The notes under the pieces were generated by a model. That model was given only the letters and a program-made list of their open reading frames with translations. It was not told the DNA's origin and did no database searches. Shown one piece after another: positions 1 to 64,000 of a stretch of 64,000 nucleotides of DNA; the first letter of the stretch is position 1; each line of letters starts with the position of its first letter. Made by a program: the position numbers and the translations under genes. Source of the stretch: Sphingobium sp. Z007. GTDB taxonomy: Bacteria; Pseudomonadota; Alphaproteobacteria; Sphingomonadales; Sphingomonadaceae. The DNA is taken from assembly GCF_900013425.1 (NCBI RefSeq), contig NZ_FBXK01000001.1, forward strand, positions 470,001-534,000, in the 5' to 3' direction.

Positions 1-2
1 CG

Positions 3-863
3 CGGTTCGGGCTGGATTTCGCCGCGCTGCATAAGGCCAATCCGCGGCTCATTTACTGCTCGATCTCCGGCTATGGCCAGACCGGGCCGAAGGCGCTGTC
101 CCCGGCCTATGCGCCGGTGATCCATGCGGCCAGCGGGTTCGACATGGTCAATCTGCGCTATCAGGACGGCGCGGACCGGCCCGCGACCAGCGGCGTCTTC
201 ATCGCTGACGTGCTGGGCGGCACCCATGCCTTCGGCGCGATCCAGGCGGCGCTGTATCAGCGCGAAAAGACGGGCGCGGGCCAGCATATCGACCTGTCGA
301 TGCTGGAGGCGATGGTGGGGATGCTGGTCTTCGAGACGCAGGAGGCGCAGTTCCCCGGCGACGCCCGTCGCCCGCTCTACACCCCGCTCAAGACTAACGA
401 CGGTTTCATCATGGTCGCGCCGACCAGCCCGCGCAATTTCGAGCAATTGACAGAAGCGGTCGGCCATCCCGAATGGCGCGACGATCCTCGCTTCCTGACC
501 AATGCCGATCGCAACGCCAATTGGGCGACGTTGCTGGGGCTGACCGAAGAGTGGACGCTGGAGCGCAGCGCGGAGGAGACCGAAGCGATACTGTCGTGCT
601 TTGGCGTACCATGCGGGCGTTATCGCGAGATCGACGAATTGCTGGACGATCCGCAACTAGAGTCGCGGGGCGCCTTTGCCGAAATCAGCGACGGGGCCGG
701 GAGCTTCAAGGTGCCCAATCCGCCGTTCCGCATGAGCGGATCGCGGGTCGAGGCGCGCAATTATGTCGCGCGACTGGGTGAAGAGGGCGCGGAGATATTG
801 GGCGGGCTGGGCGTGGACGAGGCTGCGCTCGCCGCGCTACGGGCGCAGGGCGACCTGCTGTAA
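3..863 (+). CDS. CaiB/BaiF family (family III) CoA-transferase, 5' end missing
   Basis: This reading frame is open from the first bases of the window, so the N-terminus lies outside it and 286 codons plus the stop are visible. The stretch NPRLIYCSISGYGQTGP and the later GADRPATSG, GQHIDLSMLEA and GVPCGRYREI segments are typical of family III CoA-transferases, which move CoA from one acyl-CoA to another carboxylic acid through an aspartyl anhydride. The catalytic Asp region is upstream of the window and cannot be checked. The acyl substrate is unknown; nearby acyl-CoA dehydrogenase genes suggest a role in acyl-CoA catabolism. The gene ends convergently against the damaged YciI-like gene on the other strand, with tail overlap. 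A first internal GTG at 117 is not the true start because conserved sequence precedes it. Confidence 0.9.
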   Translation, partial: RFGLDFAALHKANPRLIYCSISGYGQTGPKALSPAYAPVIHAASGFDMVNLRYQDGADRPATSGVFIADVLGGTHAFGAIQAALYQREKTGAGQHIDLSMLEAMVGMLVFETQEAQFPGDARRPLYTPLKTNDGFIMVAPTSPRNFEQLTEAVGHPEWRDDPRFLTNADRNANWATLLGLTEEWTLERSAEETEAILSCFGVPCGRYREIDELLDDPQLESRGAFAEISDGAGSFKVPNPPFRMSGSRVEARNYVARLGEEGAEILGGLGVDEAALAALRAQGDLL

Positions 864-1215
864 CACCCCCATTCCAGGCCGTGAAAGGGCTGGATTTCGA
901 TCTCGCTTGGTCCCGGGATGCGATGTGGCAGGATTTCACCCAGGCAACAGCCTCGTCCATGTCCTTGACCTCGCATATCCATAAACCCGTAAGCAACTCG
1001 CGGGGGTGGGGGAAGGGGCGGTCGATGGCAGAGCGGTCGGTGCCGTTAAAGGCGACGCGCTTGCCCGGTGAGCAAGGGGTCAGGCCGTCGGCTATCACCA
1101 ACATGCCGACATCGCGCAAGGCGTTGTTGAAGCGGCCTATCGCGTTCGTTTCGGGCGAGGGCTGATAGCCTTTATCGCTGTCTTCGGTCGCGTTCACCAG
1201 CACCATCACGCGCAT
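761..1215 (-). pseudogene. YciI/DGPF-domain protein, frameshifted near its C-terminus
   Basis: The start ATG at 1215 has a good GGAG ribosome site and opens MRVMVLVNATEDS, followed by GKRVAFNGTDRS and VKDMDEAVAWVKSC, the pattern of YCII-related (PhnB/DGPF) proteins of about 120-140 residues. After VKSC the expected PHRIPGPSEIEIQPF continues only in another frame. One missing base near 927 (TGC-CA-CAT where TGC-CCA-CAT is expected) restores it. Read without correction the protein runs on antisense to the CoA-transferase gene and stops at 706 after 169 residues; corrected, homology fades near 866 and the frame closes at 761. It may be a true pseudogene or a sequencing error. Family members have no firmly known function. 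It follows the acyl-CoA dehydrogenase gene but lies beyond a strong hairpin. Confidence 0.7.
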
Positions 1216-1298
1216 CGCCTGTCTCCTTGCCCGGCGTTGGAACGATGGCGGAACTGTTCGGGAATTACGTCCCGGCGCAATATATTTGATAGAGATGA

Positions 1299-1334
1299 GG
1301 GGGCGGGATGCGTGCACGCATCTCGCCCGCCCCC
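1299..1334 (-). terminator. Strong GC hairpin after the acyl-CoA dehydrogenase stop
   Basis: GGGGGCGGG pairs with CCCGCCCCC, and inside it ATGCGTG pairs with CACGCAT next to a four-base bulge. It begins a few bases past the stop codon of the minus-strand acyl-CoA dehydrogenase gene. There is no good T run on the minus side, so it may work as a terminator or as an mRNA-stabilising hairpin. Confidence 0.55.
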
Positions 1335-1336
1335 TT

Positions 1337-2476
1337 TTATCGCAACAACTCCCGTGCGATCGTGTTCTTCTGAATCTCCGACGATCCCTCGTAAATCCGC
1401 GTAATCCGAATGTCGCGATAGAGCCGCTCGATCGCAAAGCCCCGGCAATAGCCTGATCCACCGAAAATCTGGACCGCGGTGTCGACCGTGCGGCTGCCCG
1501 CTTCGGTGCAGAAGAGCTTGGCCATGGAGGCGAGTTCGCGTTTCTTTTCGCCCTGGTCATAGCGCCAGCAGGCGTCGAGCAGGATCAAGCGGGCAGCGCG
1601 CATGTCGGTGGCCATGGTGGCGATATAGTGGCGGATCGCTTGGAAGTCCGAGATGACGCCGCCAAAGGCGGGGCGCTGTTTCGATTCCTCGATCGCCAGT
1701 TCCAGCGCGTATTCGCCCATGCCGACGGCGGTCGCGCCGACATTCATGCGGCCCTCGTTCAAGCCTTCGAGCGCATAGTGGAAGCCGCGCCCTTCTTCGC
1801 CGAGCAGGGCGTCGGCGGGCAACTGGCATTCGTCGAAGGTCAGTTCATAGACGCCGGGCGTCGCGGTGCCCATCAGTTCGATCGTGCCGGTGACAGCAAA
1901 GCCGGGCGTGTCGGCGGGCATCAGGAAGGCGGAAATGCCGCCGCGTGGCCCGGCGGCCTTGTCGGTATAGGCATAGACGATCACATATTTGGCGTTCTTG
2001 CCGTTGGAAATATAGGTTTTGGAACCGTTGATGACCCAGCCGTCGGCGTTGCGGGTGGCGGTGGTGCGCATCGAGCCCGGATCGGACCCGCTATTGGGTT
2101 CGGTGAGGGCAAAGGCGATCGGGATTTCGCCCGACACCATGCCGGGGATCAGCTGCTGCTTTTGTGCTTCCGAGGCATGATAGACGATGTTGCGCGCGCC
2201 CGGACCCATTAGCGGGCGCAATTCGGTCCAGAATTGGGGAGGAAGGCGGGCGAGTTCGATCTGCACCGCCGCCTGCGCGAGTGCGCCAAGGCCCAGGCCG
2301 CCATATTCTTCCGGCAAAGACAGGCCGAAATAGCCATTGTCGACCAGCGTTTGTCGCACGATCGGCGGGACTTTGCCGGTGGCCTGAAATTCCGCTTCAT
2401 AAGGGAGCAGGTCGCGCACGATGGCGCGGGTGACGTCGCAAAATTCCTTGATGTCGTCGGGCAGTTCAAAGTCCAT
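1337..2476 (-). CDS. Acyl-CoA dehydrogenase (single-subunit type)
   Basis: A 379-residue FAD-dependent acyl-CoA dehydrogenase, the usual length for short/medium-chain enzymes. It would introduce the alpha,beta double bond into an acyl-CoA and pass electrons to ETF. Visible features are the N-terminal helical domain with EEYGGLGLG (about residue 57), the FAD/substrate loop AFALTEPNSGSDPGS (about 122-136), and the C-terminal RIYEGSSEIQ in which Glu363 sits at the usual catalytic-base position. The ATG at 2476 follows AAGGAGG. The promoter region shared with the divergent LysR gene carries two dyads, so control by that regulator is likely but inferred. The substrate is not predictable. Confidence 0.92.
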   Translation of the reverse strand: MDFELPDDIKEFCDVTRAIVRDLLPYEAEFQATGKVPPIVRQTLVDNGYFGLSLPEEYGGLGLGALAQAAVQIELARLPPQFWTELRPLMGPGARNIVYHASEAQKQQLIPGMVSGEIPIAFALTEPNSGSDPGSMRTTATRNADGWVINGSKTYISNGKNAKYVIVYAYTDKAAGPRGGISAFLMPADTPGFAVTGTIELMGTATPGVYELTFDECQLPADALLGEEGRGFHYALEGLNEGRMNVGATAVGMGEYALELAIEESKQRPAFGGVISDFQAIRHYIATMATDMRAARLILLDACWRYDQGEKKRELASMAKLFCTEAGSRTVDTAVQIFGGSGYCRGFAIERLYRDIRITRIYEGSSEIQKNTIARELLR

Positions 2477-2530
2477 CTTGTGCCTCCTTCTTATCCGAAT
2501 CCGTGGCCGCGGCCGTGCGCGCCTCTCGCT

Positions 2531-2566
2531 AATGGTCCTACCATTGCGGTAATGGTCAGTCCATTA
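2531..2566. promoter_or_regulatory. Two tandem dyads in the acyl-CoA dehydrogenase/lysR intergenic region
   Basis: AATGGTCCTACCATT (2531-2545) has perfect 6-bp arms, and TAATGGTCAGTCCATTA (2550-2566) has perfect 6-bp arms around a 5-base centre. The two AATGG halves start exactly 20 bp apart, about two helical turns, as expected for cooperative binding by a dimer pair. They sit 55-90 bp upstream of the acyl-CoA dehydrogenase start and 116-151 bp upstream of the regulator start. Related sequence occurs near 11,230 and 17,715. Confidence 0.6.
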
Positions 2567-2681
2567 CAATTTCTGCCTATTGGGGCAAGGGGCCGCTGTC
2601 CTTTGGGGCAGTTGTCCGGTAAGGCTGACGTCGCCCGATGACGCCACAGCGTGCGGGTGGAGGGTAACAAGAGTAAGCGGC

Positions 2682-3914
2682 ATGGCGACCGATCCGTTCG
2701 ACCTTAATCTGCGCCACCTGCGCGCGCTGCTGGCGATCCGCGAACATGGCAGCATCACCGCCGCCGCCGATGTGGTCAGCCTGTCGCAACCGGCGCTGAC
2801 GCAGGGGCTGGCCAAGCTGGAACGGCAATTCGGCTACACCTTTTTCGAGCGGCGGTCGGGCGGCATGGTGCCGACGCCCATGGGCGAGATCGTGATCGAG
2901 CGGGCGCGCGCGGCGCTCGATCATCTGTCGCAGGCGGCCAAGGGCTTGTCGGGCGTGTTCCACTATCCTGAGCGGCTAATGACGATGACGCAGCTGCGCG
3001 CCTTTCTGGCGTTGGCAGAGGCGGGGAGTTTCGCGGCGGCGGCGCATGGCAGTACCCTGTCGCAGACGGCGGTGCATCGCGCGGTCGGCGACCTGGAGCA
3101 GATGATCGGCGGGAAGCTGGTCGAGCGGCGGGGGCGGGCGGTGTGGCTCAATCCGGCGGGGAAAAGGCTGGCGCGGGGCACAAGGCTGGCGGTGGCGGAG
3201 ATCGTCGCGGCGCTGGCGGACATCGGGCGCGATAGCGGGAGCGGGAGCGAGCTGATCGCGTTCGGGGCGCTGCCATTGGCGCGGCCTTATCTGGTGCCCG
3301 CCGCGATGGCGCGGATGGCGCGGAGCGATCCGCGCGCGGCGTTCAAGGTGCTGGAGGGAAGCTGGCGCGAACTGGTGGAGCCGCTGCGCGACGGGGTGAT
3401 CGACATGGTGGTCGGCGCGCTGCGGCCGTTCGAGATTGCCGATCTGTACCAATTGCCCTTGTCGGAGGATCGGCTGGTGATCGCAGCGGGGAGCCAGCAT
3501 CCGCTGGCCAAGGTGGACAAGCCGACGATGGAGCAGCTGGCGAGCTATCCGTGGATCGTCGCGCCCGCCAATTCGCCATTGCGTGAACAGTGGGAAAAGC
3601 TGTTCGGGCAAGGCAAGGTGCCAGCGACGCCGGTCGAGTGCGGGTCGGTGATGATCATCGGGCGGTTGTTGACGGAGGGGGATTTTCTGACGCTGCTGTC
3701 GCCCGATCAGGTGGCGTTGCAGATCCGCAGCGGGCTGTTGACGCAGGTCGGGCCGCCGCTGGAAGGCAGCAAGCGTGTGGTGGGGATCACTACGCGACGC
3801 AGTTGGCGCCCGACCGCGACGCAGCGGCGCTTTCTGGAAATGCTGGGCGAGGCGGCCAAGGGGGAGCGGGTGGCAGGCGCGCCGCCTGACTTGCGGGAAT
3901 CGGGCTGGGTGTGA
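2682..3914 (+). CDS. LysR-type regulator with two tandem N-terminal winged-helix domains
   Basis: The ATG at 2682 begins MATDPFDLNLRHLRALL; the frame is open further upstream but that part looks non-coding. The 410-residue product is about 100 residues longer than a normal LysR protein. Residues about 8-85 form one complete LysR helix-turn-helix (ITAAADVVSLSQPALTQGL, then RRSGGMVPTPMGE). Residues about 99-180 form a second one (FLALAEAGSFAAAAHG, LSQTAVHRAVGDLE, RRGRAVWLNPAGKR). A periplasmic-binding-like effector domain fills the rest. It is divergent from the acyl-CoA dehydrogenase gene across the paired dyads, so autoregulation and control of that gene are plausible. The effector is unknown, perhaps a CoA-ester or aromatic acid. 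Both HTH domains look intact. Confidence 0.9.
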   Translation: MATDPFDLNLRHLRALLAIREHGSITAAADVVSLSQPALTQGLAKLERQFGYTFFERRSGGMVPTPMGEIVIERARAALDHLSQAAKGLSGVFHYPERLMTMTQLRAFLALAEAGSFAAAAHGSTLSQTAVHRAVGDLEQMIGGKLVERRGRAVWLNPAGKRLARGTRLAVAEIVAALADIGRDSGSGSELIAFGALPLARPYLVPAAMARMARSDPRAAFKVLEGSWRELVEPLRDGVIDMVVGALRPFEIADLYQLPLSEDRLVIAAGSQHPLAKVDKPTMEQLASYPWIVAPANSPLREQWEKLFGQGKVPATPVECGSVMIIGRLLTEGDFLTLLSPDQVALQIRSGLLTQVGPPLEGSKRVVGITTRRSWRPTATQRRFLEMLGEAAKGERVAGAPPDLRESGWV

Positions 3915-3916
3915 GG

Positions 3917-4135
3917 CTATCGCGGGTTGCTGGTCTCAAGCGCGGCGATGCGGCCCTTCAGACGATCAGCAAGCGAAGGGCGGATCGGCTGTCCGGCGAG
4001 CAATTTGCGCCATGTATTGTAACTGATGCCGAAGCGGGCGTTAAGCGCTTCGTCGGTGCGGCCAGTCACCAGCCTTTGCATCTGGAGGATCATCTCCTCC
4101 TCCAGATGCACGCCATTGCTGTTGTTCTGCTGCAC
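3917..4135 (-). CDS. Small helix-turn-helix-like protein
   Basis: A short protein of 72 residues if the GTG at 4135 is used, 10 bp after the aldehyde dehydrogenase stop, or 58 residues from the ATG at 4093, which has GGAGG five bases ahead of it. The core TDEALNARFGISYNTWRKLLAG followed by RPSLADRLKGRI looks like a compact DNA-binding helix-turn-helix. It is the last gene of the minus-strand operon and ends two bases from the convergent lysR stop. Its function is not known. It may be a local regulator of the alcohol/aldehyde oxidation genes. The gene call is supported by the HTH pattern and tight spacing. Confidence 0.65.
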   Translation of the reverse strand: MQQNNSNGVHLEEEMILQMQRLVTGRTDEALNARFGISYNTWRKLLAGQPIRPSLADRLKGRIAALETSNPR

Positions 4136-4145
4136 GATACGCGCC

Positions 4146-5633
4146 TCAGTCCAGGTTGATCCAGACCGCCTTCGTTTCCAAATAATCCTCGATATGGTGC
4201 GGGCCGGACTCGCGGCCGAAGCCGCTCATGCGATAGCCGCCGAAGGGGACGGCGGGGTCGAGCATCTGGTAGCAATTGACCCAGACGGACCCGGCGCGGA
4301 TGCCGCGCGCCATGCGGTGCGCGGTGCCAAGGTCGCGGGTCCACACGCCGCTGCCCAAGCCAAATTCGGTGGCGTTGGCGCGGGTCAGCACCTCCTCGAT
4401 CGTGTCAAACGTAAAGGCGGACAGGACCGGGCCGAAAATCTCTTCACGCGCGATCGTCATGTCGTCGGCGACATGGGTGAAGATGGTGGGTTCGATAAAA
4501 TAGCCCGCATCATAGCCCGCGCCGCTCATACGGCCGCCGCCGGTCAGCGGGCGGGCGCCTTGCATGTTGGCGCCGTCGATGAAGGCGAGGATCTTGTCCA
4601 TCTGGGCCAGGGATACGACCGGTCCCATCTGGGTGGTCGGGCCAAGAGGATCGCCGACCTTGATCGTCTTCGTGAAGGCGGCGAGGCGCTCCATGAATTC
4701 GTCGTGGATTGAGCTTTGCACGAACAGGCGCGTGCCCGCGCTGCAAATCTGCCCGGCATTGGCGAACACGGCCATGGCGGCGGCAGGGACGGCCTTGTCG
4801 AGATCAGCGTCGGCAAAGACGATGTTGGGCGACTTGCCGCCCAGTTCCACCGTTACGCGCTTCATCGTTCCGGCGGCGGCGTGCAGGATTTTTTCACCGA
4901 CGCCGGTGGAGCCGGTGAAGGCGATCTTGTCGACGTCCGGGTGGCTGGAGAGCGCCGCGCCTGCATCGCCAAGGCCAGTGAGGATGTTGATGACGCCGTC
5001 CGGTACGCCCGCTTCCAGGCATAGTTCGCCAAAGCGCAGCGCGGAAAGGGGCGTCTGTTCAGCGGGCTTCATGACGAGGGTGCAGCCGGTGGCGAGTACC
5101 GGCCCCGCCTTCCACACCGACATGCCGATCGGGCCGTTCCATGGGTTGATTGCTGCGACCACGCCGATCGGTTCCTTGAGCGTGTGGGAGAGGACGTCGC
5201 CCATCGCGCTATTGTCGATCGTATCGCCCGCGATCAGCGTTGCCTGCCCCGCATAATAGCGCAGCAGCGCACCGGCGCGCGCCTTGCCCATGATTGTGCG
5301 GCTATAGGGTGCGCCAAGGTCCAGCGTGTCGAGCATCGCCAGTTCCTCGAAATGCTGTTCCACCAGATCGGCGAGGCGCAGCATGATGCGCTGGCGCTCC
5401 ACCGGCTTCATGCGCCGCCATGGCCCCTCGAACGCGGCGCGGGCCGATTTGACCGCGCGGTCGACATCCTCCGCCCCGCCCTGCGCAACGGTAGCCAACA
5501 GATCGCCAGTGGCGGGATTGCGGGTCTCGAACCGCTGCCCCGACAATGCAGGGACGCGCTGGCCGCCGATCAGCATGTCCTGATGCGGGGTGTCGAGCAG
5601 GGCGGGGCGGGGGGGGATGATAAGCTGGGTCAT
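4146..5633 (-). CDS. NAD(P)-dependent aldehyde dehydrogenase
   Basis: A 495-residue aldehyde dehydrogenase of normal length that oxidises an aldehyde to the carboxylic acid. The cofactor-domain sequence INPWNGPIG (about 162-170), the motif VTVELGGKSPN with catalytic Glu263, and NAGQICSAG with nucleophile Cys297 are all present. IFGPV and the C-terminal FGGYRMSGFGRE are conserved too. It lies 11 bp after the GMC oxidoreductase gene, so the pair probably turns an alcohol into an acid in two steps. The same gene pair with a transporter also resembles polyethylene-glycol and aromatic-alcohol oxidation operons in sphingomonads. The substrate cannot be fixed from sequence. Confidence 0.92.
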   Translation of the reverse strand: MTQLIIPPRPALLDTPHQDMLIGGQRVPALSGQRFETRNPATGDLLATVAQGGAEDVDRAVKSARAAFEGPWRRMKPVERQRIMLRLADLVEQHFEELAMLDTLDLGAPYSRTIMGKARAGALLRYYAGQATLIAGDTIDNSAMGDVLSHTLKEPIGVVAAINPWNGPIGMSVWKAGPVLATGCTLVMKPAEQTPLSALRFGELCLEAGVPDGVINILTGLGDAGAALSSHPDVDKIAFTGSTGVGEKILHAAAGTMKRVTVELGGKSPNIVFADADLDKAVPAAAMAVFANAGQICSAGTRLFVQSSIHDEFMERLAAFTKTIKVGDPLGPTTQMGPVVSLAQMDKILAFIDGANMQGARPLTGGGRMSGAGYDAGYFIEPTIFTHVADDMTIAREEIFGPVLSAFTFDTIEEVLTRANATEFGLGSGVWTRDLGTAHRMARGIRAGSVWVNCYQMLDPAVPFGGYRMSGFGRESGPHHIEDYLETKAVWINLD

Positions 5634-5644
5634 GAAGGGCTCTT

Positions 5645-7273
5645 TCAGGCGGCGATGTTGGATGTGACGGCGTCTTGCAGGATGAACTGCGCTGCGCGCT
5701 GAGCGATCATCATGGTGGGGGCGGAGGTGTTGCCGCTGATGATGTCCGGCATGACGGAAGCATCGACGACGCGCAGGCCCGACACGCCGCGCACGCGCAA
5801 GCGATTGTCCACGACGGCCATCGGGTCGCTGTCCGGCCCCATTTTACAGGTGCCGGTGGGGTGATAGGCAGTGTTGACGATCTTGCGCAGGGCGGCGTCG
5901 ATCTCGGCGTCGCTTTGATGATTGATGCCTGGCTCGATTTCCGCACCAGTCATGGCGGCGAGTGCGGGTTGGGCGAAGATATGGCGGCAGGCGCGGAACC
6001 CGGCGATCAGCGTCTGCATGTCATAGGGATCGGCAAAGAAATTGGGATCGATGACCGGCTTGTCCTCCGGCCGGTTGCTGGCCAAGCGAACCGACCCGCT
6101 GCTTTTGGGACGCAGCAACTGAATGAGCCCCATATAGCCGTGGCGGCGGGGGACCGAACGGGCGTCGAGCTTCAGCCCGGCGAGGAAGGTGATCTGAATA
6201 TCCGGGCGACCCGTTCCGTCGGTGCAAAGGAAACCGCCGGCCTCCGCGACATTGGAAGCCAGCATGCCTTCGCGCTTTAAGAGATATTTGAACGGGCTGG
6301 CCAGGATGCGGGGCAGAACCTTGGCCGATACGGCATAGGATTCCGCCGACGGGTTCTCCATCGCGACATGGACGGTGGGATGGTCCTGCAAATGCGCGCC
6401 GACGCCGGGCAAATGGTGGACCAGGTCGATGCCCATCTCGCGCAGATGATGCTGCGGCCCGATGCCTGACAGCATCAGCAGTTGCGGCGAATTGGTCGCA
6501 CCCGCGCACAGGATGATCTCCCGCCGCGCCGCGATGGTGCTGCGCGCGCCGTTCGTCTCTATTTCCAGCCCCACCGCGCGACCCCGGTCGAACAGGATGC
6601 GGCGGACCATGGTGTCCGCCATGACGGTCAGGTTGGCGCGATCCAGTGCGGGGTGGAGGAAGGCGCGGGCGCTCGACAGGCGGGTGCCGTTGCGTTGGTT
6701 GAGGTCGTAACGGCCAAAGCCGTCCTGCCGATCGCTGGCAAAATCATCATTGCGGCGATGCCCGGCTTGTTCCGCCGCGTCGACGATTGCGGCGCTGACG
6801 GGGTTCCAGCTTTTGGGCTTCTGCACGTCCAGTTCGCCGCCCTTGCCGTGCCAGGGCGTATCGGGACCGGCGTAATTTTCGACCGCCTTGAACGCGGGCA
6901 GGACATCGTCATAGGCCCAGCCATCATTGCCCGCATCGGCCCAGGCGTCATAGTCCGCCCGTTGCCCGCGAATGTAGACGCCGCCGTTGATGGCGCTGCA
7001 TCCTCCGAATAGTTTGCCACGCGGAAAGTTGATCGTGCGGTTGTTGACGGCGGCGTTGCCGGTCAGCGCCTGTTTCCAGTTATATTTTTCGTGCGGCAGC
7101 AGGAAGATATTGCCGACCGGCATCGCGGTCTTGAGGTTCACCGGCCATTGTTTGTCGGATGGCCCGGCTTCGATCAGAGTGACGCGGTTGGCCGGGTCGG
7201 CGGACAGGCGATTGGCCATCAGGCTGCCCGCCGAGCCGGAGCCGATCACGATATAGTCGAAGCTGTCGCTCAT
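5645..7273 (-). CDS. GMC-family FAD-dependent alcohol dehydrogenase (choline/PEG dehydrogenase-like)
   Basis: A 542-residue GMC oxidoreductase. The start ATG at 7273 overlaps the upstream transporter stop as ATGA, indicating translational coupling; the longer upstream frame lacks homology. The N-terminal FDYIVIGSGSAGSLMANRL is the FAD-binding dinucleotide fold, GGCSAINGGVYIRG the GMC signature 1 region, GATNSPQLLMLSGIG signature 2, and NTAYHPTGTCKMG carries the catalytic His near the C-terminus. The family oxidises primary alcohols, passing electrons to oxygen or, in bacteria, to the respiratory chain. With the next-door aldehyde dehydrogenase it should convert an alcohol to an acid. Polyethylene-glycol dehydrogenases of Sphingopyxis are relatives, so PEG-like or aromatic alcohols are both possible. 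Confidence 0.9.
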   Translation of the reverse strand: MSDSFDYIVIGSGSAGSLMANRLSADPANRVTLIEAGPSDKQWPVNLKTAMPVGNIFLLPHEKYNWKQALTGNAAVNNRTINFPRGKLFGGCSAINGGVYIRGQRADYDAWADAGNDGWAYDDVLPAFKAVENYAGPDTPWHGKGGELDVQKPKSWNPVSAAIVDAAEQAGHRRNDDFASDRQDGFGRYDLNQRNGTRLSSARAFLHPALDRANLTVMADTMVRRILFDRGRAVGLEIETNGARSTIAARREIILCAGATNSPQLLMLSGIGPQHHLREMGIDLVHHLPGVGAHLQDHPTVHVAMENPSAESYAVSAKVLPRILASPFKYLLKREGMLASNVAEAGGFLCTDGTGRPDIQITFLAGLKLDARSVPRRHGYMGLIQLLRPKSSGSVRLASNRPEDKPVIDPNFFADPYDMQTLIAGFRACRHIFAQPALAAMTGAEIEPGINHQSDAEIDAALRKIVNTAYHPTGTCKMGPDSDPMAVVDNRLRVRGVSGLRVVDASVMPDIISGNTSAPTMMIAQRAAQFILQDAVTSNIAA

Positions 7274-8640
7274 AGAATTGCGTCCTTGCGGCCGAGCGCG
7301 GGCACATGGCCCCGCACGGCGATGAAGCCCAAGGCGTTGACCAGCATCAAGGCCGCGAGCGCGCCGAAAAAGCCGAGATTGCCCCAATCGATCAGGACGG
7401 CGCCCGCTACCGCGCTGACGATAGCGCCGATGCGGCCCGCCGCACCCATCAGACCCAGGCCGCGCGCGCGCAGTCCGGTCGGAAAAGCGTGCGCACCGAC
7501 CGCGAACATGGCCGACTGGGCTGCACTGGCGAACAGGCCGAGCGCGCCGAGGCAGGCTAGGACGGCCCCTTCGTTGCGCGCGCCACTGATGGGGAGGAGG
7601 GCGAGGGTGGCGCAGACGGCCGCCCCCACGATCGCCATCAGGATCAACACCGGACGCGATCCGAAGCGGATGATCGCCAGCGACGCGATCATCGCGCCGA
7701 TGGTGCCGCCAATGTTGAAGCTGGTCAGGCCAAGGCTGGCGGTCTGCAGGCCAAAGCCTGCGCTGGTCAGCATGGTCGGCGCCCAGTTGAACATGAGGTA
7801 GATCATGAACATGCCGGAGAACATCGCGACCGACAGCGCCAGCGTGTCGCGCAACAGCGCCGGGCCGAACAGGTTGCGCATCGGTTCGTAGCGGGGCGCT
7901 TCCCCGGCGGCGAGGGGGATGTGGGCGACAGAGGCGGGATCAGGGTGGCCGATGCGGCGCAGGATGCGGTCGAGTTCAGCGCCGCGATCGGGCCGTTCCG
8001 CCAGATAGCGGGGGGATTCGGGCAGGACGAACCATAGCCACGCGACGAAGATCATCGTCACGCTGCCGCCGATATAGAAGAGCCAGCGCCAGCCAAGGCC
8101 CGGCAGGATCAGCGCGGCCGCGACCCCGCCCAATATCCCGCCGATCGACACGCACACCACGCCGAAGGTGACGGCGACGCTGCGCCAGCGGACAGGGGTG
8201 AACTCGGCGATCATGGCGCTGGCGGTGCCGGGGACGCCGCCAAGGCCCACGCCCGCCAGCGTCTTGAGCGCAGCGACCTGCCACAATGTCGTGGAAAAGC
8301 CGGTGAGGAGGGTCGCAACGCCGAAGATGGCGACGCCGATGATCAGCGCGCCGCGCCGCCCGAAGCGATCGCCGACCCAGCCCGACGTCAGCGTGCCGAT
8401 GGCCATGCCGACAAAGCCCAGCGCGAACACGGACCCCAATGCCGTGCGGTCTATGCCCCATTCCTGGAGCAGCGAGGGCGCGGCGAGGCCAAGCATCTGA
8501 TTGTCGAGGCCGTCGAGAATGACAGTCGCGGCGATCATCAGCACGGACCAAATCTGGTAGGACGACATGGGTATGTCATCCAACATGCCCCCTGATCCCG
8601 CCGGACTGCTGCTGCTGCCTTCTATCGTGGCGACCGCCAA
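7270..8640 (-). CDS. MFS transporter, aromatic acid:H+ symporter (AAHS)-like
   Basis: A 456-residue, 12-helix major facilitator protein in the inner membrane. ILDGLDNQMLG in helix 1 matches the DGxD motif of the AAHS (PcaK/BenK) family, and GWVGDRFGRRGALIIG is the loop 2-3 MFS signature; LPESPRYL follows helix 6. The start is a TTG at 8640, chosen because AAGGAG lies six bases ahead of it. The ATG at 8586 is an alternative with a Shine-Dalgarno-like run too close to it. It would import an aromatic or similar small acid by proton symport. It is coupled by ATGA overlap to the GMC gene and lies 80 bp after the reductase gene. Confidence 0.88.
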   Translation of the reverse strand: MAVATIEGSSSSPAGSGGMLDDIPMSSYQIWSVLMIAATVILDGLDNQMLGLAAPSLLQEWGIDRTALGSVFALGFVGMAIGTLTSGWVGDRFGRRGALIIGVAIFGVATLLTGFSTTLWQVAALKTLAGVGLGGVPGTASAMIAEFTPVRWRSVAVTFGVVCVSIGGILGGVAAALILPGLGWRWLFYIGGSVTMIFVAWLWFVLPESPRYLAERPDRGAELDRILRRIGHPDPASVAHIPLAAGEAPRYEPMRNLFGPALLRDTLALSVAMFSGMFMIYLMFNWAPTMLTSAGFGLQTASLGLTSFNIGGTIGAMIASLAIIRFGSRPVLILMAIVGAAVCATLALLPISGARNEGAVLACLGALGLFASAAQSAMFAVGAHAFPTGLRARGLGLMGAAGRIGAIVSAVAGAVLIDWGNLGFFGALAALMLVNALGFIAVRGHVPALGRKDAIL

Positions 8641-8720
8641 GATCGTCTCCTTGAGCCTGGGCCGTTTGCGGCCGCTTCATTCATTTGCCGGCGTGACATT
8701 GGAAAACCGGAATGTCGCAA

Positions 8721-9653
8721 TCAGATGTCGAGGACGAGGTTCGCACTTTTCGACCCCGAACAGCAGACCATGATCGACCTGTTGGCGGCTTTGTCGTCGT
8801 CCGACAGGAAATGGTCGCGATGGTCGGGAATGCCGTCCAGCACCTTGACCTCGCAGGTGCCGCAAATCCCTTCGGAACAGGCGAAGCCGACATTGACACC
8901 GGCGCTCAGCAGCGCGTCGAGCATCGTTTCGCCTTCTTCCACCGCGATGGTCTTGCCGCTCCTGGCCAGTTCCAATGTGTAGCCGCCCTCGGTCGCCATT
9001 TCGGTTTCGGCCGAGAAATATTCGATATGGGCATGCCCCTTGGGCCGGTCGCAATTGATGGCGAGGAAGGCATCGAGCATCCCGCCGGGGCCGCAGCAAT
9101 AGAGATGCGCGTCGGCGGGCGCAGCGGCGCAGATGGCTTTGAGGTCGAGGCGGCGGCCACCGGGGATACCGTCATAGGCGATTTCCACCTGGTCATAATC
9201 TGACAGGCGATCGACATAGGCGGCGCGCTCAGGCGAGGCGGCGACATAATGGAGTTCCCAGCTACGCCCAAGTTTTTCGAGACGCGCGATCATGGGGAGC
9301 ATCGGTGTGATGCCGATCCCGCCACCGATCATCACGGTGTGGCTGGCATCCTCCACCATCGGAAAATTGTTTTTCGGCTCCGATATGTCGAGGATCTGGC
9401 CGACCTGCCATTTTTCATGGATGTGGCGCGATCCGCCGCGACCGTCGATCGCATGATGGACGGCGATTTCATAATAGCCGCGAAAGGCGGGGTCATTGAC
9501 CAGCGAATAGCTGCGCGCCAGACCGGGGGAAAGCTGGACGTCGATATGCGCGCCCGGATCGAAGGGCGGCATCAGCCCGCCATCGACGGGTTCGAGGATG
9601 TAGCTGTTGATGCCTTCGGCCTCCCAGCGGATGTTCTTCAGTCGTGCGCGCAT
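8721..9653 (-). CDS. Class IA oxygenase reductase (flavin, NAD and C-terminal 2Fe-2S domains)
   Basis: A 310-residue phthalate-dioxygenase-reductase/VanB-like protein. The start at 9653 (MRARLKNIRWEAEGIN) follows GGAGAGGGTG. Domain order is an FMN-binding barrel with ARSYSLVNDP (about residue 45), a NAD domain with MIGGGIGITPML and YCCGPGGMLDAF, and a plant-type ferredoxin domain with CSEGICGTCEVKVLDG and a fourth Cys in VCCSGS. It carries electrons from NAD(P)H to a Rieske oxygenase. The most likely partner is the oxygenase gene just upstream on the same strand. The two VanA/Rieske oxygenases elsewhere in the window lack reductases of their own, so sharing is possible. Confidence 0.92.
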   Translation of the reverse strand: MRARLKNIRWEAEGINSYILEPVDGGLMPPFDPGAHIDVQLSPGLARSYSLVNDPAFRGYYEIAVHHAIDGRGGSRHIHEKWQVGQILDISEPKNNFPMVEDASHTVMIGGGIGITPMLPMIARLEKLGRSWELHYVAASPERAAYVDRLSDYDQVEIAYDGIPGGRRLDLKAICAAAPADAHLYCCGPGGMLDAFLAINCDRPKGHAHIEYFSAETEMATEGGYTLELARSGKTIAVEEGETMLDALLSAGVNVGFACSEGICGTCEVKVLDGIPDHRDHFLSDDDKAANRSIMVCCSGSKSANLVLDI

Positions 9654-9765
9654 CACCCTCTCCGTCCGGTGCGATGCGTCTCTTGGCAGGGCCGGGGCGC
9701 CATGGATCGGCGAACCGGACAAACCGCAATGCGTGTCGTCACCTCTATCATCCTTGTCCGAGGCA

Positions 9766-9786
9766 CCGGGGCATGGATCGCCCCGG
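9766..9786 (-). terminator. Hairpin between oxygenase and reductase genes
   Basis: CCGGGGC and GCCCCGG form a perfect 7-bp stem around a 7-base loop, 15 bases past the oxygenase stop codon on the minus strand. No T run follows. It may set different mRNA levels for oxygenase and reductase rather than end transcription. Confidence 0.35.
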
Positions 9787-9800
9787 CCCTTATATATGTG

Positions 9801-11114
9801 TCACTCAGCCGCTTCGACCTTGTCGGGCCAGCGTACCGCCTTGGCCAGTGCCGATTCATAGGCGTTGGCGAGCGTGTCGCTAGGGTCGTGCAGGAAGGAG
9901 CCTGCGCGCGCGCGGTAGAAGATGCTGGGGTCTTCGATGCCCGGTGGCAGCGTCCCCTTGTTGGCGAGCGCGCGGGCGGCGAGCAGCACGCGGCGGCGGA
10001 CGCGGGCGATCATCTGGTCGGTAGGGGCCAGATTTTCAAAGCTGTGGTCGGTGATCGGTCCCATGCTTTCGGTCACGGCTTGATCCTGCATCGTGATGTT
10101 GGGGATGCCGGTGAACTGGGTGCCGTTGCGCTGGGATTCACGGTCGATCGCCCAGTCATTCTTCTCGCTATCGGGCGAGCGCCAGCGGCCAAACCAGTCG
10201 GTGGTCGTCGGCGCATATTCCAGCGGCGCGAACAGGGGCGTGCCGTCCTTGAGCGTCGAGGTATAGGCCGGGTTGCCCGCGTCGACGCCGCAGGTGATGT
10301 CGAACAGCATCGAATGTTCGTCGTCCATCGGCACCCAGGCGCGGGCAATGGCGCGGGTGTGGAAGCGGTTGTTGGGCGTCTGCGTCCAAAAGGGGAACAT
10401 ATAATGAGCGACGCGCCAGCTCATCTGGCCATCATCATTCGGTCGATAGCCGCCATACATGACGCCCCAGTCGGCCTGCGCCACTTCATAGTCGGGCGCG
10501 CGGTTGAGGACGGTCGGGCGCATCGGATGATCCTCATCCAGATCGTCCGCCTCGATCGAGCCGACATGCAGGAAGCCGACATGGCTGGTGTCGATGTCGC
10601 CTTCCAGCGCCTGGAGCCAGTTGCAGTCGCGCTGCAGGCACCAGATTTCCGCGTCCGGGTGCATCGTCGCTTCGATTTCGGGGATCGGCGGCGGGGCAGA
10701 CTGGTTCTCGCCCATATAGACCCAGATCAAGCCATTGGCTTCATGCGTTTTATACGCCTTGGCATGAACCTTTTCCTTGAAGTCCATGCGGGCGGGGACG
10801 GACGGCATGTCGACGCATTTGCCGTCCACGTCGAACTTCCAGCCATGATAGACGCAGCGTATGCCATTTTGCTCGTTGCGCCCGATAAACAGCGACGCGC
10901 AGCGGTGGGGGCAGCGATGGTCCATGATGCCGACCCGGCCGCTGCTGTCGCGGAAGGCGATCAGCTTTTCACACAGGATCATCAGGCGGACCGGATCGCC
11001 ATCGGCCTTTACCTCGGACGACAGGACGGCGGGCATCCAATATTGGCGCATCATCGTGCCCATGACCGTGCCCGGTCCTACCCTGGTCATGTCGGCGCTA
11101 TCTGTGGACTGCAT
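9801..11114 (-). CDS. Rieske non-haem iron oxygenase, phthalate-4,5-dioxygenase-like large subunit
   Basis: A 437-residue ring-hydroxylating oxygenase. The start ATG at 11114 gives MQSTDSADMTRVGPGTVMG, which matches how this family begins; an upstream ATG at 11177 is possible. The Rieske cluster ligands are CPH and CVYH (C-x-H, then C-x2-H), and the mononuclear iron site is GDIDTSHVGFLH with Asp, His and His. Such enzymes of the phthalate-dioxygenase group hydroxylate or O-demethylate aromatic acids with electrons from a class IA reductase, encoded next. It is divergent from a TonB receptor gene, and an AATGGTCC-type site lies midway between them. The substrate is unknown. Confidence 0.92.
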   Translation of the reverse strand: MQSTDSADMTRVGPGTVMGTMMRQYWMPAVLSSEVKADGDPVRLMILCEKLIAFRDSSGRVGIMDHRCPHRCASLFIGRNEQNGIRCVYHGWKFDVDGKCVDMPSVPARMDFKEKVHAKAYKTHEANGLIWVYMGENQSAPPPIPEIEATMHPDAEIWCLQRDCNWLQALEGDIDTSHVGFLHVGSIEADDLDEDHPMRPTVLNRAPDYEVAQADWGVMYGGYRPNDDGQMSWRVAHYMFPFWTQTPNNRFHTRAIARAWVPMDDEHSMLFDITCGVDAGNPAYTSTLKDGTPLFAPLEYAPTTTDWFGRWRSPDSEKNDWAIDRESQRNGTQFTGIPNITMQDQAVTESMGPITDHSFENLAPTDQMIARVRRRVLLAARALANKGTLPPGIEDPSIFYRARAGSFLHDPSDTLANAYESALAKAVRWPDKVEAAE

Positions 11115-11222
11115 GAGTTTTTCAGCCTCTTCCTTGCTTTTCGTTATCGGCGCGGCGTGAATCGAAGCCAGCGCCATTCCCTGATCCCTGACTAGAGCCA
11201 CTCCACGCCACGCCCCAATCGG

Positions 11223-11240
11223 AATGTGGTCGGACCATTC
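11223..11240. promoter_or_regulatory. Operator-like site between divergent oxygenase and TonB-receptor genes
   Basis: TGGTCGGACCA (11227-11237) is a perfect palindrome around one central base. Read on the minus strand the site is GAATGGTCCGACCAC, matching the dyad at 2531 and the site at 17712. It sits about 110 bp upstream of the oxygenase start and 100 bp upstream of the TonB-receptor start, so one bound regulator could control both. Confidence 0.5.
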
Positions 11241-11334
11241 AATAACCGGGACGATACTATTGCACCTCTTTTGTTTTTGCTGCTTCACGGTTGGCAGACG
11301 GCATCAAGCCGTGTTGTTAAGGGAGAGTCCGGGA

Positions 11335-13587
11335 ATGCCTTTCAGCTTCAAAACATCCTGCGCGATGGGCGCGATCATGGCCGCCATGATGAACGTTTCG
11401 GCCTTTGCGCAGGCCGATCAGCCAGTGCCGCAGGACGCCGCGCCTCAGCAGGCGATCTTCCCCGAAGACATCGTCGTCACCGCCGAGCGTCGCGAATCGA
11501 CCGTGCGCGAAGTGCCCTTTTCCATCGCGGCGTTCGGCGGCGAATTGCTGCGCGAGGCGCAGGTCTACAGCCCCGCCGCGCTGACGCAGCAGATGCCGGG
11601 CATCACCATCAACACCGCTGACAAGTCGCTGTCGATCGTCGCGATCCGTGGCAATGTGTCGACATTCCGCACCGCTACGCTTGACACGCCGGTCGCCTAT
11701 TTCATGGACGACGTCTATTATGTGTTCAACAATGACCTGAACGCCAATTTCTACGACACCAACCGCGTCGAAGTCCTGCGCGGCCCCCAGGGGACATTGT
11801 TCGGACGCAATGTGGTGGGCGGCGCGATTGCGGTGGTCACCAACAATCCTGAATTCAGCGATGATTATTTCGCCCAGATCAGTGGCGGCAATGGCGGCTT
11901 CGTGCGGACCGAAGGGATGCTGAACGGCGCGCTGGTAGAGGACAAGATCGCCGGACGCTTCGCGTTCAGCACTGAACATAGCGATGGCCTGATCGACACG
12001 CCTAACCAGTCGGGACGTTATGGCAAATATGACAGCTATTCGGCGCGCGGCAAACTGCTGTTCCAGCCGACCGATACGCTGCAGGTCGTCCTGTCAGGTG
12101 ACTATAGCTATACCAAAGGCAATGGCGGCGCGATCCAGCTCGGCATTGGCGGCAATCAGGTCATCCCCGACACGTTCGGTGCCTATACCGACGACGAATG
12201 GACGAATAACGACTTCGTATCGTCACCCTATCGCCAACGGCTGCGCGGCGGCTATCTGCGCGGCGACCTCGACCTGCTTGGCGGCACGCTGACGTCTATC
12301 ACCGGCTATCGCCTGAACGACAGCCGCGCGATCAACGACGACGTGCCGGTGGGGACGGTCGTGCCGGTGTTCGACCGCCGGCAGGTGGTCAAGAACCGCA
12401 GCTTCACGCAGGAAGTGCGCTTCGCATCGGCACCGGGCCGCTTCTCCTATGTCGTAGGTGCCTATTTCCTGTCGGCGGATGTTTCGACGACGAACATCTT
12501 CTTCTACAGCCCGCTGCCCGGATCGGCCGTGCCCGGCAGCATCCGCCGCAATCCCGACGTCACCAACATCACGCGCGTTCAGGACGGCAATGTTCGCAGC
12601 CTGGCCGTGTTCGGCGAAGCGACATTCGAAATCACCGACAATCTGGCTGTGGTCGCGGGCGGTCGCTACACGTCGGATCGCAAGAAAATCGATTATCGTG
12701 CGTTTTCGACGACGGATGCAGGCGCCATTCCCGGTTTCGGTTTCCCCGGCGAAGTGCGCGCATCGGGCGGCCGCACATGGGACGCCTTCACGCCGCGCTT
12801 CACGATCAAGTTCGAGCCGAACGAACAGATCAACATGTATGCGACCTATGCCAAGGGATTCAAATCGGGCGGCTTCGTCGACAATGCCTATCGCGACCCG
12901 ACCATCCCGCTGGAGCCGGAAAATGCCGAAAATTATGAAATCGGCGCAAAGTCGCGTCTGTTCAATAACAAGCTGGATCTGAACGTCGCGCTGTTCCACC
13001 AGACGACCAAGAATCTCCAGAATTTCTCCGGCGCGGGCGGTATTGCCCATACCTATAATGGCACGCTGAAGATGAAGGGGATGGAGGTCGAATCCGTCAT
13101 TCGCCCGGTCGAGGATCTACGCCTGACCGCCAATTATACGCATCTGGTCGGCACCTATACCGATCTGCGCGATCCGCTGGTGAACCTCGATTATTCGGGC
13201 AATCCGGCCAAGTTCGCACCGCGCGACAGCTTCACCGTCGGCGCGGCCTATACCGGGCGACTGGGCAATGGCGCGACGCTGACGCCGCAGGCGGACTTCA
13301 ACTTCTCCACCCGCATTTCGACCGACGACGCCAATACGCTCCGGCTATATGACAATCTGCATCGCGATACGCGGGGCCGGACACTCAATGCTCGGTTGAA
13401 TTATGAAACAGCCGATGGCCGGTTCCAGATCGGTCTGTGGGGTAAGAACCTGACCAACAATTATCAGATCGTGAATGCGGACGACATCACCGCCTTTCTG
13501 GCCGTACCGGGCAATGGCACGACCTATTGGAAGATATTTACCAATACGCCCCGCACCTATGGCCTGACGCTGTCTATCCGCCGCTGA
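11335..13587 (+). CDS. TonB-dependent outer-membrane receptor
   Basis: A 750-residue receptor. The start at 11335 follows AGGGAGAG and gives a signal peptide MPFSFKTSCAMGAIMAAMM...SAFAQA. The TonB-box/plug region begins with EDIVVTAERRES, the plug contains VEVLRGPQGTLFGRN, and the remainder is a 22-stranded barrel pattern ending in LTLSIRR. It should import a substrate across the outer membrane using TonB energy. Its position between two oxygenase genes points to uptake of the compound those enzymes attack, not iron; sphingomonads use many such receptors for carbon sources. It is divergent from the phthalate-type oxygenase and followed by a strong terminator. Confidence 0.92.
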   Translation: MPFSFKTSCAMGAIMAAMMNVSAFAQADQPVPQDAAPQQAIFPEDIVVTAERRESTVREVPFSIAAFGGELLREAQVYSPAALTQQMPGITINTADKSLSIVAIRGNVSTFRTATLDTPVAYFMDDVYYVFNNDLNANFYDTNRVEVLRGPQGTLFGRNVVGGAIAVVTNNPEFSDDYFAQISGGNGGFVRTEGMLNGALVEDKIAGRFAFSTEHSDGLIDTPNQSGRYGKYDSYSARGKLLFQPTDTLQVVLSGDYSYTKGNGGAIQLGIGGNQVIPDTFGAYTDDEWTNNDFVSSPYRQRLRGGYLRGDLDLLGGTLTSITGYRLNDSRAINDDVPVGTVVPVFDRRQVVKNRSFTQEVRFASAPGRFSYVVGAYFLSADVSTTNIFFYSPLPGSAVPGSIRRNPDVTNITRVQDGNVRSLAVFGEATFEITDNLAVVAGGRYTSDRKKIDYRAFSTTDAGAIPGFGFPGEVRASGGRTWDAFTPRFTIKFEPNEQINMYATYAKGFKSGGFVDNAYRDPTIPLEPENAENYEIGAKSRLFNNKLDLNVALFHQTTKNLQNFSGAGGIAHTYNGTLKMKGMEVESVIRPVEDLRLTANYTHLVGTYTDLRDPLVNLDYSGNPAKFAPRDSFTVGAAYTGRLGNGATLTPQADFNFSTRISTDDANTLRLYDNLHRDTRGRTLNARLNYETADGRFQIGLWGKNLTNNYQIVNADDITAFLAVPGNGTTYWKIFTNTPRTYGLTLSIRR

Positions 13588-13598
13588 CAAACGGCATG

Positions 13599-13632
13599 GG
13601 CGGGGAGGGTGCGGCCCTCCCCGCCATTTTAT
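13599..13632 (+). terminator. Rho-independent terminator after the TonB receptor gene
   Basis: GGCGGGGAGGG pairs perfectly with CCCTCCCCGCC around the loop TGCGG, followed by ATTTTATT. It begins 11 bases past the receptor stop and ends just before the SDR gene, so expression of the latter would need read-through or its own promoter. Confidence 0.85.
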
Positions 13633-13646
13633 TGCAGGACGATATC

Positions 13647-14426
13647 ATGAGCGATCACTTCACGCTGCCGGCCAACGGCAGTTTTTCCTTTGCAGGCCGC
13701 ACTGCGCTGGTGACCGGCGGCGGCCGTGGTGTGGGCGAGGCGGTGGCGCGCGAAATCCATGCCGGGGGCGGTCGCGTGGCCGTCAGCGATGTGGACAGCG
13801 CTGTGGCGCAGGCGGTAGCAGCCTCGCTCGATCCGTCGGGCGAGACGGCGATCGCCTTGACGCTGGACGTGCGGGAGAAGGCGCATTTCCTCGCTGCGCG
13901 GGATCAGATGGCGGGCCTGTGGGGCAAGGTCGACATCGTGGTGAACAATGCCGGCTTCGCCAAGCGCACGCCGACGCAGGACATCAGCCCCGAAGAGTTC
14001 GACGCGATCGTGCAGATCAACATGCGCAGCGTATTCCTGAGCTGCCAGATATTTTCCGACCATATGCGCGAGAATGGCTATGGCCGGATCGTCAATATCA
14101 CGTCGCTCGCCGGGCAGAATGGCGGGACGGTGGCTTCCCCCCATTATGCCGCTTCCAAGGCCGGGGCGATCATGCTGACCAAATATTTCGCCCGCTATCT
14201 GGCCGGGACCGGCGTGACCGTGAACGCCATTGCGCCGGGACCGATCGACACGGCCAAGGCGCGACTGTCGGCGGAACAGATCGCACAGGTCGAGGGCGAG
14301 GTGCCGGTCGGCCGCTTCATGGAGGTGGGCGAGATTGCGGCGGCGACCGCACTGCTGGCTTCGGATCGCGGTGGGTTCTTCGTGGGCGCCACACTGGACA
14401 TGAATGGGGGGCTATATTTGCGGTGA
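13647..14426 (+). CDS. Short-chain dehydrogenase/reductase (classical SDR)
   Basis: A 259-residue classical SDR of normal size. The start ATG at 13647 is preceded by an AGGA site; an upstream in-frame extension runs through the terminator and is not used. TGGGRGVG is the NAD(P)-binding loop, NNAG follows at about residue 100, the catalytic pair is in YAASK (about 168-172), and the C-terminus ends with DMNGGLYLR. It oxidises or reduces a hydroxyl/keto group on an unknown substrate. Being placed between a TonB receptor and a VanA-like oxygenase, it probably handles an intermediate of the same pathway, for instance a dihydrodiol or secondary alcohol. Confidence 0.88.
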   Translation: MSDHFTLPANGSFSFAGRTALVTGGGRGVGEAVAREIHAGGGRVAVSDVDSAVAQAVAASLDPSGETAIALTLDVREKAHFLAARDQMAGLWGKVDIVVNNAGFAKRTPTQDISPEEFDAIVQINMRSVFLSCQIFSDHMRENGYGRIVNITSLAGQNGGTVASPHYAASKAGAIMLTKYFARYLAGTGVTVNAIAPGPIDTAKARLSAEQIAQVEGEVPVGRFMEVGEIAAATALLASDRGGFFVGATLDMNGGLYLR

Positions 14427-14571
14427 TCCCGCTTTACTGTCTTTGTTTCCCGCTTTTCTTATGGCGTTATGGGATTGCGATTGGCGGTTCTGCGCGGGCC
14501 ATCCATAATAACCACCAACAATAGGGTAGCGCCGGAGCCGTGAACGGCCCGGCCGGATAATGGAGAGCAGC

Positions 14572-15615
14572 ATGTTCATTTACAACGCATGGTATGTGGC
14601 CGCTTTCGCCGCCGATATCGAACCGGGCAAGACGCTGGGGCGCAAATATCTGAACAAGGCGGTCGTGTTGTTCCGCACCGAAAGCGGGGAGATCGCCGCG
14701 CTGGAGGACCGGTGCAGCCATCGCGCGATGCCGCTGTCCGCCGGCCATGTCGATGGCGACGTCATCCGCTGCTGCTATCATGGCGTGGAATTTGACGGGA
14801 AGGGCACCTGCACCCGCATCCCCAACCAGGCGCGCATTCCCGCCGCCGCCAATGTCCGTCATTATCCGGTGGTGGAAAAGGATCATCTGATCTGGATCTG
14901 GATGGGCGAACCGGCGCTGGCCGATCCGTCGATCATCGTCGACAGCCCGGAACATGATGATCCGGCCTGGACGTGGCGGCCCTATAATTTCCCGGTGAAG
15001 GCCAATTGGCAGCTGATCATCGACAATATCATGGACCTCACCCATGTGCCCTATATCCATGCGCGCACGATCGGCGGGAATCCGGAACAGCATTATAATG
15101 CCGATACCAAGGTCGAGTTCGACGGCCGCAAGGTGACGTTGCTGCGCAAGATGCCCAATTCGATCCCGCCCAAATCCTATATCGACGCTGGCGGCTTCAA
15201 GGGCCGGGTCGATCGGTGGCAGGAAGTGCGGTTCGAGCCGGGCATCGGCATGACCTGCCGCGTCAACGCAGGCGGTTGCGATGTCGGCACCGGCGCCTAT
15301 GAGGGCAAGCGCGACAATGGCTTCATGCTGGCCAACAATCATTTCATCACGCCGGAAACGGAAACGACCAGCCATTATCTGTGGACCATCTGCACCACGG
15401 CGCCCAGGGACAGCGGTGTGCCGGACGTGCTGTTCGACCAGTTTTTCGATACCATCACCGAGGATGAAGAAACGCTTGAAGCGCAGCAGCGCCGGATCGA
15501 CGACGAACCGGACCGGGCGTTCGTGGGCATCGCCAGCGACGGCGCGGTCAACCAGGCGCGGCGGCTGCTCAGCGCGATGCAGGAAGCGGAGGATGGCGGC
15601 AAGGTCGCTGCCTGA
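14572..15615 (+). CDS. Rieske oxygenase, vanillate O-demethylase (VanA)-like
   Basis: A 347-residue single-component Rieske oxygenase. The start is put at 14572 (MFIYNAWYVAAF, the same opening as VanA proteins) with GGAGAG seven bases ahead; an ATG at 14560 overlaps that ribosome site. Rieske ligands are CSH and CCYH, and the iron site is DNIMDLTHVPYIH. VanA-type enzymes remove methyl groups from aryl methyl ethers or hydroxylate similar molecules, with a separate class IA reductase such as the one at 8721-9653. No reductase is adjacent. It precedes a MerR-type regulator gene in the same direction. Its actual substrate may be quite different from vanillate. Confidence 0.9.
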   Translation: MFIYNAWYVAAFAADIEPGKTLGRKYLNKAVVLFRTESGEIAALEDRCSHRAMPLSAGHVDGDVIRCCYHGVEFDGKGTCTRIPNQARIPAAANVRHYPVVEKDHLIWIWMGEPALADPSIIVDSPEHDDPAWTWRPYNFPVKANWQLIIDNIMDLTHVPYIHARTIGGNPEQHYNADTKVEFDGRKVTLLRKMPNSIPPKSYIDAGGFKGRVDRWQEVRFEPGIGMTCRVNAGGCDVGTGAYEGKRDNGFMLANNHFITPETETTSHYLWTICTTAPRDSGVPDVLFDQFFDTITEDEETLEAQQRRIDDEPDRAFVGIASDGAVNQARRLLSAMQEAEDGGKVAA

Positions 15616-15626
15616 GCCGCCGGGCC

Positions 15627-15642
15627 TTACGTATATAAGTAA
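15627..15642. promoter_or_regulatory. Dyad upstream of merR-type gene
   Basis: TTACGTATATAAGTAA has TTAC/GTAA arms around an AT-rich centre, 45-60 bp ahead of the regulator start. MerR proteins usually bind dyads between the -35 and -10 boxes of their own promoters. The 9-mer TACGTATAT inside it recurs at 17777-17785 upstream of the P450 gene. Confidence 0.4.
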
Positions 15643-15686
15643 CATAGCGGCTTGCCCTGTCCGGTGCGCCATGCTGTAGCGCCATC

Positions 15687-16430
15687 ATGAAGATGCGCGA
15701 ACTGGAGGATCGGACGGGGGTTCATCGGGAGACGATCCGCGTCTATCTGCGCGAAGGATTGATCCCGGAGCCAGAGCGGCCGCGCAAGACGGTTGCCGAT
15801 TATGGCGAGGAGCATGTCCAGGCGATCCTGTCCGTGCGTCGGCTCCAGCGTGAGAATCGGCTGACACTGGCTCAGATCAAGGCGATCATCGGCGGCGAAG
15901 GTACCGAGGGACGGGTTGAGGCCAGCGCGTTCGACCAGTTGGAGCAACTGGTCGCGCATCGCGTCGGCGTGGACGGGCCGCCGGTGACGATCGCGTCGCT
16001 GCTGGAACGCTATCCGCATGCGGCGGAGGATGCCCGCACGCTCGCGAAGATCGGCATATTGGATATCATCGAAACGGATCAGGGCGAGGCGCTGAGCATC
16101 ACCTGCGCGCAGCTGGTGCGTATCTGGGGCGACATGCGCAAGGCCGGGTTCGATCAGCGGCTGGATTACACGCCCGACATACTGGGCTTTTACACCGAGG
16201 CGGCGGATTTCGTCGGACGCTGGGAAGCGTCAACCTTCATGGAACGGGTCGACGGACATATCGATGTGGCGGAGGCGGCCACCATGGTCGAACATGCGCT
16301 CCCGCTCATGCTGGATTTCTTCGGCCTGATGCGGCAGCGCGCTTTCTTCCGTTATGTCGAGGCGATCCGCGCCGGCAAGGAAACGGATCGCCCGGCGGGC
16401 AAGGTCATGCCATCGTCAGCACAGCCTTGA
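15687..16430 (+). CDS. MerR-family transcriptional regulator
   Basis: A 247-residue regulator with an N-terminal MerR winged helix: MRELEDRTGVHRETIRVYLREGLIPEP, then DYGEEHVQAILSVRRLQ and LTLAQIKAIIGG. A longer-than-usual C-terminal part (residues about 75-230) with LSITCAQLVRIWGDM and VDGHIDVAEAATMVEHALPLMLDF suggests an effector-binding helical domain without the cysteine pattern of metal sensors, so an organic ligand is more likely. It lies 71 bp after the VanA-like oxygenase and upstream of a damaged second copy of itself and the P450 gene. Its last 26 bases overlap the tail of an antisense dehydrogenase fragment. It likely controls the neighbouring oxygenases, which is inference. Confidence 0.88.
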   Translation: MKMRELEDRTGVHRETIRVYLREGLIPEPERPRKTVADYGEEHVQAILSVRRLQRENRLTLAQIKAIIGGEGTEGRVEASAFDQLEQLVAHRVGVDGPPVTIASLLERYPHAAEDARTLAKIGILDIIETDQGEALSITCAQLVRIWGDMRKAGFDQRLDYTPDILGFYTEAADFVGRWEASTFMERVDGHIDVAEAATMVEHALPLMLDFFGLMRQRAFFRYVEAIRAGKETDRPAGKVMPSSAQP

Positions 16431-16780
16431 CGCAGCGGCCATCATGCTGGTCCTTGATCGCTTGGTTGATGTCTTCCAGCCTATAGGTCGTTATCAGCTT
16501 CTCGAACGGAAACAGCCCTTTTGCATGGAGCGCGATCAGTTCGGGCAGGAACGTCTGCGGGTCGGCATTGCCTTCGGTCACGCCACAGATCGAGATGCCA
16601 AGCGACAGGAGGGTCAGGATGTTGAGGCTGATAGCCGCATCCAGCGCCCTGGGCACGCCGACGATGGCAAGACGCCCAAGAGGGGCAAGAGAGGCCACGC
16701 CCGCATCGATCGCCGGGACCGCGCCCGACGTGTCCAGCACGCAATCGACGCCATTGGGCAACTGCTTGCGCAACTGTTCG
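16405..16780 (-). pseudogene. C-terminal fragment of a zinc-type aryl-alcohol dehydrogenase
   Basis: About 125 codons of an MDR alcohol dehydrogenase remain, from the NAD-binding half (CVLDTSGAVPAI, LGRLAIVGVPR) to the end (GVTEGNADPQTFLPEL, FPFEKLITTYRLEDINQAI, KAVLTMA stop at 16405). This tail matches XylB/aryl-alcohol dehydrogenases, about 370 residues long. The zinc-ligand half is missing: at 16781 the sequence changes abruptly to a second copy of the merR gene. A 377-codon open frame continues antisense through that copy but carries no dehydrogenase homology there. The piece is therefore a recombination remnant. Its 3' end overlaps the intact merR 3' end by 26 bases. Confidence 0.8.
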
Positions 16781-17517
16781 GAAGATGCGCGAACTGGAGG
16801 ACCGGAGTCCATCGGGAGACAATCCGTATCTATCTGCGCGAAGGACTTATTCCCGAACCCGCGCGTCCGCGCAAGACCGTCGCTGATTATGGCGACGAGC
16901 ATGTGCAGGCCATTCTGGCCGTACGGCGACTTCAGGGGGAAAACCGGCTGACGCTGGCGCAGATCAAGGCGATCATCGGCGGAGAGGCAACCGAAAGGCG
17001 AGTCGAGGCCAGCGCCTTTGACCAGTTGGGACAGCTGGTCGCGCATCGCGTGGGCGAAGACGGACCGCCGGTGATGATCGCATCGCTGCTGGACCGCTGG
17101 CCACACGCCGCGCAGGACGCGCGCACGCTCGCCAGCATCGGCATTTTGGACATCATCGAGACGAAGCAGGGCGATGCGCTGAGCATCACCTGCGCGCAAC
17201 TGGTCCGCATCTGGGGCCACATGCGGTGAGCCGGGTTTGACCAGCGACTCAATTACACCCCGGAAATTCTGGGCTTTTACCGTCAGGCTGCCGATTTCGT
17301 CGGGCGATGGGAACCGGCCACTTTCCTGGCGCGCGTGGACGGCCATATCGCCGTGGATGATGCCGCGACCATGGTCGAACATGCGCTGCCGTTGATGCTC
17401 GATTTTTTCGGCCCGCTGCGTCAGCGCGCCTTTATTCCCCATGTCCATTCGATCCGCGCCGGTACGCAAGCCGATCGCCCCGACGACATGGCCATGGCTT
17501 TGCCACCCTTTCCCTGA
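16781..17517 (+). pseudogene. Decayed second copy of the MerR-type regulator
   Basis: From GAAGATGCGCGAACTGGAGG onward this copy tracks the intact regulator at 15687-16430, with roughly 85 percent similar protein sequence over its length. Three things break it. There is no native upstream region because the copy starts abruptly inside dehydrogenase sequence. Five bases are lost near codon 7, shifting the frame before TGVHRETIRIYLREG. In the middle, the AAG of the intact copy (in MRKAGFDQR) is TGA at 17227-17229. Homology continues past the stop through VDGHIAVDDAATMVEHALPL to the end at 17517. The difference level shows an old duplication, not an assembly repeat. Confidence 0.85.
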
Positions 17518-17820
17518 ACGTCCCTGACGGCCGATCATGACTGGCGGCCCTTCCGCCTGGCGGTCGCGGCTTATCGCTGACGGAAAAGCCCGGTGCCGAT
17601 ATAAGCAGCTCTATTCAAACTTTGTGTCATAATTCAGTTTGGAGGACGGTAAACGCGAATTTGGACCCAAAAAAGCGCGGAAAACAGGCGATTTCTACGC
17701 CTGTAAGTCTCAATGGTCCGACCGATATTAGCGATTGACTAATCCCGTCCCGCAGTTACGTAATGGCCATACGCAATACGTATATCGCCGTAAGGCAGCG
17801 TATCAGGAGAGGGTAGTTTC
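17518..17820 (+). promoter_or_regulatory. Promoter region of the P450 gene with operator-like sites
   Basis: This 303-base stretch holds no gene. AATGGTCCGACC at 17712-17723 matches the dyads at 2531 and 11227. TTGACT at 17735-17740 is a possible -35 box shortly after it, which would suit an activator bound just upstream. TACGTATAT at 17777-17785 matches the centre of the merR dyad at 15627. The P450 start at 17821 follows AGGAGAGGG. The remaining bases show nothing further. Confidence 0.5.
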
Positions 17821-19122
17821 ATGGCGACTTCGCTGGATGCCGACGTGCGTCCCATCATCCCCGACGACATAGCCCGGATCGTTATCGCGCCCAAAAGCTA
17901 TACCGACGACGCGACCATTTATGGGGCGTTCAAGTGGCTGCGCGACAATATGCCGCTGGGGATCGCTCAGGTGCCGGGTTACGATCCGATCTGGGTCGTG
18001 ACTAAACATGCTGACATTAAGGAAGTGGAGCGCAACGGCAAGCTGTTCCACAATGCCGATCACAATCCGATTTTGGTCGATCAGGCGTCCGACGCTTTCA
18101 CGCGGGAAATCAATGGCGGGTCAATCCGCATCCTGTCGTCGCTGACCTATATGGACCCGCCCGAACATGCGTCCTACCGCACGCTGACGTCCAACTGGTT
18201 CCTGCCTGGCAAGATCAGCAAGCTGGAGGAACAGATCCGCGTCCTGGCGCGCCAGTCGGTCGACAATCTGCTGAGCTTCGATGGCGAATGTGATTTCGTC
18301 CGCGATTTCGCGCTGCATTATCCGTTGCGCGTCATCATGACGCTGTTCGGCGTGCCGCCGGAAGATGAACCGCGTATGCTCAAGCTGACGCAGGAATTTT
18401 TCGGCGTCCATGATCCCGAAGAACAGCGGCCCGAAATGGCGACCGACCCGGTGGTCGCGGCAAAGCAATGGGCGGCCTCGATCGAGGATTTCTACACTTA
18501 TTTCGACAAGCTGAGCGCCGATCGTCGTGAAAATCCGACCGACGACCTGCTGTCGCTGATCGCCAATTCCCGCATTAACGGCGCGCCGATCCCCCGTAAC
18601 GAGGCAAATGGCTATTATGTCGCGATCGCTACGGCAGGCCACGATACCACGTCGTCGTCCACCGCAGGCGGTTTGCACGGCATGATGCTCTATCCCGAAA
18701 ACTGGGCCAAAGTGAAGGCGGACCCTTCTCTCATCCCCGGCCTGGTGGACGAAGCGATCCGCTGGACCAGCCCTGTCAAGCATTTCATGCGCAACGCGAC
18801 CGCCGATACGCAGGTGCGCGGCATGGGCATTCGCGCGATGGAACGGCTGATGATTTGTTATCCGTCTGGTAACCGGGACGAGGCGGTCTTTGCCGACGCC
18901 GACCGTTTCGACATCACCCGGTCGCCCAATCCGCACATCGCCTTTGGCTTTGGCCCGCATATGTGCCTGGGGCAACATCTGGCCAAGCTGGAGATGCGCG
19001 TCCTGTTCGAGGAACTGCTGCCGCATCTCGAATCGGTCGAGTTGGCGGGCGACCCGCGCATGGTCGAGACCAATTTCGTCGGCGGGTACAAGGCGTTGCC
19101 GATCCGCTTCACCCGAAGCTGA
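17821..19122 (+). CDS. Cytochrome P450, CYP108-like (P450terp family)
   Basis: A 433-residue soluble bacterial P450. The I-helix motif AGHDTTSS is at about 272-279, the ExxR motif is EAIR at 311-314, and the haem loop FGFGPHMCLG places the axial ligand at Cys382. Long stretches match alpha-terpineol hydroxylase CYP108A1 as I remember it: the opening IIPDDIARIVI, the segment YYVAIATAGHDTTSSS, and the end through CLGQHLAKLEM to NFVGGYKALPIRFT. A CYP108 member in Novosphingobium binds aromatic hydrocarbons, so terpenoid or alkyl-aromatic hydroxylation is likely. No 2Fe-2S redoxin or redoxin reductase of the P450 type lies nearby, unlike the terp operon. It is followed by a terminator and an aldehyde dehydrogenase gene. 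Confidence 0.92.
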   Translation: MATSLDADVRPIIPDDIARIVIAPKSYTDDATIYGAFKWLRDNMPLGIAQVPGYDPIWVVTKHADIKEVERNGKLFHNADHNPILVDQASDAFTREINGGSIRILSSLTYMDPPEHASYRTLTSNWFLPGKISKLEEQIRVLARQSVDNLLSFDGECDFVRDFALHYPLRVIMTLFGVPPEDEPRMLKLTQEFFGVHDPEEQRPEMATDPVVAAKQWAASIEDFYTYFDKLSADRRENPTDDLLSLIANSRINGAPIPRNEANGYYVAIATAGHDTTSSSTAGGLHGMMLYPENWAKVKADPSLIPGLVDEAIRWTSPVKHFMRNATADTQVRGMGIRAMERLMICYPSGNRDEAVFADADRFDITRSPNPHIAFGFGPHMCLGQHLAKLEMRVLFEELLPHLESVELAGDPRMVETNFVGGYKALPIRFTRS

Positions 19123-19137
19123 ACCCTCTCCCCCTGG

Positions 19138-19176
19138 GCCGCGCCCGGAAAAGGCGGGCGCGGCTCTTTCTTTTTT
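19138..19176 (+). terminator. Rho-independent terminator after the P450 gene
   Basis: GCCGCGCCCG and CGGGCGCGGC form a perfect 10-bp stem with loop GAAAAGG, followed by TCTTTCTTTTTT. It is the best terminator in the window and separates P450 from the aldehyde dehydrogenase, perhaps giving much more P450 mRNA. Confidence 0.9.
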
Positions 19177-19195
19177 ACGCGCGGAGACTGTTTCC

Positions 19196-20704
19196 ATGAA
19201 TGCACCAACCACCATCGCCGCGGGACTGCATGGCGAGCCGGGATTTGAAGTTCGTCTGCCATCGCAAAAGATGCTGATCGGCGGGGCTTGGGAAGATGCC
19301 GGGGACGGTCGCACCATCGCAGTGGAGGATCCCGCCACGGGCGAGGCTTTCGCGACCGTTCCTGCGGGCACGGCGGCTGATGTGGACCGGGCGGTTACGA
19401 AGGCGCGGGCGGCGTTCGAATCCGCAGCGTGGAGCCGGATGCGTCCGCTCGATCGCGGCAAGATCATCGAGGCGATCGCGCGCAAGATCGAGGATCATGC
19501 GCAGGAACTGGCGCTGCTCGAAAGCTATGACAATGGCAAGGCAGTGCATCATGCGCTGGCCGTGGACGTGCCCGCTGCCGTCGATATTTTTCGCTACATG
19601 GCGGGCTGGGCGTCGAAAATCTATGGCCAGGTAAACCCGATTTCGGGCGATGGCCGTCAATATCACAGCTATTCGGTGCGCGAACCGATCGGCGTCGTTG
19701 GGCAGATCGTGCCGTGGAACTATCCGCTGGCCATGGCCGCGTGGAAGATCGCATCGGCATTGGCGGCAGGGTGCACCATCGTGCTCAAGCCGTCGGAAGT
19801 CACGCCCCTGACCGCGCTGCGTCTTGCCGAACTGGCGCTGGAGGCAGGGCTGCCCGAAGGCGTGCTGAACATCGTCACCGGCTATGGCCATGAAGCGGGG
19901 CAGGCGCTGGTTGAACATCCCGGCATCGACAAGATCGCCTTCACCGGCTCGACCCGCGTGGGCAAGCAGATCGTCCAGACCTGCGCGAAGGATCTCAAGC
20001 GGGTTACGCTCGAACTGGGCGGCAAGTCGCCCTCGCTGATCTTTGCCGACGCGGACCTCGACAAGGCGGCGATCGGTGCGGCGCTGGCCATCTTCTTCAA
20101 CAGCGGTCAGGTATGCCTCGCGGCATCGCGCCTCTATGTCGAACGTTCGGTGTTCGACAAGGTGGTCGACGGCGTGGCCCAGGTCGCCAAGACGTTCAAG
20201 CTGGGCCATGGGCGCGATCCCGACACGATGTTGGGGCCATTGGTGTCCAAGGTGCAACAGGGCCGGGTGCTCGATTATATCGAACAGGGCAAGGCGAGCG
20301 GCGCGGACCTGGTCACCGGCGGCGGCACCGGTGGTCGCGACGGCTATTTCGTCGAGCCGACCATCTTCGCCAATCCCGACGCCGACGCCAGCATCGTGCG
20401 GGAGGAGATTTTCGGCCCGGTGCTGGTCGCCACGCCGTTCGACGATGTCGAGGAAGTGGTCCGTCAAGCCAACGACACCCGTTACGGCCTGGCCGCGAAT
20501 ATCTGGACCCGCGACCTGTCGCGTGCGCACCTGACCGCGCGCAAATTGCAGGCGGGTACGGTGTGGATCAACACCCACGGCATGAACGACCCGTCGGCGC
20601 CCTTTGGCGGCGTCAAGGAATCGGGCTGGGGCCGCGAAGTCGGCGAGGAAGGCGTGCTGCATTATACCGAAACCAAGACGGTCACGGCGCTGCTGGACGA
20701 CTGA
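19196..20704 (+). CDS. NAD(P)-dependent aldehyde dehydrogenase
   Basis: A 502-residue aldehyde dehydrogenase starting at ATG 19196 after GGAG. The upstream open frame is antisense or out of frame to P450 and is not used. IVPWNYPLAM (about 171-180), VTLELGGKSPS with Glu273 and NSGQVCLAA with Cys307 complete the active site; the C-terminus has FGGVKESGWGREVG. It is similar to betaine-aldehyde and phenylacetaldehyde-type enzymes. Placed after the P450 and ahead of alcohol dehydrogenase and kinase genes, it could oxidise an aldehyde made from the P450 product, as TerpB does in the terpineol operon, but this is an analogy. Confidence 0.92.
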   Translation: MNAPTTIAAGLHGEPGFEVRLPSQKMLIGGAWEDAGDGRTIAVEDPATGEAFATVPAGTAADVDRAVTKARAAFESAAWSRMRPLDRGKIIEAIARKIEDHAQELALLESYDNGKAVHHALAVDVPAAVDIFRYMAGWASKIYGQVNPISGDGRQYHSYSVREPIGVVGQIVPWNYPLAMAAWKIASALAAGCTIVLKPSEVTPLTALRLAELALEAGLPEGVLNIVTGYGHEAGQALVEHPGIDKIAFTGSTRVGKQIVQTCAKDLKRVTLELGGKSPSLIFADADLDKAAIGAALAIFFNSGQVCLAASRLYVERSVFDKVVDGVAQVAKTFKLGHGRDPDTMLGPLVSKVQQGRVLDYIEQGKASGADLVTGGGTGGRDGYFVEPTIFANPDADASIVREEIFGPVLVATPFDDVEEVVRQANDTRYGLAANIWTRDLSRAHLTARKLQAGTVWINTHGMNDPSAPFGGVKESGWGREVGEEGVLHYTETKTVTALLDD

Positions 20705-20767
20705 GCCGATATTCATCTGAAAATACGCAAAAAATCATCAACTAAAATCACAATTGGAGGGGAAAAA

Positions 20768-23155
20768 ATGAAGACGAATTTTTCACGGCTGATGCGTTCG
20801 GCGGGCGTGGTCGGGCTGGTCGCGGCCAGCCCTGCCTTCGCGCAGGATCAGGCGGCGCCCCAATCGGCCGCCACCGCATCGACACCGCAACCATCGACCG
20901 ACGGTGAAATCATCGTGACCGCCAACAAGCGGTCGGAAAATATCAACAAGGTCGGCCTGTCCATCACAGCGGTATCAGGCGAAGCGCTCGAAAACCGCAA
21001 GGTCACCTCGCTGGAAGATATTGCCAGCGTCGTGCCGGGCCTCGCCTTTGCATCGAGCACCGCCAATACGCCGATCTTCACCTTGCGCGGCGTGGGTTTC
21101 AACGAAAGCTCGCTGGGCGTCTATCCGGCGGTCAGCGTCTATCTCGACCAGACACCGCTGCCTTTCCCGGTAATGGCCAGCCATACCGCTTTCGACCTGG
21201 AACGGGTGGAAGTGCTCAAGGGACCGCAGGGCACGCTGTTCGGCCAGAATTCGACAGGCGGCGCGATCAACTATATCGCCGCCAAGCCAACATCCTCATT
21301 CGAGGCTGGCGGCGACATCAGCTATGGCCGGTTCAACCAGGTGGACGGCAATGTCTTCATCAGTGGACCAATCACGCAAAATCTGCGCTTTCGTGTCGCC
21401 GGAACGGCGCTGCACGCCGACGACTGGCAGCAAAGCTACACCCGCAACGACAAGCTGGGCGAGCAGGAATATTATGCCGGACGCTTCCTCTTGGACTGGA
21501 CGCCTGCCGACACGGTGCGCTTTGCGCTGAACATCAACGGGTGGCGCGACAAGTCCGATCCGCAGGCGCAACAACTGGTGCTCAAATTCGGCCAGATTCC
21601 CGCCTTTGCCAAGCCTGAACTGCTGAGCTATCCGTTCGCGCCCAACAATGCGCGGGCAGCCGATTGGTCGACCGGCACGCTTCGCCCGCGTGCGGATCGC
21701 AAATTCTTCCAGGCGGCGCTGCGCAGCGACATCGACCTGAGCGATAATCTGACGCTGACGTCGCTGACATCCTATGACGATTACAAGCAGGATCAGGTCA
21801 CCGACGGCGACGGCATGAACCTGATCGTGTTCGATCTGGAACGCAATGACGGCTATATTCATTCCTTCAATCAGGAACTGCGTCTGGCCAACGACCAGTC
21901 CGGCACCTTCCGCTGGATATTGGGTGCGAATTATGAAAAGAGCACGACCTTCGAAAATCAGGTTCTGCGCTATATCGACAGCACCAACTTCAATCCCAAT
22001 AACCTGTTCATCAACGCCAGCGGCGTGACCAATAAGCAGAAGATCGAAAATTACGCCTTCTTCGGCAACGCAGAATTCAAGCTGACCGAAGAACTCACGC
22101 TCAAGGGCGCGGCGCGCTATACCAAGAGCCGCAACAACGCGAACATCTGCGGCTATGCGGCGGGCGATGGCAATGTCGCCGACCTGTTCAACCTGCTCGG
22201 ATCGCTGCTGGGCAGCGTGCCCTTCACCCCGATCGGCAACACGGACTGCTATTCGCTGAACGAAAACAACGTGCCCGGCCAGCCCTATGTCAGGACGCTG
22301 GAAGAGGATAATGTCTCGTGGCGCGTTGGCCTGGATTATCAGGTAACCCCGCAGACGCTGGTCTATGCCAACGCATCGCGCGGGTACAAGGCCGGTTCCT
22401 ATCCCAGCCTGGCAGCCGCGACCTATACCGCGCTTTCGCCTGTGACGCAGGAATCGGTCACGGCCTATGAGGCAGGCGTAAAGACGCAACTGTTCGATCG
22501 CATGGTCTCGCTCAACTTCGCGGCTTTCTATTATGATTATCGCGACAAGCAGATCCGCGGCAAGACGCCGGACCCGATCTTCGGTATTCTCGACGTGCTG
22601 GTCAATGTGCCCAAATCGCGCATTCAGGGGGCAGAGGCCGATGTCACCTTCCGCCCGGTCGAAGGGCTGACGATCGCAGCGGCGGGCACCTATCTGGACT
22701 CCAAGGTGAAGCGCTATACGGGCGTAAACGTGATTGGCGTGAACAATGATTTCAACGGCGATCCGTTGCCGTTCACGCCCAAATGGTCGGGTTCGCTGAA
22801 CGTCGATTACAAGGTCGAAATGCCCGATGGCGGCGCGCCCTTCTTCGGCTTCACCATCGCCAGCCGCAGCGCGTCGGATGCAACCCTGGGCGGTCGCCGG
22901 ATCACATTCCCGGCATCGCCCGCGACGATCCTCAAGCCTGGGGTCGATTATATCTACAAGATCAACGGCTATACGACGGTCGATGGTCGCGTCGGCTATG
23001 TGGCGCGCGACGAACGCTGGCGGGTCAGCCTGTGGGCCAAGAATATTTTTAACGCCTATTATTGGACCAACGTCATCCCTGCCAATGACAGTTCCGCCCG
23101 GTTTGCCGGCCGGCCTGCGACCTATGGCGTGACGGTTGGTTTCAACTTCAAATAA
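20768..23155 (+). CDS. TonB-dependent outer-membrane receptor
   Basis: A 795-residue receptor with AGGAGG-like GGAGGGG ahead of ATG 20768. The signal peptide runs to PAFAQD. GEIIVTANKRSENINKVGLSITAV is the N-terminal plug start, and VEVLKGPQGTLFGQNSTGGAINYI is the plug core shared with sphingomonad carbon-source receptors. The barrel ends in TYGVTVGFNFK with the terminal aromatic residue. It probably brings in the hydrophobic compound used by the P450 and downstream enzymes. A strong terminator follows 5 bases after the stop, so the kinase-module genes after it may be expressed at a lower level or from a separate promoter. Confidence 0.92.
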   Translation: MKTNFSRLMRSAGVVGLVAASPAFAQDQAAPQSAATASTPQPSTDGEIIVTANKRSENINKVGLSITAVSGEALENRKVTSLEDIASVVPGLAFASSTANTPIFTLRGVGFNESSLGVYPAVSVYLDQTPLPFPVMASHTAFDLERVEVLKGPQGTLFGQNSTGGAINYIAAKPTSSFEAGGDISYGRFNQVDGNVFISGPITQNLRFRVAGTALHADDWQQSYTRNDKLGEQEYYAGRFLLDWTPADTVRFALNINGWRDKSDPQAQQLVLKFGQIPAFAKPELLSYPFAPNNARAADWSTGTLRPRADRKFFQAALRSDIDLSDNLTLTSLTSYDDYKQDQVTDGDGMNLIVFDLERNDGYIHSFNQELRLANDQSGTFRWILGANYEKSTTFENQVLRYIDSTNFNPNNLFINASGVTNKQKIENYAFFGNAEFKLTEELTLKGAARYTKSRNNANICGYAAGDGNVADLFNLLGSLLGSVPFTPIGNTDCYSLNENNVPGQPYVRTLEEDNVSWRVGLDYQVTPQTLVYANASRGYKAGSYPSLAAATYTALSPVTQESVTAYEAGVKTQLFDRMVSLNFAAFYYDYRDKQIRGKTPDPIFGILDVLVNVPKSRIQGAEADVTFRPVEGLTIAAAGTYLDSKVKRYTGVNVIGVNNDFNGDPLPFTPKWSGSLNVDYKVEMPDGGAPFFGFTIASRSASDATLGGRRITFPASPATILKPGVDYIYKINGYTTVDGRVGYVARDERWRVSLWAKNIFNAYYWTNVIPANDSSARFAGRPATYGVTVGFNFK

Positions 23156-23160
23156 CAGCC

Positions 23161-23194
23161 GACGCGGCCGCTTCCCGGCGGCCGCGTCATTTTC
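23161..23194 (+). terminator. Terminator after the TonB receptor gene
   Basis: GACGCGGCCGC pairs perfectly with GCGGCCGCGTC around TTCCCG, followed by ATTTTC. It lies between the receptor and the first gene of the duplicated kinase module. Confidence 0.75.
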
Positions 23195-23218
23195 GCGTCC
23201 GTGCATTGAGGAAAGAAT

Positions 23219-24145
23219 ATGGAACTCACCACCGCCTATATGACCGAAAATTGTGAGCGCTATATTCCCAATCCGGCGATCCCAAAGTGGAACCAGAGCT
23301 ATTATTTCAACTTCTATGACCGCAAGGCGAAACTGGGTGCGTTCATTCGCGTCGGCATCATGGAAAATCTGGGCGAAACCAACGGTTTCGCTATCTTCTT
23401 CAAGGACGGAAAGCCGCTGTTCACGCGGGTGAACATGCAGTTGCCCTATACGTCCGACCGGCTGGACCCCGGCCTGGAGGTGGCAGGGGTACGCATGGAG
23501 GCGATCAGGTCGCTCCAGACCTGCCGCATCCGCATCGACCTGGAAGATTTCGGCGCGGATCTGGAATGGGATCTGCGCTTTCCGATGGGCGACAGCATCG
23601 TCCCCAGCACCGAAGGCGACGATGCGATCGCGCGTGAACTGGCCTATATTCACCTGGAAGGCACCTGCAACGTCACCGGCACCGTGCGCCTGCGCAGCGG
23701 AGAGATAATCACGATCGACGATAGCGGTTTCCGCGACGTCAGCTGCGGGCCGCGCAACTGGGCCGGGGTGCAACATTACCGCCTTGCCTGGCCGATTTTC
23801 GACAACGGCATGGCCTGCGTCGCTGTCCACGCCATCACGGAACATGGCCATAGCTATCAAAAAATCCTGCACGACGGAAAACGCTGGCACAATATCGGCA
23901 AGGTCGAGGAAACGATCACGTTCGAAGATGATGATCTGGGCTTTCGCCACGTCCACTGGAAAGTGTGGGACGAGGATGAAAAGCTGTGGGAATTTAACGG
24001 CACGCCGCTATTCCGCTGGCAATTCCCCTTCGACACCTTCGTCATGGTCGAACAGATGATGGAATATAGACTGGTGGACGGGACCATCGGCTATGGCATG
24101 GGCGAGGGCGGGTTCCGCTTTCCCTGGGAAGGGAATGGCAACTAA
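23219..24145 (+). CDS. CrtC/DUF7064-like beta-barrel protein, module copy 1
   Basis: A 308-residue protein without signal peptide. RDVSCGPRNWAGVQHYRLAWPIF (about residues 172-194) fits the conserved RDxSxGPRxWxxxQHY pattern of DUF7064/7065 proteins, which resemble the lipocalin-like CrtC/AttH fold. CrtC hydrates carotenoid double bonds, so a hydratase or binding role for a terpenoid-like ligand is conceivable but unproven. AGGAAAG precedes the ATG. Its stop overlaps the next start as TAATG, so it is tightly coupled to the kinase gene. A paralogue occupies the same position in the second copy of the module at 25883. Similar proteins often sit beside APH-type kinases in sphingomonad and actinobacterial catabolic clusters, to my knowledge. 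Confidence 0.75.
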   Translation: MELTTAYMTENCERYIPNPAIPKWNQSYYFNFYDRKAKLGAFIRVGIMENLGETNGFAIFFKDGKPLFTRVNMQLPYTSDRLDPGLEVAGVRMEAIRSLQTCRIRIDLEDFGADLEWDLRFPMGDSIVPSTEGDDAIARELAYIHLEGTCNVTGTVRLRSGEIITIDDSGFRDVSCGPRNWAGVQHYRLAWPIFDNGMACVAVHAITEHGHSYQKILHDGKRWHNIGKVEETITFEDDDLGFRHVHWKVWDEDEKLWEFNGTPLFRWQFPFDTFVMVEQMMEYRLVDGTIGYGMGEGGFRFPWEGNGN

Positions 24146-25326
24146 TGTCCGACACGCTCGCCGCCCGTCCGGTGCTGGACATCGACATCTGGGACCGCGA
24201 TGACATGGAGCCGCGTGTCCGGGAGATACTCGACCGGACCGTGCGCGACCGTGTGAAGGGACCATATGCGGCCAGGACCGAAGCGCAGGTCGTCGCCATG
24301 CTGGAAAATTATTTCGCGGTAACCGAGGGGCTGGAGGACATCACCATATCCGACGTTGCGCGGATGGCAGGTGGTGCATCGAAAGAGCAATTTGCGTTTC
24401 TGTTGCGGCACAAGGGCGACGAGACGGGCGAAAAGCTGGTACTGCGCATGGACCCGCTCGAGGCGATTTCGCAGACCTGCCGGGGGCGCGAGGCGCAGGT
24501 GCATGTTGCGTTCGCCGACGTCCTGCCGGTCGCATCAGTGCGCAGCGTGGACGCTGATGGCGACATATTGGGCCAGCCTGCCATCATCCTTGGTTTCGTC
24601 GAGGGCGTGACCGAACCGACGCAGGGCACGGGCCATGGCTTTTCCGGTATCGGCACCCGTTATGACGATTGGGCGGCCAAGCTGGCACCGCAATTCATCG
24701 ACGCGCTGGCACAGGTGCACCGGTTCGATTGGCGCACGGTCGACCTGTCCTATTATGCCGCGCCGCAACCCGGCACGCGGCAGGCGGCGATCTGGCAGGT
24801 CAACTGGTGGTCGCAGGTGTGGTGGGACGGCGTGGTACAGCCTGTCGCCATGGTCACCTATGCCGAACGATGGCTACGCGAAAATGCGCCGGTCTGCGAT
24901 CAGCCGGTGATGTGCCACAGCGACCTGCGGCTGGGCAATTTCATGTTCGAGGAACCCAGCGGCAAGTTCACCGCTGTCCTCGACTGGGAACTGGCGCATA
25001 TCGGGGATTTTCATGAAGACATCGCCTGGGCCATCCAGCGCCTGTTCGGCACCTGGACGGACGATGGCATTTTTCTGGTGTGCGGGCTAATCGCGCGGGA
25101 CGAATTTCTGCGCGCCTATGAAGCGGCATCGGGCAACCGGATCGATCCGGTCAAGCTGCGCTATTATGAGGTGCTTAACGCCTACAAGTGCGCGGTGATC
25201 GACCTGGGTCAGGCGATGCGGGCGGCCACCGAAAGCAATAATCACCAGGACATCATCCTGACATGGCTGGGTTCGGCAGGGGCCGTCTTCCTGGAACAAC
25301 TCGTCACGCTCATTCGGGAGGCCTGA
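24145..25326 (+). CDS. APH-family phosphotransferase (ACAD10/11- or LvaA-like kinase), module copy 1
   Basis: A 393-residue protein with the protein-kinase-like APH fold. GGASKEQFAFLL is the nucleotide loop region, LVLRMDP follows where the ATP-binding strand is, CHSDLRLGNFMFEE is the Brenner catalytic motif (HxDxxxxN), and VLDWELAHIGD carries the metal-binding acid. This is the type found fused to acyl-CoA dehydrogenases in ACAD10/11 and as the LvaA kinase of levulinate catabolism, which phosphorylates 4-hydroxyacyl-CoA. Antibiotic resistance is unlikely in this context. It overlaps the preceding gene by one base and is followed 3 bp later by a small LvaB-like partner. A close paralogue lies at 26830. 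Confidence 0.85.
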   Translation: MSDTLAARPVLDIDIWDRDDMEPRVREILDRTVRDRVKGPYAARTEAQVVAMLENYFAVTEGLEDITISDVARMAGGASKEQFAFLLRHKGDETGEKLVLRMDPLEAISQTCRGREAQVHVAFADVLPVASVRSVDADGDILGQPAIILGFVEGVTEPTQGTGHGFSGIGTRYDDWAAKLAPQFIDALAQVHRFDWRTVDLSYYAAPQPGTRQAAIWQVNWWSQVWWDGVVQPVAMVTYAERWLRENAPVCDQPVMCHSDLRLGNFMFEEPSGKFTAVLDWELAHIGDFHEDIAWAIQRLFGTWTDDGIFLVCGLIARDEFLRAYEAASGNRIDPVKLRYYEVLNAYKCAVIDLGQAMRAATESNNHQDIILTWLGSAGAVFLEQLVTLIREA

Positions 25327-25329
25327 TCC

Positions 25330-25842
25330 ATGCTGCCCAATATTGACCTGCGCATTGCCAATATGACGAAGGCGTTGGAACAGGTGATCCTACCTGCGCT
25401 GCCACGCGAACAAAGGCTGGCGCGGGATCAGGCGATGCTGGTCGTCGGCCAGTTGCGCATGATGAGCCAGCAATGGAAATCGGCGCTGCGCTATGAAGCG
25501 CTGTCGCTGGACGAATTGATCGTGCTGGCCCGCGCGCTGGCAGGCGAAGCGCCCGCCTCGATCGGCGAACCGCTCGAAGCGGCGCTGGCTGTGGCGCAGG
25601 ATTGCGACCGCACCAGCATCACCGCGCTGGAGCAGGCAAGCATCGCCCTGGGTCATGCGGTGGATATAGCGATATTGGGCGGGGCGGATCATCTGCCCCT
25701 TTCACCCGCTGCGACCGAAGCAGTGCTCGATTATGGGTTGCGCCACGCCCGGCGCGAACGGACCTGGTTCAAGGCGAACCAGATGGATCCCGACCAGGGC
25801 GACCTGCCCGACATAGCGGCGATGCTGGCCGCTGCCGACTGA
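25330..25842 (+). CDS. Small kinase-partner protein (LvaB/DUF6285-like), module copy 1
   Basis: A 170-residue, mostly helical acidic protein opening MLPNIDLRIANMTKALEQVILPAL. No catalytic motif is visible. It lies 3 bp after the kinase gene, and its paralogue at 28006 stands in the same place, so the two-gene pairing is conserved inside this window. In the Pseudomonas putida levulinate pathway the LvaA kinase needs a small neighbour protein, LvaB. I place this protein in the same class, probably the family called DUF6285, by gene order and size rather than by a search. The last third contains RRERTWFKANQMDPD, also conserved in the paralogue (TRERTWFAATGLDPD). Confidence 0.75.
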   Translation: MLPNIDLRIANMTKALEQVILPALPREQRLARDQAMLVVGQLRMMSQQWKSALRYEALSLDELIVLARALAGEAPASIGEPLEAALAVAQDCDRTSITALEQASIALGHAVDIAILGGADHLPLSPAATEAVLDYGLRHARRERTWFKANQMDPDQGDLPDIAAMLAAAD

Positions 25843-25882
25843 CGATAGCGATAATGACAGGACATGGAGGGAGTTGCTTGCG

Positions 25883-26815
25883 ATGCCGAATAATATGACT
25901 CAGAGTTTTGCGGATTTCCCCGTCAAGAATGCCTATCGGCACAAGCTGGCCGAAGATGGCCGGGAATCGGCCACGCACCAGTTCGTGCTGCCCCAATATG
26001 GCATCGCCGGTTTCTATTATCCAACGGTACGCGCCAACGGCCATGCTAAGGGGCGGCTGCACCTGTTTGGACCCGGCCTGCCCGCGCCGATCGAGGAAGA
26101 TGTCGAGCAGATGGTGTCGGACGACATGGATTTCGACGACTGGCGCTTTGGCCCGTTGCTGATGGCCGTGCGCGAACCGTTCAAGACGATCGACCTGGGC
26201 TGGGTCAGCGATCGCATCCAGTTCGAGGGGCAATGGACCGCCATGCACCCGCCCTACGCCTTCAGTTCCCATCCCAAGGGCAATCCGCCCTATTATGGCG
26301 ATGATCGCACCGAGCAGCATGGCATCATCAAGGGCAATCTGCGCGTCGATGGGCGCGACTATCCGCTCAAGGATTTCATGATCCGCGACCATAGCTGGGG
26401 ACCGCGCGTCTGGGGTCTGAACCAGCATTATAAATGGTTCCACGCGACCACGGCGAGCATGTCGGTGCATTTTTTCGAAATGATGTCGTTCGGCAAGGTC
26501 GAAACGCGCGGATATTTGTTCAAGGACGGTGTCATGCGGCATGTCCAGGACATTGATTATGCGATCGATTATGACGCCGACATGATGCACGATCGTTTTC
26601 GGGTGACCGTGACTGATACCGACGGACGTTCGGTATTCGTCGATTGCCAGGCATTCGCCAAATATCAGTTGGACCTCGACCCGGTAGTGCTGCTGAACGA
26701 ATCCGTGGTGACCGCGACGATCGATGGCGAGCAAGGCACCGGCTGGTGCGAATTCTGCTGGAACCGCGACTATCTGAAATTCGCCAAACCCTATGTCGAG
26801 CGTTTCGCCTGGTGA
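25883..26815 (+). CDS. CrtC/DUF7064-like beta-barrel protein, module copy 2
   Basis: A 310-residue paralogue of the protein at 23219. The start ATG at 25883 is nine bases after GGAGGGAG; the TTG at 25874 is too close to that site. The signature here is RDHSWGPRVWGLNQHYKWFH (about 173-192). The two paralogues share this centre and overall length but are quite different elsewhere, suggesting separate ligands or partners rather than a recent duplication. The stop overlaps an in-frame ATG of the next gene as TGATG. As for copy 1, a hydratase, isomerase or carrier function for a hydrophobic substrate is possible; no experiment is known to me. Confidence 0.75.
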   Translation: MPNNMTQSFADFPVKNAYRHKLAEDGRESATHQFVLPQYGIAGFYYPTVRANGHAKGRLHLFGPGLPAPIEEDVEQMVSDDMDFDDWRFGPLLMAVREPFKTIDLGWVSDRIQFEGQWTAMHPPYAFSSHPKGNPPYYGDDRTEQHGIIKGNLRVDGRDYPLKDFMIRDHSWGPRVWGLNQHYKWFHATTASMSVHFFEMMSFGKVETRGYLFKDGVMRHVQDIDYAIDYDADMMHDRFRVTVTDTDGRSVFVDCQAFAKYQLDLDPVVLLNESVVTATIDGEQGTGWCEFCWNRDYLKFAKPYVERFAW

Positions 26816-26829
26816 TGGAGGAGGCCGCC

Positions 26830-28002
26830 ATGGAAACCCCGCGCGTGCGCGACAGCGACGTGGACATATGGGATCGTTCCGAGATGGAGTCGCGCATCCG
26901 GCACATATTGGAGCGCACCGTCCGCTTGCGCGCCACTGGTCCCTATCGCCCAAAGTCCGATGCGCAGGTTACGGCGATGCTTACCGGCTTCTTTGCGGCC
27001 AAGGGGTTGGACGAGATCGCGATCAGCGACGTCGAGCGTATGTCGGGCGGCGCTTCGAAGGAACAGTTTGCCTTCACCCTGCACCACAGGGCCAGCGCGC
27101 ATCCTGAACGCCTGGTGCTGCGCATGGACCCGCTGGAGGCGATCGCCCAGACCTGCCGGGGGCGGGAGGGTGAGATCCAGCGGATCATGGGCCACTATAT
27201 GCCGGTCGCGCCGGTGCGCTGGTTCGATGCCGATGGCGATCTGCTGGGGCAGCCCGCCGTCATTCTGGAATTTGTGCGCGGGGTGACGCAGCCCAGCGAA
27301 GGCGGCGCGGCGGGCGTGTCCGGCATGGGCGGGCGTCTGGGCAGTTTGATCGACCGGCTGGCACCACAATATATCGACGCACTGGCCAAGACGCACCGTT
27401 TCGACTGGTCGCGCGCGTATCTGCGCTATTTCGATGCACCGCGCGGGGGCAGCAATCAGGCGGCGATCTGGCAGGTGAACTGGTGGTCGCAGGTGTGGTG
27501 GGATTGCCTGGTCGAGCCGGTGCCGGTGGTGACGCTGGCCGAACGCTGGCTGCGCGAACATGCGCCCACGTGCGACGCGCCGATGCTGGTCCATGGCGAT
27601 TTGCGCATGGGCAATTTCATGTTCGAGGAACCCAGCGGCCAGTTCACCGCTGTCCTGGACTGGGAACTCGCCCATATCGGCGACTTCCATGAAGACATTG
27701 CCTGGACCATGCAGAAGCTGTTTGGCGCCTGGGGCGATGATGGCCGCTTTCTGGTCAGCGGCCTGCTGACGCGCGAAGATTTCATCGCCCGGTATCAGGC
27801 TGCGTCGGGCAACCGGATAGATCCGGTCCGGCTACATTATTATGAAGTGCTCAACGCCTATAAATGCGCGGTCATGGACCTAGGGCAGGCGATGCGCGCA
27901 TCTGTCGCCAGCAATAATCATCAGGAAGTCGTGCTGACCTGGCTGGGGTCTGCCGGGGCCGTCTTCCTGAACGACATCATACAGCTGATACGGAGGGCTT
28001 GA
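26830..28002 (+). CDS. APH-family phosphotransferase (LvaA-like kinase), module copy 2
   Basis: A 390-residue paralogue of the kinase at 24145. The start at 26830 is preceded by GGAGGAGG at five bases; the in-frame ATG at 26815, overlapping the upstream stop, is an alternative. GGASKEQFAFTL, VHGDLRMGNFMFEE (Brenner HxDxxxxN) and VLDWELAHIGDFHEDIAW are all intact, and the C-terminal half (RIDPVRLHYYEVLNAYKCAV) is almost the same as copy 1. The two kinases are similar over their full length, both with complete active sites, so both are likely functional. They probably phosphorylate a hydroxyl group on a small molecule or CoA thioester. Confidence 0.85.
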   Translation: METPRVRDSDVDIWDRSEMESRIRHILERTVRLRATGPYRPKSDAQVTAMLTGFFAAKGLDEIAISDVERMSGGASKEQFAFTLHHRASAHPERLVLRMDPLEAIAQTCRGREGEIQRIMGHYMPVAPVRWFDADGDLLGQPAVILEFVRGVTQPSEGGAAGVSGMGGRLGSLIDRLAPQYIDALAKTHRFDWSRAYLRYFDAPRGGSNQAAIWQVNWWSQVWWDCLVEPVPVVTLAERWLREHAPTCDAPMLVHGDLRMGNFMFEEPSGQFTAVLDWELAHIGDFHEDIAWTMQKLFGAWGDDGRFLVSGLLTREDFIARYQAASGNRIDPVRLHYYEVLNAYKCAVMDLGQAMRASVASNNHQEVVLTWLGSAGAVFLNDIIQLIRRA

Positions 28003-28005
28003 GCG

Positions 28006-28512
28006 ATGTTACCCAGTATCGATCTGCGCATCGCCAATGTCATAAAGGCGCTGGAGCAGGTCATCCTGCCCGCGCTGACCCCGCGCGAACGACTCGCCAG
28101 GGACCAGATCAACCTGTGCATTGGCCATCTGCGGATGATCGGCGAACAATGGCGCTGGGCCGCCGCGTTCGAGAGCGGCTCGTTCCACGCTATGATAGTG
28201 CTGGCCAAGGCGATGCAGCCGTCGGTCGATCCTTTCTACGCCGATGAACTGGCGGCGGCGATCATGTCGGCCGACGCGATAGAGGGGGATGATCTGGCCG
28301 CCGTGGAACATGGCATCGTGGCGCTGGGCGGTTTGATCGACCGCATCATCCTGGGGGAGGATGGCCAGATCCCTCTGGCCCCTGAACTATGGGACGCGGT
28401 GCTGGCCTATGGCGAGACGCAGGCGACGCGCGAGCGGACTTGGTTCGCCGCGACCGGGCTTGACCCCGACCGGCGCGAATTGCCCGGCATTGCGGAGATG
28501 ATGACCCGATGA
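28006..28512 (+). CDS. Small kinase-partner protein (LvaB/DUF6285-like), module copy 2
   Basis: A 168-residue paralogue of the protein at 25330, starting MLPSIDLRIANVIKALEQVIL, 3 bp after the second kinase gene. The N-terminal 50 residues and the C-terminal RERTWF region are strongly alike in the two copies, while the middle differs. This suggests the ends contact a conserved surface, perhaps the kinase. The stop overlaps the next start as ATGA, coupling it to the MmgE/PrpD gene. No active-site motif can be named. Confidence 0.75.
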   Translation: MLPSIDLRIANVIKALEQVILPALTPRERLARDQINLCIGHLRMIGEQWRWAAAFESGSFHAMIVLAKAMQPSVDPFYADELAAAIMSADAIEGDDLAAVEHGIVALGGLIDRIILGEDGQIPLAPELWDAVLAYGETQATRERTWFAATGLDPDRRELPGIAEMMTR

Positions 28513-29936
28513 AGCATGAAAATCCGGTACTGCCGCAGGATGACCCCGCAGGGCCGTTGGCGCAGATGGTGGCGCATACACGTTACGAGGATATTCCCGC
28601 CGACGTCATCGATCTGGCTAAGCGCGCGATCCTGGACACGTTGGCCGTCACTATCGCAGGATCCGGCTGGGAAGTCGCGCCGGCCATCGCCGATCAGGTG
28701 GCGGAATGGGGCGGGGCGCCGCAGGCGCGGGTGCTGGTGCATGGCCATGCCGTGCCAGCGCCCATGGCCGCGTTCGCCAATGGGGTGATGGCCCGCGCCA
28801 TCGACATGGGCGATGTCCATGAAACCGGCGGCCATGTCACCGAATGGAATGTCCCGGCGATGCTGTCGGTCCTGGGTATCGCGCCGGGGCCGGTCAGCGG
28901 GCGCGAATTTCTGGCCGCTTATGTGACCGGCGCGGAAGTGGGCGTACGCGCGAGCGCAGCGCTGAACCTTGTTCGCTATCATACGAATTGGGGGATGCCG
29001 GGCGAATGGAACGGCCCGCTATGCGCTGCGGCATCGGTCTCGCGCATCCTGGGCATGGATGCGGACGAGACATGGAACGCGATGGGCATGGCCTATACCG
29101 TCCATGGCATGTCGGAATATAATAAATATTCCGAAGGCACGCAGATGGCGCGGGTCCAGCATAGTTTCGCTGGCGATACTGCGGTGAAGGCCGCGTTGCT
29201 GACGCGGCGTGGTGTCACCGCCCCACGCGGGATATTTCAGGGCGTACCGAGCGGCATATTGCGCCATATCGCGTGGGACGATGTTCGGCCCGAACTGCTG
29301 ACCGACGGGCTGGGCACGCGCTGGCAACTGGCCGAGGGGCTTTCGATGAAACCCTATTCGGCGTGCAAGTTCACGCACAGCTTCATCGCCAGCACTGCGA
29401 CGATCATGCAGCGCGAGGCGCTGGACTGGCGCGACATCGACCGGATCGATTGTATCGGCAGCAACAGTTCGCGCATGACGTTCGAACCTGCCGACGCAAA
29501 ATGGAACCCGCGCACCGTGGCGCAGGCCATGTTCAGCGCGCCCTATACGATTGCGACGGCAGCCATGACCGGCGGCTTTTTCCTTCAGGATCTGCACGCC
29601 GACCTGATGATGGACGATGACCGCCGCGCGTTGATGCAGCGGGTGCATATCCTGTGTGATCCCGATCATGTCGATCAGTTCGAAGGGTTCAGTGTCGCCA
29701 TCACCATGCAGGATGGTCGCCATTTCAAGCATGTGACCCCCTATGTGAAGGGGCATAGCCGCAACCCGATGACGTGGGACGACCTAGCCGACAAGCTGGC
29801 CCGCTGCGCGCCGTTCGCGGCGATAGCCTTACCGCAGGCCAGCCTCGACCGGCTGGTCGCGCTGTGCCGGGACATGGAAACGGTCGATGACATGACCGTG
29901 CTGCTCGATTGCCTGACCCCTTCTCATCCCGCCTGA
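28509..29936 (+). CDS. MmgE/PrpD family protein
   Basis: A 475-residue member of the MmgE/PrpD family, close to the usual length. The N-terminal AKRAILDTLAVTIAGSGW, then ANGVMARAIDMGDVHE, the helical segment ending AASVSRILGMDADETWNAMGMA and MKPYSACKFTHSFIAS are typical. Family members include 2-methylcitrate dehydratase, cis-aconitate decarboxylase and iminodisuccinate epimerase, so the reaction is likely dehydration, decarboxylation or epimerisation of a carboxylic acid, or a CoA ester of one. It overlaps the small partner gene by four bases and lies 20 bp ahead of the alcohol dehydrogenase, so it belongs to the same transcription unit as the kinase modules. Confidence 0.85.
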   Translation: MKHENPVLPQDDPAGPLAQMVAHTRYEDIPADVIDLAKRAILDTLAVTIAGSGWEVAPAIADQVAEWGGAPQARVLVHGHAVPAPMAAFANGVMARAIDMGDVHETGGHVTEWNVPAMLSVLGIAPGPVSGREFLAAYVTGAEVGVRASAALNLVRYHTNWGMPGEWNGPLCAAASVSRILGMDADETWNAMGMAYTVHGMSEYNKYSEGTQMARVQHSFAGDTAVKAALLTRRGVTAPRGIFQGVPSGILRHIAWDDVRPELLTDGLGTRWQLAEGLSMKPYSACKFTHSFIASTATIMQREALDWRDIDRIDCIGSNSSRMTFEPADAKWNPRTVAQAMFSAPYTIATAAMTGGFFLQDLHADLMMDDDRRALMQRVHILCDPDHVDQFEGFSVAITMQDGRHFKHVTPYVKGHSRNPMTWDDLADKLARCAPFAAIALPQASLDRLVALCRDMETVDDMTVLLDCLTPSHPA

Positions 29937-29956
29937 GCTTTCCCAAGGAGACTATA

Positions 29957-31051
29957 ATGAAGGCCGCCATTCTCAACTCGCTCGACGGTACGTTCCAGAT
30001 CGAGAATATCGACATCGACGCCCCGCGCGGACGCGAGGTTCTGGTCGAGGTCAAGGCGTCGGGCCTATGTCATTCCGACCTGCATTTCGCCGAACAGGAT
30101 TTTGGCGTGCCGTTGCCCGCCGTGCTGGGGCATGAACTGGCCGGCATAGTCCTGGCGATCGGCCCCGAAGTGCGCGAATTTGCGGTGGGCGATCATGTAG
30201 TGGGGTCGCTCATTCAGTTTTGCGGCCATTGCCGCGCCTGCATCGCCGGCAAGACCTATCAGTGCACCCATCCCGAAGAAACGCTGCGCGACGACCCCGA
30301 CCATGCCCACCGGCTGACCCGCAATGGCGAGGGCGTGGCCCAGGTGTTTGGCACGGGTGCCTTTGCCGAACGCGCGCTGGTGCATGAAAATCAGCTGGCC
30401 ATCGTGCCCAAGGAACTGCCCTTTGCCCAGGCGTCCTTGCTGGGGTGCGGTACGATCACCGGTGCTGGCGCGGCGATCAACACCGCGTCGGTCCGTCCGG
30501 GCGATACGGTTGCGGTCATCGGCATCGGCGGCGTCGGGCTGAACGTCATTTCGGGTGCGAAACTTTCTGGGGCCGCGCGGATAGTGGCTATCGACATGCA
30601 GCCAAAAAAGGAGGAACTGGCGCGCCGGTTCGGGGCCACGGATTTCATCGATGCTGCGGCGGGCGACAGCGTCGCCGCGCTCCAGGCGCTGATCCCCGGC
30701 GGCGTGGACCATGCGTTCGAAGTGGTCGGCATCAAGGCGACGTCCGAACAGGCGATCAAGATGGTTCGCAAGGGCGGCGGCGCCTATCTGATCGGGGTCC
30801 ATGCGCCGACCAGCACAATCGACGTCAATGTGACGATCGACCTGCTGACCAATCAGGTCGATCTGCGCGGCGTTTATATGGGGTCATCCAATATCAAGCA
30901 TGACATACCGATGTATGCCCAGCTTTATCTGGAGGGCAAACTGAACCTGGACGACCTGATTTCGCGCGAGATCAACTTGGCCGACATTAATGAGGCCTAT
31001 AAGGAACTCAAGGGCGGCTCTATCGCGCGCAGCGTCATCACCTCCTTCTGA
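29957..31051 (+). CDS. Zinc-dependent alcohol dehydrogenase (MDR family)
   Basis: A 364-residue zinc alcohol dehydrogenase with AAGGAG before ATG 29957. Catalytic zinc ligands are Cys38 and His59 (LGHELAG), the structural zinc site is FCGHCRACIAGKTYQC (Cys89, 92, 95, 103), and the NAD-binding loop is IGIGGVGLNV. It resembles class III-like and Rv-type NDMA-dependent alcohol dehydrogenases that oxidise alcohols of catabolic pathways. As the last gene of the block after P450, aldehyde dehydrogenase and kinases, it could oxidise a P450-made alcohol for the aldehyde dehydrogenase at 19196. A 9-bp hairpin follows. Confidence 0.9.
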   Translation: MKAAILNSLDGTFQIENIDIDAPRGREVLVEVKASGLCHSDLHFAEQDFGVPLPAVLGHELAGIVLAIGPEVREFAVGDHVVGSLIQFCGHCRACIAGKTYQCTHPEETLRDDPDHAHRLTRNGEGVAQVFGTGAFAERALVHENQLAIVPKELPFAQASLLGCGTITGAGAAINTASVRPGDTVAVIGIGGVGLNVISGAKLSGAARIVAIDMQPKKEELARRFGATDFIDAAAGDSVAALQALIPGGVDHAFEVVGIKATSEQAIKMVRKGGGAYLIGVHAPTSTIDVNVTIDLLTNQVDLRGVYMGSSNIKHDIPMYAQLYLEGKLNLDDLISREINLADINEAYKELKGGSIARSVITSF

Positions 31052-31063
31052 TCCGAAGCGCGC

Positions 31064-31094
31064 CAGGGGCGGTCGGCCGATCCAGCCGCCCCTG
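31064..31094. terminator. Hairpin between convergent alcohol dehydrogenase and phosphatase genes
   Basis: CAGGGGCGG and CCGCCCCTG form a perfect 9-bp stem with a 13-base loop, between the two stop codons. No T run follows on either strand, so it is a weak bidirectional terminator candidate. Confidence 0.45.
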
Positions 31095-31108
31095 ACGGCG
31101 ACCATTGG

Positions 31109-31882
31109 TCAGTCGGCGATGGCCGGTTTCGTCATCGGTTCGGTCAGCGTCATAACGATATGGTCGATGTCGGCTGAATTGAATCCATGATGTGCCAGAT
31201 AGCCTGCGGCCGACCCGAACTGATCGTCCAGCGTTGCGAACAGGCTATCGAGATAGGCCAGATCGGTCCCCAGCATCACCCGTCGACATGCGTCCGGCAA
31301 AGCAGCGTAGAGATCCAGCTTCGCATCGGACAGCATATTCTTGAAATGGGTGTCGCCATCGAGCAGTGCGCTGCTGCGCAGATAATCGCCCATGATGTCC
31401 GCGCGCGCGACGCCCAGCAGGTCGAGCAGCAGCGCTGATGCCGCCCCGGTGCGATCCTTGCCTGCCGAACAATGGATCAGCACGGGCAGGCTGTCGTCCG
31501 CGATGGCGTGAAACATTGCGACCAGTTCGATGGCATAGGCGTCCAGCATATATCCGTAGAAGGCACCGAACGCCTGTGCCCATGCCTGGCCGGTCCTTTC
31601 TGTCTGCGCGAAGATGCGGTTGAAGATGAAATCGGTGTCGGGCTTTGGCGAGAGATAGTCGGCGGGCATCCGCAGCGCCGCCGGTGTCGGCTGGGCCGCA
31701 CGCTCCCGTTCCGACCGCAGGTCGATCGTCGCCTTGATACCCAGCCACCGCACTCTTTCCGCGTCAGCGGCGGACAGGCGCGACAATTGGCTGGACCGAT
31801 AGACTCGGCCGTGCCGGACCTTGCGTTGTCCATGGGCGTCATATCCCCCAATATCTCGGAAATTCGGTACGCTTGCCAACAT
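31109..31882 (-). CDS. Tyrosine/serine protein phosphatase-like protein
   Basis: A 257-residue protein with the signature HCSAGKDRTG (Cys138 as nucleophile, CX5R), preceded by NFRDIGGYDAHGQRKVRHGRVYRSSQL, the opening of the PF13350 (LipA/MptpB-like) phosphatase family. Enzymes of this family remove phosphate from tyrosine, serine or phosphoinositides; several bacterial members act on small phosphorylated molecules. It points toward the kinase block and ends convergently with the alcohol dehydrogenase gene. Whether it acts on products of the APH-type kinases is speculation. The start ATG at 31882 has a GGAGAGGA site upstream. Confidence 0.88.
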   Translation of the reverse strand: MLASVPNFRDIGGYDAHGQRKVRHGRVYRSSQLSRLSAADAERVRWLGIKATIDLRSERERAAQPTPAALRMPADYLSPKPDTDFIFNRIFAQTERTGQAWAQAFGAFYGYMLDAYAIELVAMFHAIADDSLPVLIHCSAGKDRTGAASALLLDLLGVARADIMGDYLRSSALLDGDTHFKNMLSDAKLDLYAALPDACRRVMLGTDLAYLDSLFATLDDQFGSAAGYLAHHGFNSADIDHIVMTLTEPMTKPAIAD

Positions 31883-32190
31883 TGTCTATCCTCTCCCGTC
31901 CGTGCGGATTGTGCAAAGGGGCTAAATCCTTATCGGCGCGGACCGCCAATAAGAAAACGGAAATGCCATTGTATAATCATGGCCGAACACCGAGCAGAGA
32001 GGCATGACGATGGTCACCAGGCGACGATCGTACAAGGGCGCAGTTGTCCGCCAGGGATGCGCGGATTAATGACACCTCCGCCCGGTCGGGTGTAGACACC
32101 GAAAAGGGGAGTTGGACGTAGCACATCGTTCGATTGGTCAGGAGCCGTTTCGATTTTCCGGTCGCGCCGGGGGCGTCATCATCGCCAGAT
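31883..32190. other. Intergenic stretch with no gene recognised
   Basis: About 300 bases upstream of the phosphatase gene. A short minus-strand frame at 31977-32201 is open but has no start signal or family pattern. GGTCGGGTGTAGACACCG near 32085 is a short imperfect dyad that could be the end of a lost insertion element. GC content falls compared with the flanks, fitting remnant mobile DNA. Confidence 0.4.
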
Positions 32191-32511
32191 GAACTTGGCA
32201 CGCTGATCGATTGAGAAGCTGTCGCGAACTTCTTGTTCCGCTACACTGAGGCATCGGAGGCGAGCCCGTCTGACCGCCGCGGTATTCAAGTACTGCTGCT
32301 TTGGATCTGACATGATGTGTCAGCCATAAAGCTGTCGGAGGCGATCAATGATCGCACTTCGTTTGATTACTTCTGCCGTTCGAACAGTCTTTCCCGTCAT
32401 CTGAGCCAGCGATTGCAGGCAGCATTGGTTGAGACTGAGGGCCTTTCTTTCAACATTGATATGCCCGAAGAACTCAAGGGCATATCCGTGCTTGGCTTGC
32501 GAACAAACTGA
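32191..32511 (+). mobile_element. Degenerate IS5-type transposase fragment
   Basis: In a single frame from 32191, with TGA stops at 32212 and 32308, the reading is ELGTLID-stop-EAVANFLFRYTEAS, DRRGIQVLLLW, stop, LSEAINDRTSFDYFCRSNSL. The order and the words LSxxINDRTSF resemble the N-terminal part of IS5-family transposases (LSDEQTEYQINDRLSF). Only this N-terminal part is seen, without the DDE catalytic region, and terminal repeats could not be found. It is a dead relic. Base use here is less GC-rich than in the catabolic genes. Confidence 0.45.
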
Positions 32512-32642
32512 TCTGCTATCCAGATACCCGAAGATTACGGCATTTGGCGTTTCTGCACTCTCAGGCCCAATTCATTAGTGAATAGGGGATTGGCAGGATT
32601 TCCGTGTGCGGCGAGGCATAATCGGCAACAAAGAGACCCAGT

Positions 32643-33824
32643 ATGTCACGACGGCAAGAACCCTCGATACCGAATGAGATTCTCGATCAGCTGTTAGCTG
32701 GCACTAACGCGGCGGCGGCGCTCAGCCAGGGCGGCTTGCTCGATTCCCTGAAGAAGGCTTTTGCCGAACGGGCCCTCACGCGGAGATGGATCATCATCTC
32801 AGACATGATGATCAGGTCGCCAACAACCGCAATGATGATGGTCGCAAGACGGTAACGACCGACGGTGGGCGGATCGAGATCGAGGCGCCGTGCGATCAGG
32901 CTGGCAGTTTCGATCCGCAGCTGATTGCCAAGTATCAGCGTCGCTTCGCAGGCTTCGATGACAAGATCATCTCGATGTGTGCGCGCGGCATGAGCACGCG
33001 AGAGATCATGGACCATGTGCGCGATCTATATGGCATTGATGGTTCGCCCGATCTGATCAACACGATCACCGAAGCCGTGCTGGAGGACGTGGCAGCCTCG
33101 TAGCAACGCTGGCTGGACCCAGCCTATCCCTAGTTTTCTTTGACGAAGGCATGGTGCGCAATAGGGCGATCCATATTTGCCTAGGCGTCATGGCTGACGG
33201 CACCAAGATGGTCCTGGGGCTATGGCAGGAGTAGAATAAAGGTACCAAGTTCTGGCTCCGCGTCGTGAACGAACTGCGCAACCGTGGCGTTGAAGACGTC
33301 ATGCTGGCCGTCGTCGATGGTCTCAAAGGCTTCCCGACGCCATCACCGCCGTCTTCCCCGAAGCGATGGTTCAAAACTGCGTCGTCTATATGCTGCGAAA
33401 CTCGATTGATTTTGTGGCGTGAAAAGACCGTAAGGCGCGCGGAACGGCCCTGAAGGCCGTCGACCGTGCGGTCGATGCCGCCGCCGAAGAGGCATTGACG
33501 GTGTTCGAGGCCAGCTTCTGGGGCCAGCGCTATCACGCTATCGGCCAAAGTTGGCGTCGGTCTTGCAATGAGGTCATCCCATTTTTTGCCTTCCCCGATG
33601 AAGTCAGGCGGATCGTCTACGCCACAAATTCTATAGAGGCGCTCAATTCCAAGCTTCGCCGCGCTGTTCATGCCCGGCGGCATATCCCCAACTATGGGTC
33701 GGCAACCAAGCTCCTCCTTCTGATCTTGAACCGATCGGGAAAAGAGTGGAAAATGCCGCCCGCGAGTGGAACATGGCAAAGGCGTAATTTGCCGTGCTCT
33801 TCGGCGAACGTTTTATCAGAGCCA
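32643..33824 (+). mobile_element. Decayed IS256-family (Mutator-type) insertion sequence
   Basis: Pieces of one transposase can be read in order: MSRRQEPSIPNEILDQLL from 32643, NRNDDGRKTVTTDGG, FDDKIISMCARGMSTREI, then DEGMVRNRAIHICLGVMADGTK, LRNRGVEDVMLAVVDGLKGF, NSIEALNSKLRRAVHARRHI and WKMPPREWNMAKAQFAVLFGERF. These are the IS256-family order, normally about 400 residues. Damage includes a lost base near 32775, stops near 33102 and 33232 and in the 33420 region, and a gap around the FFDALRVKIR region that holds the first catalytic Asp. It cannot be active. Clear terminal inverted repeats were not identified. Confidence 0.85.
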
Positions 33825-34026
33825 TGACGGCATGATGGTCAACGGCCTTGCCGCAAATAGAAATCCCTATAGTCTCGTGAATAGGCGCTTTCTATCATAT
33901 TTGTGCGGAGATCGGATGTCGGCTCCGGTTGCATCGCCCTCCCGCAACCATCGTAAATCTCAGTAAGCTAGCGAACGCCAAGATTTGCGCCGTCCCCGCA
34001 AAAGCGAGGATCCATTGCACCAGACA

Positions 34027-34051
34027 ACCCCGCCCACAAGCGGGGTTTTTT
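34027..34051 (+). terminator. Isolated rho-independent terminator
   Basis: ACCCCGC and GCGGGGT pair around CCACAA and are followed by TTTTTAT. No gene directly upstream on the plus strand is intact; it may have served the decayed IS or a lost gene. Confidence 0.6.
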
Positions 34052-34569
34052 ATTGCTCATCATCCATGAAAGCGGCAGGTCGATCGCCAGTCAACTGCCA
34101 CCTCCCAACCGCCCCATCATCGATCAGCGCCTTCCAGCTGCCGGCTGAAATACACCATCTGCATCGCTTACAAACCTACACTTCGCCGCCGTGTTTCATT
34201 GCCACATCAATGCCGTGCATAAGCCGCTCGGGGCGCGCAAGGCCCAACATGGCGGGGTGGTCCCCCGCCTTCCGCCCCTGATGCGGGTTGCGGATCTGAA
34301 CATCATCGACATACGCGATCGCGAACTAGTTCTGCGTTTCGTCTATGGCCCCCGTTGCCGCGCACGACCAACGCAAATAGTTTCTACATCAAATGCACCG
34401 TCCCGCAGGTGTAAATTGCGCCTATGACACCGAAACGCGTGATGCCGGATCGAAGGGCGTCTGTGCGTTCGAGCTAGCATCGGCGGTGCAAAATACGGTT
34501 GGCGGCTGCCAGTTGACCAAAAGTCGTAAGACAGACCGGAAGACATTAACGCGTCTCTGAAGTGGCTCG

Positions 34570-34611
34570 GCGGATAGTCGACAGCGCATATCGGCGCTGT
34601 CGGCTATCCGC
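34570..34611 (-). terminator. Long hairpin after the TonB receptor gene
   Basis: GCGGATAGTCGACAGCG and CGCTGTCGGCTATCCGC form a 17-bp stem with one G-T type mismatch and an 8-base loop, starting 7 bases past the stop of the minus-strand receptor gene. There is no T run, but length and place suggest a terminator. Confidence 0.6.
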
Positions 34612-34617
34612 GTCCCA

Positions 34618-36924
34618 TCAGAATTTCTTGCGGATCGTTCCGAACACTTGTCGTGGGGAACCGGCCTGCATGGTGTTGTTCAGCGACGTCGCATTGTTGA
34701 AGAACTGACCCGAGCCCAAGGCGGCGATATAATCCCTGTTGAACAGGTTAACGGCATTGACCTGCAGCTCTATGCCGCCAAGCGGGCTGCCTTCTGGAAA
34801 GCGATAGCCGATCGCCGCATCGAACAATATGTACGACTTGACCTTCAAATCGCCCGTATAGGTCAGGTTGCGATTGGACGTGTAGGCGCCCGACAAATTG
34901 CCAAACAGGGCGCCGTCGTCATAATTGACCTCTCCCTTCGCCAGATGCGCGGGCGTATCGACGGTGCGCACGCCTTTGGTGGGGACCAGTGCGGTGCCAT
35001 TGACGGTATCGTCGTCATAGCTGCTGTCATTGTAGGAATAGGAACCGATCAACGACAAGGCGGGCGTCACGCGATAAGTCGCGCCGATTTCGATGCCCCG
35101 GCTGGTGACGCTGCCCACATTTTGCAGGATGCTGGGGTTGCCCAGAATGTTCGCCCCACTAAATGCCGCCAGCAGGCGATTTTCGAACTTCACGTCATAC
35201 AGGGTCACGACACCCTTCAGCGCGCCCGCGTCGAACCGCCAGCCCGCTTCGATCGTGCGCGATGTTTCAGGCTTCAGCGTATTTCTGATCGCCTCGAACC
35301 CCGCCTGTGTGGTGCCGAATGGCCCCCGGAAGGAGCTGATATAGGCACGCATATTTTCCGCATAATTGGCGAAGAATTCCTGACGCCCGGCCTTGAAGGT
35401 CGCGCCGATCTGGGGCTGGAACCAGTCCTTCGCGGCGATCTTGCCGTTGATGAACGGCGTGCCGAACGTGGTCGTGATGCCATTTTCCACACGCGCGCCC
35501 TTGAACCCGCCTGCGATGGTCAGTGCATCGCTCAGCTGCCAGCTGTCGCTGACATGGAACTGGTTGGTGACGGTGGTCAGGTCGGTCAGGAAGTCGCTGG
35601 CGAACGGGTTTTTCAGGAAATCCGTGACATCGGGCCGGTTGGTCTGGCTGACGGCATAATAGTTGCGATCGGTGATCGCGTCATTATCCTCATGCCAATA
35701 GCCGATCTGGATGGTGTGGTTGGCCAGGCGCGCGGTCGCGTTGACGATGCCGCCATCGCGATTGATACCATATTCCGTGGTCCGCACCGACAAGGGAAAG
35801 CCATCCGGGCTGAACTTGGCCGGCGTGTAGATGCCACCGCTACCCTTGTCATAATGATGATAATAGGTCGCCGCCACGTCGAGCCAGTCGCTTACCGGCA
35901 CGTCCAGGGTCATGGCACCCAACACATCCTCGCGCACGCCGCCGCTGTCATAATAGGTGTCGTTGACATTGGTGTAGGGCGCCGGGAAACTGGTCCCCGC
36001 CGTGGGGAAGGGAAGGGGGCGTCCGGCTGCGGCGGCTGTCTTGTTGGCGCTGACCTGCGACAACAGCACGGCGGTGTCGAAATCCGGGGCGAGGAAATCG
36101 AGATCATAGCCGATGCGGTCCAGCGTCGCGGGCGACAGGTCCGCATAATTGCGCTCCTTGTGCAGCGAATAATTGACCCATCCTGTCAGCGTTGCGTCGC
36201 CGATCTTCTGTACGATCTTGCCGTTGACCTTGCGATCGGTCTGCTTGCCAAAACCCTTCCATTTGTCCGCGTCATGATAGACGCCCGACAGCGAGATGAG
36301 CGTGCCACTGGGAAGTTCGCCGCTTTCCAACCGCGCATAGATGTGGGCGGTGTCGTACATGCCATAAGTGGCAGCGATCTCTCCGCCCATTTCCTGGGAA
36401 GGGGCGCGCGATACGAACTCCAGATTGCCGCCCAGATTGCTGGTCGACGCGATGCCCAGCGCGCCCGCGCCCTGCGACACGTCCACCCGTGCGATATTTT
36501 CCGCAGCGATCGCGCGGCTGACATGCAGGCCGTTATGGCCGTTATAGAACATGTCGCCCAACGGGACGCCGTCCAGCGTATAGCCCATCTGGCTCTGGTT
36601 GAAACCACGGACTGACAGGCGCGTGCCCAGTTCATAAGAGCCGAAAGGATCGGAACTCTGGAGCGCGACACCGGGCAACCGCGCAACGGCCTTGAGCGGC
36701 GAGCTGCCCGGCGCCAGGATTTCGATCGCCTTGGCGGAAACGGTCTGTTCCTGACGGACCTTGCCCTGGCCATAGACGACGATCTCGTTTTGCGCTGCGT
36801 CGCCCTCTGCCGGGGCGGCTGCGGGCGCATTGCCCTCTCCTGTAGTCGTTTGAGCCTGCGCCGCTGCCGCGTTCAGCAGCAGGATGCAGGTTGCAGACGT
36901 CTGCAGCATTGTCCTGAACTTCAT
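34618..36924 (-). CDS. TonB-dependent outer-membrane receptor
   Basis: A 768-residue receptor with the start at ATG 36924 (MKFRTMLQTSATCILLLNAAAAQAQ signal), next to a GGGGGG run. The plug holds EIVVYGQGKVRQEQ, LGTRLSVRGFNQSQMGYTLDGVPLGDM and the variant core DVSQGAGALGIASTSNLGGNLEF, distinct from the VLRGPQGTLFG type of the other three receptors here. The C-terminus ends FGTIRKKF with the final aromatic residue. It is divergent from a PhoD phosphatase, and a Pho-box-like repeat lies between them, so this receptor may import a phosphorus compound rather than a carbon skeleton. That is inference from position. Confidence 0.9.
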   Translation of the reverse strand: MKFRTMLQTSATCILLLNAAAAQAQTTTGEGNAPAAAPAEGDAAQNEIVVYGQGKVRQEQTVSAKAIEILAPGSSPLKAVARLPGVALQSSDPFGSYELGTRLSVRGFNQSQMGYTLDGVPLGDMFYNGHNGLHVSRAIAAENIARVDVSQGAGALGIASTSNLGGNLEFVSRAPSQEMGGEIAATYGMYDTAHIYARLESGELPSGTLISLSGVYHDADKWKGFGKQTDRKVNGKIVQKIGDATLTGWVNYSLHKERNYADLSPATLDRIGYDLDFLAPDFDTAVLLSQVSANKTAAAAGRPLPFPTAGTSFPAPYTNVNDTYYDSGGVREDVLGAMTLDVPVSDWLDVAATYYHHYDKGSGGIYTPAKFSPDGFPLSVRTTEYGINRDGGIVNATARLANHTIQIGYWHEDNDAITDRNYYAVSQTNRPDVTDFLKNPFASDFLTDLTTVTNQFHVSDSWQLSDALTIAGGFKGARVENGITTTFGTPFINGKIAAKDWFQPQIGATFKAGRQEFFANYAENMRAYISSFRGPFGTTQAGFEAIRNTLKPETSRTIEAGWRFDAGALKGVVTLYDVKFENRLLAAFSGANILGNPSILQNVGSVTSRGIEIGATYRVTPALSLIGSYSYNDSSYDDDTVNGTALVPTKGVRTVDTPAHLAKGEVNYDDGALFGNLSGAYTSNRNLTYTGDLKVKSYILFDAAIGYRFPEGSPLGGIELQVNAVNLFNRDYIAALGSGQFFNNATSLNNTMQAGSPRQVFGTIRKKF

Positions 36925-37026
36925 GGCTAATATCCCCCCGATCAGGATGATCGGTGGTGCGCCGCTACCCGCGGAGAAAGACTTTGGCGCTACGGTTTGG
37001 TTGCATTTCAAAGACAGCGGGCCAAC

Positions 37027-37044
37027 ACGTCATGGTGCGGTCAT
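37027..37044 (+). promoter_or_regulatory. Pho-box-like direct repeat upstream of phoD
   Basis: ACGTCAT-GGTG-CGGTCAT: two 7-mers separated by four bases, the exact spacing of PhoB boxes (CTGTCAT-N4-CTGTCAT). The repeats match the consensus at 5 and 6 of 7 positions. The site ends 24 bases before the PhoD start and is about 100 bp from the divergent TonB gene. Confidence 0.45.
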
Positions 37045-37068
37045 GAAGCCGACCTAACGCCCACGGGC

Positions 37069-38571
37069 ATGTCGATCGACGAACAGCTCTGGCATCGCCG
37101 CGCCGTGATGCAGGCCATGGCGGCGTTCATGCTGGTCGCCCCTGTGACCATCGACCTGCACGCGCGGACGACGTCGGACCCCTTTGCCCTGGGCGTGGCT
37201 TCGGGTGATCCGGGCAAAGACGGTTTTGTCCTGTGGACGCGCCTGTTGAGCGCCGATGCGACGCCGCTGGCGGCCCATGCCGTCGCGGTTCGCTACGAAA
37301 TCGCCACCGACGAGCATTTTCGTCACATCGTGAAAGCGGGGCAGGGGCTGGCCCGCCCGGAACGCGCCCATGCTGTCCATGTGGAGATAAGCGGGTTGTC
37401 GCCGGGACGCCCCTATTGGTATCGTTTCCACGCTCTTGGCGCCACCAGTCCTGTCGGCCGGGCTGTCACGGTTCCGCGGACGGCAGACCGGCTGCGTATG
37501 GCGCTCACCTCCTGCCAGCATTGGGAACAGGCGCGGTTCGGCGCCTATCGCGACTTGGTTGCAGCGCAGCCCGACCTGATCCTCCAGGTGGGCGACTATA
37601 TCTATGAGCAGAGCTATGTTGGCCAGCCGAAGATACGCGATTTCGGCGCGCCGGAGCCGAAGTCACTGGCAGATTATCGCCAGCGCCATGCGCTGTACAA
37701 GACCGACCCGGATTTACAGGCGGCTCACCGGGCCGCCCCATGGATCGTCACATGGGACGATCATGAAGTATTGAACGATTATGCTAACCTCGCCAATCGC
37801 GATGCTCTTCCGCCCGAACTATTCGCGCCGCGCCGCGCCGCCGCCTATCGGGCCTATTTCGAGCATATGCCGATCCGGCCCAGCCTGTGGCTCGAACGCT
37901 CTGCGCCGCTTCTGTATCGCGCCGTCGATTGGGCGGACCTCGTGTCGCTATCGGTATTGGACACGCGCCAATATCGCACCGCCCCGCCCTGCGCGATGCC
38001 GCACATGGCGCGCAACGTGCCGATACGCGACTGCGCGGAAGCCGGCGCGCCGGATCGCACCATCATGGGGGCAGCGCAGGAGGCATGGCTGGCCGGGCGA
38101 CTGGAAAGCGAACGTCGCCCTTGGACGCTGATCGCGCAACAGGTCTTCTTTGCGCCGCTGTGGCTGGACGCCGCGCGGACCAGCAGTTTCAGCGATCAGT
38201 GGGACGGCTATGCCGCCAATCGCAACCGGGTGCTGGCGGGCCTGGCCCGATCCGCGGTGCGCAATGCGGTGGTGCTGAGCGGCGACGTCCACAGTTTCTG
38301 GCTCAACGACCTGCATGACGCATCCAACAAAAAGGTCGGGACCGAAATCGTCACCTCCGCCCTTGCGGCCGCGTCTCCGCCGCCCGGCCGGTTCGGCGAC
38401 ATCAGGGCCAATAACCCCCATGTCCGTTTCAGCGATGTCGATCATGCGGGCTATGTTCTTATCGATATCACGCCGAGTGCGCTGATTGCGGATTTCCGCG
38501 CAATCGGGGACAGGACACAAATGAAAAGCCCCATGTCCTCCGTGGCGCAGTTTACTGTCGAGGCAGATTAG
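37069..38571 (+). CDS. phoD: PhoD-family alkaline phosphatase/phosphodiesterase
   Basis: A 500-residue PhoD-type enzyme. FALGVASGDPGKDGFVLWTRL starts the N-terminal PhoD domain. Metal-site motifs follow: TSCQHWEQ, LILQVGDYIYEQ, WIVTWDDHEVLNDY (about residues 225-238), and VVLSGDVHSFW near the C-terminus. These bind Fe3+/Ca2+ in PhoD, which hydrolyses phosphate mono- and diesters outside the cytoplasm. The N-terminus HRRAVMQAMAAFMLVAPVTI looks like a twin-arginine signal with a short hydrophobic run. The start is uncertain: ATG 37069 has a weak ribosome site. The Pho-box-like site upstream suggests induction under phosphate limitation. Confidence 0.88.
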   Translation: MSIDEQLWHRRAVMQAMAAFMLVAPVTIDLHARTTSDPFALGVASGDPGKDGFVLWTRLLSADATPLAAHAVAVRYEIATDEHFRHIVKAGQGLARPERAHAVHVEISGLSPGRPYWYRFHALGATSPVGRAVTVPRTADRLRMALTSCQHWEQARFGAYRDLVAAQPDLILQVGDYIYEQSYVGQPKIRDFGAPEPKSLADYRQRHALYKTDPDLQAAHRAAPWIVTWDDHEVLNDYANLANRDALPPELFAPRRAAAYRAYFEHMPIRPSLWLERSAPLLYRAVDWADLVSLSVLDTRQYRTAPPCAMPHMARNVPIRDCAEAGAPDRTIMGAAQEAWLAGRLESERRPWTLIAQQVFFAPLWLDAARTSSFSDQWDGYAANRNRVLAGLARSAVRNAVVLSGDVHSFWLNDLHDASNKKVGTEIVTSALAAASPPPGRFGDIRANNPHVRFSDVDHAGYVLIDITPSALIADFRAIGDRTQMKSPMSSVAQFTVEAD

Positions 38572-38763
38572 CGCGCATGGCAAAAATTATAGCGTGACTG
38601 ACGCATTGGTGTGACGTTTGGGCAGGTGTTCAGATGAGAAGGGGTGATGGCCCATGCGCGGCATTATATTTATAGTGACGACCAGGCGCGTTGCGTCATG
38701 TGCCACCTTTGCGTCCGCTTCCGCGTCGCGAACGGCCCGTCGTCATGGGATCGCCAGGCGTCG

Positions 38764-39714
38764 TCATTTGAACGCCCAGCGTAATGTCTGCGCGACGCCG
38801 AACGTGCCTGCGCGCACGATCGGGCGCTCGAATGGGGAGATGTTCAGCCGGTGCATGGCGCGCGCCCAGGACGGAAGCAGGTCCACCGCCGCCTGAACCG
38901 CCAGCCGTTTTGGCGCTTCTACCGCCACGCTGGCCGTGCGGCTCTGCATAATCAGTCTGGCGACTGTCTGGGTGCGCCCATCGACCAGCAGTTGGGGGCG
39001 CATGGTTTCGATAAAGGCCTGCGCCTCGGATCGCGACGTGGGGACCGGGCTGGCCCCCATCGCCTGGCCGATCAGCGCCATTTCCGCGAAATATCGATCC
39101 TGATCGGCGGCGGACATGGCTGGTTCCCCATAGCGAATCCACGCATTGAGGAAGCTGGTGGTTTCGGTGACGTGGACCCATGCCAGAAGCGCAGGATCAT
39201 TGGCATGATAGGCTGCGCCGTTCGGCAGCGTGCCGCGGACATGGTCATGAATGCTGCGAACGCGCGCGATGGTGGCTTCCGCCAATGCCCGATCGGCGTA
39301 GGTCGTTACTGCAATGAAGCGGGCGGTCCGACGCAGGCGCCCGTGCATGTCCGCGCGAAAATTGGAATGGTCCCATACGCCAGCCAGAACGGACGGATGC
39401 AACATCTGCATGAGCAGGCTGCTGATCCCGCCGACCATCATCGACCCAACGTCGCCATGCACACGCCATGCAACCGACCCGGCGTCGAAAAGCGCGTCGG
39501 CGCTTCTCGATACCGGCGTTTCCCCCCTGCCATGGTCATTGAACATGTCGACCACCTGACGGCGGATGGTTTGTTTGATGCCGTTGGACAGGGTGCGAGG
39601 TGTCAGCATATCGGGATCAACGAACGGCGTACAGGATTGGTCCGCGCGGACTTTCAATGCTTGTCGGCCGATCCTGGTTCCGCCATTTTGCGGTGCTTTT
39701 CCTGCTATTCTCAT
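38764..39714 (-). CDS. DUF2236 (MpaB/Lcp-like) oxygenase-family protein
   Basis: A 316-residue DUF2236 protein. The sequence WRVHGDVGSMMVGGISSLLMQMLHPSVLAGVWDHSNF (about residues 83-119), with conserved His residues, and HVTETTSFLNAW further on match the family, which includes the rubber-cleaving latex clearing protein and MpaB farnesyl-cleaving oxygenase. Those bind b-type haem or iron through such His residues. Bacterial family members are mostly uncharacterised. It is transcribed alone, convergent with the phoD gene, and no signal peptide is seen, so it should be cytoplasmic or membrane-associated. A link to terpenoid cleavage is attractive but unsupported. Confidence 0.82.
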   Translation of the reverse strand: MRIAGKAPQNGGTRIGRQALKVRADQSCTPFVDPDMLTPRTLSNGIKQTIRRQVVDMFNDHGRGETPVSRSADALFDAGSVAWRVHGDVGSMMVGGISSLLMQMLHPSVLAGVWDHSNFRADMHGRLRRTARFIAVTTYADRALAEATIARVRSIHDHVRGTLPNGAAYHANDPALLAWVHVTETTSFLNAWIRYGEPAMSAADQDRYFAEMALIGQAMGASPVPTSRSEAQAFIETMRPQLLVDGRTQTVARLIMQSRTASVAVEAPKRLAVQAAVDLLPSWARAMHRLNISPFERPIVRAGTFGVAQTLRWAFK

Positions 39715-39761
39715 GATCGACGTTCAATAAGGGGTATCGGCTCGATATCGCCGCTTCGCCT

Positions 39762-39986
39762 TCACTCGCGACCGAGTTTGGCCTTCATCTCGTCGATCTT
39801 CAGCGACGCCTCCGCTTTGGTCAGGTCATCCGCTGGCAGTGCCACGCCTGCTTCCTCGCACAAGGTCGCCAGATAGGACGCCTGCGCCCCGGTGATCGGT
39901 TCATCACCCGATACCCAATTGGCAGGATCTTTTTCGGCGTTCGAGGCCGGATGCTCGTCAAGTTTGGGATTGTGCAGTTCAGTCAT
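39762..39986 (-). CDS. DUF3072 small protein
   Basis: A 74-residue hydrophilic protein. NWVSGDEPITGAQASYLATLCEEAGVALPADDLTKAEASLKIDEMKAK fits DUF3072, a family of small proteins found widely in proteobacteria and actinobacteria and of unknown function; the middle resembles a helix-rich SAP-like or DNA-associated fold. A GAGGCGATC site precedes the ATG. It lies 47 bp upstream of the DUF2236 gene on the same strand, so the two may be transcribed together. No link with the catabolic genes is apparent. Confidence 0.75.
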   Translation of the reverse strand: MTELHNPKLDEHPASNAEKDPANWVSGDEPITGAQASYLATLCEEAGVALPADDLTKAEASLKIDEMKAKLGRE

Positions 39987-40195
39987 GATCGCCTCGTTGT
40001 TCTTGATACGTTCCTATATAACAGCCGGGACCGGATGTGGTTCCTGGATCATCTTGCAGGTCATGCCGCCATCAACGGCCATGATCGCCCGACGCCTACC
40101 CTAATATAAAGCTGAGGTTCTCAGCCACCCTCCAAAGCCTAGACTGCCGCCACTGCACGCGCGCCAGGCGCAAGCGCTTGGGAAGAGGATGGGCG

Positions 40196-41530
40196 ATGAC
40201 AAGAGAGCATTTTCTGGGACGGACGCTGGCCGATTTCGATCCGCCGGTGCGCGGCGATCCGATCACCGGAGAACGCTATTATTCCAAGCGCTGGGCGCGC
40301 GCCGAATGGCGCAACGTCTTTGCGAAGGTCTGGCATATCGGTGGGATGCTGGCTGACCTGGAGGAGCCGGGGGACTGGATCACCCATAATCTGATGCGCG
40401 ACAGCGTGATCATGATCCGGCAGGAGGATGGTTCGATCAAGGCCTTCTTCAACGCCTGCGTCCATCGCGGCAATCGGCTGCTCTGGTCCGACATGGGCAG
40501 CAGCGAACGGATCACCTGTTCCTATCATGGCTGGCAGTTCGGCAAGGACGGCACCTTGCTGTTTGCGCAGGATGCGGAGGATTTTCCCGGCGGCAATCCG
40601 TGCGGCAAGGCGCATCTGACCGAGATCGCCGTGGGCACATGGGGACCGTTCGTCTGGTTCAATATGGACCGGGAAGCCACGCCGCTATTGGAATGGTTGG
40701 CGCCGCTGCCCGATCAACTGGCGGGTTACCAGATGGAAACGATGACGCGGGTGCTGGACGTGCGCTGCGAAATCCCGAGCAACTGGAAGATCATTCGCGA
40801 TAATTTCAACGAAAGCTATCACCTGCCCACGCTCCACCCGGAACTGGCGAGCTTCATCGACGACGAATATACCGACACCAGTTTCGAAATGTATCCCAGC
40901 GGCCATAACCGCATGGTGCAAAAGGGGTGCCACCCGTCCAAGCGGCTGGACTATCCCGATGCGATGCAGCCACTGGTCGAGGACAGTCTGCGCGAATGGG
41001 GGCTGGACCCGGCCGATTTCACCGATCGCGCGACCCAGGCGCGGGTGGCGATCCAGCAGGCCAAGCGGCGGCTGGGGCCGGAACGGGGCTATCGGCATTT
41101 CGACACGATGACCGACAGCATGTTGACGGACTATTATCATTATACGCTCTGGCCCAACACGACGATCACGATGAGCCCCGACGGGTTCCAGATATTGCGG
41201 TCCGAACCACACCCAACTGACCCGGAAAAATGTATTTTCGACCATTGGTATCTCATGCCGCCGGTCGACGGGCGCACGGAAGTCGTCACCCCGGTCGGCG
41301 TCGTGCCCTTTGCGCCGGCCGAGCGGGAGGTCGTGATCTATGGCGACAAGACGCTGGGCTATGTGGCGGATCAGGATATGTCGGTCGCCGTCGGGCAGCA
41401 GCAAGGACTGCACTCGATGGGCTATAAGGGCGGCACGATTTCGGGTCAGGAAAAGCGCATCCAGCGCTTCCATGAATTGCTCAACGATGCGTGCGGCATC
41501 CATGGTGCGCTGCCGGCGGACGGAGACTGA
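40196..41530 (+). CDS. Rieske ring-hydroxylating oxygenase alpha subunit-like protein
   Basis: A 444-residue Rieske oxygenase, starting at ATG 40196 after GAAGAGG. ACVHRGNRLL and CSYHGWQFGKDG hold the cluster ligands, and DNFNESYHLPTLH carries the His pair of the mononuclear iron site. Domain layout (N-terminal Rieske, C-terminal catalytic) and length match alpha subunits such as those for carnitine, choline or aromatic substrates. No classical beta subunit follows; the next gene encodes a small SnoaL-like protein with the cone fold also used by beta subunits, overlapping by one base (TGATG). No reductase is adjacent. The substrate is unknown; it heads a five-gene operon with two SDRs. Confidence 0.9.
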   Translation: MTREHFLGRTLADFDPPVRGDPITGERYYSKRWARAEWRNVFAKVWHIGGMLADLEEPGDWITHNLMRDSVIMIRQEDGSIKAFFNACVHRGNRLLWSDMGSSERITCSYHGWQFGKDGTLLFAQDAEDFPGGNPCGKAHLTEIAVGTWGPFVWFNMDREATPLLEWLAPLPDQLAGYQMETMTRVLDVRCEIPSNWKIIRDNFNESYHLPTLHPELASFIDDEYTDTSFEMYPSGHNRMVQKGCHPSKRLDYPDAMQPLVEDSLREWGLDPADFTDRATQARVAIQQAKRRLGPERGYRHFDTMTDSMLTDYYHYTLWPNTTITMSPDGFQILRSEPHPTDPEKCIFDHWYLMPPVDGRTEVVTPVGVVPFAPAEREVVIYGDKTLGYVADQDMSVAVGQQQGLHSMGYKGGTISGQEKRIQRFHELLNDACGIHGALPADGD

Positions 41531-41931
41531 TGTCCCTGTTCGAGGACCGGGTGGCGATCAACGATGTGCTGGCGCGCTATGCCGATGGCGTGAACCGGCG
41601 GGACGCGGCCTTATGGGCATCGACCTGGGATGAAGAAGGCGAATGGTCCCTCTTCGGTCCCGATCCGGTCAAGGGCCGGGACGCCATCGTCGCGGCATGG
41701 GTGGAAGCGATGGCGGGTTTCCCTTTCGTCGTGATGATCGCTTCGCAGGGCATGGTGACGATCGAGGGGGATGGCGCGTCCGGGCGATCCTACACCAGCG
41801 AAGTGGCGCGCACCGTCGATGGCAGAAGAATGCGGGTGCAGGGCTGCTACGACGATCGCTACCGTAAACGCAACGGCGTCTGGGCCTTCGCCTTCCGTCA
41901 ATTCACCGTCCTCGACAGCGAAGACTATTGA
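41530..41931 (+). CDS. SnoaL-like/NTF2-fold protein
   Basis: A 133-residue protein of the SnoaL-like (PF13577) type: AINDVLARYADGVNRRDAALWASTWDEEGEW at the N-terminus and a final beta sheet with VWAFAFRQFTVLDSE. The fold occurs in polyketide cyclases, steroid isomerases, dehydratases and in small subunits of ring-hydroxylating dioxygenases. Because it overlaps the oxygenase stop codon by one base, it may be that enzyme's small partner or act on its product. Two other SnoaL-like proteins in the window (58131, 63264) also sit in catabolic operons. A catalytic role cannot be assigned from the residues seen. Confidence 0.82.
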   Translation: MSLFEDRVAINDVLARYADGVNRRDAALWASTWDEEGEWSLFGPDPVKGRDAIVAAWVEAMAGFPFVVMIASQGMVTIEGDGASGRSYTSEVARTVDGRRMRVQGCYDDRYRKRNGVWAFAFRQFTVLDSEDY

Positions 41932-41950
41932 TAGCGATCAGGAGATGATG

Positions 41951-42730
41951 ATGGCACGATTGGACGGCAAGGTTGCGATCATATTGGGCGCGTCCGACCC
42001 GCGCAGCATGGGCGCGGCGACCGCGCGGCGCTTTGCTGCCGAGGGCGCGAAGCTGGTGCTGGCGGCCCGCCGGGCGGATGCTGTCGCGGCGGTGGCGGCC
42101 GAACTGGGCGCGATCGCCGTCGGCTGCGACATTACGGACGAGGCGCAACTAGCCGCGCTCGCCAAGGCGGCAATCGATAGCTATGGGCAACTGGACATCG
42201 CGGTCAACTATGCAGGCATTGGCGGTTCGGGCGCGATACTGGACACTAGCGCCGACCTGTTCCGGCAGCAGGCAGATGTGCATTTTGTCGGCACCGGGCT
42301 GTTCATCAAACAAATGGCGCTGGCCATGACCCCTGCCGCCAATGGCAAGGGCGGTGGATCGATCATCACCGCCTCGTCGCTCACCGTGCTGGTGCAGGCG
42401 CCCGATTATGGCGCCTATGCAGGGTCGAAGGGCGGGGCGGACGTGCTGGTCAAAGTCGCCGCCAATGAACTGGGCGCACGCGGCATCCGGGTCAATTCCA
42501 TCGCGCCGGGTTTCACCAAAAGCGCCATGACGGAGGATTATTTCGCCATGCCGGCGGTGACCAATGCTTTCCTGAAGGAAATGCCGCTGGGGCGGTTCCC
42601 CACGGTCGAGGATATCGCCAACGCCGCGCTGTGGCTCGCCAGTGACGAGGCGTTTGTGACCGGCCAGCGGATCGACGTCACCGCGGGCCAGGCGCTGCGG
42701 CGAACGCCGCGGACGGAGGAGTTCGTCTGA
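41951..42730 (+). CDS. Short-chain dehydrogenase/reductase
   Basis: A 259-residue SDR. Three ATG codons occur in a row; the one at 41951 is six bases from AGGAG and is chosen. The cofactor loop reads GASDPRSMGAATA, a less common variant of TGxxxGxG that resembles the enoyl-ACP-reductase-like branch. The active-site YAGSK follows ASSL (Ser-Tyr-Lys). The C-terminus has VTAGQALRRTPRT. It overlaps the next SDR gene as TGATG. Probably it oxidises or reduces a hydroxylated product of the upstream Rieske oxygenase. The exact reaction is unknown. Confidence 0.87.
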   Translation: MARLDGKVAIILGASDPRSMGAATARRFAAEGAKLVLAARRADAVAAVAAELGAIAVGCDITDEAQLAALAKAAIDSYGQLDIAVNYAGIGGSGAILDTSADLFRQQADVHFVGTGLFIKQMALAMTPAANGKGGGSIITASSLTVLVQAPDYGAYAGSKGGADVLVKVAANELGARGIRVNSIAPGFTKSAMTEDYFAMPAVTNAFLKEMPLGRFPTVEDIANAALWLASDEAFVTGQRIDVTAGQALRRTPRTEEFV

Positions 42731-43521
42731 TGGGCCGCCTTTCGGGCAAAGCCGCGCTGGTCGTGGGCGCAGCAGGCGCTGAAAATATGGGGCAGGCGAT
42801 CGCGCGCTGCTTTGCCGATGAAGGCGCGCGGGTCGCGATCGCCGGGCGCAATATGGATGTGCTGGAAACGCTGGCGGGAGAAATTGACGGCGTCGCGCTG
42901 CCCTGCGACTTTTCCGACCGGACGAGCATCTTCGCTATGGTCGATGCGACCAAGGCGGCGCTTGGCGGTTTGGATATTGCGGTGAACGCCACCGGCTGGG
43001 GACTGCTCAAGCCGTTCCTCGAAACGACCGACGAGGATTTCGACCGGATGTATGCGCTGCAACTGCGCGGGCCGTTCCAGTTTCTGCAAGCGCTAATCCC
43101 GACCATGACGAATGGCGGGTCGGTCATCCAGATTAGTTCGGCGACCGCGACGATCATGTTCCACGATCATGACGCCTATATGGCGACGAAGGCGGGCACC
43201 GACCATATGATCCGCAGCGTCGCCAACCAGTTTGGCGACCGCGGCATCCGCTTCAACAGCGTGTCGCCGGGCGTCACCGAAACGCCCATGACAGCCGACG
43301 CCACCGCCGTGCCGGGCCTGATGGACGCCTTCCGCAAGGGGTATCCGCTCGGTCGCCATGGCACGCGGGCGGATGTCGCGGCGGCCTGCGTCTGGCTGGC
43401 CAGCGACGAATCTTTCATGACCGGCGAGAATATGCAGGTGAATGGCGGGCTGAGCCTGCGCGGTAATCCGTCCAAGGCGGATATCGAAGCGGCAGTCGCG
43501 GCGGCGATGGCGGCAGGCTGA
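42730..43521 (+). CDS. Short-chain dehydrogenase/reductase
   Basis: A 263-residue SDR, coupled to the previous SDR by one-base overlap. It shares the unusual cofactor loop (GAAGAENMGQAIA) with its neighbour, suggesting the two are related paralogues. The catalytic segment is ISSATATIMFHDHDAYMATK, with Tyr-x3-Lys, and VNGGLSLRG lies near the end. A dehydrogenase pair of this kind could interconvert hydroxyl and keto groups at two positions of one ring system. The next gene begins 2 bp after its stop. Confidence 0.87.
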   Translation: MGRLSGKAALVVGAAGAENMGQAIARCFADEGARVAIAGRNMDVLETLAGEIDGVALPCDFSDRTSIFAMVDATKAALGGLDIAVNATGWGLLKPFLETTDEDFDRMYALQLRGPFQFLQALIPTMTNGGSVIQISSATATIMFHDHDAYMATKAGTDHMIRSVANQFGDRGIRFNSVSPGVTETPMTADATAVPGLMDAFRKGYPLGRHGTRADVAAACVWLASDESFMTGENMQVNGGLSLRGNPSKADIEAAVAAAMAAG

Positions 43522-43523
43522 CG

Positions 43524-44315
43524 ATGGCCCATCCTTTGGCCATGTCGGCGGGCATCATGCCGGAGGCGACACCGGTGCAACTGGTCGAAGCGGCGGCCCA
43601 TGCCGGGTTCGACTATGGCGGCATGTGGATCGAGGTAGCAGACTGGACCGCCGCCACGACGCGAGCGGTCAAGGCGGCGCTGGCGGCGACCGGCCTGCCG
43701 CTGCTGGATGTCGAAGTGGTGTGGATCAAGCCCGGTCCGATCGATCCCGATCATCTGCGCATTGTCGACATCGGCCTGGAACTGGGCGCGCGCAATGTGC
43801 TGTGCGTCAGCAGCGATCCTGATGCGGGCGCGACGCGGGACAAGCTGGCGGCGCTGATGGCGCATGGGGGCAGCAGCATCAGGATCAACCTGGAGTTCGG
43901 CCTGTTCACGGAAGTGAAGACGGTCCAGCAGGCTAGCGCTATCCTGAAGGAGATCGAGGCGCCCAACATGGGGTTGCTCATCGATGCGCTGCACTGGACC
44001 CGGTCTGGCGGCACGCTGGCGGATGTCGCTGCCGTGCCGGTGGGGTGGCTGGGCTATGCGCAATTATGCGATGCGCCGATCCCGGGGGCTGACCCTGGTG
44101 ATGCCGATGCGATCCTGGTCGAGGCCATTGATGGCCGGGTTGCTCTGGGGCGCGGGGGCCTGGCGATAGACGAGTTGCTGGCGGCATTGCCGGACGGATT
44201 GCCAATCGGGATCGAGGAGCGGTCGAAAGTGCTTCGGGACGGCTTTCCCGACTTTAACGCCCGCGCCGCAGAGTTGATGCGGACCAGCCGGGCTTGGCTG
44301 GGCGACCGGGCTTAA
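43524..44315 (+). CDS. Sugar phosphate isomerase/epimerase-like TIM-barrel protein
   Basis: A 263-residue xylose-isomerase-like (AP endonuclease family 2, PF01261) protein: EAAAHAGFDYGGMWIEVADW near the start, LLDVEVVWIKPG, INLEFGLFTEVKTVQQ with an acidic metal ligand, and LLIDALHWTRSGG with a His. Members isomerise sugars or inositols, but relatives in aromatic catabolism act as dehydroshikimate dehydratases or hydroxypyruvate isomerases. Here the operon context is oxygenase plus SDRs, so the substrate is probably not a plain sugar. It is the last gene of the operon and faces the E2 gene, with a hairpin between. Confidence 0.8.
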   Translation: MAHPLAMSAGIMPEATPVQLVEAAAHAGFDYGGMWIEVADWTAATTRAVKAALAATGLPLLDVEVVWIKPGPIDPDHLRIVDIGLELGARNVLCVSSDPDAGATRDKLAALMAHGGSSIRINLEFGLFTEVKTVQQASAILKEIEAPNMGLLIDALHWTRSGGTLADVAAVPVGWLGYAQLCDAPIPGADPGDADAILVEAIDGRVALGRGGLAIDELLAALPDGLPIGIEERSKVLRDGFPDFNARAAELMRTSRAWLGDRA

Positions 44316-44395
44316 GTTCGCATATTTCCCGCCAATCTCGAAATATTATTGCGGTTGACTGATCCTATTTGTGCGTCCGTGGGTCAGTATAGACA

Positions 44396-44423
44396 GGCGG
44401 GGGCATGTAGGACAGCCCCCGCC
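44396..44423. terminator. Hairpin between convergent operons
   Basis: GGCGGGGGC and GCCCCCGCC form a perfect 9-bp stem with a 10-base loop, just 6 bases from the E2 stop and 81 from the TIM-barrel stop. No T run is seen. It probably ends transcription from the minus strand. Confidence 0.5.
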
Positions 44424-44428
44424 CGTCG

Positions 44429-45886
44429 TTATGCCGTCAGCAGCTTCGGGTCTTCGATCAGTTCCTTCAATGTCCGCATGAACGCCGCGCCGACCGCGCC
44501 GTCGATCGCGCGATGATCGCAACTGAGCGACATCTCCACGATTGTCGCGAAGGCCAAGGCGTTGCCGATCTCGATCGGCTGACGGGTGCCAGCGCCCACG
44601 GCCAAAATCGCGCCCTGCGGGGGATTGATGATCGCATCGAACTGGTCGATGCCGAACATGCCCAGATTGCTGATCGAGAAACTGCCGCCCTGAAACTCTT
44701 CGGGCTGCAACTTGCCAGTGCGTGCCTTTTCGGCCAGAGCCTTCACCTCCCGCGATATGGCGGCGACGGACAGCGTGTCGGCGCCCTTGACGATGGGCGT
44801 GATCAGCCCTTTGTCGGTGGCGACTGCCACGGCGATGTCAGCACTGCCAAAACGATGAATCTCGTCGCCATGGACCTGCACATTGACGTCGGGATGCTGT
44901 GCGAGCGCCAGACCGCAGGCGCGGACGATATAATCGTTGATGCTGGGCGCTTCGCCGGTCGCCGCCTTCGCCTGCGCGCGCAGGCCCAGGATCGCGTCGA
45001 TCCGTATCTTCGATCGCAGGTAGAAATGCGGGATGGTCGACTTGCTGTGGCTCAGCGCCTTGGCGATCGCCTTGCGCATCGGCGTCATCTTGATGACCTC
45101 CGCCGCGCCGGAGAGGGGCCGGGCGAAGGTCATGGGGGCGGCGGGTTCTGCCGGGGCAGGTGCCGATGGCTGCACCTGCGAAAGCACGTCTGCCTTGCAG
45201 ATGCGCCCTTTCGGCCCGGTGCCACGGAGGCTGGAAAGATCGACTTTGTGCTGGACAGCCAGCCGTTTGGCCAGCGGGCTGGCATAGACGTCGCCCAGCG
45301 CATTGCCGACTGGGGTCGTATCGACCGCCGCGCCGCCACCGACCGCGACGGGCGGCAGACTGGCCTGCTGCACGTCCTGAAGGGTAATGCGGCCATCGGG
45401 ACCGGACCCCGCGATGTCGGCAATATCGACGCTCTCCGCTTCCGCAAAGGCGCGAGCGGCTGGACTGATATGGGCGTCCGCCGGGATCGTGACGGCCTTT
45501 GCCTCGGGCGGTGCGGCGGGTTGCCCATATCCGGCCGATGGCGGAGGCGACGATGGCGCGGCTGCCTTGGACGCGGGCTTGGCGTCGGCGGGCTGGAAGC
45601 CGGCAATGAACGCCTCGACCTCTTGCGCGGACGGCTTGTCATCGGCGCCGGTCAATACCGCGATCAAATCGCCGACCTGATAGGTGCCGCCCTTTTCCGC
45701 GATCAGGCGCGGGAACATGCCGTCGGCTTCGGCCTCGACCTCATTGGTGATCTTGTCGGTTTCGATGAGCGCCAGCGTGTCGCCCTTCTTGAACGGCTGC
45801 CCTTCGGCGACCATCCATTCGGCGACGACGCCCTCGGTCATTTCAATGCCCCATTTGGGCATGGCGAATGCGCGCAGATTGGCCAT
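44429..45886 (-). CDS. Dihydrolipoamide acyltransferase (E2), AcoC-like, of a 2-oxoacid/acetoin dehydrogenase
   Basis: A 485-residue E2. The single lipoyl domain has ALIETDKITNEVEAEADG with the lipoylated Lys near residue 44. Two peripheral-subunit-binding-like segments follow, HISPAARAFAEAE...DGRITLQDV and YASPLAKRLAVQH...KGRICKADV, where one is usual. The catalytic domain ends with SCDHRAIDGAVGAAF, containing the HxxxD motif. It transfers the acyl group from lipoamide to CoA. It is the last gene of a six-gene minus-strand operon and starts 6 bp after the E1-beta stop. No dihydrolipoamide dehydrogenase (E3) gene is in the window, so E3 must come from elsewhere. Confidence 0.9.
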   Translation of the reverse strand: MANLRAFAMPKWGIEMTEGVVAEWMVAEGQPFKKGDTLALIETDKITNEVEAEADGMFPRLIAEKGGTYQVGDLIAVLTGADDKPSAQEVEAFIAGFQPADAKPASKAAAPSSPPPSAGYGQPAAPPEAKAVTIPADAHISPAARAFAEAESVDIADIAGSGPDGRITLQDVQQASLPPVAVGGGAAVDTTPVGNALGDVYASPLAKRLAVQHKVDLSSLRGTGPKGRICKADVLSQVQPSAPAPAEPAAPMTFARPLSGAAEVIKMTPMRKAIAKALSHSKSTIPHFYLRSKIRIDAILGLRAQAKAATGEAPSINDYIVRACGLALAQHPDVNVQVHGDEIHRFGSADIAVAVATDKGLITPIVKGADTLSVAAISREVKALAEKARTGKLQPEEFQGGSFSISNLGMFGIDQFDAIINPPQGAILAVGAGTRQPIEIGNALAFATIVEMSLSCDHRAIDGAVGAAFMRTLKELIEDPKLLTA

Positions 45887-45892
45887 GGCTGC

Positions 45893-46909
45893 TTATCCCC
45901 GCCTGTAGGACATGGCCTTGACCGCCGCCGCCACGATTTTTTCGGGCGAGGGCAGATAGGCGGATTCAAGTTCGCGGGCGAAGGGCACCGGGCTGTGCGG
46001 GCCGGTCACCATCTCGATCGGCGCGCGCAGGCTGGAAAAGGCCTTGTTGGCGACCAGCGCTGACAGGTCGGTGGCAAAGCTGCAACGCGGCGGCGACTCG
46101 TCCACGATCAGCAAGCGGCCGGTCCGCTCGACGCTGTCCAATATCGCTTCTTCGTCCAGCGGGCTGGTGGTGCGCAGGTCGATCAGGTCGCAACCGATGC
46201 CGTCCTGCGCTAATTCCGCCGCCGCCTTCTCGGCGAAACCGACCATCATGCCGGTGGCCAGCACGGTGATGTCGTCGCCCTGCGTCACCTGCCGCGCATG
46301 GCCGAAGGGGATCAGATAGTCGCCGTCGGGCACTTCGCCCTTCACGCCATACAGCGCCTTATGCTCCAGGAAGATGACCGGATCGTCGTCGCGGATCGCC
46401 TGGGCGAGCAGGCCCTTGGTGTCGGCGGCGGTCGAGGGCATGACCACCTTCAAACCCGGCATCGCCGTCACCATCGCGTGGATCGATTGGCTGTGCTGGG
46501 GCGCGGCGTTATAGCCGCCACCATAGGGCATACGGATCACGATCGGGCATTTGGTCTTGCCGCCGAACATATAGCGGAACTTGGCGACCTGGTTCCAGAT
46601 CTGGTCCATGCAGACGCCGATAAAGTCGGCGAACATGATTTCGGCGATGGCGCGCTTGCCGGTCAGCGAAGCGCCCGCCGCCGCGCCGATGATGGCGCTT
46701 TCGGAAATGGGCGTGTCGATCACCCGGTCGGAGCCATATTTGGCCCAAAGCCCGCCCGACGTGCCCCAGATGCCGCCGATTGCTTCGGGGCCACCGGGCG
46801 AACCCATGCCGCCGACGATATCTTCGCCCAGCATGATGACGTTCTCGTCGCGGGCCATTTCCTCGTCGATCGTGTCGCGAATGACGTCGCGGATCATTTT
46901 CACTGCCAT
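45893..46909 (-). CDS. 2-oxoacid/acetoin dehydrogenase E1 beta subunit
   Basis: A 338-residue E1-beta. The start ATG at 46909 gives MAVKMIRDVIRDTIDEEMARD and avoids overlap with the E1-alpha gene, unlike the longer open frame from 46954. VIMLGEDIVG, GVCMDQIWNQVAKFRYMFGG, VRMPYGGGYNAAPQHSQS and DLRTTSPLDEEAIL are typical of the transketolase-like beta chains of pyruvate, branched-chain and acetoin dehydrogenases. It forms the thiamine-diphosphate E1 with the alpha subunit encoded just upstream. The sequence resembles AcoB and pyruvate dehydrogenase beta about equally, so the actual 2-oxo or diketone substrate is open. Confidence 0.92.
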   Translation of the reverse strand: MAVKMIRDVIRDTIDEEMARDENVIMLGEDIVGGMGSPGGPEAIGGIWGTSGGLWAKYGSDRVIDTPISESAIIGAAAGASLTGKRAIAEIMFADFIGVCMDQIWNQVAKFRYMFGGKTKCPIVIRMPYGGGYNAAPQHSQSIHAMVTAMPGLKVVMPSTAADTKGLLAQAIRDDDPVIFLEHKALYGVKGEVPDGDYLIPFGHARQVTQGDDITVLATGMMVGFAEKAAAELAQDGIGCDLIDLRTTSPLDEEAILDSVERTGRLLIVDESPPRCSFATDLSALVANKAFSSLRAPIEMVTGPHSPVPFARELESAYLPSPEKIVAAAVKAMSYRRG

Positions 46910-46928
46910 GATGGAATAATCTTTCGCG

Positions 46929-47891
46929 TCAGTAGCTGATATAGACGTCTTCAAGGACGTGGTCGGCCGTGGGGCGGGCGGCGGCCTTGGATTCGGCGAC
47001 GGCGCGGTCGATCAGCGCCGTCACTTCCGCGTCCAGTGCGTCGAGCACCGCGCCTTCCAGCAGCTTGGCCTCCATCACCTTGGTGCGAAAGACCTTGAGG
47101 CAATCGCGTTCCTCGCGCAGGCGATCCAGTTCGCCCTTGCCGCGATAGCGCTGCGGATCGCCCTCGAAATGGCCGAAGAAGCGTTCGCAATCCAGTTCGA
47201 TGGAGGCCGGGCCGTTACCTGCCTTGCAATAGGCGATCAGCTCCCGCATCGCCTCATAGACCGAGAAGAAATCAATGCCGTCGGCCTTGATCGCCTTCAT
47301 GCCGAAGGCCGCGGCACGGGTCGTCATGCTTTCCGCGCCGACGGCGTAGGATTCGCCGGTATGTTCGGAATAATGGTTATTTTCGAACACGAAGATGACC
47401 GGCAGTTTCAGCACCACGGCCATATTCATCGCTTCGAACGTCGTACCCTGGTTGCAGGCACCGTCGCCGGAAAAGGCGATCGAGACATTGCCGGTCCCCT
47501 TGGCCGTGATGCCCGCGCCCACTGCGATCGGCGCGCCCGCGCCGACGATGCCGTTGGCGCCCAGCATCCCCTTGGTCACGTCGGCGATGTGCATGGAGCC
47601 GCTCTTGCCCTTGCACAGCCCTTCGCTGGAGCCATAAATCTCCTTCATCATGCCGACCACGTCGCATCCCTTGGCGATGCAATGGCCATGGCCGCGATGG
47701 GTGGAGATGATGAAGTCCTGCGCGTCCAGATGTTCGCACACGCCCACGGCGCAGGCTTCCTGCCCTGCATAGAGATGTGTGAAACCGGCGATTTCGCCCA
47801 GCGCGATTTCGTCATGCAGCCGATCCTCGAACACCCGGATCGTCTTCATCTGGCGATAGGCCTGTAACAGGGCTTCGCGGCTAAGCTGCAT
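46929..47891 (-). CDS. 2-oxoacid/acetoin dehydrogenase E1 alpha subunit
   Basis: A 320-residue thiamine-diphosphate-binding chain. THRGHGHCIAKG, KGKSGSMHIADVTKGMLGANGIVG and the ThDP motif SGDGACNQGTTFEAMNMA...FENN are all as in AcoA/PdhA. Missing regulatory loops and short length fit the acetoin-dehydrogenase branch (AcoA about 320-330 residues). It catalyses oxidative cleavage of a 2-oxo acid or alpha-hydroxyketone with acyl transfer to E2. The gene lies 30 bp after an acyl-CoA dehydrogenase gene and in one operon with a thiolase-like gene, an uncommon setting for such a complex. Confidence 0.92.
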   Translation of the reverse strand: MQLSREALLQAYRQMKTIRVFEDRLHDEIALGEIAGFTHLYAGQEACAVGVCEHLDAQDFIISTHRGHGHCIAKGCDVVGMMKEIYGSSEGLCKGKSGSMHIADVTKGMLGANGIVGAGAPIAVGAGITAKGTGNVSIAFSGDGACNQGTTFEAMNMAVVLKLPVIFVFENNHYSEHTGESYAVGAESMTTRAAAFGMKAIKADGIDFFSVYEAMRELIAYCKAGNGPASIELDCERFFGHFEGDPQRYRGKGELDRLREERDCLKVFRTKVMEAKLLEGAVLDALDAEVTALIDRAVAESKAAARPTADHVLEDVYISY

Positions 47892-47921
47892 GTCGTCCGT
47901 CTCCCATGATGGTGTCGCAGG

Positions 47922-49130
47922 TCACAGACCCAGCACCGTTTTGGCGATGATAGTGCGCTGGACCTCGTTCGTCCCGCCAAAGATGGTCCAGGCGCGGCTG
48001 TTGAGATAGCGGGGTGAGGCGACCTGCGCGGCCTTGTCGCGCAACGGTTCGGGCGCGCCATTGCCATAGAGCGGGCGACGTTCCTCCAGCGCCAGGCCGG
48101 CATAGCCGTAGAGCCGCACGGCCAGGCCATCGACCTGCTGGCGCAGGGTGGAGGCGACCATCTTGCAGAGCGAGGTTTGCGGGCCGGGCGGCAGGCCTTT
48201 CGCCATTTCCGCCAGGATGCGCAATTCGGTCATCTCCAACGCCTGCGCCTCCAGTTCGGTGCGGCCGATGGCGGCCATGAACGCGCTATCGTCCGCCATG
48301 CATCCGCCCAGGCCGTCCGGCTCCTGGCCCGCGGCTTGGCGCAATTTCTGGAGGTCGGACAGCAATTTTGGCGCATGGCAGGCGCCGCCGCGTTCGTTTT
48401 CCAGCAGGAATTTGGCGATCGTCCAGCCGCCGCCTTCCTCCCCCACCAGATTGTCTAGCGGCGCGACGACATCGTCCAGATAGACTTCGTTGACCTCATG
48501 ATCGCCGGCCAGGCCGATGATCGGACGGACCTCCACGCCGGGCTGGTTCATGTCGATCAGGATGAAGCTGATGCCCGCCTGCGGCTTGGCCGCGGGATCG
48601 GTGCGCAGCAGGCAGAAGATGTGGGTCGCGTGCTGGGCATGGGTGGTCCACAGTTTGCGGCCGTTGATGATATAATGATCGCCCTTGCGCTCCGCCTTGC
48701 TCTTGAGGCTGGCGAGATCAGACCCGGCACCGGGTTCGGAAAAACCCTGGCACCAGTAATCGGTGCCGTCCAGGATACGGGGCAGGATCGTCGCCTTCTG
48801 CTCCGCCGTGCCGAAGCGGCAGATGACCGGGCCAAGCAGCTTGAGGCTGAGCACCGGCAGGCTGGGCGCATCGGCGAGCGCACATTCCTTCTCGAAGATA
48901 TAGCGCTGGGTCATGGTCCAGCCGGTGCCGCCGCAATCGACGGGCCAGTTATAGGCGAGCCAGCCCTTGGCGTGCAGGATCGCCTGCCATTCGCGGCCGA
49001 TATCGGGCTCGACGAAGACCGTGGGGGTGGCCTGCATCCCCGCGCGCAGATGGTCGGGCAGGTGCTCGTCCAGAAAGGCGCGCACCTCGGCGCGGAAGGC
49101 TTCGTCTTCGGGGGTGAAATGCAGGTCCAT
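47922..49130 (-). CDS. Acyl-CoA dehydrogenase (long FadE-type subunit)
   Basis: A 402-residue acyl-CoA dehydrogenase. The N-terminus MDLHFTPEDEAFRAEVRAFLDEHLP, the loop CQGFSEPGAGSDLASL (about 130-145) and WTIFGGTNEVQRTIIAKTVL at the end are typical of FadE proteins of steroid and bile-acid pathways. The position of the usual catalytic Glu in the YEG motif is occupied by Gly; in such subfamilies the base lies elsewhere or in a partner subunit (ChsE1-ChsE2 type alpha2beta2 enzymes). A different, shorter acyl-CoA dehydrogenase at 51967 could be that partner. It starts 6 bp from the end of the thiolase-like gene. Confidence 0.9.
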   Translation of the reverse strand: MDLHFTPEDEAFRAEVRAFLDEHLPDHLRAGMQATPTVFVEPDIGREWQAILHAKGWLAYNWPVDCGGTGWTMTQRYIFEKECALADAPSLPVLSLKLLGPVICRFGTAEQKATILPRILDGTDYWCQGFSEPGAGSDLASLKSKAERKGDHYIINGRKLWTTHAQHATHIFCLLRTDPAAKPQAGISFILIDMNQPGVEVRPIIGLAGDHEVNEVYLDDVVAPLDNLVGEEGGGWTIAKFLLENERGGACHAPKLLSDLQKLRQAAGQEPDGLGGCMADDSAFMAAIGRTELEAQALEMTELRILAEMAKGLPPGPQTSLCKMVASTLRQQVDGLAVRLYGYAGLALEERRPLYGNGAPEPLRDKAAQVASPRYLNSRAWTIFGGTNEVQRTIIAKTVLGL

Positions 49131-49136
49131 AAGCCG

Positions 49137-50282
49137 TCAGCGCTGGAGGATGGTCACGCCGGAAATACCGGGCGCGCCGTAAACATGGGTGTAGGCGGTC
49201 TTGGGATTGCCCGGCACCTGGCGGCCGCCGCCATGCCCGCGCAACTGGATGACATTTTCATAGACCTGCCTCAGGCCGGACGCGCCGATCGGCTCGCCAC
49301 AGGCCAGGCAGCCGCCATCGGTATTGACCGGCAGCTTGCCGTCGATCCGGCTCCAGCCCTGCGCCAGCCATTCTTCCTGTTCGCCATCCTTGCAAAAGCC
49401 GTTTTCGGCCATGTGCATGATTTCCGCGCCGGACTCCGTGTCCTGCAATTGTGCGACGTCGATATCCTCCGGGCCGACGCCCGCCATCGCATAGGCGGCG
49501 GCAGAGGCGAGCAGGGTCGGCGCGCCGCCGCGCTCGATATCCAGGCCGGGCGCGAACACCTCGAACGATCCGGGCGGGCGGGTGCGGATCGCCGCCGCCT
49601 TGACGCGGACATCGGCGCGGCCCAGTTCGCGCGCCTTCTTCTCACTCGCCAGGATCAGCGCGACGCCGCCCTCGGCGGGCGAACAGAACATATATTTGGT
49701 CAGCGGATCGTTGATCATCGGCGCGTTCAGAATGGTGTCGATATCGACCGGCGCGCGGCGCCAGGCATGATCGGCGTGGACCGCATTGTTGAACGCCTTT
49801 TCCGATACGCGGCCCAGCGACTGGCTCGTGATGCCATGATGCGCCATATAGCGTTGCAGCTTCATCGCGAAAAACTGGGTCGTGACCATCAGGCCGACCG
49901 ATCCATACCAGTCGGGCAGGCTATAATCGGCGGGCATCGCGTTGAACGCGCCGCGTGGATGTTTGTCGAAGCCCAACGCGATGCCGATGTCATATTGGCC
50001 GGACGCGATGCCCTGCCACGCGCCGATCATCGCCGACCCGCCGGTCGCGCAGCCATTTTTGACGTTGATGAATGGCAGGCCGGTTAGGCCCAACTCATTG
50101 ACGATCGTGTCGGCGTTACCCGATGCATCGGAGCCGCCGAAACCGAACTGGATGTCGCTCCAGGCGACACCGGCGTCCGCCATCGCGGCGCGGGCGGCAT
50201 AAGCGCCCTGCTGCAGGCCCGAAAGGCCATCGGTGCGCCCGAATGGGTGGATGCCGACGCCGACGATGAAGACTTCAGCCAT
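49137..50282 (-). CDS. Thiolase-like protein of the SCP2/Ltp2 group
   Basis: A 381-residue thiolase-fold protein; the start at 50282 (MAEVFIVGVGIHPFG) is chosen because upstream codons lack homology. VKNGCATGGSAMIGA keeps a Cys at the nucleophile position (Cys78). However, the C-terminal GHP motif that supplies the catalytic His is GEP (GGCLACGEPIGASG, Glu330), and no second Cys-containing CxG motif is present near the end. Ltp2-type steroid retro-aldolases show comparable loss of thiolase residues and need a DUF35 partner, which is encoded just upstream with 8-bp overlap. It may therefore be a retro-aldolase, a thiolase variant, or an acyltransferase. Tight operon structure suggests co-function with the acyl-CoA dehydrogenase. 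Confidence 0.88.
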   Translation of the reverse strand: MAEVFIVGVGIHPFGRTDGLSGLQQGAYAARAAMADAGVAWSDIQFGFGGSDASGNADTIVNELGLTGLPFINVKNGCATGGSAMIGAWQGIASGQYDIGIALGFDKHPRGAFNAMPADYSLPDWYGSVGLMVTTQFFAMKLQRYMAHHGITSQSLGRVSEKAFNNAVHADHAWRRAPVDIDTILNAPMINDPLTKYMFCSPAEGGVALILASEKKARELGRADVRVKAAAIRTRPPGSFEVFAPGLDIERGGAPTLLASAAAYAMAGVGPEDIDVAQLQDTESGAEIMHMAENGFCKDGEQEEWLAQGWSRIDGKLPVNTDGGCLACGEPIGASGLRQVYENVIQLRGHGGGRQVPGNPKTAYTHVYGAPGISGVTILQR

Positions 50283-50727
50283 GCTGCTTGTCCTCCCCAA
50301 ACGGGGCAAAGGCATAGGTGACGACGGTGCGACCCGAAGCGTCGGTGGCAAAGGGGATGATGACGGTTTCCATCTCCATGCCGATGCGGATCGCATCGAA
50401 AGCGACGCCCACGATCCGGGTTTCGACGATCACTGCGCCGGGCAATTCGACATAGCCGATGGCGAAGGGTTCGAACGCTTCCGGGCCGATATAAGGCGGG
50501 GTTTTGGGCCGGAAACGCTGAATGGTCCAGGACCAGACACGACCGCGCGGCGGCAGGTCGATCTCTTCGAAACGGGGATTGGCGACGGGGCAGGGGAAGA
50601 CGATGCGGCCTGTTTCGCGATCGCGCCCGCCGATCAGATGCGGTTGCGGCTGCGCGGCGAAAAGGCCGTCTGCAACGGCAACGCTATCGAGGCTGGCGAT
50701 GTCGGTGATGGTTCCGCTCCCTGGCAT
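50275..50727 (-). CDS. DUF35 OB-fold (Zn-ribbon-type) protein
   Basis: A 150-residue DUF35/OB-fold protein: LIGGRDRETGRIVFPCPV, then PPRGRVWSWTIQRFRPKTPPYIG, FAIGYVELPGAVIVETRI. DUF35 proteins normally begin with a rubredoxin-like zinc ribbon with four Cys followed by an OB fold. Here only one Cys remains in the ribbon region (FPCPVANPRF), so zinc binding is probably lost. Such proteins pair with SCP2-thiolases and with Ltp2 and stabilise or open their active sites. It is the first gene of the six-gene operon and overlaps the thiolase-like gene by 8 bases. The ATG at 50727 has no strong ribosome site. Confidence 0.85.
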   Translation of the reverse strand: MPGSGTITDIASLDSVAVADGLFAAQPQPHLIGGRDRETGRIVFPCPVANPRFEEIDLPPRGRVWSWTIQRFRPKTPPYIGPEAFEPFAIGYVELPGAVIVETRIVGVAFDAIRIGMEMETVIIPFATDASGRTVVTYAFAPFGEDKQHG

Positions 50728-50815
50728 GCTTGTCTGTCACGACTATGGAAATGCGGGCGGGCAAATGCTGCTGTAAGAAAGCATAGGTTACCGATGACGG
50801 CCGGGTCGTTTGGCA

Positions 50816-50848
50816 AGAAAAAGCCCGCCGCGGCGGTGCCGGGCGGGC
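50816..50848 (-). terminator. Rho-independent terminator after the luxR-type gene
   Basis: On the minus strand GCCCGCC and GGCGGGC form the stem and CTTTTTCTT follows. It lies 27 bases past the stop of the LuxR-type regulator, ahead of the DUF35 operon, so the operon must have its own promoter within 50728-50815. Confidence 0.75.
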
Positions 50849-50874
50849 CATGTTTCTTCGAGATGTCGAGCCGA

Positions 50875-51765
50875 TCAGTTGGCGGCGGTGGCCCCCATAA
50901 TCTCGTGATTATTCGGCGTGGTCACCGTGGCGACGCTGCCCAGATAGCCGAGCTGGGTCGCCTTGAACACGGTTTGGCTGCGGTTGACCGCTTCCAATTT
51001 GGTGGCGGCATTATGGATGTGGAAGCGCACCGTGGCGCAACTGCGCGCCAGAATCATCGAGATCTCCACATCGGTCTTGCCGACCGCTGCCCAGCGCAGA
51101 CATTCCACTTCCCGCTTGGACAGGCGGCAATTGGTGGGGATCCACGGCCGTTGGCTGGTGACGCGCGAATAGCCGCCGACGAAGCGGCGGCTGTGATATT
51201 CCAGTTGATCGGCGTAAAGGTCGAACTCGCGGGACAGGTCTTCGCGCGCATCGTCCAATGGTGAGAAGCTGACCGCGCCGATCTGGCCGAAGGGCAGGTG
51301 GATCGGCACGACGATGACGGCGCTGGCGTTCACCTGCTCGCTGAAATGCGACAGGTCGATCTGGCCGAGCAGCGGGTTGTGAGCGCGGGTGTGGATGCCA
51401 TAGGCGTTGACCCAGAAGGGATCGCTTTCATAACGGCAGGCGAAGGGCAGGGGAGAACTGAGCGCAAGCAACGGCTTCTTCCACCATTGCTCCTTGGTCG
51501 ATGGCCAGCCGAACACGGAGTGGGCCAGCACATTGCCGTCCGCATCGCACATCGGCATCTTGGACGCGATATTGGCGCAGGCGGCGACGCGGAAATTGCC
51601 GACATCCATAGCGATGTCGCGCAACGCCTGCGCCGCGGGCAATATATCGGCCGGCGTCGCAATCGCGGTGGGAACATGCCTGTCGAAACGAGCGTCGGGG
51701 CCGATCTGCGTCGGGGTTCCGCCGTCGTTTGAACAGGCGACGGATGTGTCGCCTAATCTCTCCAT
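50875..51765 (-). CDS. LuxR-family transcriptional regulator (solo-type)
   Basis: A 296-residue protein with a C-terminal GerE/LuxR helix-turn-helix: LSKREVECLRWAAVGKTDVEISMILARSCATVRFHIHNAATKLEAVNRSQ. The N-terminal 200 residues, including FACRYESDPFWVNAYGIHTRAHNPLLGQIDLSHF, look like the autoinducer-binding LuxR domain, but the acyl-homoserine-lactone pocket residues cannot be confirmed, and no LuxI synthase lies nearby. It could sense a pathway intermediate or be a LuxR solo. It lies upstream of the DUF35-thiolase operon in the same direction and is divergent from an acyl-CoA dehydrogenase gene, so it is the likely local regulator. A TTG at 51771 is an alternative start. Confidence 0.87.
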   Translation of the reverse strand: MERLGDTSVACSNDGGTPTQIGPDARFDRHVPTAIATPADILPAAQALRDIAMDVGNFRVAACANIASKMPMCDADGNVLAHSVFGWPSTKEQWWKKPLLALSSPLPFACRYESDPFWVNAYGIHTRAHNPLLGQIDLSHFSEQVNASAVIVVPIHLPFGQIGAVSFSPLDDAREDLSREFDLYADQLEYHSRRFVGGYSRVTSQRPWIPTNCRLSKREVECLRWAAVGKTDVEISMILARSCATVRFHIHNAATKLEAVNRSQTVFKATQLGYLGSVATVTTPNNHEIMGATAAN

Positions 51766-51966
51766 GATCAAAGGCTACGCCCCAACCCGCCTTGGATCAA
51801 GCGAAACAAAACCTATGAATAGTGGCAGGTCCGATGTGTCACGACGCCGCAAACTATCGGAAAATGCAGGCTGGCTTGGGCGCGCCGGGGACTATCCCTT
51901 GGCATGGATAAAAGATGCCGCAGTCTTAGCAGGCGCGGCGCCACGATAGCGGAAGCGAGGGGCAGC

Positions 51967-53055
51967 GTGAATTTCGATCTTAGCGAGGAACAGGCTCTCC
52001 TGCGCAACCTTATCGAGAAATTTGCAGGCGATCGCTACGACCCGGCCAAACGCCTGAGCTATGTCAGGCAGGCGCACGGCTTCTGCCCGCAGGGGTGGGC
52101 CGCGCTGGCGGACACCGGACTGCTCGCTTTTCCCTTTGCCGAAGAATGGGGCGGTTTCGGCGGCGGCAGCGTCGAACTCATCACCGTGATGGAGGCGATG
52201 GGCCGCGCCGTGGCGGTGGAGCCGATCTTGCCAGTCATCCTGATGGCGGGCGGCATGATCGACAAGGCGGGCACGGATGCGCAAAAGGCCCACTGGCTGC
52301 CGCGCCTGGCCGCTGGCGAAGCGATGACGAGCCTGGCGCATGGGGAGCATCGGGCGCGCTTCAATCAGGACAGCATCGTGACCCGCGCCAAGGGATCGCA
52401 GCTGAACGGCGCGAAGCAGATGGCGCTGGGGGGCAGCGTCGCGGACGTCTTCGTGGTGTCCGCGATCGATGAGGCGGGGCAGGCTGGCTTTTTCCTGGTG
52501 CCGGCCGATGCGCCGGGCCTGACGCTGCGCCATTATCGCATGACCGACGGGTCGATCGCGAGCGACCTGGTGCTGACCAATGTGCCGGGCGAACGGATGG
52601 CGGGCGGGCGGGCGGCGCTGGACGATGTGTTGATCGACGTCCGGCTGGCGATCAGCGCCGAATTGATCGGGTTGATGGCGATGATGTTCGACGCCACGCT
52701 GGACTATATCAAGACGCGCAAGCAGTTCGGCCAGCCGATCGGCGCATTTCAGGCGATCCAGCATCGCATGGCGGACAATTATGCCCGGATGGAATTGAGC
52801 CGGTCGCAACTCTACAGGGCGGCGGCGACGCGGCGGGAGGATGCAACCCGCGCTGCGGCGATCACGGGGGCGAAAGCCTATATCAGCGCAAATGCGATGG
52901 CGCTGGGCGAGGATGCGGTCCAACTCCATGGCGGCATCGGCACGACCGAGGAACTGATGGTCGGACAAGCGTTCAAGCGGGTCATGCTGTTGGCATCATT
53001 GCTGGGCGACAGCGACTGGGAGTTGCGGCGCTATGAGGCGCTGGTGGCGGCCTAG
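51967..53055 (+). CDS. Acyl-CoA dehydrogenase (short CaiA/FadE28-like subunit)
   Basis: A 362-residue acyl-CoA dehydrogenase from GTG 51967 with GAGGGG ahead; the frame upstream has no homology. It opens VNFDLSEEQALLRNLIEKFAGDRYD, has EEWGGFGGGSVE, KTRKQFGQPIGAFQAIQHRMAD (substrate/FAD contacts), and VQLHGGIGTTEELMVGQAFKR. The usual loop for FAD and substrate is altered (SLAHGEHRARFNQDSIVTR), as in non-catalytic or special subunits of heteromeric enzymes. It could pair with the FadE-type protein at 47922, as ChsE1 and ChsE2 do in cholesterol side-chain breakdown. Its promoter is shared with the divergent luxR-type gene. Confidence 0.88.
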   Translation: MNFDLSEEQALLRNLIEKFAGDRYDPAKRLSYVRQAHGFCPQGWAALADTGLLAFPFAEEWGGFGGGSVELITVMEAMGRAVAVEPILPVILMAGGMIDKAGTDAQKAHWLPRLAAGEAMTSLAHGEHRARFNQDSIVTRAKGSQLNGAKQMALGGSVADVFVVSAIDEAGQAGFFLVPADAPGLTLRHYRMTDGSIASDLVLTNVPGERMAGGRAALDDVLIDVRLAISAELIGLMAMMFDATLDYIKTRKQFGQPIGAFQAIQHRMADNYARMELSRSQLYRAAATRREDATRAAAITGAKAYISANAMALGEDAVQLHGGIGTTEELMVGQAFKRVMLLASLLGDSDWELRRYEALVAA

Positions 53056-53076
53056 TTTAAGGTGCGTTTGAATCCG

Positions 53077-53182
53077 ATCACTCTCATCCGTTCGGGCTGA
53101 GCCTGTCGAAGCCTCTTTCTTTGTCGGCGGTGAAGGAAAGAGCAGCCCTTCGACAGGCTCAGGGCGAACGGATGAGCGTGAT
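53077..53182. repeat. Paired palindromic intergenic repeat (REP-like) with TTCGACAGGCTCAG core
   Basis: Two roughly 35-base arms in inverted order match at about 32 positions: the left contains CCGTTCGGGCTGAGCCTGTC and the right GACAGGCTCAGGGCGAACGG, separated by 36 bases. The motif is a frequent intergenic repeat of sphingomonads. It sits between the ends of the convergent acyl-CoA dehydrogenase and reductase genes, where it may stabilise both mRNAs or end transcription. Confidence 0.85.
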
Positions 53183-53197
53183 GCTCCTGACTGGGGC

Positions 53198-54202
53198 CTA
53201 CTCGGCGGACAGATCCACCATCACCTTGCCGATATTGCCCCCGGAGAACAGCTTGCCATAGGCGTCCAATGTGTTTTCCAGACTGGTGGTGACGTCGAAC
53301 TCCATCCGTACCACGCCCGATTCCAGCCACGGCGCGGTCAGCCGGTTGATCTCCCCGCCGCGAAAATAGAAGTCGGGCGAAAAGAAACCTGCGACGGTGA
53401 GCCGCTTCATCAGGATCAGGTCGAAATTATGCGGCCCGACCCGCTCTGCCTTGTCATAGGTAGAGATGAGACCGCAGATGGCGATCCGCCCGTTCATCGC
53501 CATCGCGGGCAGCACGGTATCAAGTATGTCCCCGCCGACGCAGTCGAAGAAACAGTCGATCCCGCCCGGCGCCAGCGCCGCGAGCCGTGCGGCCAGATCG
53601 TCGGACTTGTAATCGATCGCGGCGGCCAGGCCATAGCGATCGGTCAGCAAGGCGCATTTCGCAGCACCGCCCGCAATGCCGATGACGCGGCATCCCATCG
53701 CCTTGGCGAACTGCGCGGCCAGCAGCCCGGTCGCGCCGGCGGCGGCCGATACCAGCACGGTTTCGCCGGGACGCACCCGGCCATATTCGGTCAGGCCGAC
53801 ATAGGCGGTCCAGCCATTGGGGCCAAGCACCGCGAAATGCTGGCGCATGTCCGCGATGGCATCGACGATCCAGATGTCGCCCATGTCGGGATACAGCACG
53901 CTATAGTCGGCCCATTGGCCATAGGCCCGCACGATGTCGCCAGCCTTGTATCCAGGATGGCGCGACTCGACCACCTGGCCCAGCACGAAGCCGATGATCT
54001 TGCTGCCTAATGGGGTCGGGTCCATATAGCTGTCGGTGCGCGGGGTCAGCCACATGCGGGTGCCCGCATCCAGCGACAGCCAAAGATTGCGCACCAGCAA
54101 CTGATTGTCGCCGATGTCTGGCACCGCCTCTTCGCGCAACTGGATGCCGGACGCGAAATCGGTGCCGTTCGGATAGCTTTCCAGTCGCCAGAAACGGTTC
54201 AT
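53198..54202 (-). CDS. NADP-dependent zinc-free MDR oxidoreductase (curcumin/alkenal reductase-like)
   Basis: A 334-residue MDR protein starting MNRFWRLESYPNG at 54202 (MTGMNRFW at 54211 is an alternative). LSLDAGTRMWLTPRTDSYMDP near residue 45 and VLVSAAAGATGLLAAQFAKAMG (about 146-167) mark the leukotriene-B4-dehydrogenase/CurA branch, which lacks zinc ligands and reduces the C=C double bond of alpha,beta-unsaturated ketones with NADPH. FFDCVGGDILD is also conserved. It is divergent from a lone Rieske ferredoxin gene. The substrate may be an enone intermediate of the pathway. Confidence 0.88.
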   Translation of the reverse strand: MNRFWRLESYPNGTDFASGIQLREEAVPDIGDNQLLVRNLWLSLDAGTRMWLTPRTDSYMDPTPLGSKIIGFVLGQVVESRHPGYKAGDIVRAYGQWADYSVLYPDMGDIWIVDAIADMRQHFAVLGPNGWTAYVGLTEYGRVRPGETVLVSAAAGATGLLAAQFAKAMGCRVIGIAGGAAKCALLTDRYGLAAAIDYKSDDLAARLAALAPGGIDCFFDCVGGDILDTVLPAMAMNGRIAICGLISTYDKAERVGPHNFDLILMKRLTVAGFFSPDFYFRGGEINRLTAPWLESGVVRMEFDVTTSLENTLDAYGKLFSGGNIGKVMVDLSAE

Positions 54203-54340
54203 GCCGGTCATCCTCTTTTTCCCTGATGATGGCATGGGGTGTTCGGGCCTGTCATGCAGCTATGAAAAGCATTAATTGCCCGGCCTATCGGCTTGGGCCA
54301 GACGGGACGGATATGGAGAGAGGCCGGATGTTCAAGACCT

Positions 54341-54706
54341 ATGAGTGAGACCTATCATCGCGTGATCCAGGCATCGGATGTTGCGGAAAAGACGATGCTG
54401 CCTTTCATCGTCAATCGCTGGCCATTGTTCCTCTGCCGGGAGGAGGGCGCGATCCACGCGATCATCAACCGTTGCACCCATGCCGCGGCGGAACTCGCGC
54501 CCGCCGGCAAGGTCCGGCGCGGATCGGTTATGTGCCCGCTGCACGGCGCGCGGTTCAAGCTGGATAGCGGCGAGTGTCTGGGCGGGGCGGGGTATAAGCC
54601 GCTCAAGCTGTTCCCATGGCGCTTGACCGACGACGGCTGGATCGAGGTGGCCGTGCCGGACGAAGCACCGGGGATGGAGCATCTGCCCGTAAAGGCGCTG
54701 ATCTAG
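54341..54706 (+). CDS. Rieske-type [2Fe-2S] ferredoxin
   Basis: A 121-residue small Rieske protein. NRCTHAAAELAPAGK and CPLHGARFKLDSGE hold the Cys-x-His and Cys-x2-His ligands. Length and lack of a catalytic domain make it an electron-transfer ferredoxin of the kind serving three-component ring-hydroxylating oxygenases (BphA3/NdoA type). The start at 54341 is next to a TATGAG context with the preceding AGG-rich leader GGAGAGAGGCCGG. No oxygenase is beside it, so it may serve one of the Rieske oxygenases elsewhere in the window, most plausibly the one at 40196. A hairpin and T run begin at its stop codon. Confidence 0.85.
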   Translation: MSETYHRVIQASDVAEKTMLPFIVNRWPLFLCREEGAIHAIINRCTHAAAELAPAGKVRRGSVMCPLHGARFKLDSGECLGGAGYKPLKLFPWRLTDDGWIEVAVPDEAPGMEHLPVKALI

Positions 54707-54749
54707 AGTAACCGATCCGATTGCATCGGCTCGGATACTCTAGTCTTTT
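54703..54749 (+). terminator. Terminator overlapping the Rieske ferredoxin stop
   Basis: CTAGAGTA pairs with TACTCTAG, with inner CCGAT/ATCGG pairing, followed by TCTTTT. The stop codon TAG at 54704 is inside the stem. Confidence 0.65.
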
Positions 54750-54758
54750 GATTTGCCG

Positions 54759-54806
54759 CGTTTTCCGAGTCAGCAGGTGATTCCACCTGATTGTAAAACG
54801 CTCTAG
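54759..54806. repeat. Palindromic intergenic element (RIME-like)
   Basis: CGTTTT...CAGGTGATTCCACCTG...AAAACG forms a dyad: CAGGTG/CACCTG is perfect and the outer CGTTTT/AAAACG is perfect. The right half, CACCTGATTGTAAAACGCTC, continues into CTAG; a common palindrome of this kind occurs between genes in many alphaproteobacteria. The left half has drifted. It overlaps the last bases of the ThuA-like gene. Confidence 0.65.
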
Positions 54807-55555
54807 GCGCGGCCTTCCTTCGCCCAGTCGATCCCGCGCCGCAAAAGATCGTAAAATACCGGCAAATCCCAGGCACAGCGATCCACGGTGGGCCAATAGT
54901 CGAGATGGGGTTGCATGTCATAATGCCCCCGGCAATGGCCCAGCGTGTTGTAGAGGACCGCGCCCTTGTCCTGCGGCTTGATGTAGAGGACGGGATGCTT
55001 GTCCTGCGCCCAATCGGCCTCGTCAAAGCCGGTCGCTTCGCCGGCAAATTCGGTTTCGAGCAGGACGCGCAGGTTGCCGTGACGTTCCATCAGATAGAGT
55101 TCGTCGGTGGTTTCGAATGCTTGTATGCCGCGCGTTATCGGATGGTCGGGATCGGCGACGGTGACGCTATAGGGCGCGATCGGCGGGTGGGCGATGAACT
55201 GGCTGCCCAGCGTCTCCATGAACAGCGGTGCCCAGCGCGGGCTGCCATACAGGCCATTGTCGAACAGGCGCAGCACCGAATTGGTGCCATGCAGCGCATA
55301 CCAGCGCCCGCCGTGCTTCACCCAATCTCGCAACGCCTCCTGAGCTTCAAGCGAAGGAATAACATCACAGGTGTAAGTTATGATGAAGTCGGCCTGAATT
55401 ATGGCATCGATGTTGTCGTAATTTTCGAACACGCGGGTACGGACACGCTCGTCTTCGCCCAGCAGCTTGAGTAGTTCCAGCCGGGCGAAGTCGATATCGT
55501 GATAGAGACCGCCCGCGATAAGCACGCAGTCGATCCGTTTGGGATGGTCACTCAT
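54803..55555 (-). CDS. ThuA-like domain protein
   Basis: A 250-residue ThuA-like (PF06283) protein with a class I glutamine-amidotransferase-like fold: CVLIAGGLYHDIDFARLELLKLL, IITYTCDVIPSLEAQEALRDWVKHGGRWYALHGTN and DDHPITRG-like PDHPITRGIQAFETTDELYL. ThuA of rhizobia is involved in trehalose conversion, but most family members lack assigned activity. Here it is coupled to an SDR (16 bp spacing) in a clearly non-sugar catabolic setting. The usual catalytic triad Cys of amidotransferases is not evident at the elbow (ALHGT). Its last codons run into a palindromic repeat. Confidence 0.82.
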   Translation of the reverse strand: MSDHPKRIDCVLIAGGLYHDIDFARLELLKLLGEDERVRTRVFENYDNIDAIIQADFIITYTCDVIPSLEAQEALRDWVKHGGRWYALHGTNSVLRLFDNGLYGSPRWAPLFMETLGSQFIAHPPIAPYSVTVADPDHPITRGIQAFETTDELYLMERHGNLRVLLETEFAGEATGFDEADWAQDKHPVLYIKPQDKGAVLYNTLGHCRGHYDMQPHLDYWPTVDRCAWDLPVFYDLLRRGIDWAKEGRA

Positions 55556-55571
55556 GCCCCAAATCCTTTGC

Positions 55572-56333
55572 CTAGAAGGACACGCCCTTGGTCATCGACC
55601 CGTCGATCCGCACATTGGCGCCGGTCATGTAACGGCACGCGGGTGAGGCGATGAAGGCGATGGCCTTGCCGATTTCCTCACCGGTGCCCATGCGGCCGAA
55701 GGGGATTTGTTGCAGGACCGAATCGTGGAAATCTGTCATATTGTCCTTGATATATTGCCATGGTCCGTCCGTCGTGAAAACGGGACCGGGGGTGACGCAA
55801 TTGACCCTTATCCCCTGTGGCGCGTGTTTCTGGGCCAGCGCGGCGCTGTAGTTGATGAGCGCGGCCTTGAGCGCATTATAAGGCTGCGGCCCCATAAATT
55901 CCTCGACCGCACCCGTGGAAGAGATGGTGACGATCGAACCGGCATCGGACTTTTCCAGCCATGGCAGCGCCGCCTGAATGCCGCGCACCAGCGGCAGGAT
56001 GTCGCCGTTGAACACGGTGTTCCAGCCCTCGACCGTGTCGGCACCGGGGTTGACCGAGACGAAGGAGATGAAGATGTCGCAGCCGCCCAATTGACCGGCA
56101 GCATGCGCGATCCACGCCGGGAAGGCATTGGCGTCGGTGACATCGACCGATGCGCCAAATGCGTTGACGCCCAGCGCGGACAGTTCGGCAACAGCGCTGT
56201 CGACCTTGCCCTGCGTGCGCCCGCACAAGGCGATGTCGCAACCTTCGGCCGCCAATATGCGGGCCACGGCCAAGCCTATGCTGGCATTTGCGCCGGCCAA
56301 TATGGCCTTACGGCCTTTCAGTCCCAGATCCAT
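55572..56333 (-). CDS. Short-chain dehydrogenase/reductase
   Basis: A 253-residue SDR. ATG 56333 follows GAGGAG at five bases; the longer open frame upstream is not used. The cofactor loop is GANASIGLAVA, the catalytic Tyr and Lys are in YNALK (residues about 153-157), and the end reads RIDGSMTKGVSF. It oxidises or reduces an alcohol/ketone; a substrate cannot be named. It precedes the ThuA-like gene and is divergent from the acyl-CoA synthetase gene, with TCTGTCCTATAGA in the shared promoter region as a possible short dyad. Confidence 0.87.
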   Translation of the reverse strand: MDLGLKGRKAILAGANASIGLAVARILAAEGCDIALCGRTQGKVDSAVAELSALGVNAFGASVDVTDANAFPAWIAHAAGQLGGCDIFISFVSVNPGADTVEGWNTVFNGDILPLVRGIQAALPWLEKSDAGSIVTISSTGAVEEFMGPQPYNALKAALINYSAALAQKHAPQGIRVNCVTPGPVFTTDGPWQYIKDNMTDFHDSVLQQIPFGRMGTGEEIGKAIAFIASPACRYMTGANVRIDGSMTKGVSF

Positions 56334-56524
56334 AGATCGCTCCTCTCGGTCCGCCGGTGCGTCGGCGTCGCCTGTTGCGCTATGTCTAGCCGATGGCGGG
56401 GCATGAGGCACTGGCGTTTCCGACAGTGTTCGCGGCTTGCCAGACCCCATGGAATTGAGAGGGGCGAACCGGCCATGTCTGTCCTATAGACGGTGGCATA
56501 GACACCAGGAGAGATGTTCCCCAT

Positions 56525-58054
56525 ATGGGCAAGCCCGTTCTCGCCGACCTGATCCGTAGCCATGCACAATCGCGTGGCGATGCGATCGCCCTGACGTTCG
56601 AGGGGCGGGACAGCAGCTATGCCGCGCTGGACGCCCATGCCAGCCGCGTGGCTGCCGCCATGGTCGCCATGGGCCTGTCACCGGGTGACCGGGTGGCGTT
56701 TCTGGGCAAGAACAGCGATCTATATTTCGAATATTGGCTGGGCGCGGTGAAGGCTGGCGTCGTGCTGGTGCCGATCAATTGGCGACTAGCCCCGCCGGAG
56801 GTCGCCTATATTTTGGGTGATGCCATGCCCCGGCTGGTGCTGGCCGACCCGGAATTCCTCGACCGGCTGGACGGGCAGGGCGACTATGCGATCCTGACCA
56901 CCGAACCGGTCGCGGGGCGGGAGGATTTCGCGGCCTGGCGCGACGCGCAGGCGGCGGTCGATCCGTACCGGGATGCAGGCTATGACGCGCCGGTCTTGCA
57001 ACTTTACACATCCGGCACGACCGGCAATCCCAAGGGCGCGATGCTGACCAATCGCAGCCTGCTGGCGCTCCGGCAGGACACACCAGACGCGATCATGCCC
57101 GCATGGAACCGGTGGAGCGCGCAGGATGTCGCGCTGATCGCGATGCCAATTTTTCATATCAGCGGGTCGGGATGGGGGCTGTGGTCGCTGCAACATGGCG
57201 GCAAGGGCGTGGTGGTGCGCGAGTTCGATCCGCACAAGGTGCTGGGCCTGCTGACGGAGCATCGCATCACCAAGATCATGATGGTGCCGACCGCGATGCG
57301 GATCGTGTGCGATCATCCCGCTGCGGCGACCACGGACTTCAGTTTCCTCCAGACCATCTGCTATGGCGGGTCGGCCATCCCGCTGGACCTGATGCGCCAG
57401 GCGATCGCGGTGTTCGGCTGCGGCTTTGCGCAGATGTACGGCATGACGGAGACGGCCGGGACGATCGTGGGGCTGCCACCGGAGGATCATGATCCAAACG
57501 GCAATGATCGGATGCGCGGGGTCGGCGTGCCCTTGCCGGGGGTGGAGGTGCGGATCTTCGACGAGAGCGGCGCGGAGGTTCCGCGCGGCGACGTGGGCGA
57601 GATCGCGGTGCGGTCGCCCGCGAACATGATCGGCTATTATGGGCGGCCCGACGCGACGGCCGAGACGATCGACGCCGACGGGTGGATGCGCACGGGCGAC
57701 GCAGGCACGATGGATGCGGACGGCTATCTCTATCTGGCCGATCGCATCAAGGACATGATCATCACCGGCGGCGAAAATGTCTATCCGGCCGAGGTGGAAA
57801 ATGCGCTCTACAGCCACCCGCAAGTCAGCGACGTCGCGGTCATCGGCGTGCCGGACGTCAAATGGGGCGAGGCGGTCAAGGCGATCGTCGTGCCGATCGA
57901 GGGAGAAACGCCCGATCCGGCGGCGCTGATCGCCTGGGCGCGGGAGCGGATTGCGGCTTACAAAGCCCCCAAAAGTGTCGAGTTTCGCGACCAGCTGCCG
58001 CGTAATCCATCGGGCAAGATATTACGCCGCCTTCTGCGCGACGAATATCGCTGA
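56525..58054 (+). CDS. AMP-forming acyl-CoA synthetase (fatty acid/aryl acid CoA ligase)
   Basis: A 509-residue ANL-superfamily ligase. LYTSGTTGNPKGAML (about residues 160-174) is the P-loop, MYGMTETAG the A5 motif, GWMRTGDAGTMDADGYLYLADRIKDMIITGGENVYP (about 380-415) the A7-A8 hinge and substrate region, and PRNPSGKILRR ends with the catalytic Lys of A10. It adenylates a carboxylic acid and joins it to CoA, the entry to beta-oxidation-like steps performed by the acyl-CoA dehydrogenases and thiolase-like enzyme in the window. It starts an operon with a SnoaL-like and an ABM-domain protein. Confidence 0.93.
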   Translation: MGKPVLADLIRSHAQSRGDAIALTFEGRDSSYAALDAHASRVAAAMVAMGLSPGDRVAFLGKNSDLYFEYWLGAVKAGVVLVPINWRLAPPEVAYILGDAMPRLVLADPEFLDRLDGQGDYAILTTEPVAGREDFAAWRDAQAAVDPYRDAGYDAPVLQLYTSGTTGNPKGAMLTNRSLLALRQDTPDAIMPAWNRWSAQDVALIAMPIFHISGSGWGLWSLQHGGKGVVVREFDPHKVLGLLTEHRITKIMMVPTAMRIVCDHPAAATTDFSFLQTICYGGSAIPLDLMRQAIAVFGCGFAQMYGMTETAGTIVGLPPEDHDPNGNDRMRGVGVPLPGVEVRIFDESGAEVPRGDVGEIAVRSPANMIGYYGRPDATAETIDADGWMRTGDAGTMDADGYLYLADRIKDMIITGGENVYPAEVENALYSHPQVSDVAVIGVPDVKWGEAVKAIVVPIEGETPDPAALIAWARERIAAYKAPKSVEFRDQLPRNPSGKILRRLLRDEYR

Positions 58055-58074
58055 CCTGCTGTTTCCGGCAGGTC
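58053..58074 (+). terminator. Short hairpin after the acyl-CoA synthetase gene
   Basis: GACCTGC and GCAGGTC form a perfect 7-bp stem with an 8-base loop immediately at the stop codon. No T run follows, so it may only attenuate or protect the mRNA before the SnoaL-like gene. Confidence 0.35.
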
Positions 58075-58130
58075 ACGGGCCAGCCGCGACGGCATAGCCT
58101 GCTGCCAAACAGACAACAGGAGAGCCAAGC

Positions 58131-58553
58131 ATGACCGCCAATTTTACCGGGCCGCTGGAAGATCGCATGGCGATCCGCGAAGTGCTGGAAACCTATGCCG
58201 ACGCGGTCAATCGCGTGGACGAGGAGTTATGGGCCTCGATCTGGGTCGAGGACAGCCATTGGGATTTGTCGCATTATCCCGAGCTGGGCATAGTGGAGGG
58301 GAAGGACGCGATCGTTGCGCTGTGGCGCGGGGCGATGCCGCATTATCCCAAATTGAGCTTCATGATATCCGTTGGCATGATTCAGGTGGACGGCGACGTT
58401 GCGCAGGCGCGCACCTATATTTCCGAAGTCTATGAAGAATCCGAAACCGGCAAGGATAAGCGCGCCCGCGCCTGCTATAATGATCGGCTGGTGAAGCGCG
58501 GCGGCGCATGGTTCCTCCAAAGCCGCAGCTTCACCATCATCCACCAGACCTGA
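58131..58553 (+). CDS. SnoaL-like/NTF2-fold protein
   Basis: A 140-residue SnoaL-like protein with the same pattern as that at 41530: RMAIREVLETYADAVNRVDEELWASIWVEDSHWDL, then GKDAIVALWRGAMPHYPKLSFMISVGMIQVDGD and a C-terminal strand AWFLQSRSFTIIHQ. Roles in the family range from isomerase and dehydratase to oxygenase small subunit. It follows the acyl-CoA synthetase by 76 bp with an AGGAGAG ribosome site and precedes an ABM-domain protein. No catalytic His-Asp pair can be assigned with certainty. Confidence 0.82.
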   Translation: MTANFTGPLEDRMAIREVLETYADAVNRVDEELWASIWVEDSHWDLSHYPELGIVEGKDAIVALWRGAMPHYPKLSFMISVGMIQVDGDVAQARTYISEVYEESETGKDKRARACYNDRLVKRGGAWFLQSRSFTIIHQT

Positions 58554-58570
58554 AGGAAGGGACCATATCC

Positions 58571-58870
58571 ATGATCGTCATCACCGGGCAGATTCACACC
58601 GACACGGATACACTGCCTGCGCTGTACGCGCGGCTCAAGGCTCTATGTGCGCCATCGCGGGCGGAGGACGGATGTCTGTTTTATCATATGGCCATGGAGG
58701 ATGCGGAGCGCGGCGTCATCCTGGCGACGGAAGGATGGCGCGATCGCGTGGCGCTGGACGCGCATTTAGCTTTGCCATCGATCAAGAAATTGCTGGACGA
58801 TTTCGCAGGTCAATTCAGCAACGACGTGCAGATTCATGAGGTATCGGCTTCGCAGCGCCTGACCATCTGA
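58571..58870 (+). CDS. ABM-domain (antibiotic biosynthesis monooxygenase-like) protein
   Basis: A 99-residue ferredoxin-like dimeric alpha/beta barrel protein. The start ATG at 58571 follows AAGGAAGGG; upstream in-frame codons overlap the SnoaL gene and are not used. IVITGQIHTDTDTLPALYARLKALCAPSRAEDGCLFYHMAMED and LATEGWRDRVALDAHLALPSIKKL are the usual ABM pattern (cofactor-free monooxygenases, quinol monooxygenase YgiN, and detox proteins). It might oxidise a phenolic or quinol intermediate, but many members lack a known role. It is the last gene of the synthetase operon and converges on an SDR gene. Confidence 0.82.
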   Translation: MIVITGQIHTDTDTLPALYARLKALCAPSRAEDGCLFYHMAMEDAERGVILATEGWRDRVALDAHLALPSIKKLLDDFAGQFSNDVQIHEVSASQRLTI

Positions 58871-58913
58871 TGGCGTTCGCGCTCCTCGTCATTACCGGCA
58901 GAGAGAGCGACAA

Positions 58914-59696
58914 TCATTTGGCCGTCATGCCGCCATCGATCACCAGTTCCGATCCGGTCATGAAACTGGCCGCCGGGGTCGAAAGATAGACGATCCCGGC
59001 CGCGATCTCCTGCGGGTCGCCCATCCGGCCCATGGCGTGATTGGCCGACACAGTGGCGCGGGCGGTGGCTTCGTCGGGGAACAGGCCATCGTCGACATAG
59101 CGGGCGTAGATGGTGTCCATCATGTTGGTGTCGATGCCGCCGGGGTGGACGCTGTTGACGCGGATGGGCAGGCCCATCATCGCAAATTCCAGGGCGGCGC
59201 TCTTGCTGAACAGCTTCACCGCGCCCTTGCTGGCGCAATAGGTGGACATCAGCGCCGCGCCGCGCAGGCCGCCGACGGACGACAGGTTGACGATGGACGA
59301 ACCGCCCTTGCGGTCCTTGCCGCTTGTAGCCAGCAGGGCCTGCGCGGCCTGCGTACCCAGGAACACGCCCTCGACGTTGATCGCCATGCATTTTCGAAAT
59401 TCGGCCAATGTCGTGCTGGCGATGCTGTTGGTCACGGATATCCCGGCATTGTTGACCAATATATCGAGCCGGCCATGGGCGCTATCGATATGGGCGATCA
59501 GTGCAGCCCAATTGCCTTCTTCGGTCACGTCCAGTCGGCGATAGTCCGCCGCGCCCGTAATGTCCGCACTGTCGGCCAGGTCGGTGGCGATGACCGTTGC
59601 GCCGGCTTCCGCAAGAGCAAGGCAGGTCGCGCGGCCGATACCGCCGGTCGCGCCGGTGACGAGCGCGACTGCGCCAGTGAGATCGAAGTCAGCCAT
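58914..59696 (-). CDS. Short-chain dehydrogenase/reductase
   Basis: A 260-residue classical SDR: VTGATGGIGRAT at the N-terminus, NNAGISV at about 84, catalytic YCASK (about 156-160), and SELVIDGGMTAK at the end. It is similar to 3-alpha/20-beta-hydroxysteroid-type and cyclohexanol-type dehydrogenases, as is its neighbour at 59722, so the pair looks like an older tandem duplication. It starts with AAGGAAC before the ATG at 59696, 25 bp after the neighbour's stop. Both run minus strand and would act on ring alcohols of the imported substrate. Confidence 0.88.
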   Translation of the reverse strand: MADFDLTGAVALVTGATGGIGRATCLALAEAGATVIATDLADSADITGAADYRRLDVTEEGNWAALIAHIDSAHGRLDILVNNAGISVTNSIASTTLAEFRKCMAINVEGVFLGTQAAQALLATSGKDRKGGSSIVNLSSVGGLRGAALMSTYCASKGAVKLFSKSAALEFAMMGLPIRVNSVHPGGIDTNMMDTIYARYVDDGLFPDEATARATVSANHAMGRMGDPQEIAAGIVYLSTPAASFMTGSELVIDGGMTAK

Positions 59697-59721
59697 AGTT
59701 GTTCCTTACAATTTTAGGGGA

Positions 59722-60525
59722 TCAGCGCGCGGTCCATCCGCCATCGACCACGACTTCACTGCCGGTCATATAACTGGCGTCGTCACTGGCGAGGAAAGCG
59801 ACGACCTTACCGATCTCGACCGGCTGGGCCAGCCGCTTGATCGGCGTCGTCGCCGCCATGCCGTCGATAAGCTCCTGCGCCGTTACCCCATCGCGTTCGG
59901 CCCAGCGCGCCATGCCCTGATGCAGCAGCGGCGTTTCAACAAAACCGGGATGGATGCTGTTCACCCGGATCGGAATGCCCGCATCGGCGAACTCCAGCGC
60001 GTTGGACTTGCTGAACAGCCGCACTGCGCCCTTCGACGCATTATAGGCCGACACGTCGCCCATGCCGACCAGCCCCATGATCGAGCTGACATTGACTATG
60101 CTAGAGCCATAGGGCGTGCTGGCCCCGGCCTTGGCGAGCAAAGGCTGGAACGTCTTGGTGCCCAGGAAAACGGTATCGACGTTGAGTGTCATCAACCGTC
60201 GCCAGTCGGCCAGCGCGAGATCCTGCACCTTGCCGGTCAGGTCCGACCCGACATTGTTGACCAATATGTCGAGATGGCCGAAATCCCGCTCGACCTGCGC
60301 CCGCGCCGCGATCCAAGCATCCTCCTGCGTGGCGTCCAGCTGAATATAGCTGGCGTTTTCGATAGTATCGATTGCCGCTACGGCCTCGGCGCTGTCGGCA
60401 GCATCCAGATCGGTGATGACGACGCTCGCGCCATCGGCCGCCAGGCAGGCGCAGATGGCGCGGCCAATGCCCCGCAACCCCCCGGAAACCAAAGCAATAC
60501 GTCCGTCCAAGCGGCCTGCGCCCAT
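59722..60525 (-). CDS. Short-chain dehydrogenase/reductase
   Basis: A 267-residue classical SDR starting MGAGRLDGRIALVSGG at 60525, with GCGAGG ahead; a much longer open frame upstream has no homology. VSGGLRGIGRAI is the cofactor loop, NNVGSDL follows, YNASKGAVRLFSKSNALEFA carries Tyr-x3-Lys, and EVVVDGGWTAR ends it. The segment after the active site, IPIRVNSIHPGFVETPL, is nearly the same as in the SDR at 58914 (LPIRVNSVHPGGIDTNM). The two genes form a minus-strand pair that is divergent from a TonB receptor gene. Confidence 0.88.
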   Translation of the reverse strand: MGAGRLDGRIALVSGGLRGIGRAICACLAADGASVVITDLDAADSAEAVAAIDTIENASYIQLDATQEDAWIAARAQVERDFGHLDILVNNVGSDLTGKVQDLALADWRRLMTLNVDTVFLGTKTFQPLLAKAGASTPYGSSIVNVSSIMGLVGMGDVSAYNASKGAVRLFSKSNALEFADAGIPIRVNSIHPGFVETPLLHQGMARWAERDGVTAQELIDGMAATTPIKRLAQPVEIGKVVAFLASDDASYMTGSEVVVDGGWTAR

Positions 60526-60615
60526 ATCCTCGCCTTTCCCATGTCGGGCCGATGTCTGCCCCTCATTCCAGACGATTGTTGTCCGCTTATGTCGGGCGCG
60601 CAACACCTGCGGCTT

Positions 60616-60645
60616 TTGACAGGGTGACCCGGTACAGCGCCGGGT
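60616..60645. promoter_or_regulatory. Possible promoter element and dyad upstream of the TonB receptor gene
   Basis: TTGACA at 60616-60621 is a perfect -35-like hexamer on the plus strand. Six bases later ACCCGG-TACAGCG-CCGGGT (60627-60645) is a perfect 6-bp dyad. A repressor bound there would block the promoter. A convincing -10 box at the right distance is not seen. Confidence 0.35.
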
Positions 60646-60775
60646 GCATGCCGCCATCGTCGGTAGGCTGCCCCTCACGGCAATAGTGGGGGCAAGGCAG
60701 CGGGGCCGGGACATTGCATCGAGACAAGCGGGGCATCGGACTTTGCGCGATCGATCAAGGGGAGAGGGCATCATC

Positions 60776-63241
60776 ATGACTATCGCTATTACGCGTCGGG
60801 CTATGGAATTAGGTGGAAGCGTAATGGCGCTTTCGCTGGCGTGTGCCACGCCCGCGCTGGCGCAGGATGCGCCCGCGCCGCAGGCGGCGGACGTAGCCTC
60901 GCCCCAGGGCGGCCTGACCGACATCGTCGTCACCGCGCGCAAACGAGCGGAAAGCGTGCAGGACGTGCCGGTCGCCGTCACCGCCCTGTCGGCCGAACTG
61001 ATCGCCAAGCAGGATTTGACCTCGATCGAAAAGATCGCGGCGCGGACCCCCAACCTCAATGTCGGTCGCGCCTCCAACGGGTCGGGCGCGCAGCTTACTT
61101 TGCGCGGTATCGGGTCTTCGTCCACTTCGATCGGGATCGAACAGTCGGTCGCGGTGGTGGTGGACGGCGTGTATTATGGCCAGGGGCGGATCATCAACGA
61201 AGGCTTCTTCGATCTTGGGCGGGTGGAAATCCTCAAAGGCCCGCAGGCGCTGTTCTTTGGCAAGAACGCCACGGCCGGCGTTATTTCGCTGACCAGCGCC
61301 GATCCGGGCGCGACGCAGGAGATCAAGCTGCGCGCGGGTTACGAATTCAATGCGCAGCAGGTGCAGTTGGAAGGCGTCTATTCGACCCCGCTCACCGATA
61401 CGCTGGGCCTGCGCGTCGCCGTGCGCGGGTCGAAAATGTATGAAGGCTATTACCGGAACGTCGCGGCGCCCTTCAACTATGCGACCCTGGACGTGGCGAC
61501 CGGCGCGGCGGTTAGCGTCGTCGCCAATCCTGCCCCGGAGGATCAGCCTGGCGAAAAGGAATTGCTGGGCCGCATCACTCTGAAATGGGAACCGACGGAC
61601 CGTTTCACCGCGACGCTGAAAGGGTCGGGCACCTATAACAAGACCAATAATAACAGCTGGAACTATGTTGCCTTCAACTGTCCGTCGGGGGTCAGCCAAT
61701 TGAACGGCTACACCTGCAAACGCGACTTCATCGGGCATCAGAACAAGCTGCCTGCCGAGTTCGCGGCGCAAATCCCCTATGCCAAGGAGGATGGCAGCCT
61801 CTATAATCGCTACAAGAGCTGGGCGGTCACGGCGAACCTCAATTATGAGGTGGACGATGTCACGCTGACGTCCGTCACCAACTATAATTGGAACAACAAT
61901 CAGTGGGCCTGCGCCTGCGATTTCCAGTCCAGTCCTGCGTCCAACTGGGCAACGGAAAATTCGACCTATCACGCTTTCTCGTCCGAATTTCGCGCGCTCA
62001 CGACCTTCGATGCGCCGATCAACCTGATGGTCGGGGCGCTCTATCAAAAGACCAAGCGGACCTTCGACCAATATATCGTGCTGGCGGGCCTGACCAACAG
62101 CGCGGCCGCGCCGGAGGACGAATATCTCGCCACGCGCAAGACCAGCTTCACCGATGGCGAGACGATCGCGGCGTTCGGGCAGGTGACGTGGAAGATATTG
62201 CCCACGGTCGAGGTCGCGGGCGGCGTGCGTTATACGCATGAGACCAAGGACAGCTTCTTCACCCAGCCCTATAATAATCCGGGCCTGACCAGTATTTTCC
62301 GGCCGCAGGACGACCCGGACGGGCTGGGCGTGGTGACGGCGAACCAAGTGTTCAACAATTGGTCGCCCGAAGCCACGATCACCTGGAAGCCAAGCGCTGA
62401 CCTGCTGGTCTATGGCGCGTACAAGACCGCCTATAAATCGGGCGGCTTTTCCAATGGCGGCATCAACAGCAAGCTGTCCAGCGTGCCGTTCGACGACCTG
62501 ACCTTCGACCCGGAAAAGGCGAGCGGGTTCGAAGCGGGGATCAAATCGACGCTGATGGACAATCAGTTGCGCCTGAACCTGGGCATCTACACCTATGGCT
62601 ACAGCAATCTCCAGGTCGATTTCTTCAATTCGCCGATCTTCGCCTTCCAGACGCTGACGGCCGATGCCCGCACCAAGGGCGTGGAACTGGAGTTCGAATA
62701 TGCCCCGCGCAGCGCGTCGGGCCTCAATCTCCATGGTTCGATCAACTATAACCGCGCGCGTTACACCGATTTCCCCGACGCGCCCTGCTATGCGGGGCAG
62801 AGCCAGGCGGAAGGGTGCAATGTCGTCGTCGGCGCGGCCTTCCGCCAGAATCTGAAGGGCCAGCCCTTGTCGGTCGCGCCGGAATGGACCGGCACGCTGG
62901 GGGCGTCCTATGACATGGTGCTGGCCAACGGCATGACGCTGGGCCTGAACGCAGACGCGCGCTACAGCGACTCCTATCTGGCGTCGGGCTTCGGCAGCCT
63001 GGATTCCAGGCAGGGCAGCTATGTCACGATCGACGCGGGCATGCGGTTGGGCACGGAGGATGAACGGTGGCAGATCGCGCTGATCGGCAAGAATCTGACC
63101 AACCGCTTCTATGTGACCGGCGCAGTGGATGGTCCCTCGACCGGCGGCGCGTCGGGCGGGCTGACATCTGCCCATGCCGACCAGCTGGGCTTCGGCACGC
63201 TGCCCCGGACCGTGATGCTACAGGTTTCGACCAAATTCTGA
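60776..63241 (+). CDS. TonB-dependent outer-membrane receptor
   Basis: An 821-residue receptor. The ATG at 60776 follows GGGGAGAGGG, and the signal peptide ends PALAQD. The plug has TDIVVTARKRAESVQDVPVAV and VEILKGPQALFFGKNATAGVISL; the final strand is RTVMLQVSTKF. It resembles the receptors of sphingomonad carbon-source uptake systems and shares this plug type with those at 11335 and 20768. It is divergent from two SDR genes and followed 22 bp later by a SnoaL-like gene, so it is likely co-regulated with enzymes that process its cargo. Confidence 0.92.
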   Translation: MTIAITRRAMELGGSVMALSLACATPALAQDAPAPQAADVASPQGGLTDIVVTARKRAESVQDVPVAVTALSAELIAKQDLTSIEKIAARTPNLNVGRASNGSGAQLTLRGIGSSSTSIGIEQSVAVVVDGVYYGQGRIINEGFFDLGRVEILKGPQALFFGKNATAGVISLTSADPGATQEIKLRAGYEFNAQQVQLEGVYSTPLTDTLGLRVAVRGSKMYEGYYRNVAAPFNYATLDVATGAAVSVVANPAPEDQPGEKELLGRITLKWEPTDRFTATLKGSGTYNKTNNNSWNYVAFNCPSGVSQLNGYTCKRDFIGHQNKLPAEFAAQIPYAKEDGSLYNRYKSWAVTANLNYEVDDVTLTSVTNYNWNNNQWACACDFQSSPASNWATENSTYHAFSSEFRALTTFDAPINLMVGALYQKTKRTFDQYIVLAGLTNSAAAPEDEYLATRKTSFTDGETIAAFGQVTWKILPTVEVAGGVRYTHETKDSFFTQPYNNPGLTSIFRPQDDPDGLGVVTANQVFNNWSPEATITWKPSADLLVYGAYKTAYKSGGFSNGGINSKLSSVPFDDLTFDPEKASGFEAGIKSTLMDNQLRLNLGIYTYGYSNLQVDFFNSPIFAFQTLTADARTKGVELEFEYAPRSASGLNLHGSINYNRARYTDFPDAPCYAGQSQAEGCNVVVGAAFRQNLKGQPLSVAPEWTGTLGASYDMVLANGMTLGLNADARYSDSYLASGFGSLDSRQGSYVTIDAGMRLGTEDERWQIALIGKNLTNRFYVTGAVDGPSTGGASGGLTSAHADQLGFGTLPRTVMLQVSTKF

Positions 63242-63263
63242 CGGGAACGCAAGGGAGACGAGC

Positions 63264-63683
63264 ATGGACGCCGAACGCTACGCGGCCCTCAAGGGTCAGA
63301 TCGACCATCTCTATTCCCTGACCGGCACCGGCCAGTGGGATAAGGTCGAGGCACTTCTGACCGACGACTTCAAGATCGTGGAGGCAGAAACGCTGCCCTT
63401 CGGCGGCGTCTATGAAGGCAAGGGCGCCTTGCAGGCGCTCTTCACCAAGGTCTTCGCCTTCTGGGAAGACCCGGCGCTGGATTATAAGGATATCGCGATA
63501 TCGGAGGATAATATCATCGTCCTCCTCTCCTTCCACGCGACGTCGCGCTTCAATGGCGAACGGCTGGAAATGCCCTTGTGCGAAGTATTCCACCTGCGCG
63601 ACGGCAAGTTCAGCGGCATCACCCCCTATTATTTCGATACGGCGGCGATCTGCCGCGCGACCGGCACGCCGGTCGATCGCTGA
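63264..63683 (+). CDS. SnoaL-like/NTF2-fold protein
   Basis: A 139-residue protein with a SnoaL-like fold: QIDHLYSLTGTGQWDKVEALLTDDFKIVEAETLPFGG then GKGALQALFTKVFAFWED, and a C-terminal CEVFHLRDGKFSGITPYYFDTAAI. The last part, with the conserved Tyr-Phe-Asp, is typical of the ketosteroid-isomerase-like subgroup (PF12680), which can act as isomerase or hydrolase. GGGAGACGAG precedes its ATG. Lying directly after the TonB receptor gene, it is probably part of the same transcription unit and acts early on the imported compound. The catalytic residues were not established. Confidence 0.82.
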   Translation: MDAERYAALKGQIDHLYSLTGTGQWDKVEALLTDDFKIVEAETLPFGGVYEGKGALQALFTKVFAFWEDPALDYKDIAISEDNIIVLLSFHATSRFNGERLEMPLCEVFHLRDGKFSGITPYYFDTAAICRATGTPVDR

Positions 63684-63693
63684 CATCCCATGC

Positions 63694-63719
63694 GCCGCCT
63701 GCCATTTATAGCAGGCGGC
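63694..63719 (+). terminator. Hairpin after the SnoaL-like gene
   Basis: GCCGCCTGC and GCAGGCGGC form a perfect 9-bp stem with an 8-base loop, beginning about 10 bases past the stop. The following AAAGGG has no T run, so termination is uncertain. Confidence 0.4.
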
Positions 63720-63784
63720 AAAGGGCTTGCACCTTGCCATGATGGCCGCAAACAGGCGTAATCGGGCGAGAGGATGATGAGCAT

Positions 63785-64000
63785 ATGAGCAATTTGGCGG
63801 GCAAGGTGGCACTGGTCACCGGCGGGACGTCGGGCATTGGCAAGGCGACGGTGGAGCGCCTGTCCGCAGACGGCGCCCACGTGATCTTCACCGGATCGAA
63901 CGAAGCCGCCGCTGCCGCGATCACCGCCGCGACCGGCGCCACTTTCCTCAAGAGCCGGGTGCAGGAGCCGGCCGACTGGGCGCGGTTCGATGCGCTGGTC
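63785..64000 (+). CDS. Short-chain dehydrogenase/reductase, 3' end beyond the window
   Basis: The first 72 codons of an [42 protein letters not shown] contains the NAD(P)-binding TGGTSGIG loop; the catalytic Tyr-Lys lies outside the window. A GAGAGGATGATGAG leader supplies a ribosome site, though the ATG at 63785 is close to it. It follows the SnoaL-like gene and a hairpin in the same direction. Full length would be about 250 residues. No substrate can be inferred. Confidence 0.85.

Follow-up and report, generated by a model that had tools for sequence, protein, structure and literature searches.

Tertiary alcohols can be dehydrated by way of a phosphate ester, as happens when cholesterol is broken down anaerobically, where 25-hydroxysteroid kinase (25-HSK) acts together with 25-phosphosteroid lyase (25-PSL). 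In Sterolibacterium denitrificans, the kinase is of the APH type and the lyase carries an RDxSxG motif. The accessible part of the 2021 paper on Sterolibacterium, which predates the discovery of the lyase, names no lyase candidate near the kinase gene, and the text available to us describes 25-HSK as an active monomer. As far as the available accounts go, LvaA/LvaB/LvaC of Pseudomonas putida and ACAD10/ACAD11 rely on the same kinase family, phosphorylate a hydroxyl that is subsequently eliminated, and include a small kinase-associated protein. A kinase of this family is also found in the Rv3168-Rv3169 pair of Mycobacterium tuberculosis, two adjacent genes of one operon for which the accessible text mentions no small third gene (PMC5340868).

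The locus described here lies in a 64,000-nucleotide stretch (the window) of Sphingobium sp. Z007. Positions 23219-28512 of the window hold two consecutive A-B-C sets on the forward strand, and a check of the reading frames found all six genes open. In set 1, A1 (23219..24145, 308 residues) is a DUF7065-DUF7064 protein and putative phosphate lyase with RDVSCGPRNW at residues 172-181, B1 (24145..25326, 393 residues) is an APH-family kinase with HSDLRLGN and LDWE, and C1 (25330..25842, 170 residues) is a predicted helical protein. Set 2 comprises the DUF7064 protein A2 (25883..26815, 310 residues, with an alternative TTG start at 25874), a second putative phosphate lyase with RDHSWGPRVW at residues 168-177, the APH-family kinase B2 (26815..28002) with HGDLRMGN and LDWE, and C2 (28006..28512, 168 residues). 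A1 and B1 overlap by one base (TAATG), and gaps of 3 bp separate B1 from C1 and B2 from C2. A2 and B2 also overlap by one base (TGATG) if B2 starts at 26815; otherwise B2 starts at ATG 26830, which is preceded by GGAGG, and has 390 residues. C2 overlaps the downstream PrpD-like gene by ATGA. These coordinates and junctions bear out the first-pass annotation, which had described two closely coupled sets of like gene order with intact kinases (both retain HxDxxxGN and LDWE). The paralogy that it saw is also evident, with 66% identity between B1 and B2 over 382 residues and 48% between C1 and C2 over 166 residues. It understated the likeness of the first proteins by limiting it to the RDxSxGPRxW centre, since A1 and A2 align over 149 residues (25% identity, E 3e-5).

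A1 scored 44.3 bits against Pfam DUF7064 and 39.4 bits against DUF7065 (cut-offs 24.7 and 27.0), and A2 scored 86.6 bits against DUF7064 and 27.2 bits, barely above the cut-off, against DUF7065. Both proteins match the NCBIfam family of the mycobacterial neighbour, Rv3169_fam, weakly (48.8 bits for A1 and 49.8 bits for A2), far under its cut-off of 150. A PDB search with the A1 sequence alone returned no match. When a profile of the A family was used, 25-PSL was the sole significant PDB relative (9fzn, E 2.2e-7). The AF2 model of A1 (pLDDT 85.1, pTM 0.87) gave 25-PSL in all five top rows of a Foldseek search of the PDB, with a best E of 7.9e-16. The Asp of the RDxSWG motif is invariant in 47 of 47 aligned homologues and is replaced by Asn in 9g4c, a variant that suggests a catalytic role for the RDxSxGPR Asp. 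A literature search found no paper on the 25-PSL structures.

Structure comparison also found in the A proteins the two-barrel lipocalin-like fold of AttH and kievitone hydratase, a fold shared with lipocalin-fold pericyclases and, we assume, with CrtC. The lipocalin-like character assigned at first pass was therefore correct. The fold invites a reading in which A is a hydratase of the CrtC or kievitone-hydratase type working on an isoprenoid double bond, while B phosphorylates an alcohol for, e.g., trapping or export. The hydratases and pericyclases differ in substrate and reaction from what is proposed here, and in the Foldseek search with the A1 model 25-PSL is the better match, its E being roughly six orders of magnitude lower. 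Each A of the module is also coupled to a kinase; in other genomes, about half of the DUF7064 genes sampled lack a neighboring kinase. We consider the hydratase reading improbable and dropped it as first choice. The hydratase or ligand-carrier role suggested for A at first pass is not supported, its nearest solved relative by both profile and Foldseek being the phosphate-eliminating 25-PSL, and this relationship changed our reading of the whole module.

The kinases matched Pfam APH (PF01636) with 80.0 bits for B1 and 81.7 bits for B2 (cut-off 23.2), and neither contains an ACAD domain by Pfam. The PDB relatives of B1 were 3ats (8e-13), which we take to be the Mycobacterium tuberculosis kinase Rv3168, 9o56 (1e-12), ACAD11 (6.9e-8) and 25-HSK (9fsg/9ft5, 7e-6). 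Judged by sequence, B is a distant relative of 25-HSK, more distant than A is to 25-PSL. Because 3ats, 9o56, ACAD11 and 3dxp all outscored 25-HSK in the PDB search, we propose that B would work like 25-HSK, not that it is 25-HSK. The APH fold and the annotation as a phosphotransferase family could point to drug-resistance or detoxification enzymes, but every NCBIfam kinase model listed for B fell far below its cut-off, the best at 39.3 against 205 bits, and the surroundings are those of a degradation cluster, with lyase homologues, a P450, an aldehyde dehydrogenase and a TonB receptor. Identity as an aminoglycoside or macrolide resistance kinase was rejected on that score, and we give the resistance or detoxification reading almost no credence.

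C1 and C2 matched no Pfam family at E≤1, DUF6285 included, and C1 matched no NCBIfam family at that threshold either. C1 has 52 homologues at E≤1e-3, and a kinase adjoins 46 of 48 C genes, the remaining two being at contig ends. C is an undescribed kinase-linked family. It occupies the operon slot held by DUF6285 in other triads. DUF6285, of which we take LvaB to be a member, has no match at E≤1e-3 anywhere in the Sphingobium genome. Comparison of 62 C with 33 DUF6285 sequences by hhalign gave a marginal signal (E 0.0018, probability 14.6%), which fell to E 0.12 and a probability of 0.5% with only the 34 closer C sequences; a third alignment gave E 0.0019, a score reached by 1 of 300 column shuffles. 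PDB searches with C returned nothing informative, and one with a DUF6285 protein brought up no match with E under 0.04. An AlphaFold model of B1 joined to C1 (pLDDT 52.1, pTM 0.33) was uninformative for or against an interface; the C part of this low-confidence model is made of helices, and Foldseek found no match to the model at E≤1e-3.

These results bear on the suggestion of the first-pass annotation that the sets, with their LvaB-like small proteins, could phosphorylate hydroxyacyl-CoAs (or alcohols), and on the rival reading in which the kinases phosphorylate 4-hydroxyacyl-CoAs in the manner of LvaA or ACAD10/11, with an acyl-CoA dehydrogenase eliminating the phosphate and C being LvaB. 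The relation of B to the ACAD11 kinase domain is in its favor, as is the report that LvaB, a 12-kDa protein, binds LvaA (PMC6692424, citing Rand et al., in the accessible text). Also in its favor, a kinase shares the ~3-kb stretch with DUF6285 at all 33 loci inspected, five times in one frame; these loci were cut out from 30 of 48 places of one search and 3 of 4 of another. However, C has no Pfam family and the genome has no DUF6285 match, on which grounds we rejected the LvaB/DUF6285 identity; the profile-profile signal between C and DUF6285 is marginal. Furthermore, Pfam found no acyl-CoA dehydrogenase among the eight genes of 23219-31051 (the nearest Pfam-checked ACAD is at 1337-2476), the kinases are not fused to one as in ACAD10/ACAD11, and each set has its own phosphate-lyase homologue, a lipocalin-like protein to which we assign the elimination. 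A hydroxyacyl-CoA substrate with this type of elimination is thus unlikely. The broader idea that a hydroxyl is phosphorylated for elimination, probably in terpenoid-type breakdown, was right in kind.

The double set is complete in six other genomes (L096-L100 and L102), with the same order and the same two genes after it, and can hardly be due to chance; in two further genomes (L094 and L095) one set is broken. At L067, the kinase beside an A1-type lyase groups weakly with B2, not B1, and that of L077 lies far off. This complicates a simple picture: across the sets, lyases have been recombined with different kinases. C also occurs outside the family, in another family of the class (L122) and in Rhodococcus. 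A phylum-wide search found C in 1 of 349 genomes, our own; the absence elsewhere is weak evidence because only ten candidates were scored per genome.

The gene following the module encodes an MmgE/PrpD-family protein (28509..29936, +; PF03972 148.9 bits, PF19305 87.9 bits) and the next a Zn-dependent alcohol dehydrogenase by Pfam and NCBIfam (29957..31051, +), and both follow in these eight genomes as well as in L104 and L133. Upstream, Pfam identified a TonB-dependent receptor directly before the module (20768..23155, +), an aldehyde dehydrogenase (18890..20704, +; domain from near 19290), a MerR-family protein that may regulate the cluster (15687..16430, +; also in L098, L099, L100 and L104) and a VanA-type Rieske oxygenase (14560..15615, +; also in L096, L098, L099 and L100). 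A Y_phosphatase3-family gene (31109..31882, -; PF13350) lies beside the module, and such a phosphatase is also near it in L075, L076, L096, L100 and L133. The upstream P450 (17821..19122, +) is closest to P450terp (CYP108A1; 1cpt, E 3.3e-167), with 248 of 425 residues identical (58.4%), a likeness by sequence that assigns no CYP family. P450terp is an alpha-terpineol hydroxylase, and its operon resembles this one in the two genes compared, the P450 and a nearby aldehyde dehydrogenase.

This P450terp-like enzyme and the aldehyde dehydrogenase lead us to favor p-menthane-type terpenoids. Each set is probably an ATP-dependent dehydratase, a kinase plus a phosphate lyase, for a tertiary alcohol. 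B, with C as a putative helper subunit, would transfer the gamma-phosphate of ATP to a tertiary hydroxyl, and A would eliminate the phosphate to give an alkene. The chemistry would be that of 25-HSK and 25-PSL; unlike in that system, lyase and kinase genes share one operon, come twice in tandem and are accompanied by C, with a P450terp-like P450 nearby. The module would form part of a degradation cluster with the P450, the aldehyde and alcohol dehydrogenases and the MmgE/PrpD protein, and candidate substrates bear a C8-type tertiary hydroxyl, such as alpha-terpineol itself or 7-oxidised compounds formed from it. Set 1 and set 2 would serve two different substrates, isomers or steps. A variant that overlaps with this explanation keeps the kinase-lyase chemistry and assigns it to a substrate class other than monoterpenoids, for instance the side chains of steroids or diterpenoids, or further branched alcohols. 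In its favor, steroids are the substrates of the solved kinase and lyase in the accessible descriptions, CYP125-type P450s are also among the relatives of the nearby P450, and some C-bearing genomes have five to seven copies (among twelve candidates scored per genome), which implies several substrates. Against it, the P450 is 58% identical to P450terp and 82-99% conserved in seven named genomes within the fetched stretch. We regard such substrates as possible but rather unlikely.

A literature search for a terpineol kinase-lyase route or for DUF7064, DUF7065 or DUF6285 found no description of the module among the matching papers listed. Two ~30-kb monoterpene clusters are described in Sphingobium yanoikuyae A-TP, and no kinase or lyase genes are named (PMC13348398). 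In the accessible part of another study, alpha-terpineol is described as an apparent dead end of limonene transformation by some strains (PMC7794910). More speculatively, and with tentative confidence, ATP-dependent tertiary-alcohol dehydration may be a widespread, horizontally shared module of aerobic terpenoid breakdown, and not an oddity of anaerobic sterol degraders; in it, a lyase and a kinase would be joined by a small partner of the kinase from either of two protein families. C would then be a new obligate subunit that suits the kinase to hydrophobic alcohols and corresponds to DUF6285. Next to a P450terp-type enzyme, the tandem pair would carry out two dehydrations, either successive or isomer-specific, routing alpha-terpineol-type alcohols into ring degradation. 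The module gives a testable function to kinase-linked DUF7064/DUF7065 proteins and to the unannotated C family, and suggests a bacterial way of handling tertiary terpene alcohols. If true, it would extend the steroid-type kinase-plus-lyase dehydration to other chemistry.

Two A-B-C sets, six consecutive genes in all, occupy 23219-28512 (+) in the window. Each set comprises a DUF7064/DUF7065 protein, which is a proposed phosphate lyase (A), an APH-family kinase (B) and a kinase-linked protein of about 170 aa (C). A1 and B1 overlap by 1 base, and 3 bp separate B1 from C1. In the second set, A2 and B2 are joined by a 1-base overlap or an RBS-close junction, the B2-C2 gap is again 3 bp, and C2 is joined by ATGA to the MmgE/PrpD gene (28509-29936, +), after which comes a zinc alcohol dehydrogenase gene (ADH; 29957-31051, +). 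The same strand carries genes for a Rieske oxygenase, a MerR regulator, a P450, an aldehyde dehydrogenase (ALDH) and a TonB receptor 5' of the module. The intact MerR gene is followed by an incomplete second copy (+), which is overlapped by a Zn-dependent alcohol dehydrogenase remnant (-), and this interval (16354-17538) looks like a recombination scar; at L100, a related locus in another genome, the P450 is preceded by a MerR gene and by an ADH gene in divergent orientation. Just 3' of the module, a Mutator-family transposase fragment (PF00872; 32786-33103) suggests that the right border was rearranged. A Y_phosphatase3-family phosphatase gene (31109-31882, -) adjoins the module and is also found near it in L075, L076, L096, L100 and L133; the enzyme could recycle stray phosphate esters.

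The catalytic motifs of the APH-family kinase B are intact. The relatives of B1 in the PDB are 3ats (8.3e-13), 9o56 (1e-12), ACAD11 (6.9e-8), 3dxp (9.3e-8) and 9fsg (6.9e-6), and both 9fsg and 9ft5 carry the title 25-hydroxy steroid kinase (25-HSK). B therefore belongs to a broad group of kinases, among them enzymes that phosphorylate an alcohol ahead of its elimination, but its sequence does not identify it as 25-HSK itself.

Protein C had no Pfam or NCBIfam match at E<=1. In the fetched stretches around 48 C genes, a kinase lies directly upstream of 43 and directly downstream of three; the remaining two sit at the ends of contigs, one together with the tail of a kinase. An A homologue is found within 3 kb of 35 of the 48. 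The first-pass annotation had called C LvaB-like and suggested comparing it with LvaB and the family DUF6285, which has a kinase match in the same stretch of about 3 kb at all 33 loci examined, in the same frame at five. Such joining of an APH-type kinase and DUF6285 in a single frame (L046, L049, L051, L055 and L064, with L088 as a sixth such frame) is a separate line of evidence for DUF6285 as a domain that partners kinases. Lyase-kinase-DUF6285 triads are present in three genomes (G475, G364 and G497), and the order is kinase-DUF6285-lyase in G020. Given these triads and the kinase linkage of both families, C occupies the same operon slot as DUF6285. As to a possible homology of the two, direct comparison by hhalign gave an E-value of 0.0018 and a probability of 14.6% with 62 C sequences, and an E-value of 0.12 with the 34 closest. 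With a third alignment, the real score of 23.9 was reached by one of 300 column shuffles, and the controls (reversed, kinase and lyase) gave scores of 11-13.

DUF7064 was found at 22 places, in 14 of 190 genomes of the class. A kinase is within about 1.5 kb of 12 places, two of which are the window's own, and no kinase match was seen in the flanks examined at the other ten (L110, L112, L114, L116, L117, L120, L121, L126, L129 and L131). The family therefore need not always pair with a neighbouring kinase. The Sphingobium genome itself encodes one more A homologue, a divergent third copy with another kinase after it (L132, C1:314000-330000, at 7286-9147), with SDR and CoA-ligase genes around it and no C or DUF6285 match at that locus.

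A profile scan of GTDB genomes with C returned 11 named loci. Six of them (L096-L100 and L102) have both sets complete and in the window's order, with PrpD and ADH; L096 is from S. lactosutens DS20. PrpD and ADH are also intact in two close relatives: in L094, set 2 is broken or degraded and C2 was not found, and in L095, B1 is in two pieces, possibly through a sequencing error. L101 has B1-C1 with A not detected, L103 is a 6-kb contig, and Novosphingobium rosa (L104) carries just one set, of the A2 type, along with PrpD, ADH, ALDH, MerR and P450. Plasmids carry related groups as well. Sphingomonas sp. MM-1 pISP1 encodes one A-B-C-PrpD-ADH set and, in addition, a divergent second A gene; N. 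resinovorum pSA1 has two kinase-C-lyase groups. A Rhodococcus ruber plasmid, from another phylum, carries C with a kinase, an A homologue (weak, 36 bits) and a further phosphotransferase. This group is divergent from a P450 that is 52% identical to the window's and is accompanied by ferredoxin, reductase, ALDH and ADH. Within the family, C matched in at least 12 of 298 genomes, own genome included, when the best twelve candidates per genome were scored. Three genomes have five to seven C genes each, mostly paired with kinases (G147, L065-L068; G130, L069-L072; G211, L073-L074 and L091-L093), and in these the module has expanded in a lineage-specific way.

Why are there two sets? A1 and A2 are 25% identical over 149 aa and their lineages are deeply separate; B1 and B2 are close (66% identical), and C1 and C2 are 48% identical. 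Single triads occur elsewhere, A1-type in L067 and L077 and A2-type in L104 and L080. The kinase of L067 clusters weakly with B2, not with B1, which points to reshuffling of lyases and kinases between sets. The six proteins might form one obligate machine, or the sets might serve separate substrates or be redundant. Among relatives the kinase is broken in either set, which speaks against the obligate machine and in favour of the other two readings.

As for the substrate, the window's P450 is 58.4% identical to P450terp, whose product from alpha-terpineol is 7-hydroxyterpineol. Alpha-terpineol is a tertiary alcohol. A P450 at least 52% identical is present in nine of 14 named loci and absent from the examined stretch of L095, L096, L103, L133 and L135. 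Both the likeness and this distribution favour p-menthane-type tertiary alcohols, at about an even chance, within the proposed dehydration in which B would phosphorylate a tertiary alcohol and A would eliminate the phosphate to give an alkene. The Asp of RDxSxGPR in A (D173 in A1, D169 in A2) would take part in this elimination.

Sterolibacterium phosphorylates a tertiary C25 alcohol and then eliminates the phosphate to leave an alkene (PMC7411048; PMC8449060). In 2021 the lyase gene had yet to be identified, and no candidate was noticed near the kinase gene (PMC8449060); solved entries of the 25-phosphosteroid lyase (25-PSL) in the PDB have a release of January 2026. In each of the window's sets, a homologue of 25-HSK and a homologue of 25-PSL lie side by side. 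As described, the M. tuberculosis kinase-neighbour pair Rv3168-Rv3169 (kinase structure 3ats) is distantly like the B-A pair (PMC5340868), and it may be worthwhile to reconsider the function of Rv3168-Rv3169 in this light.
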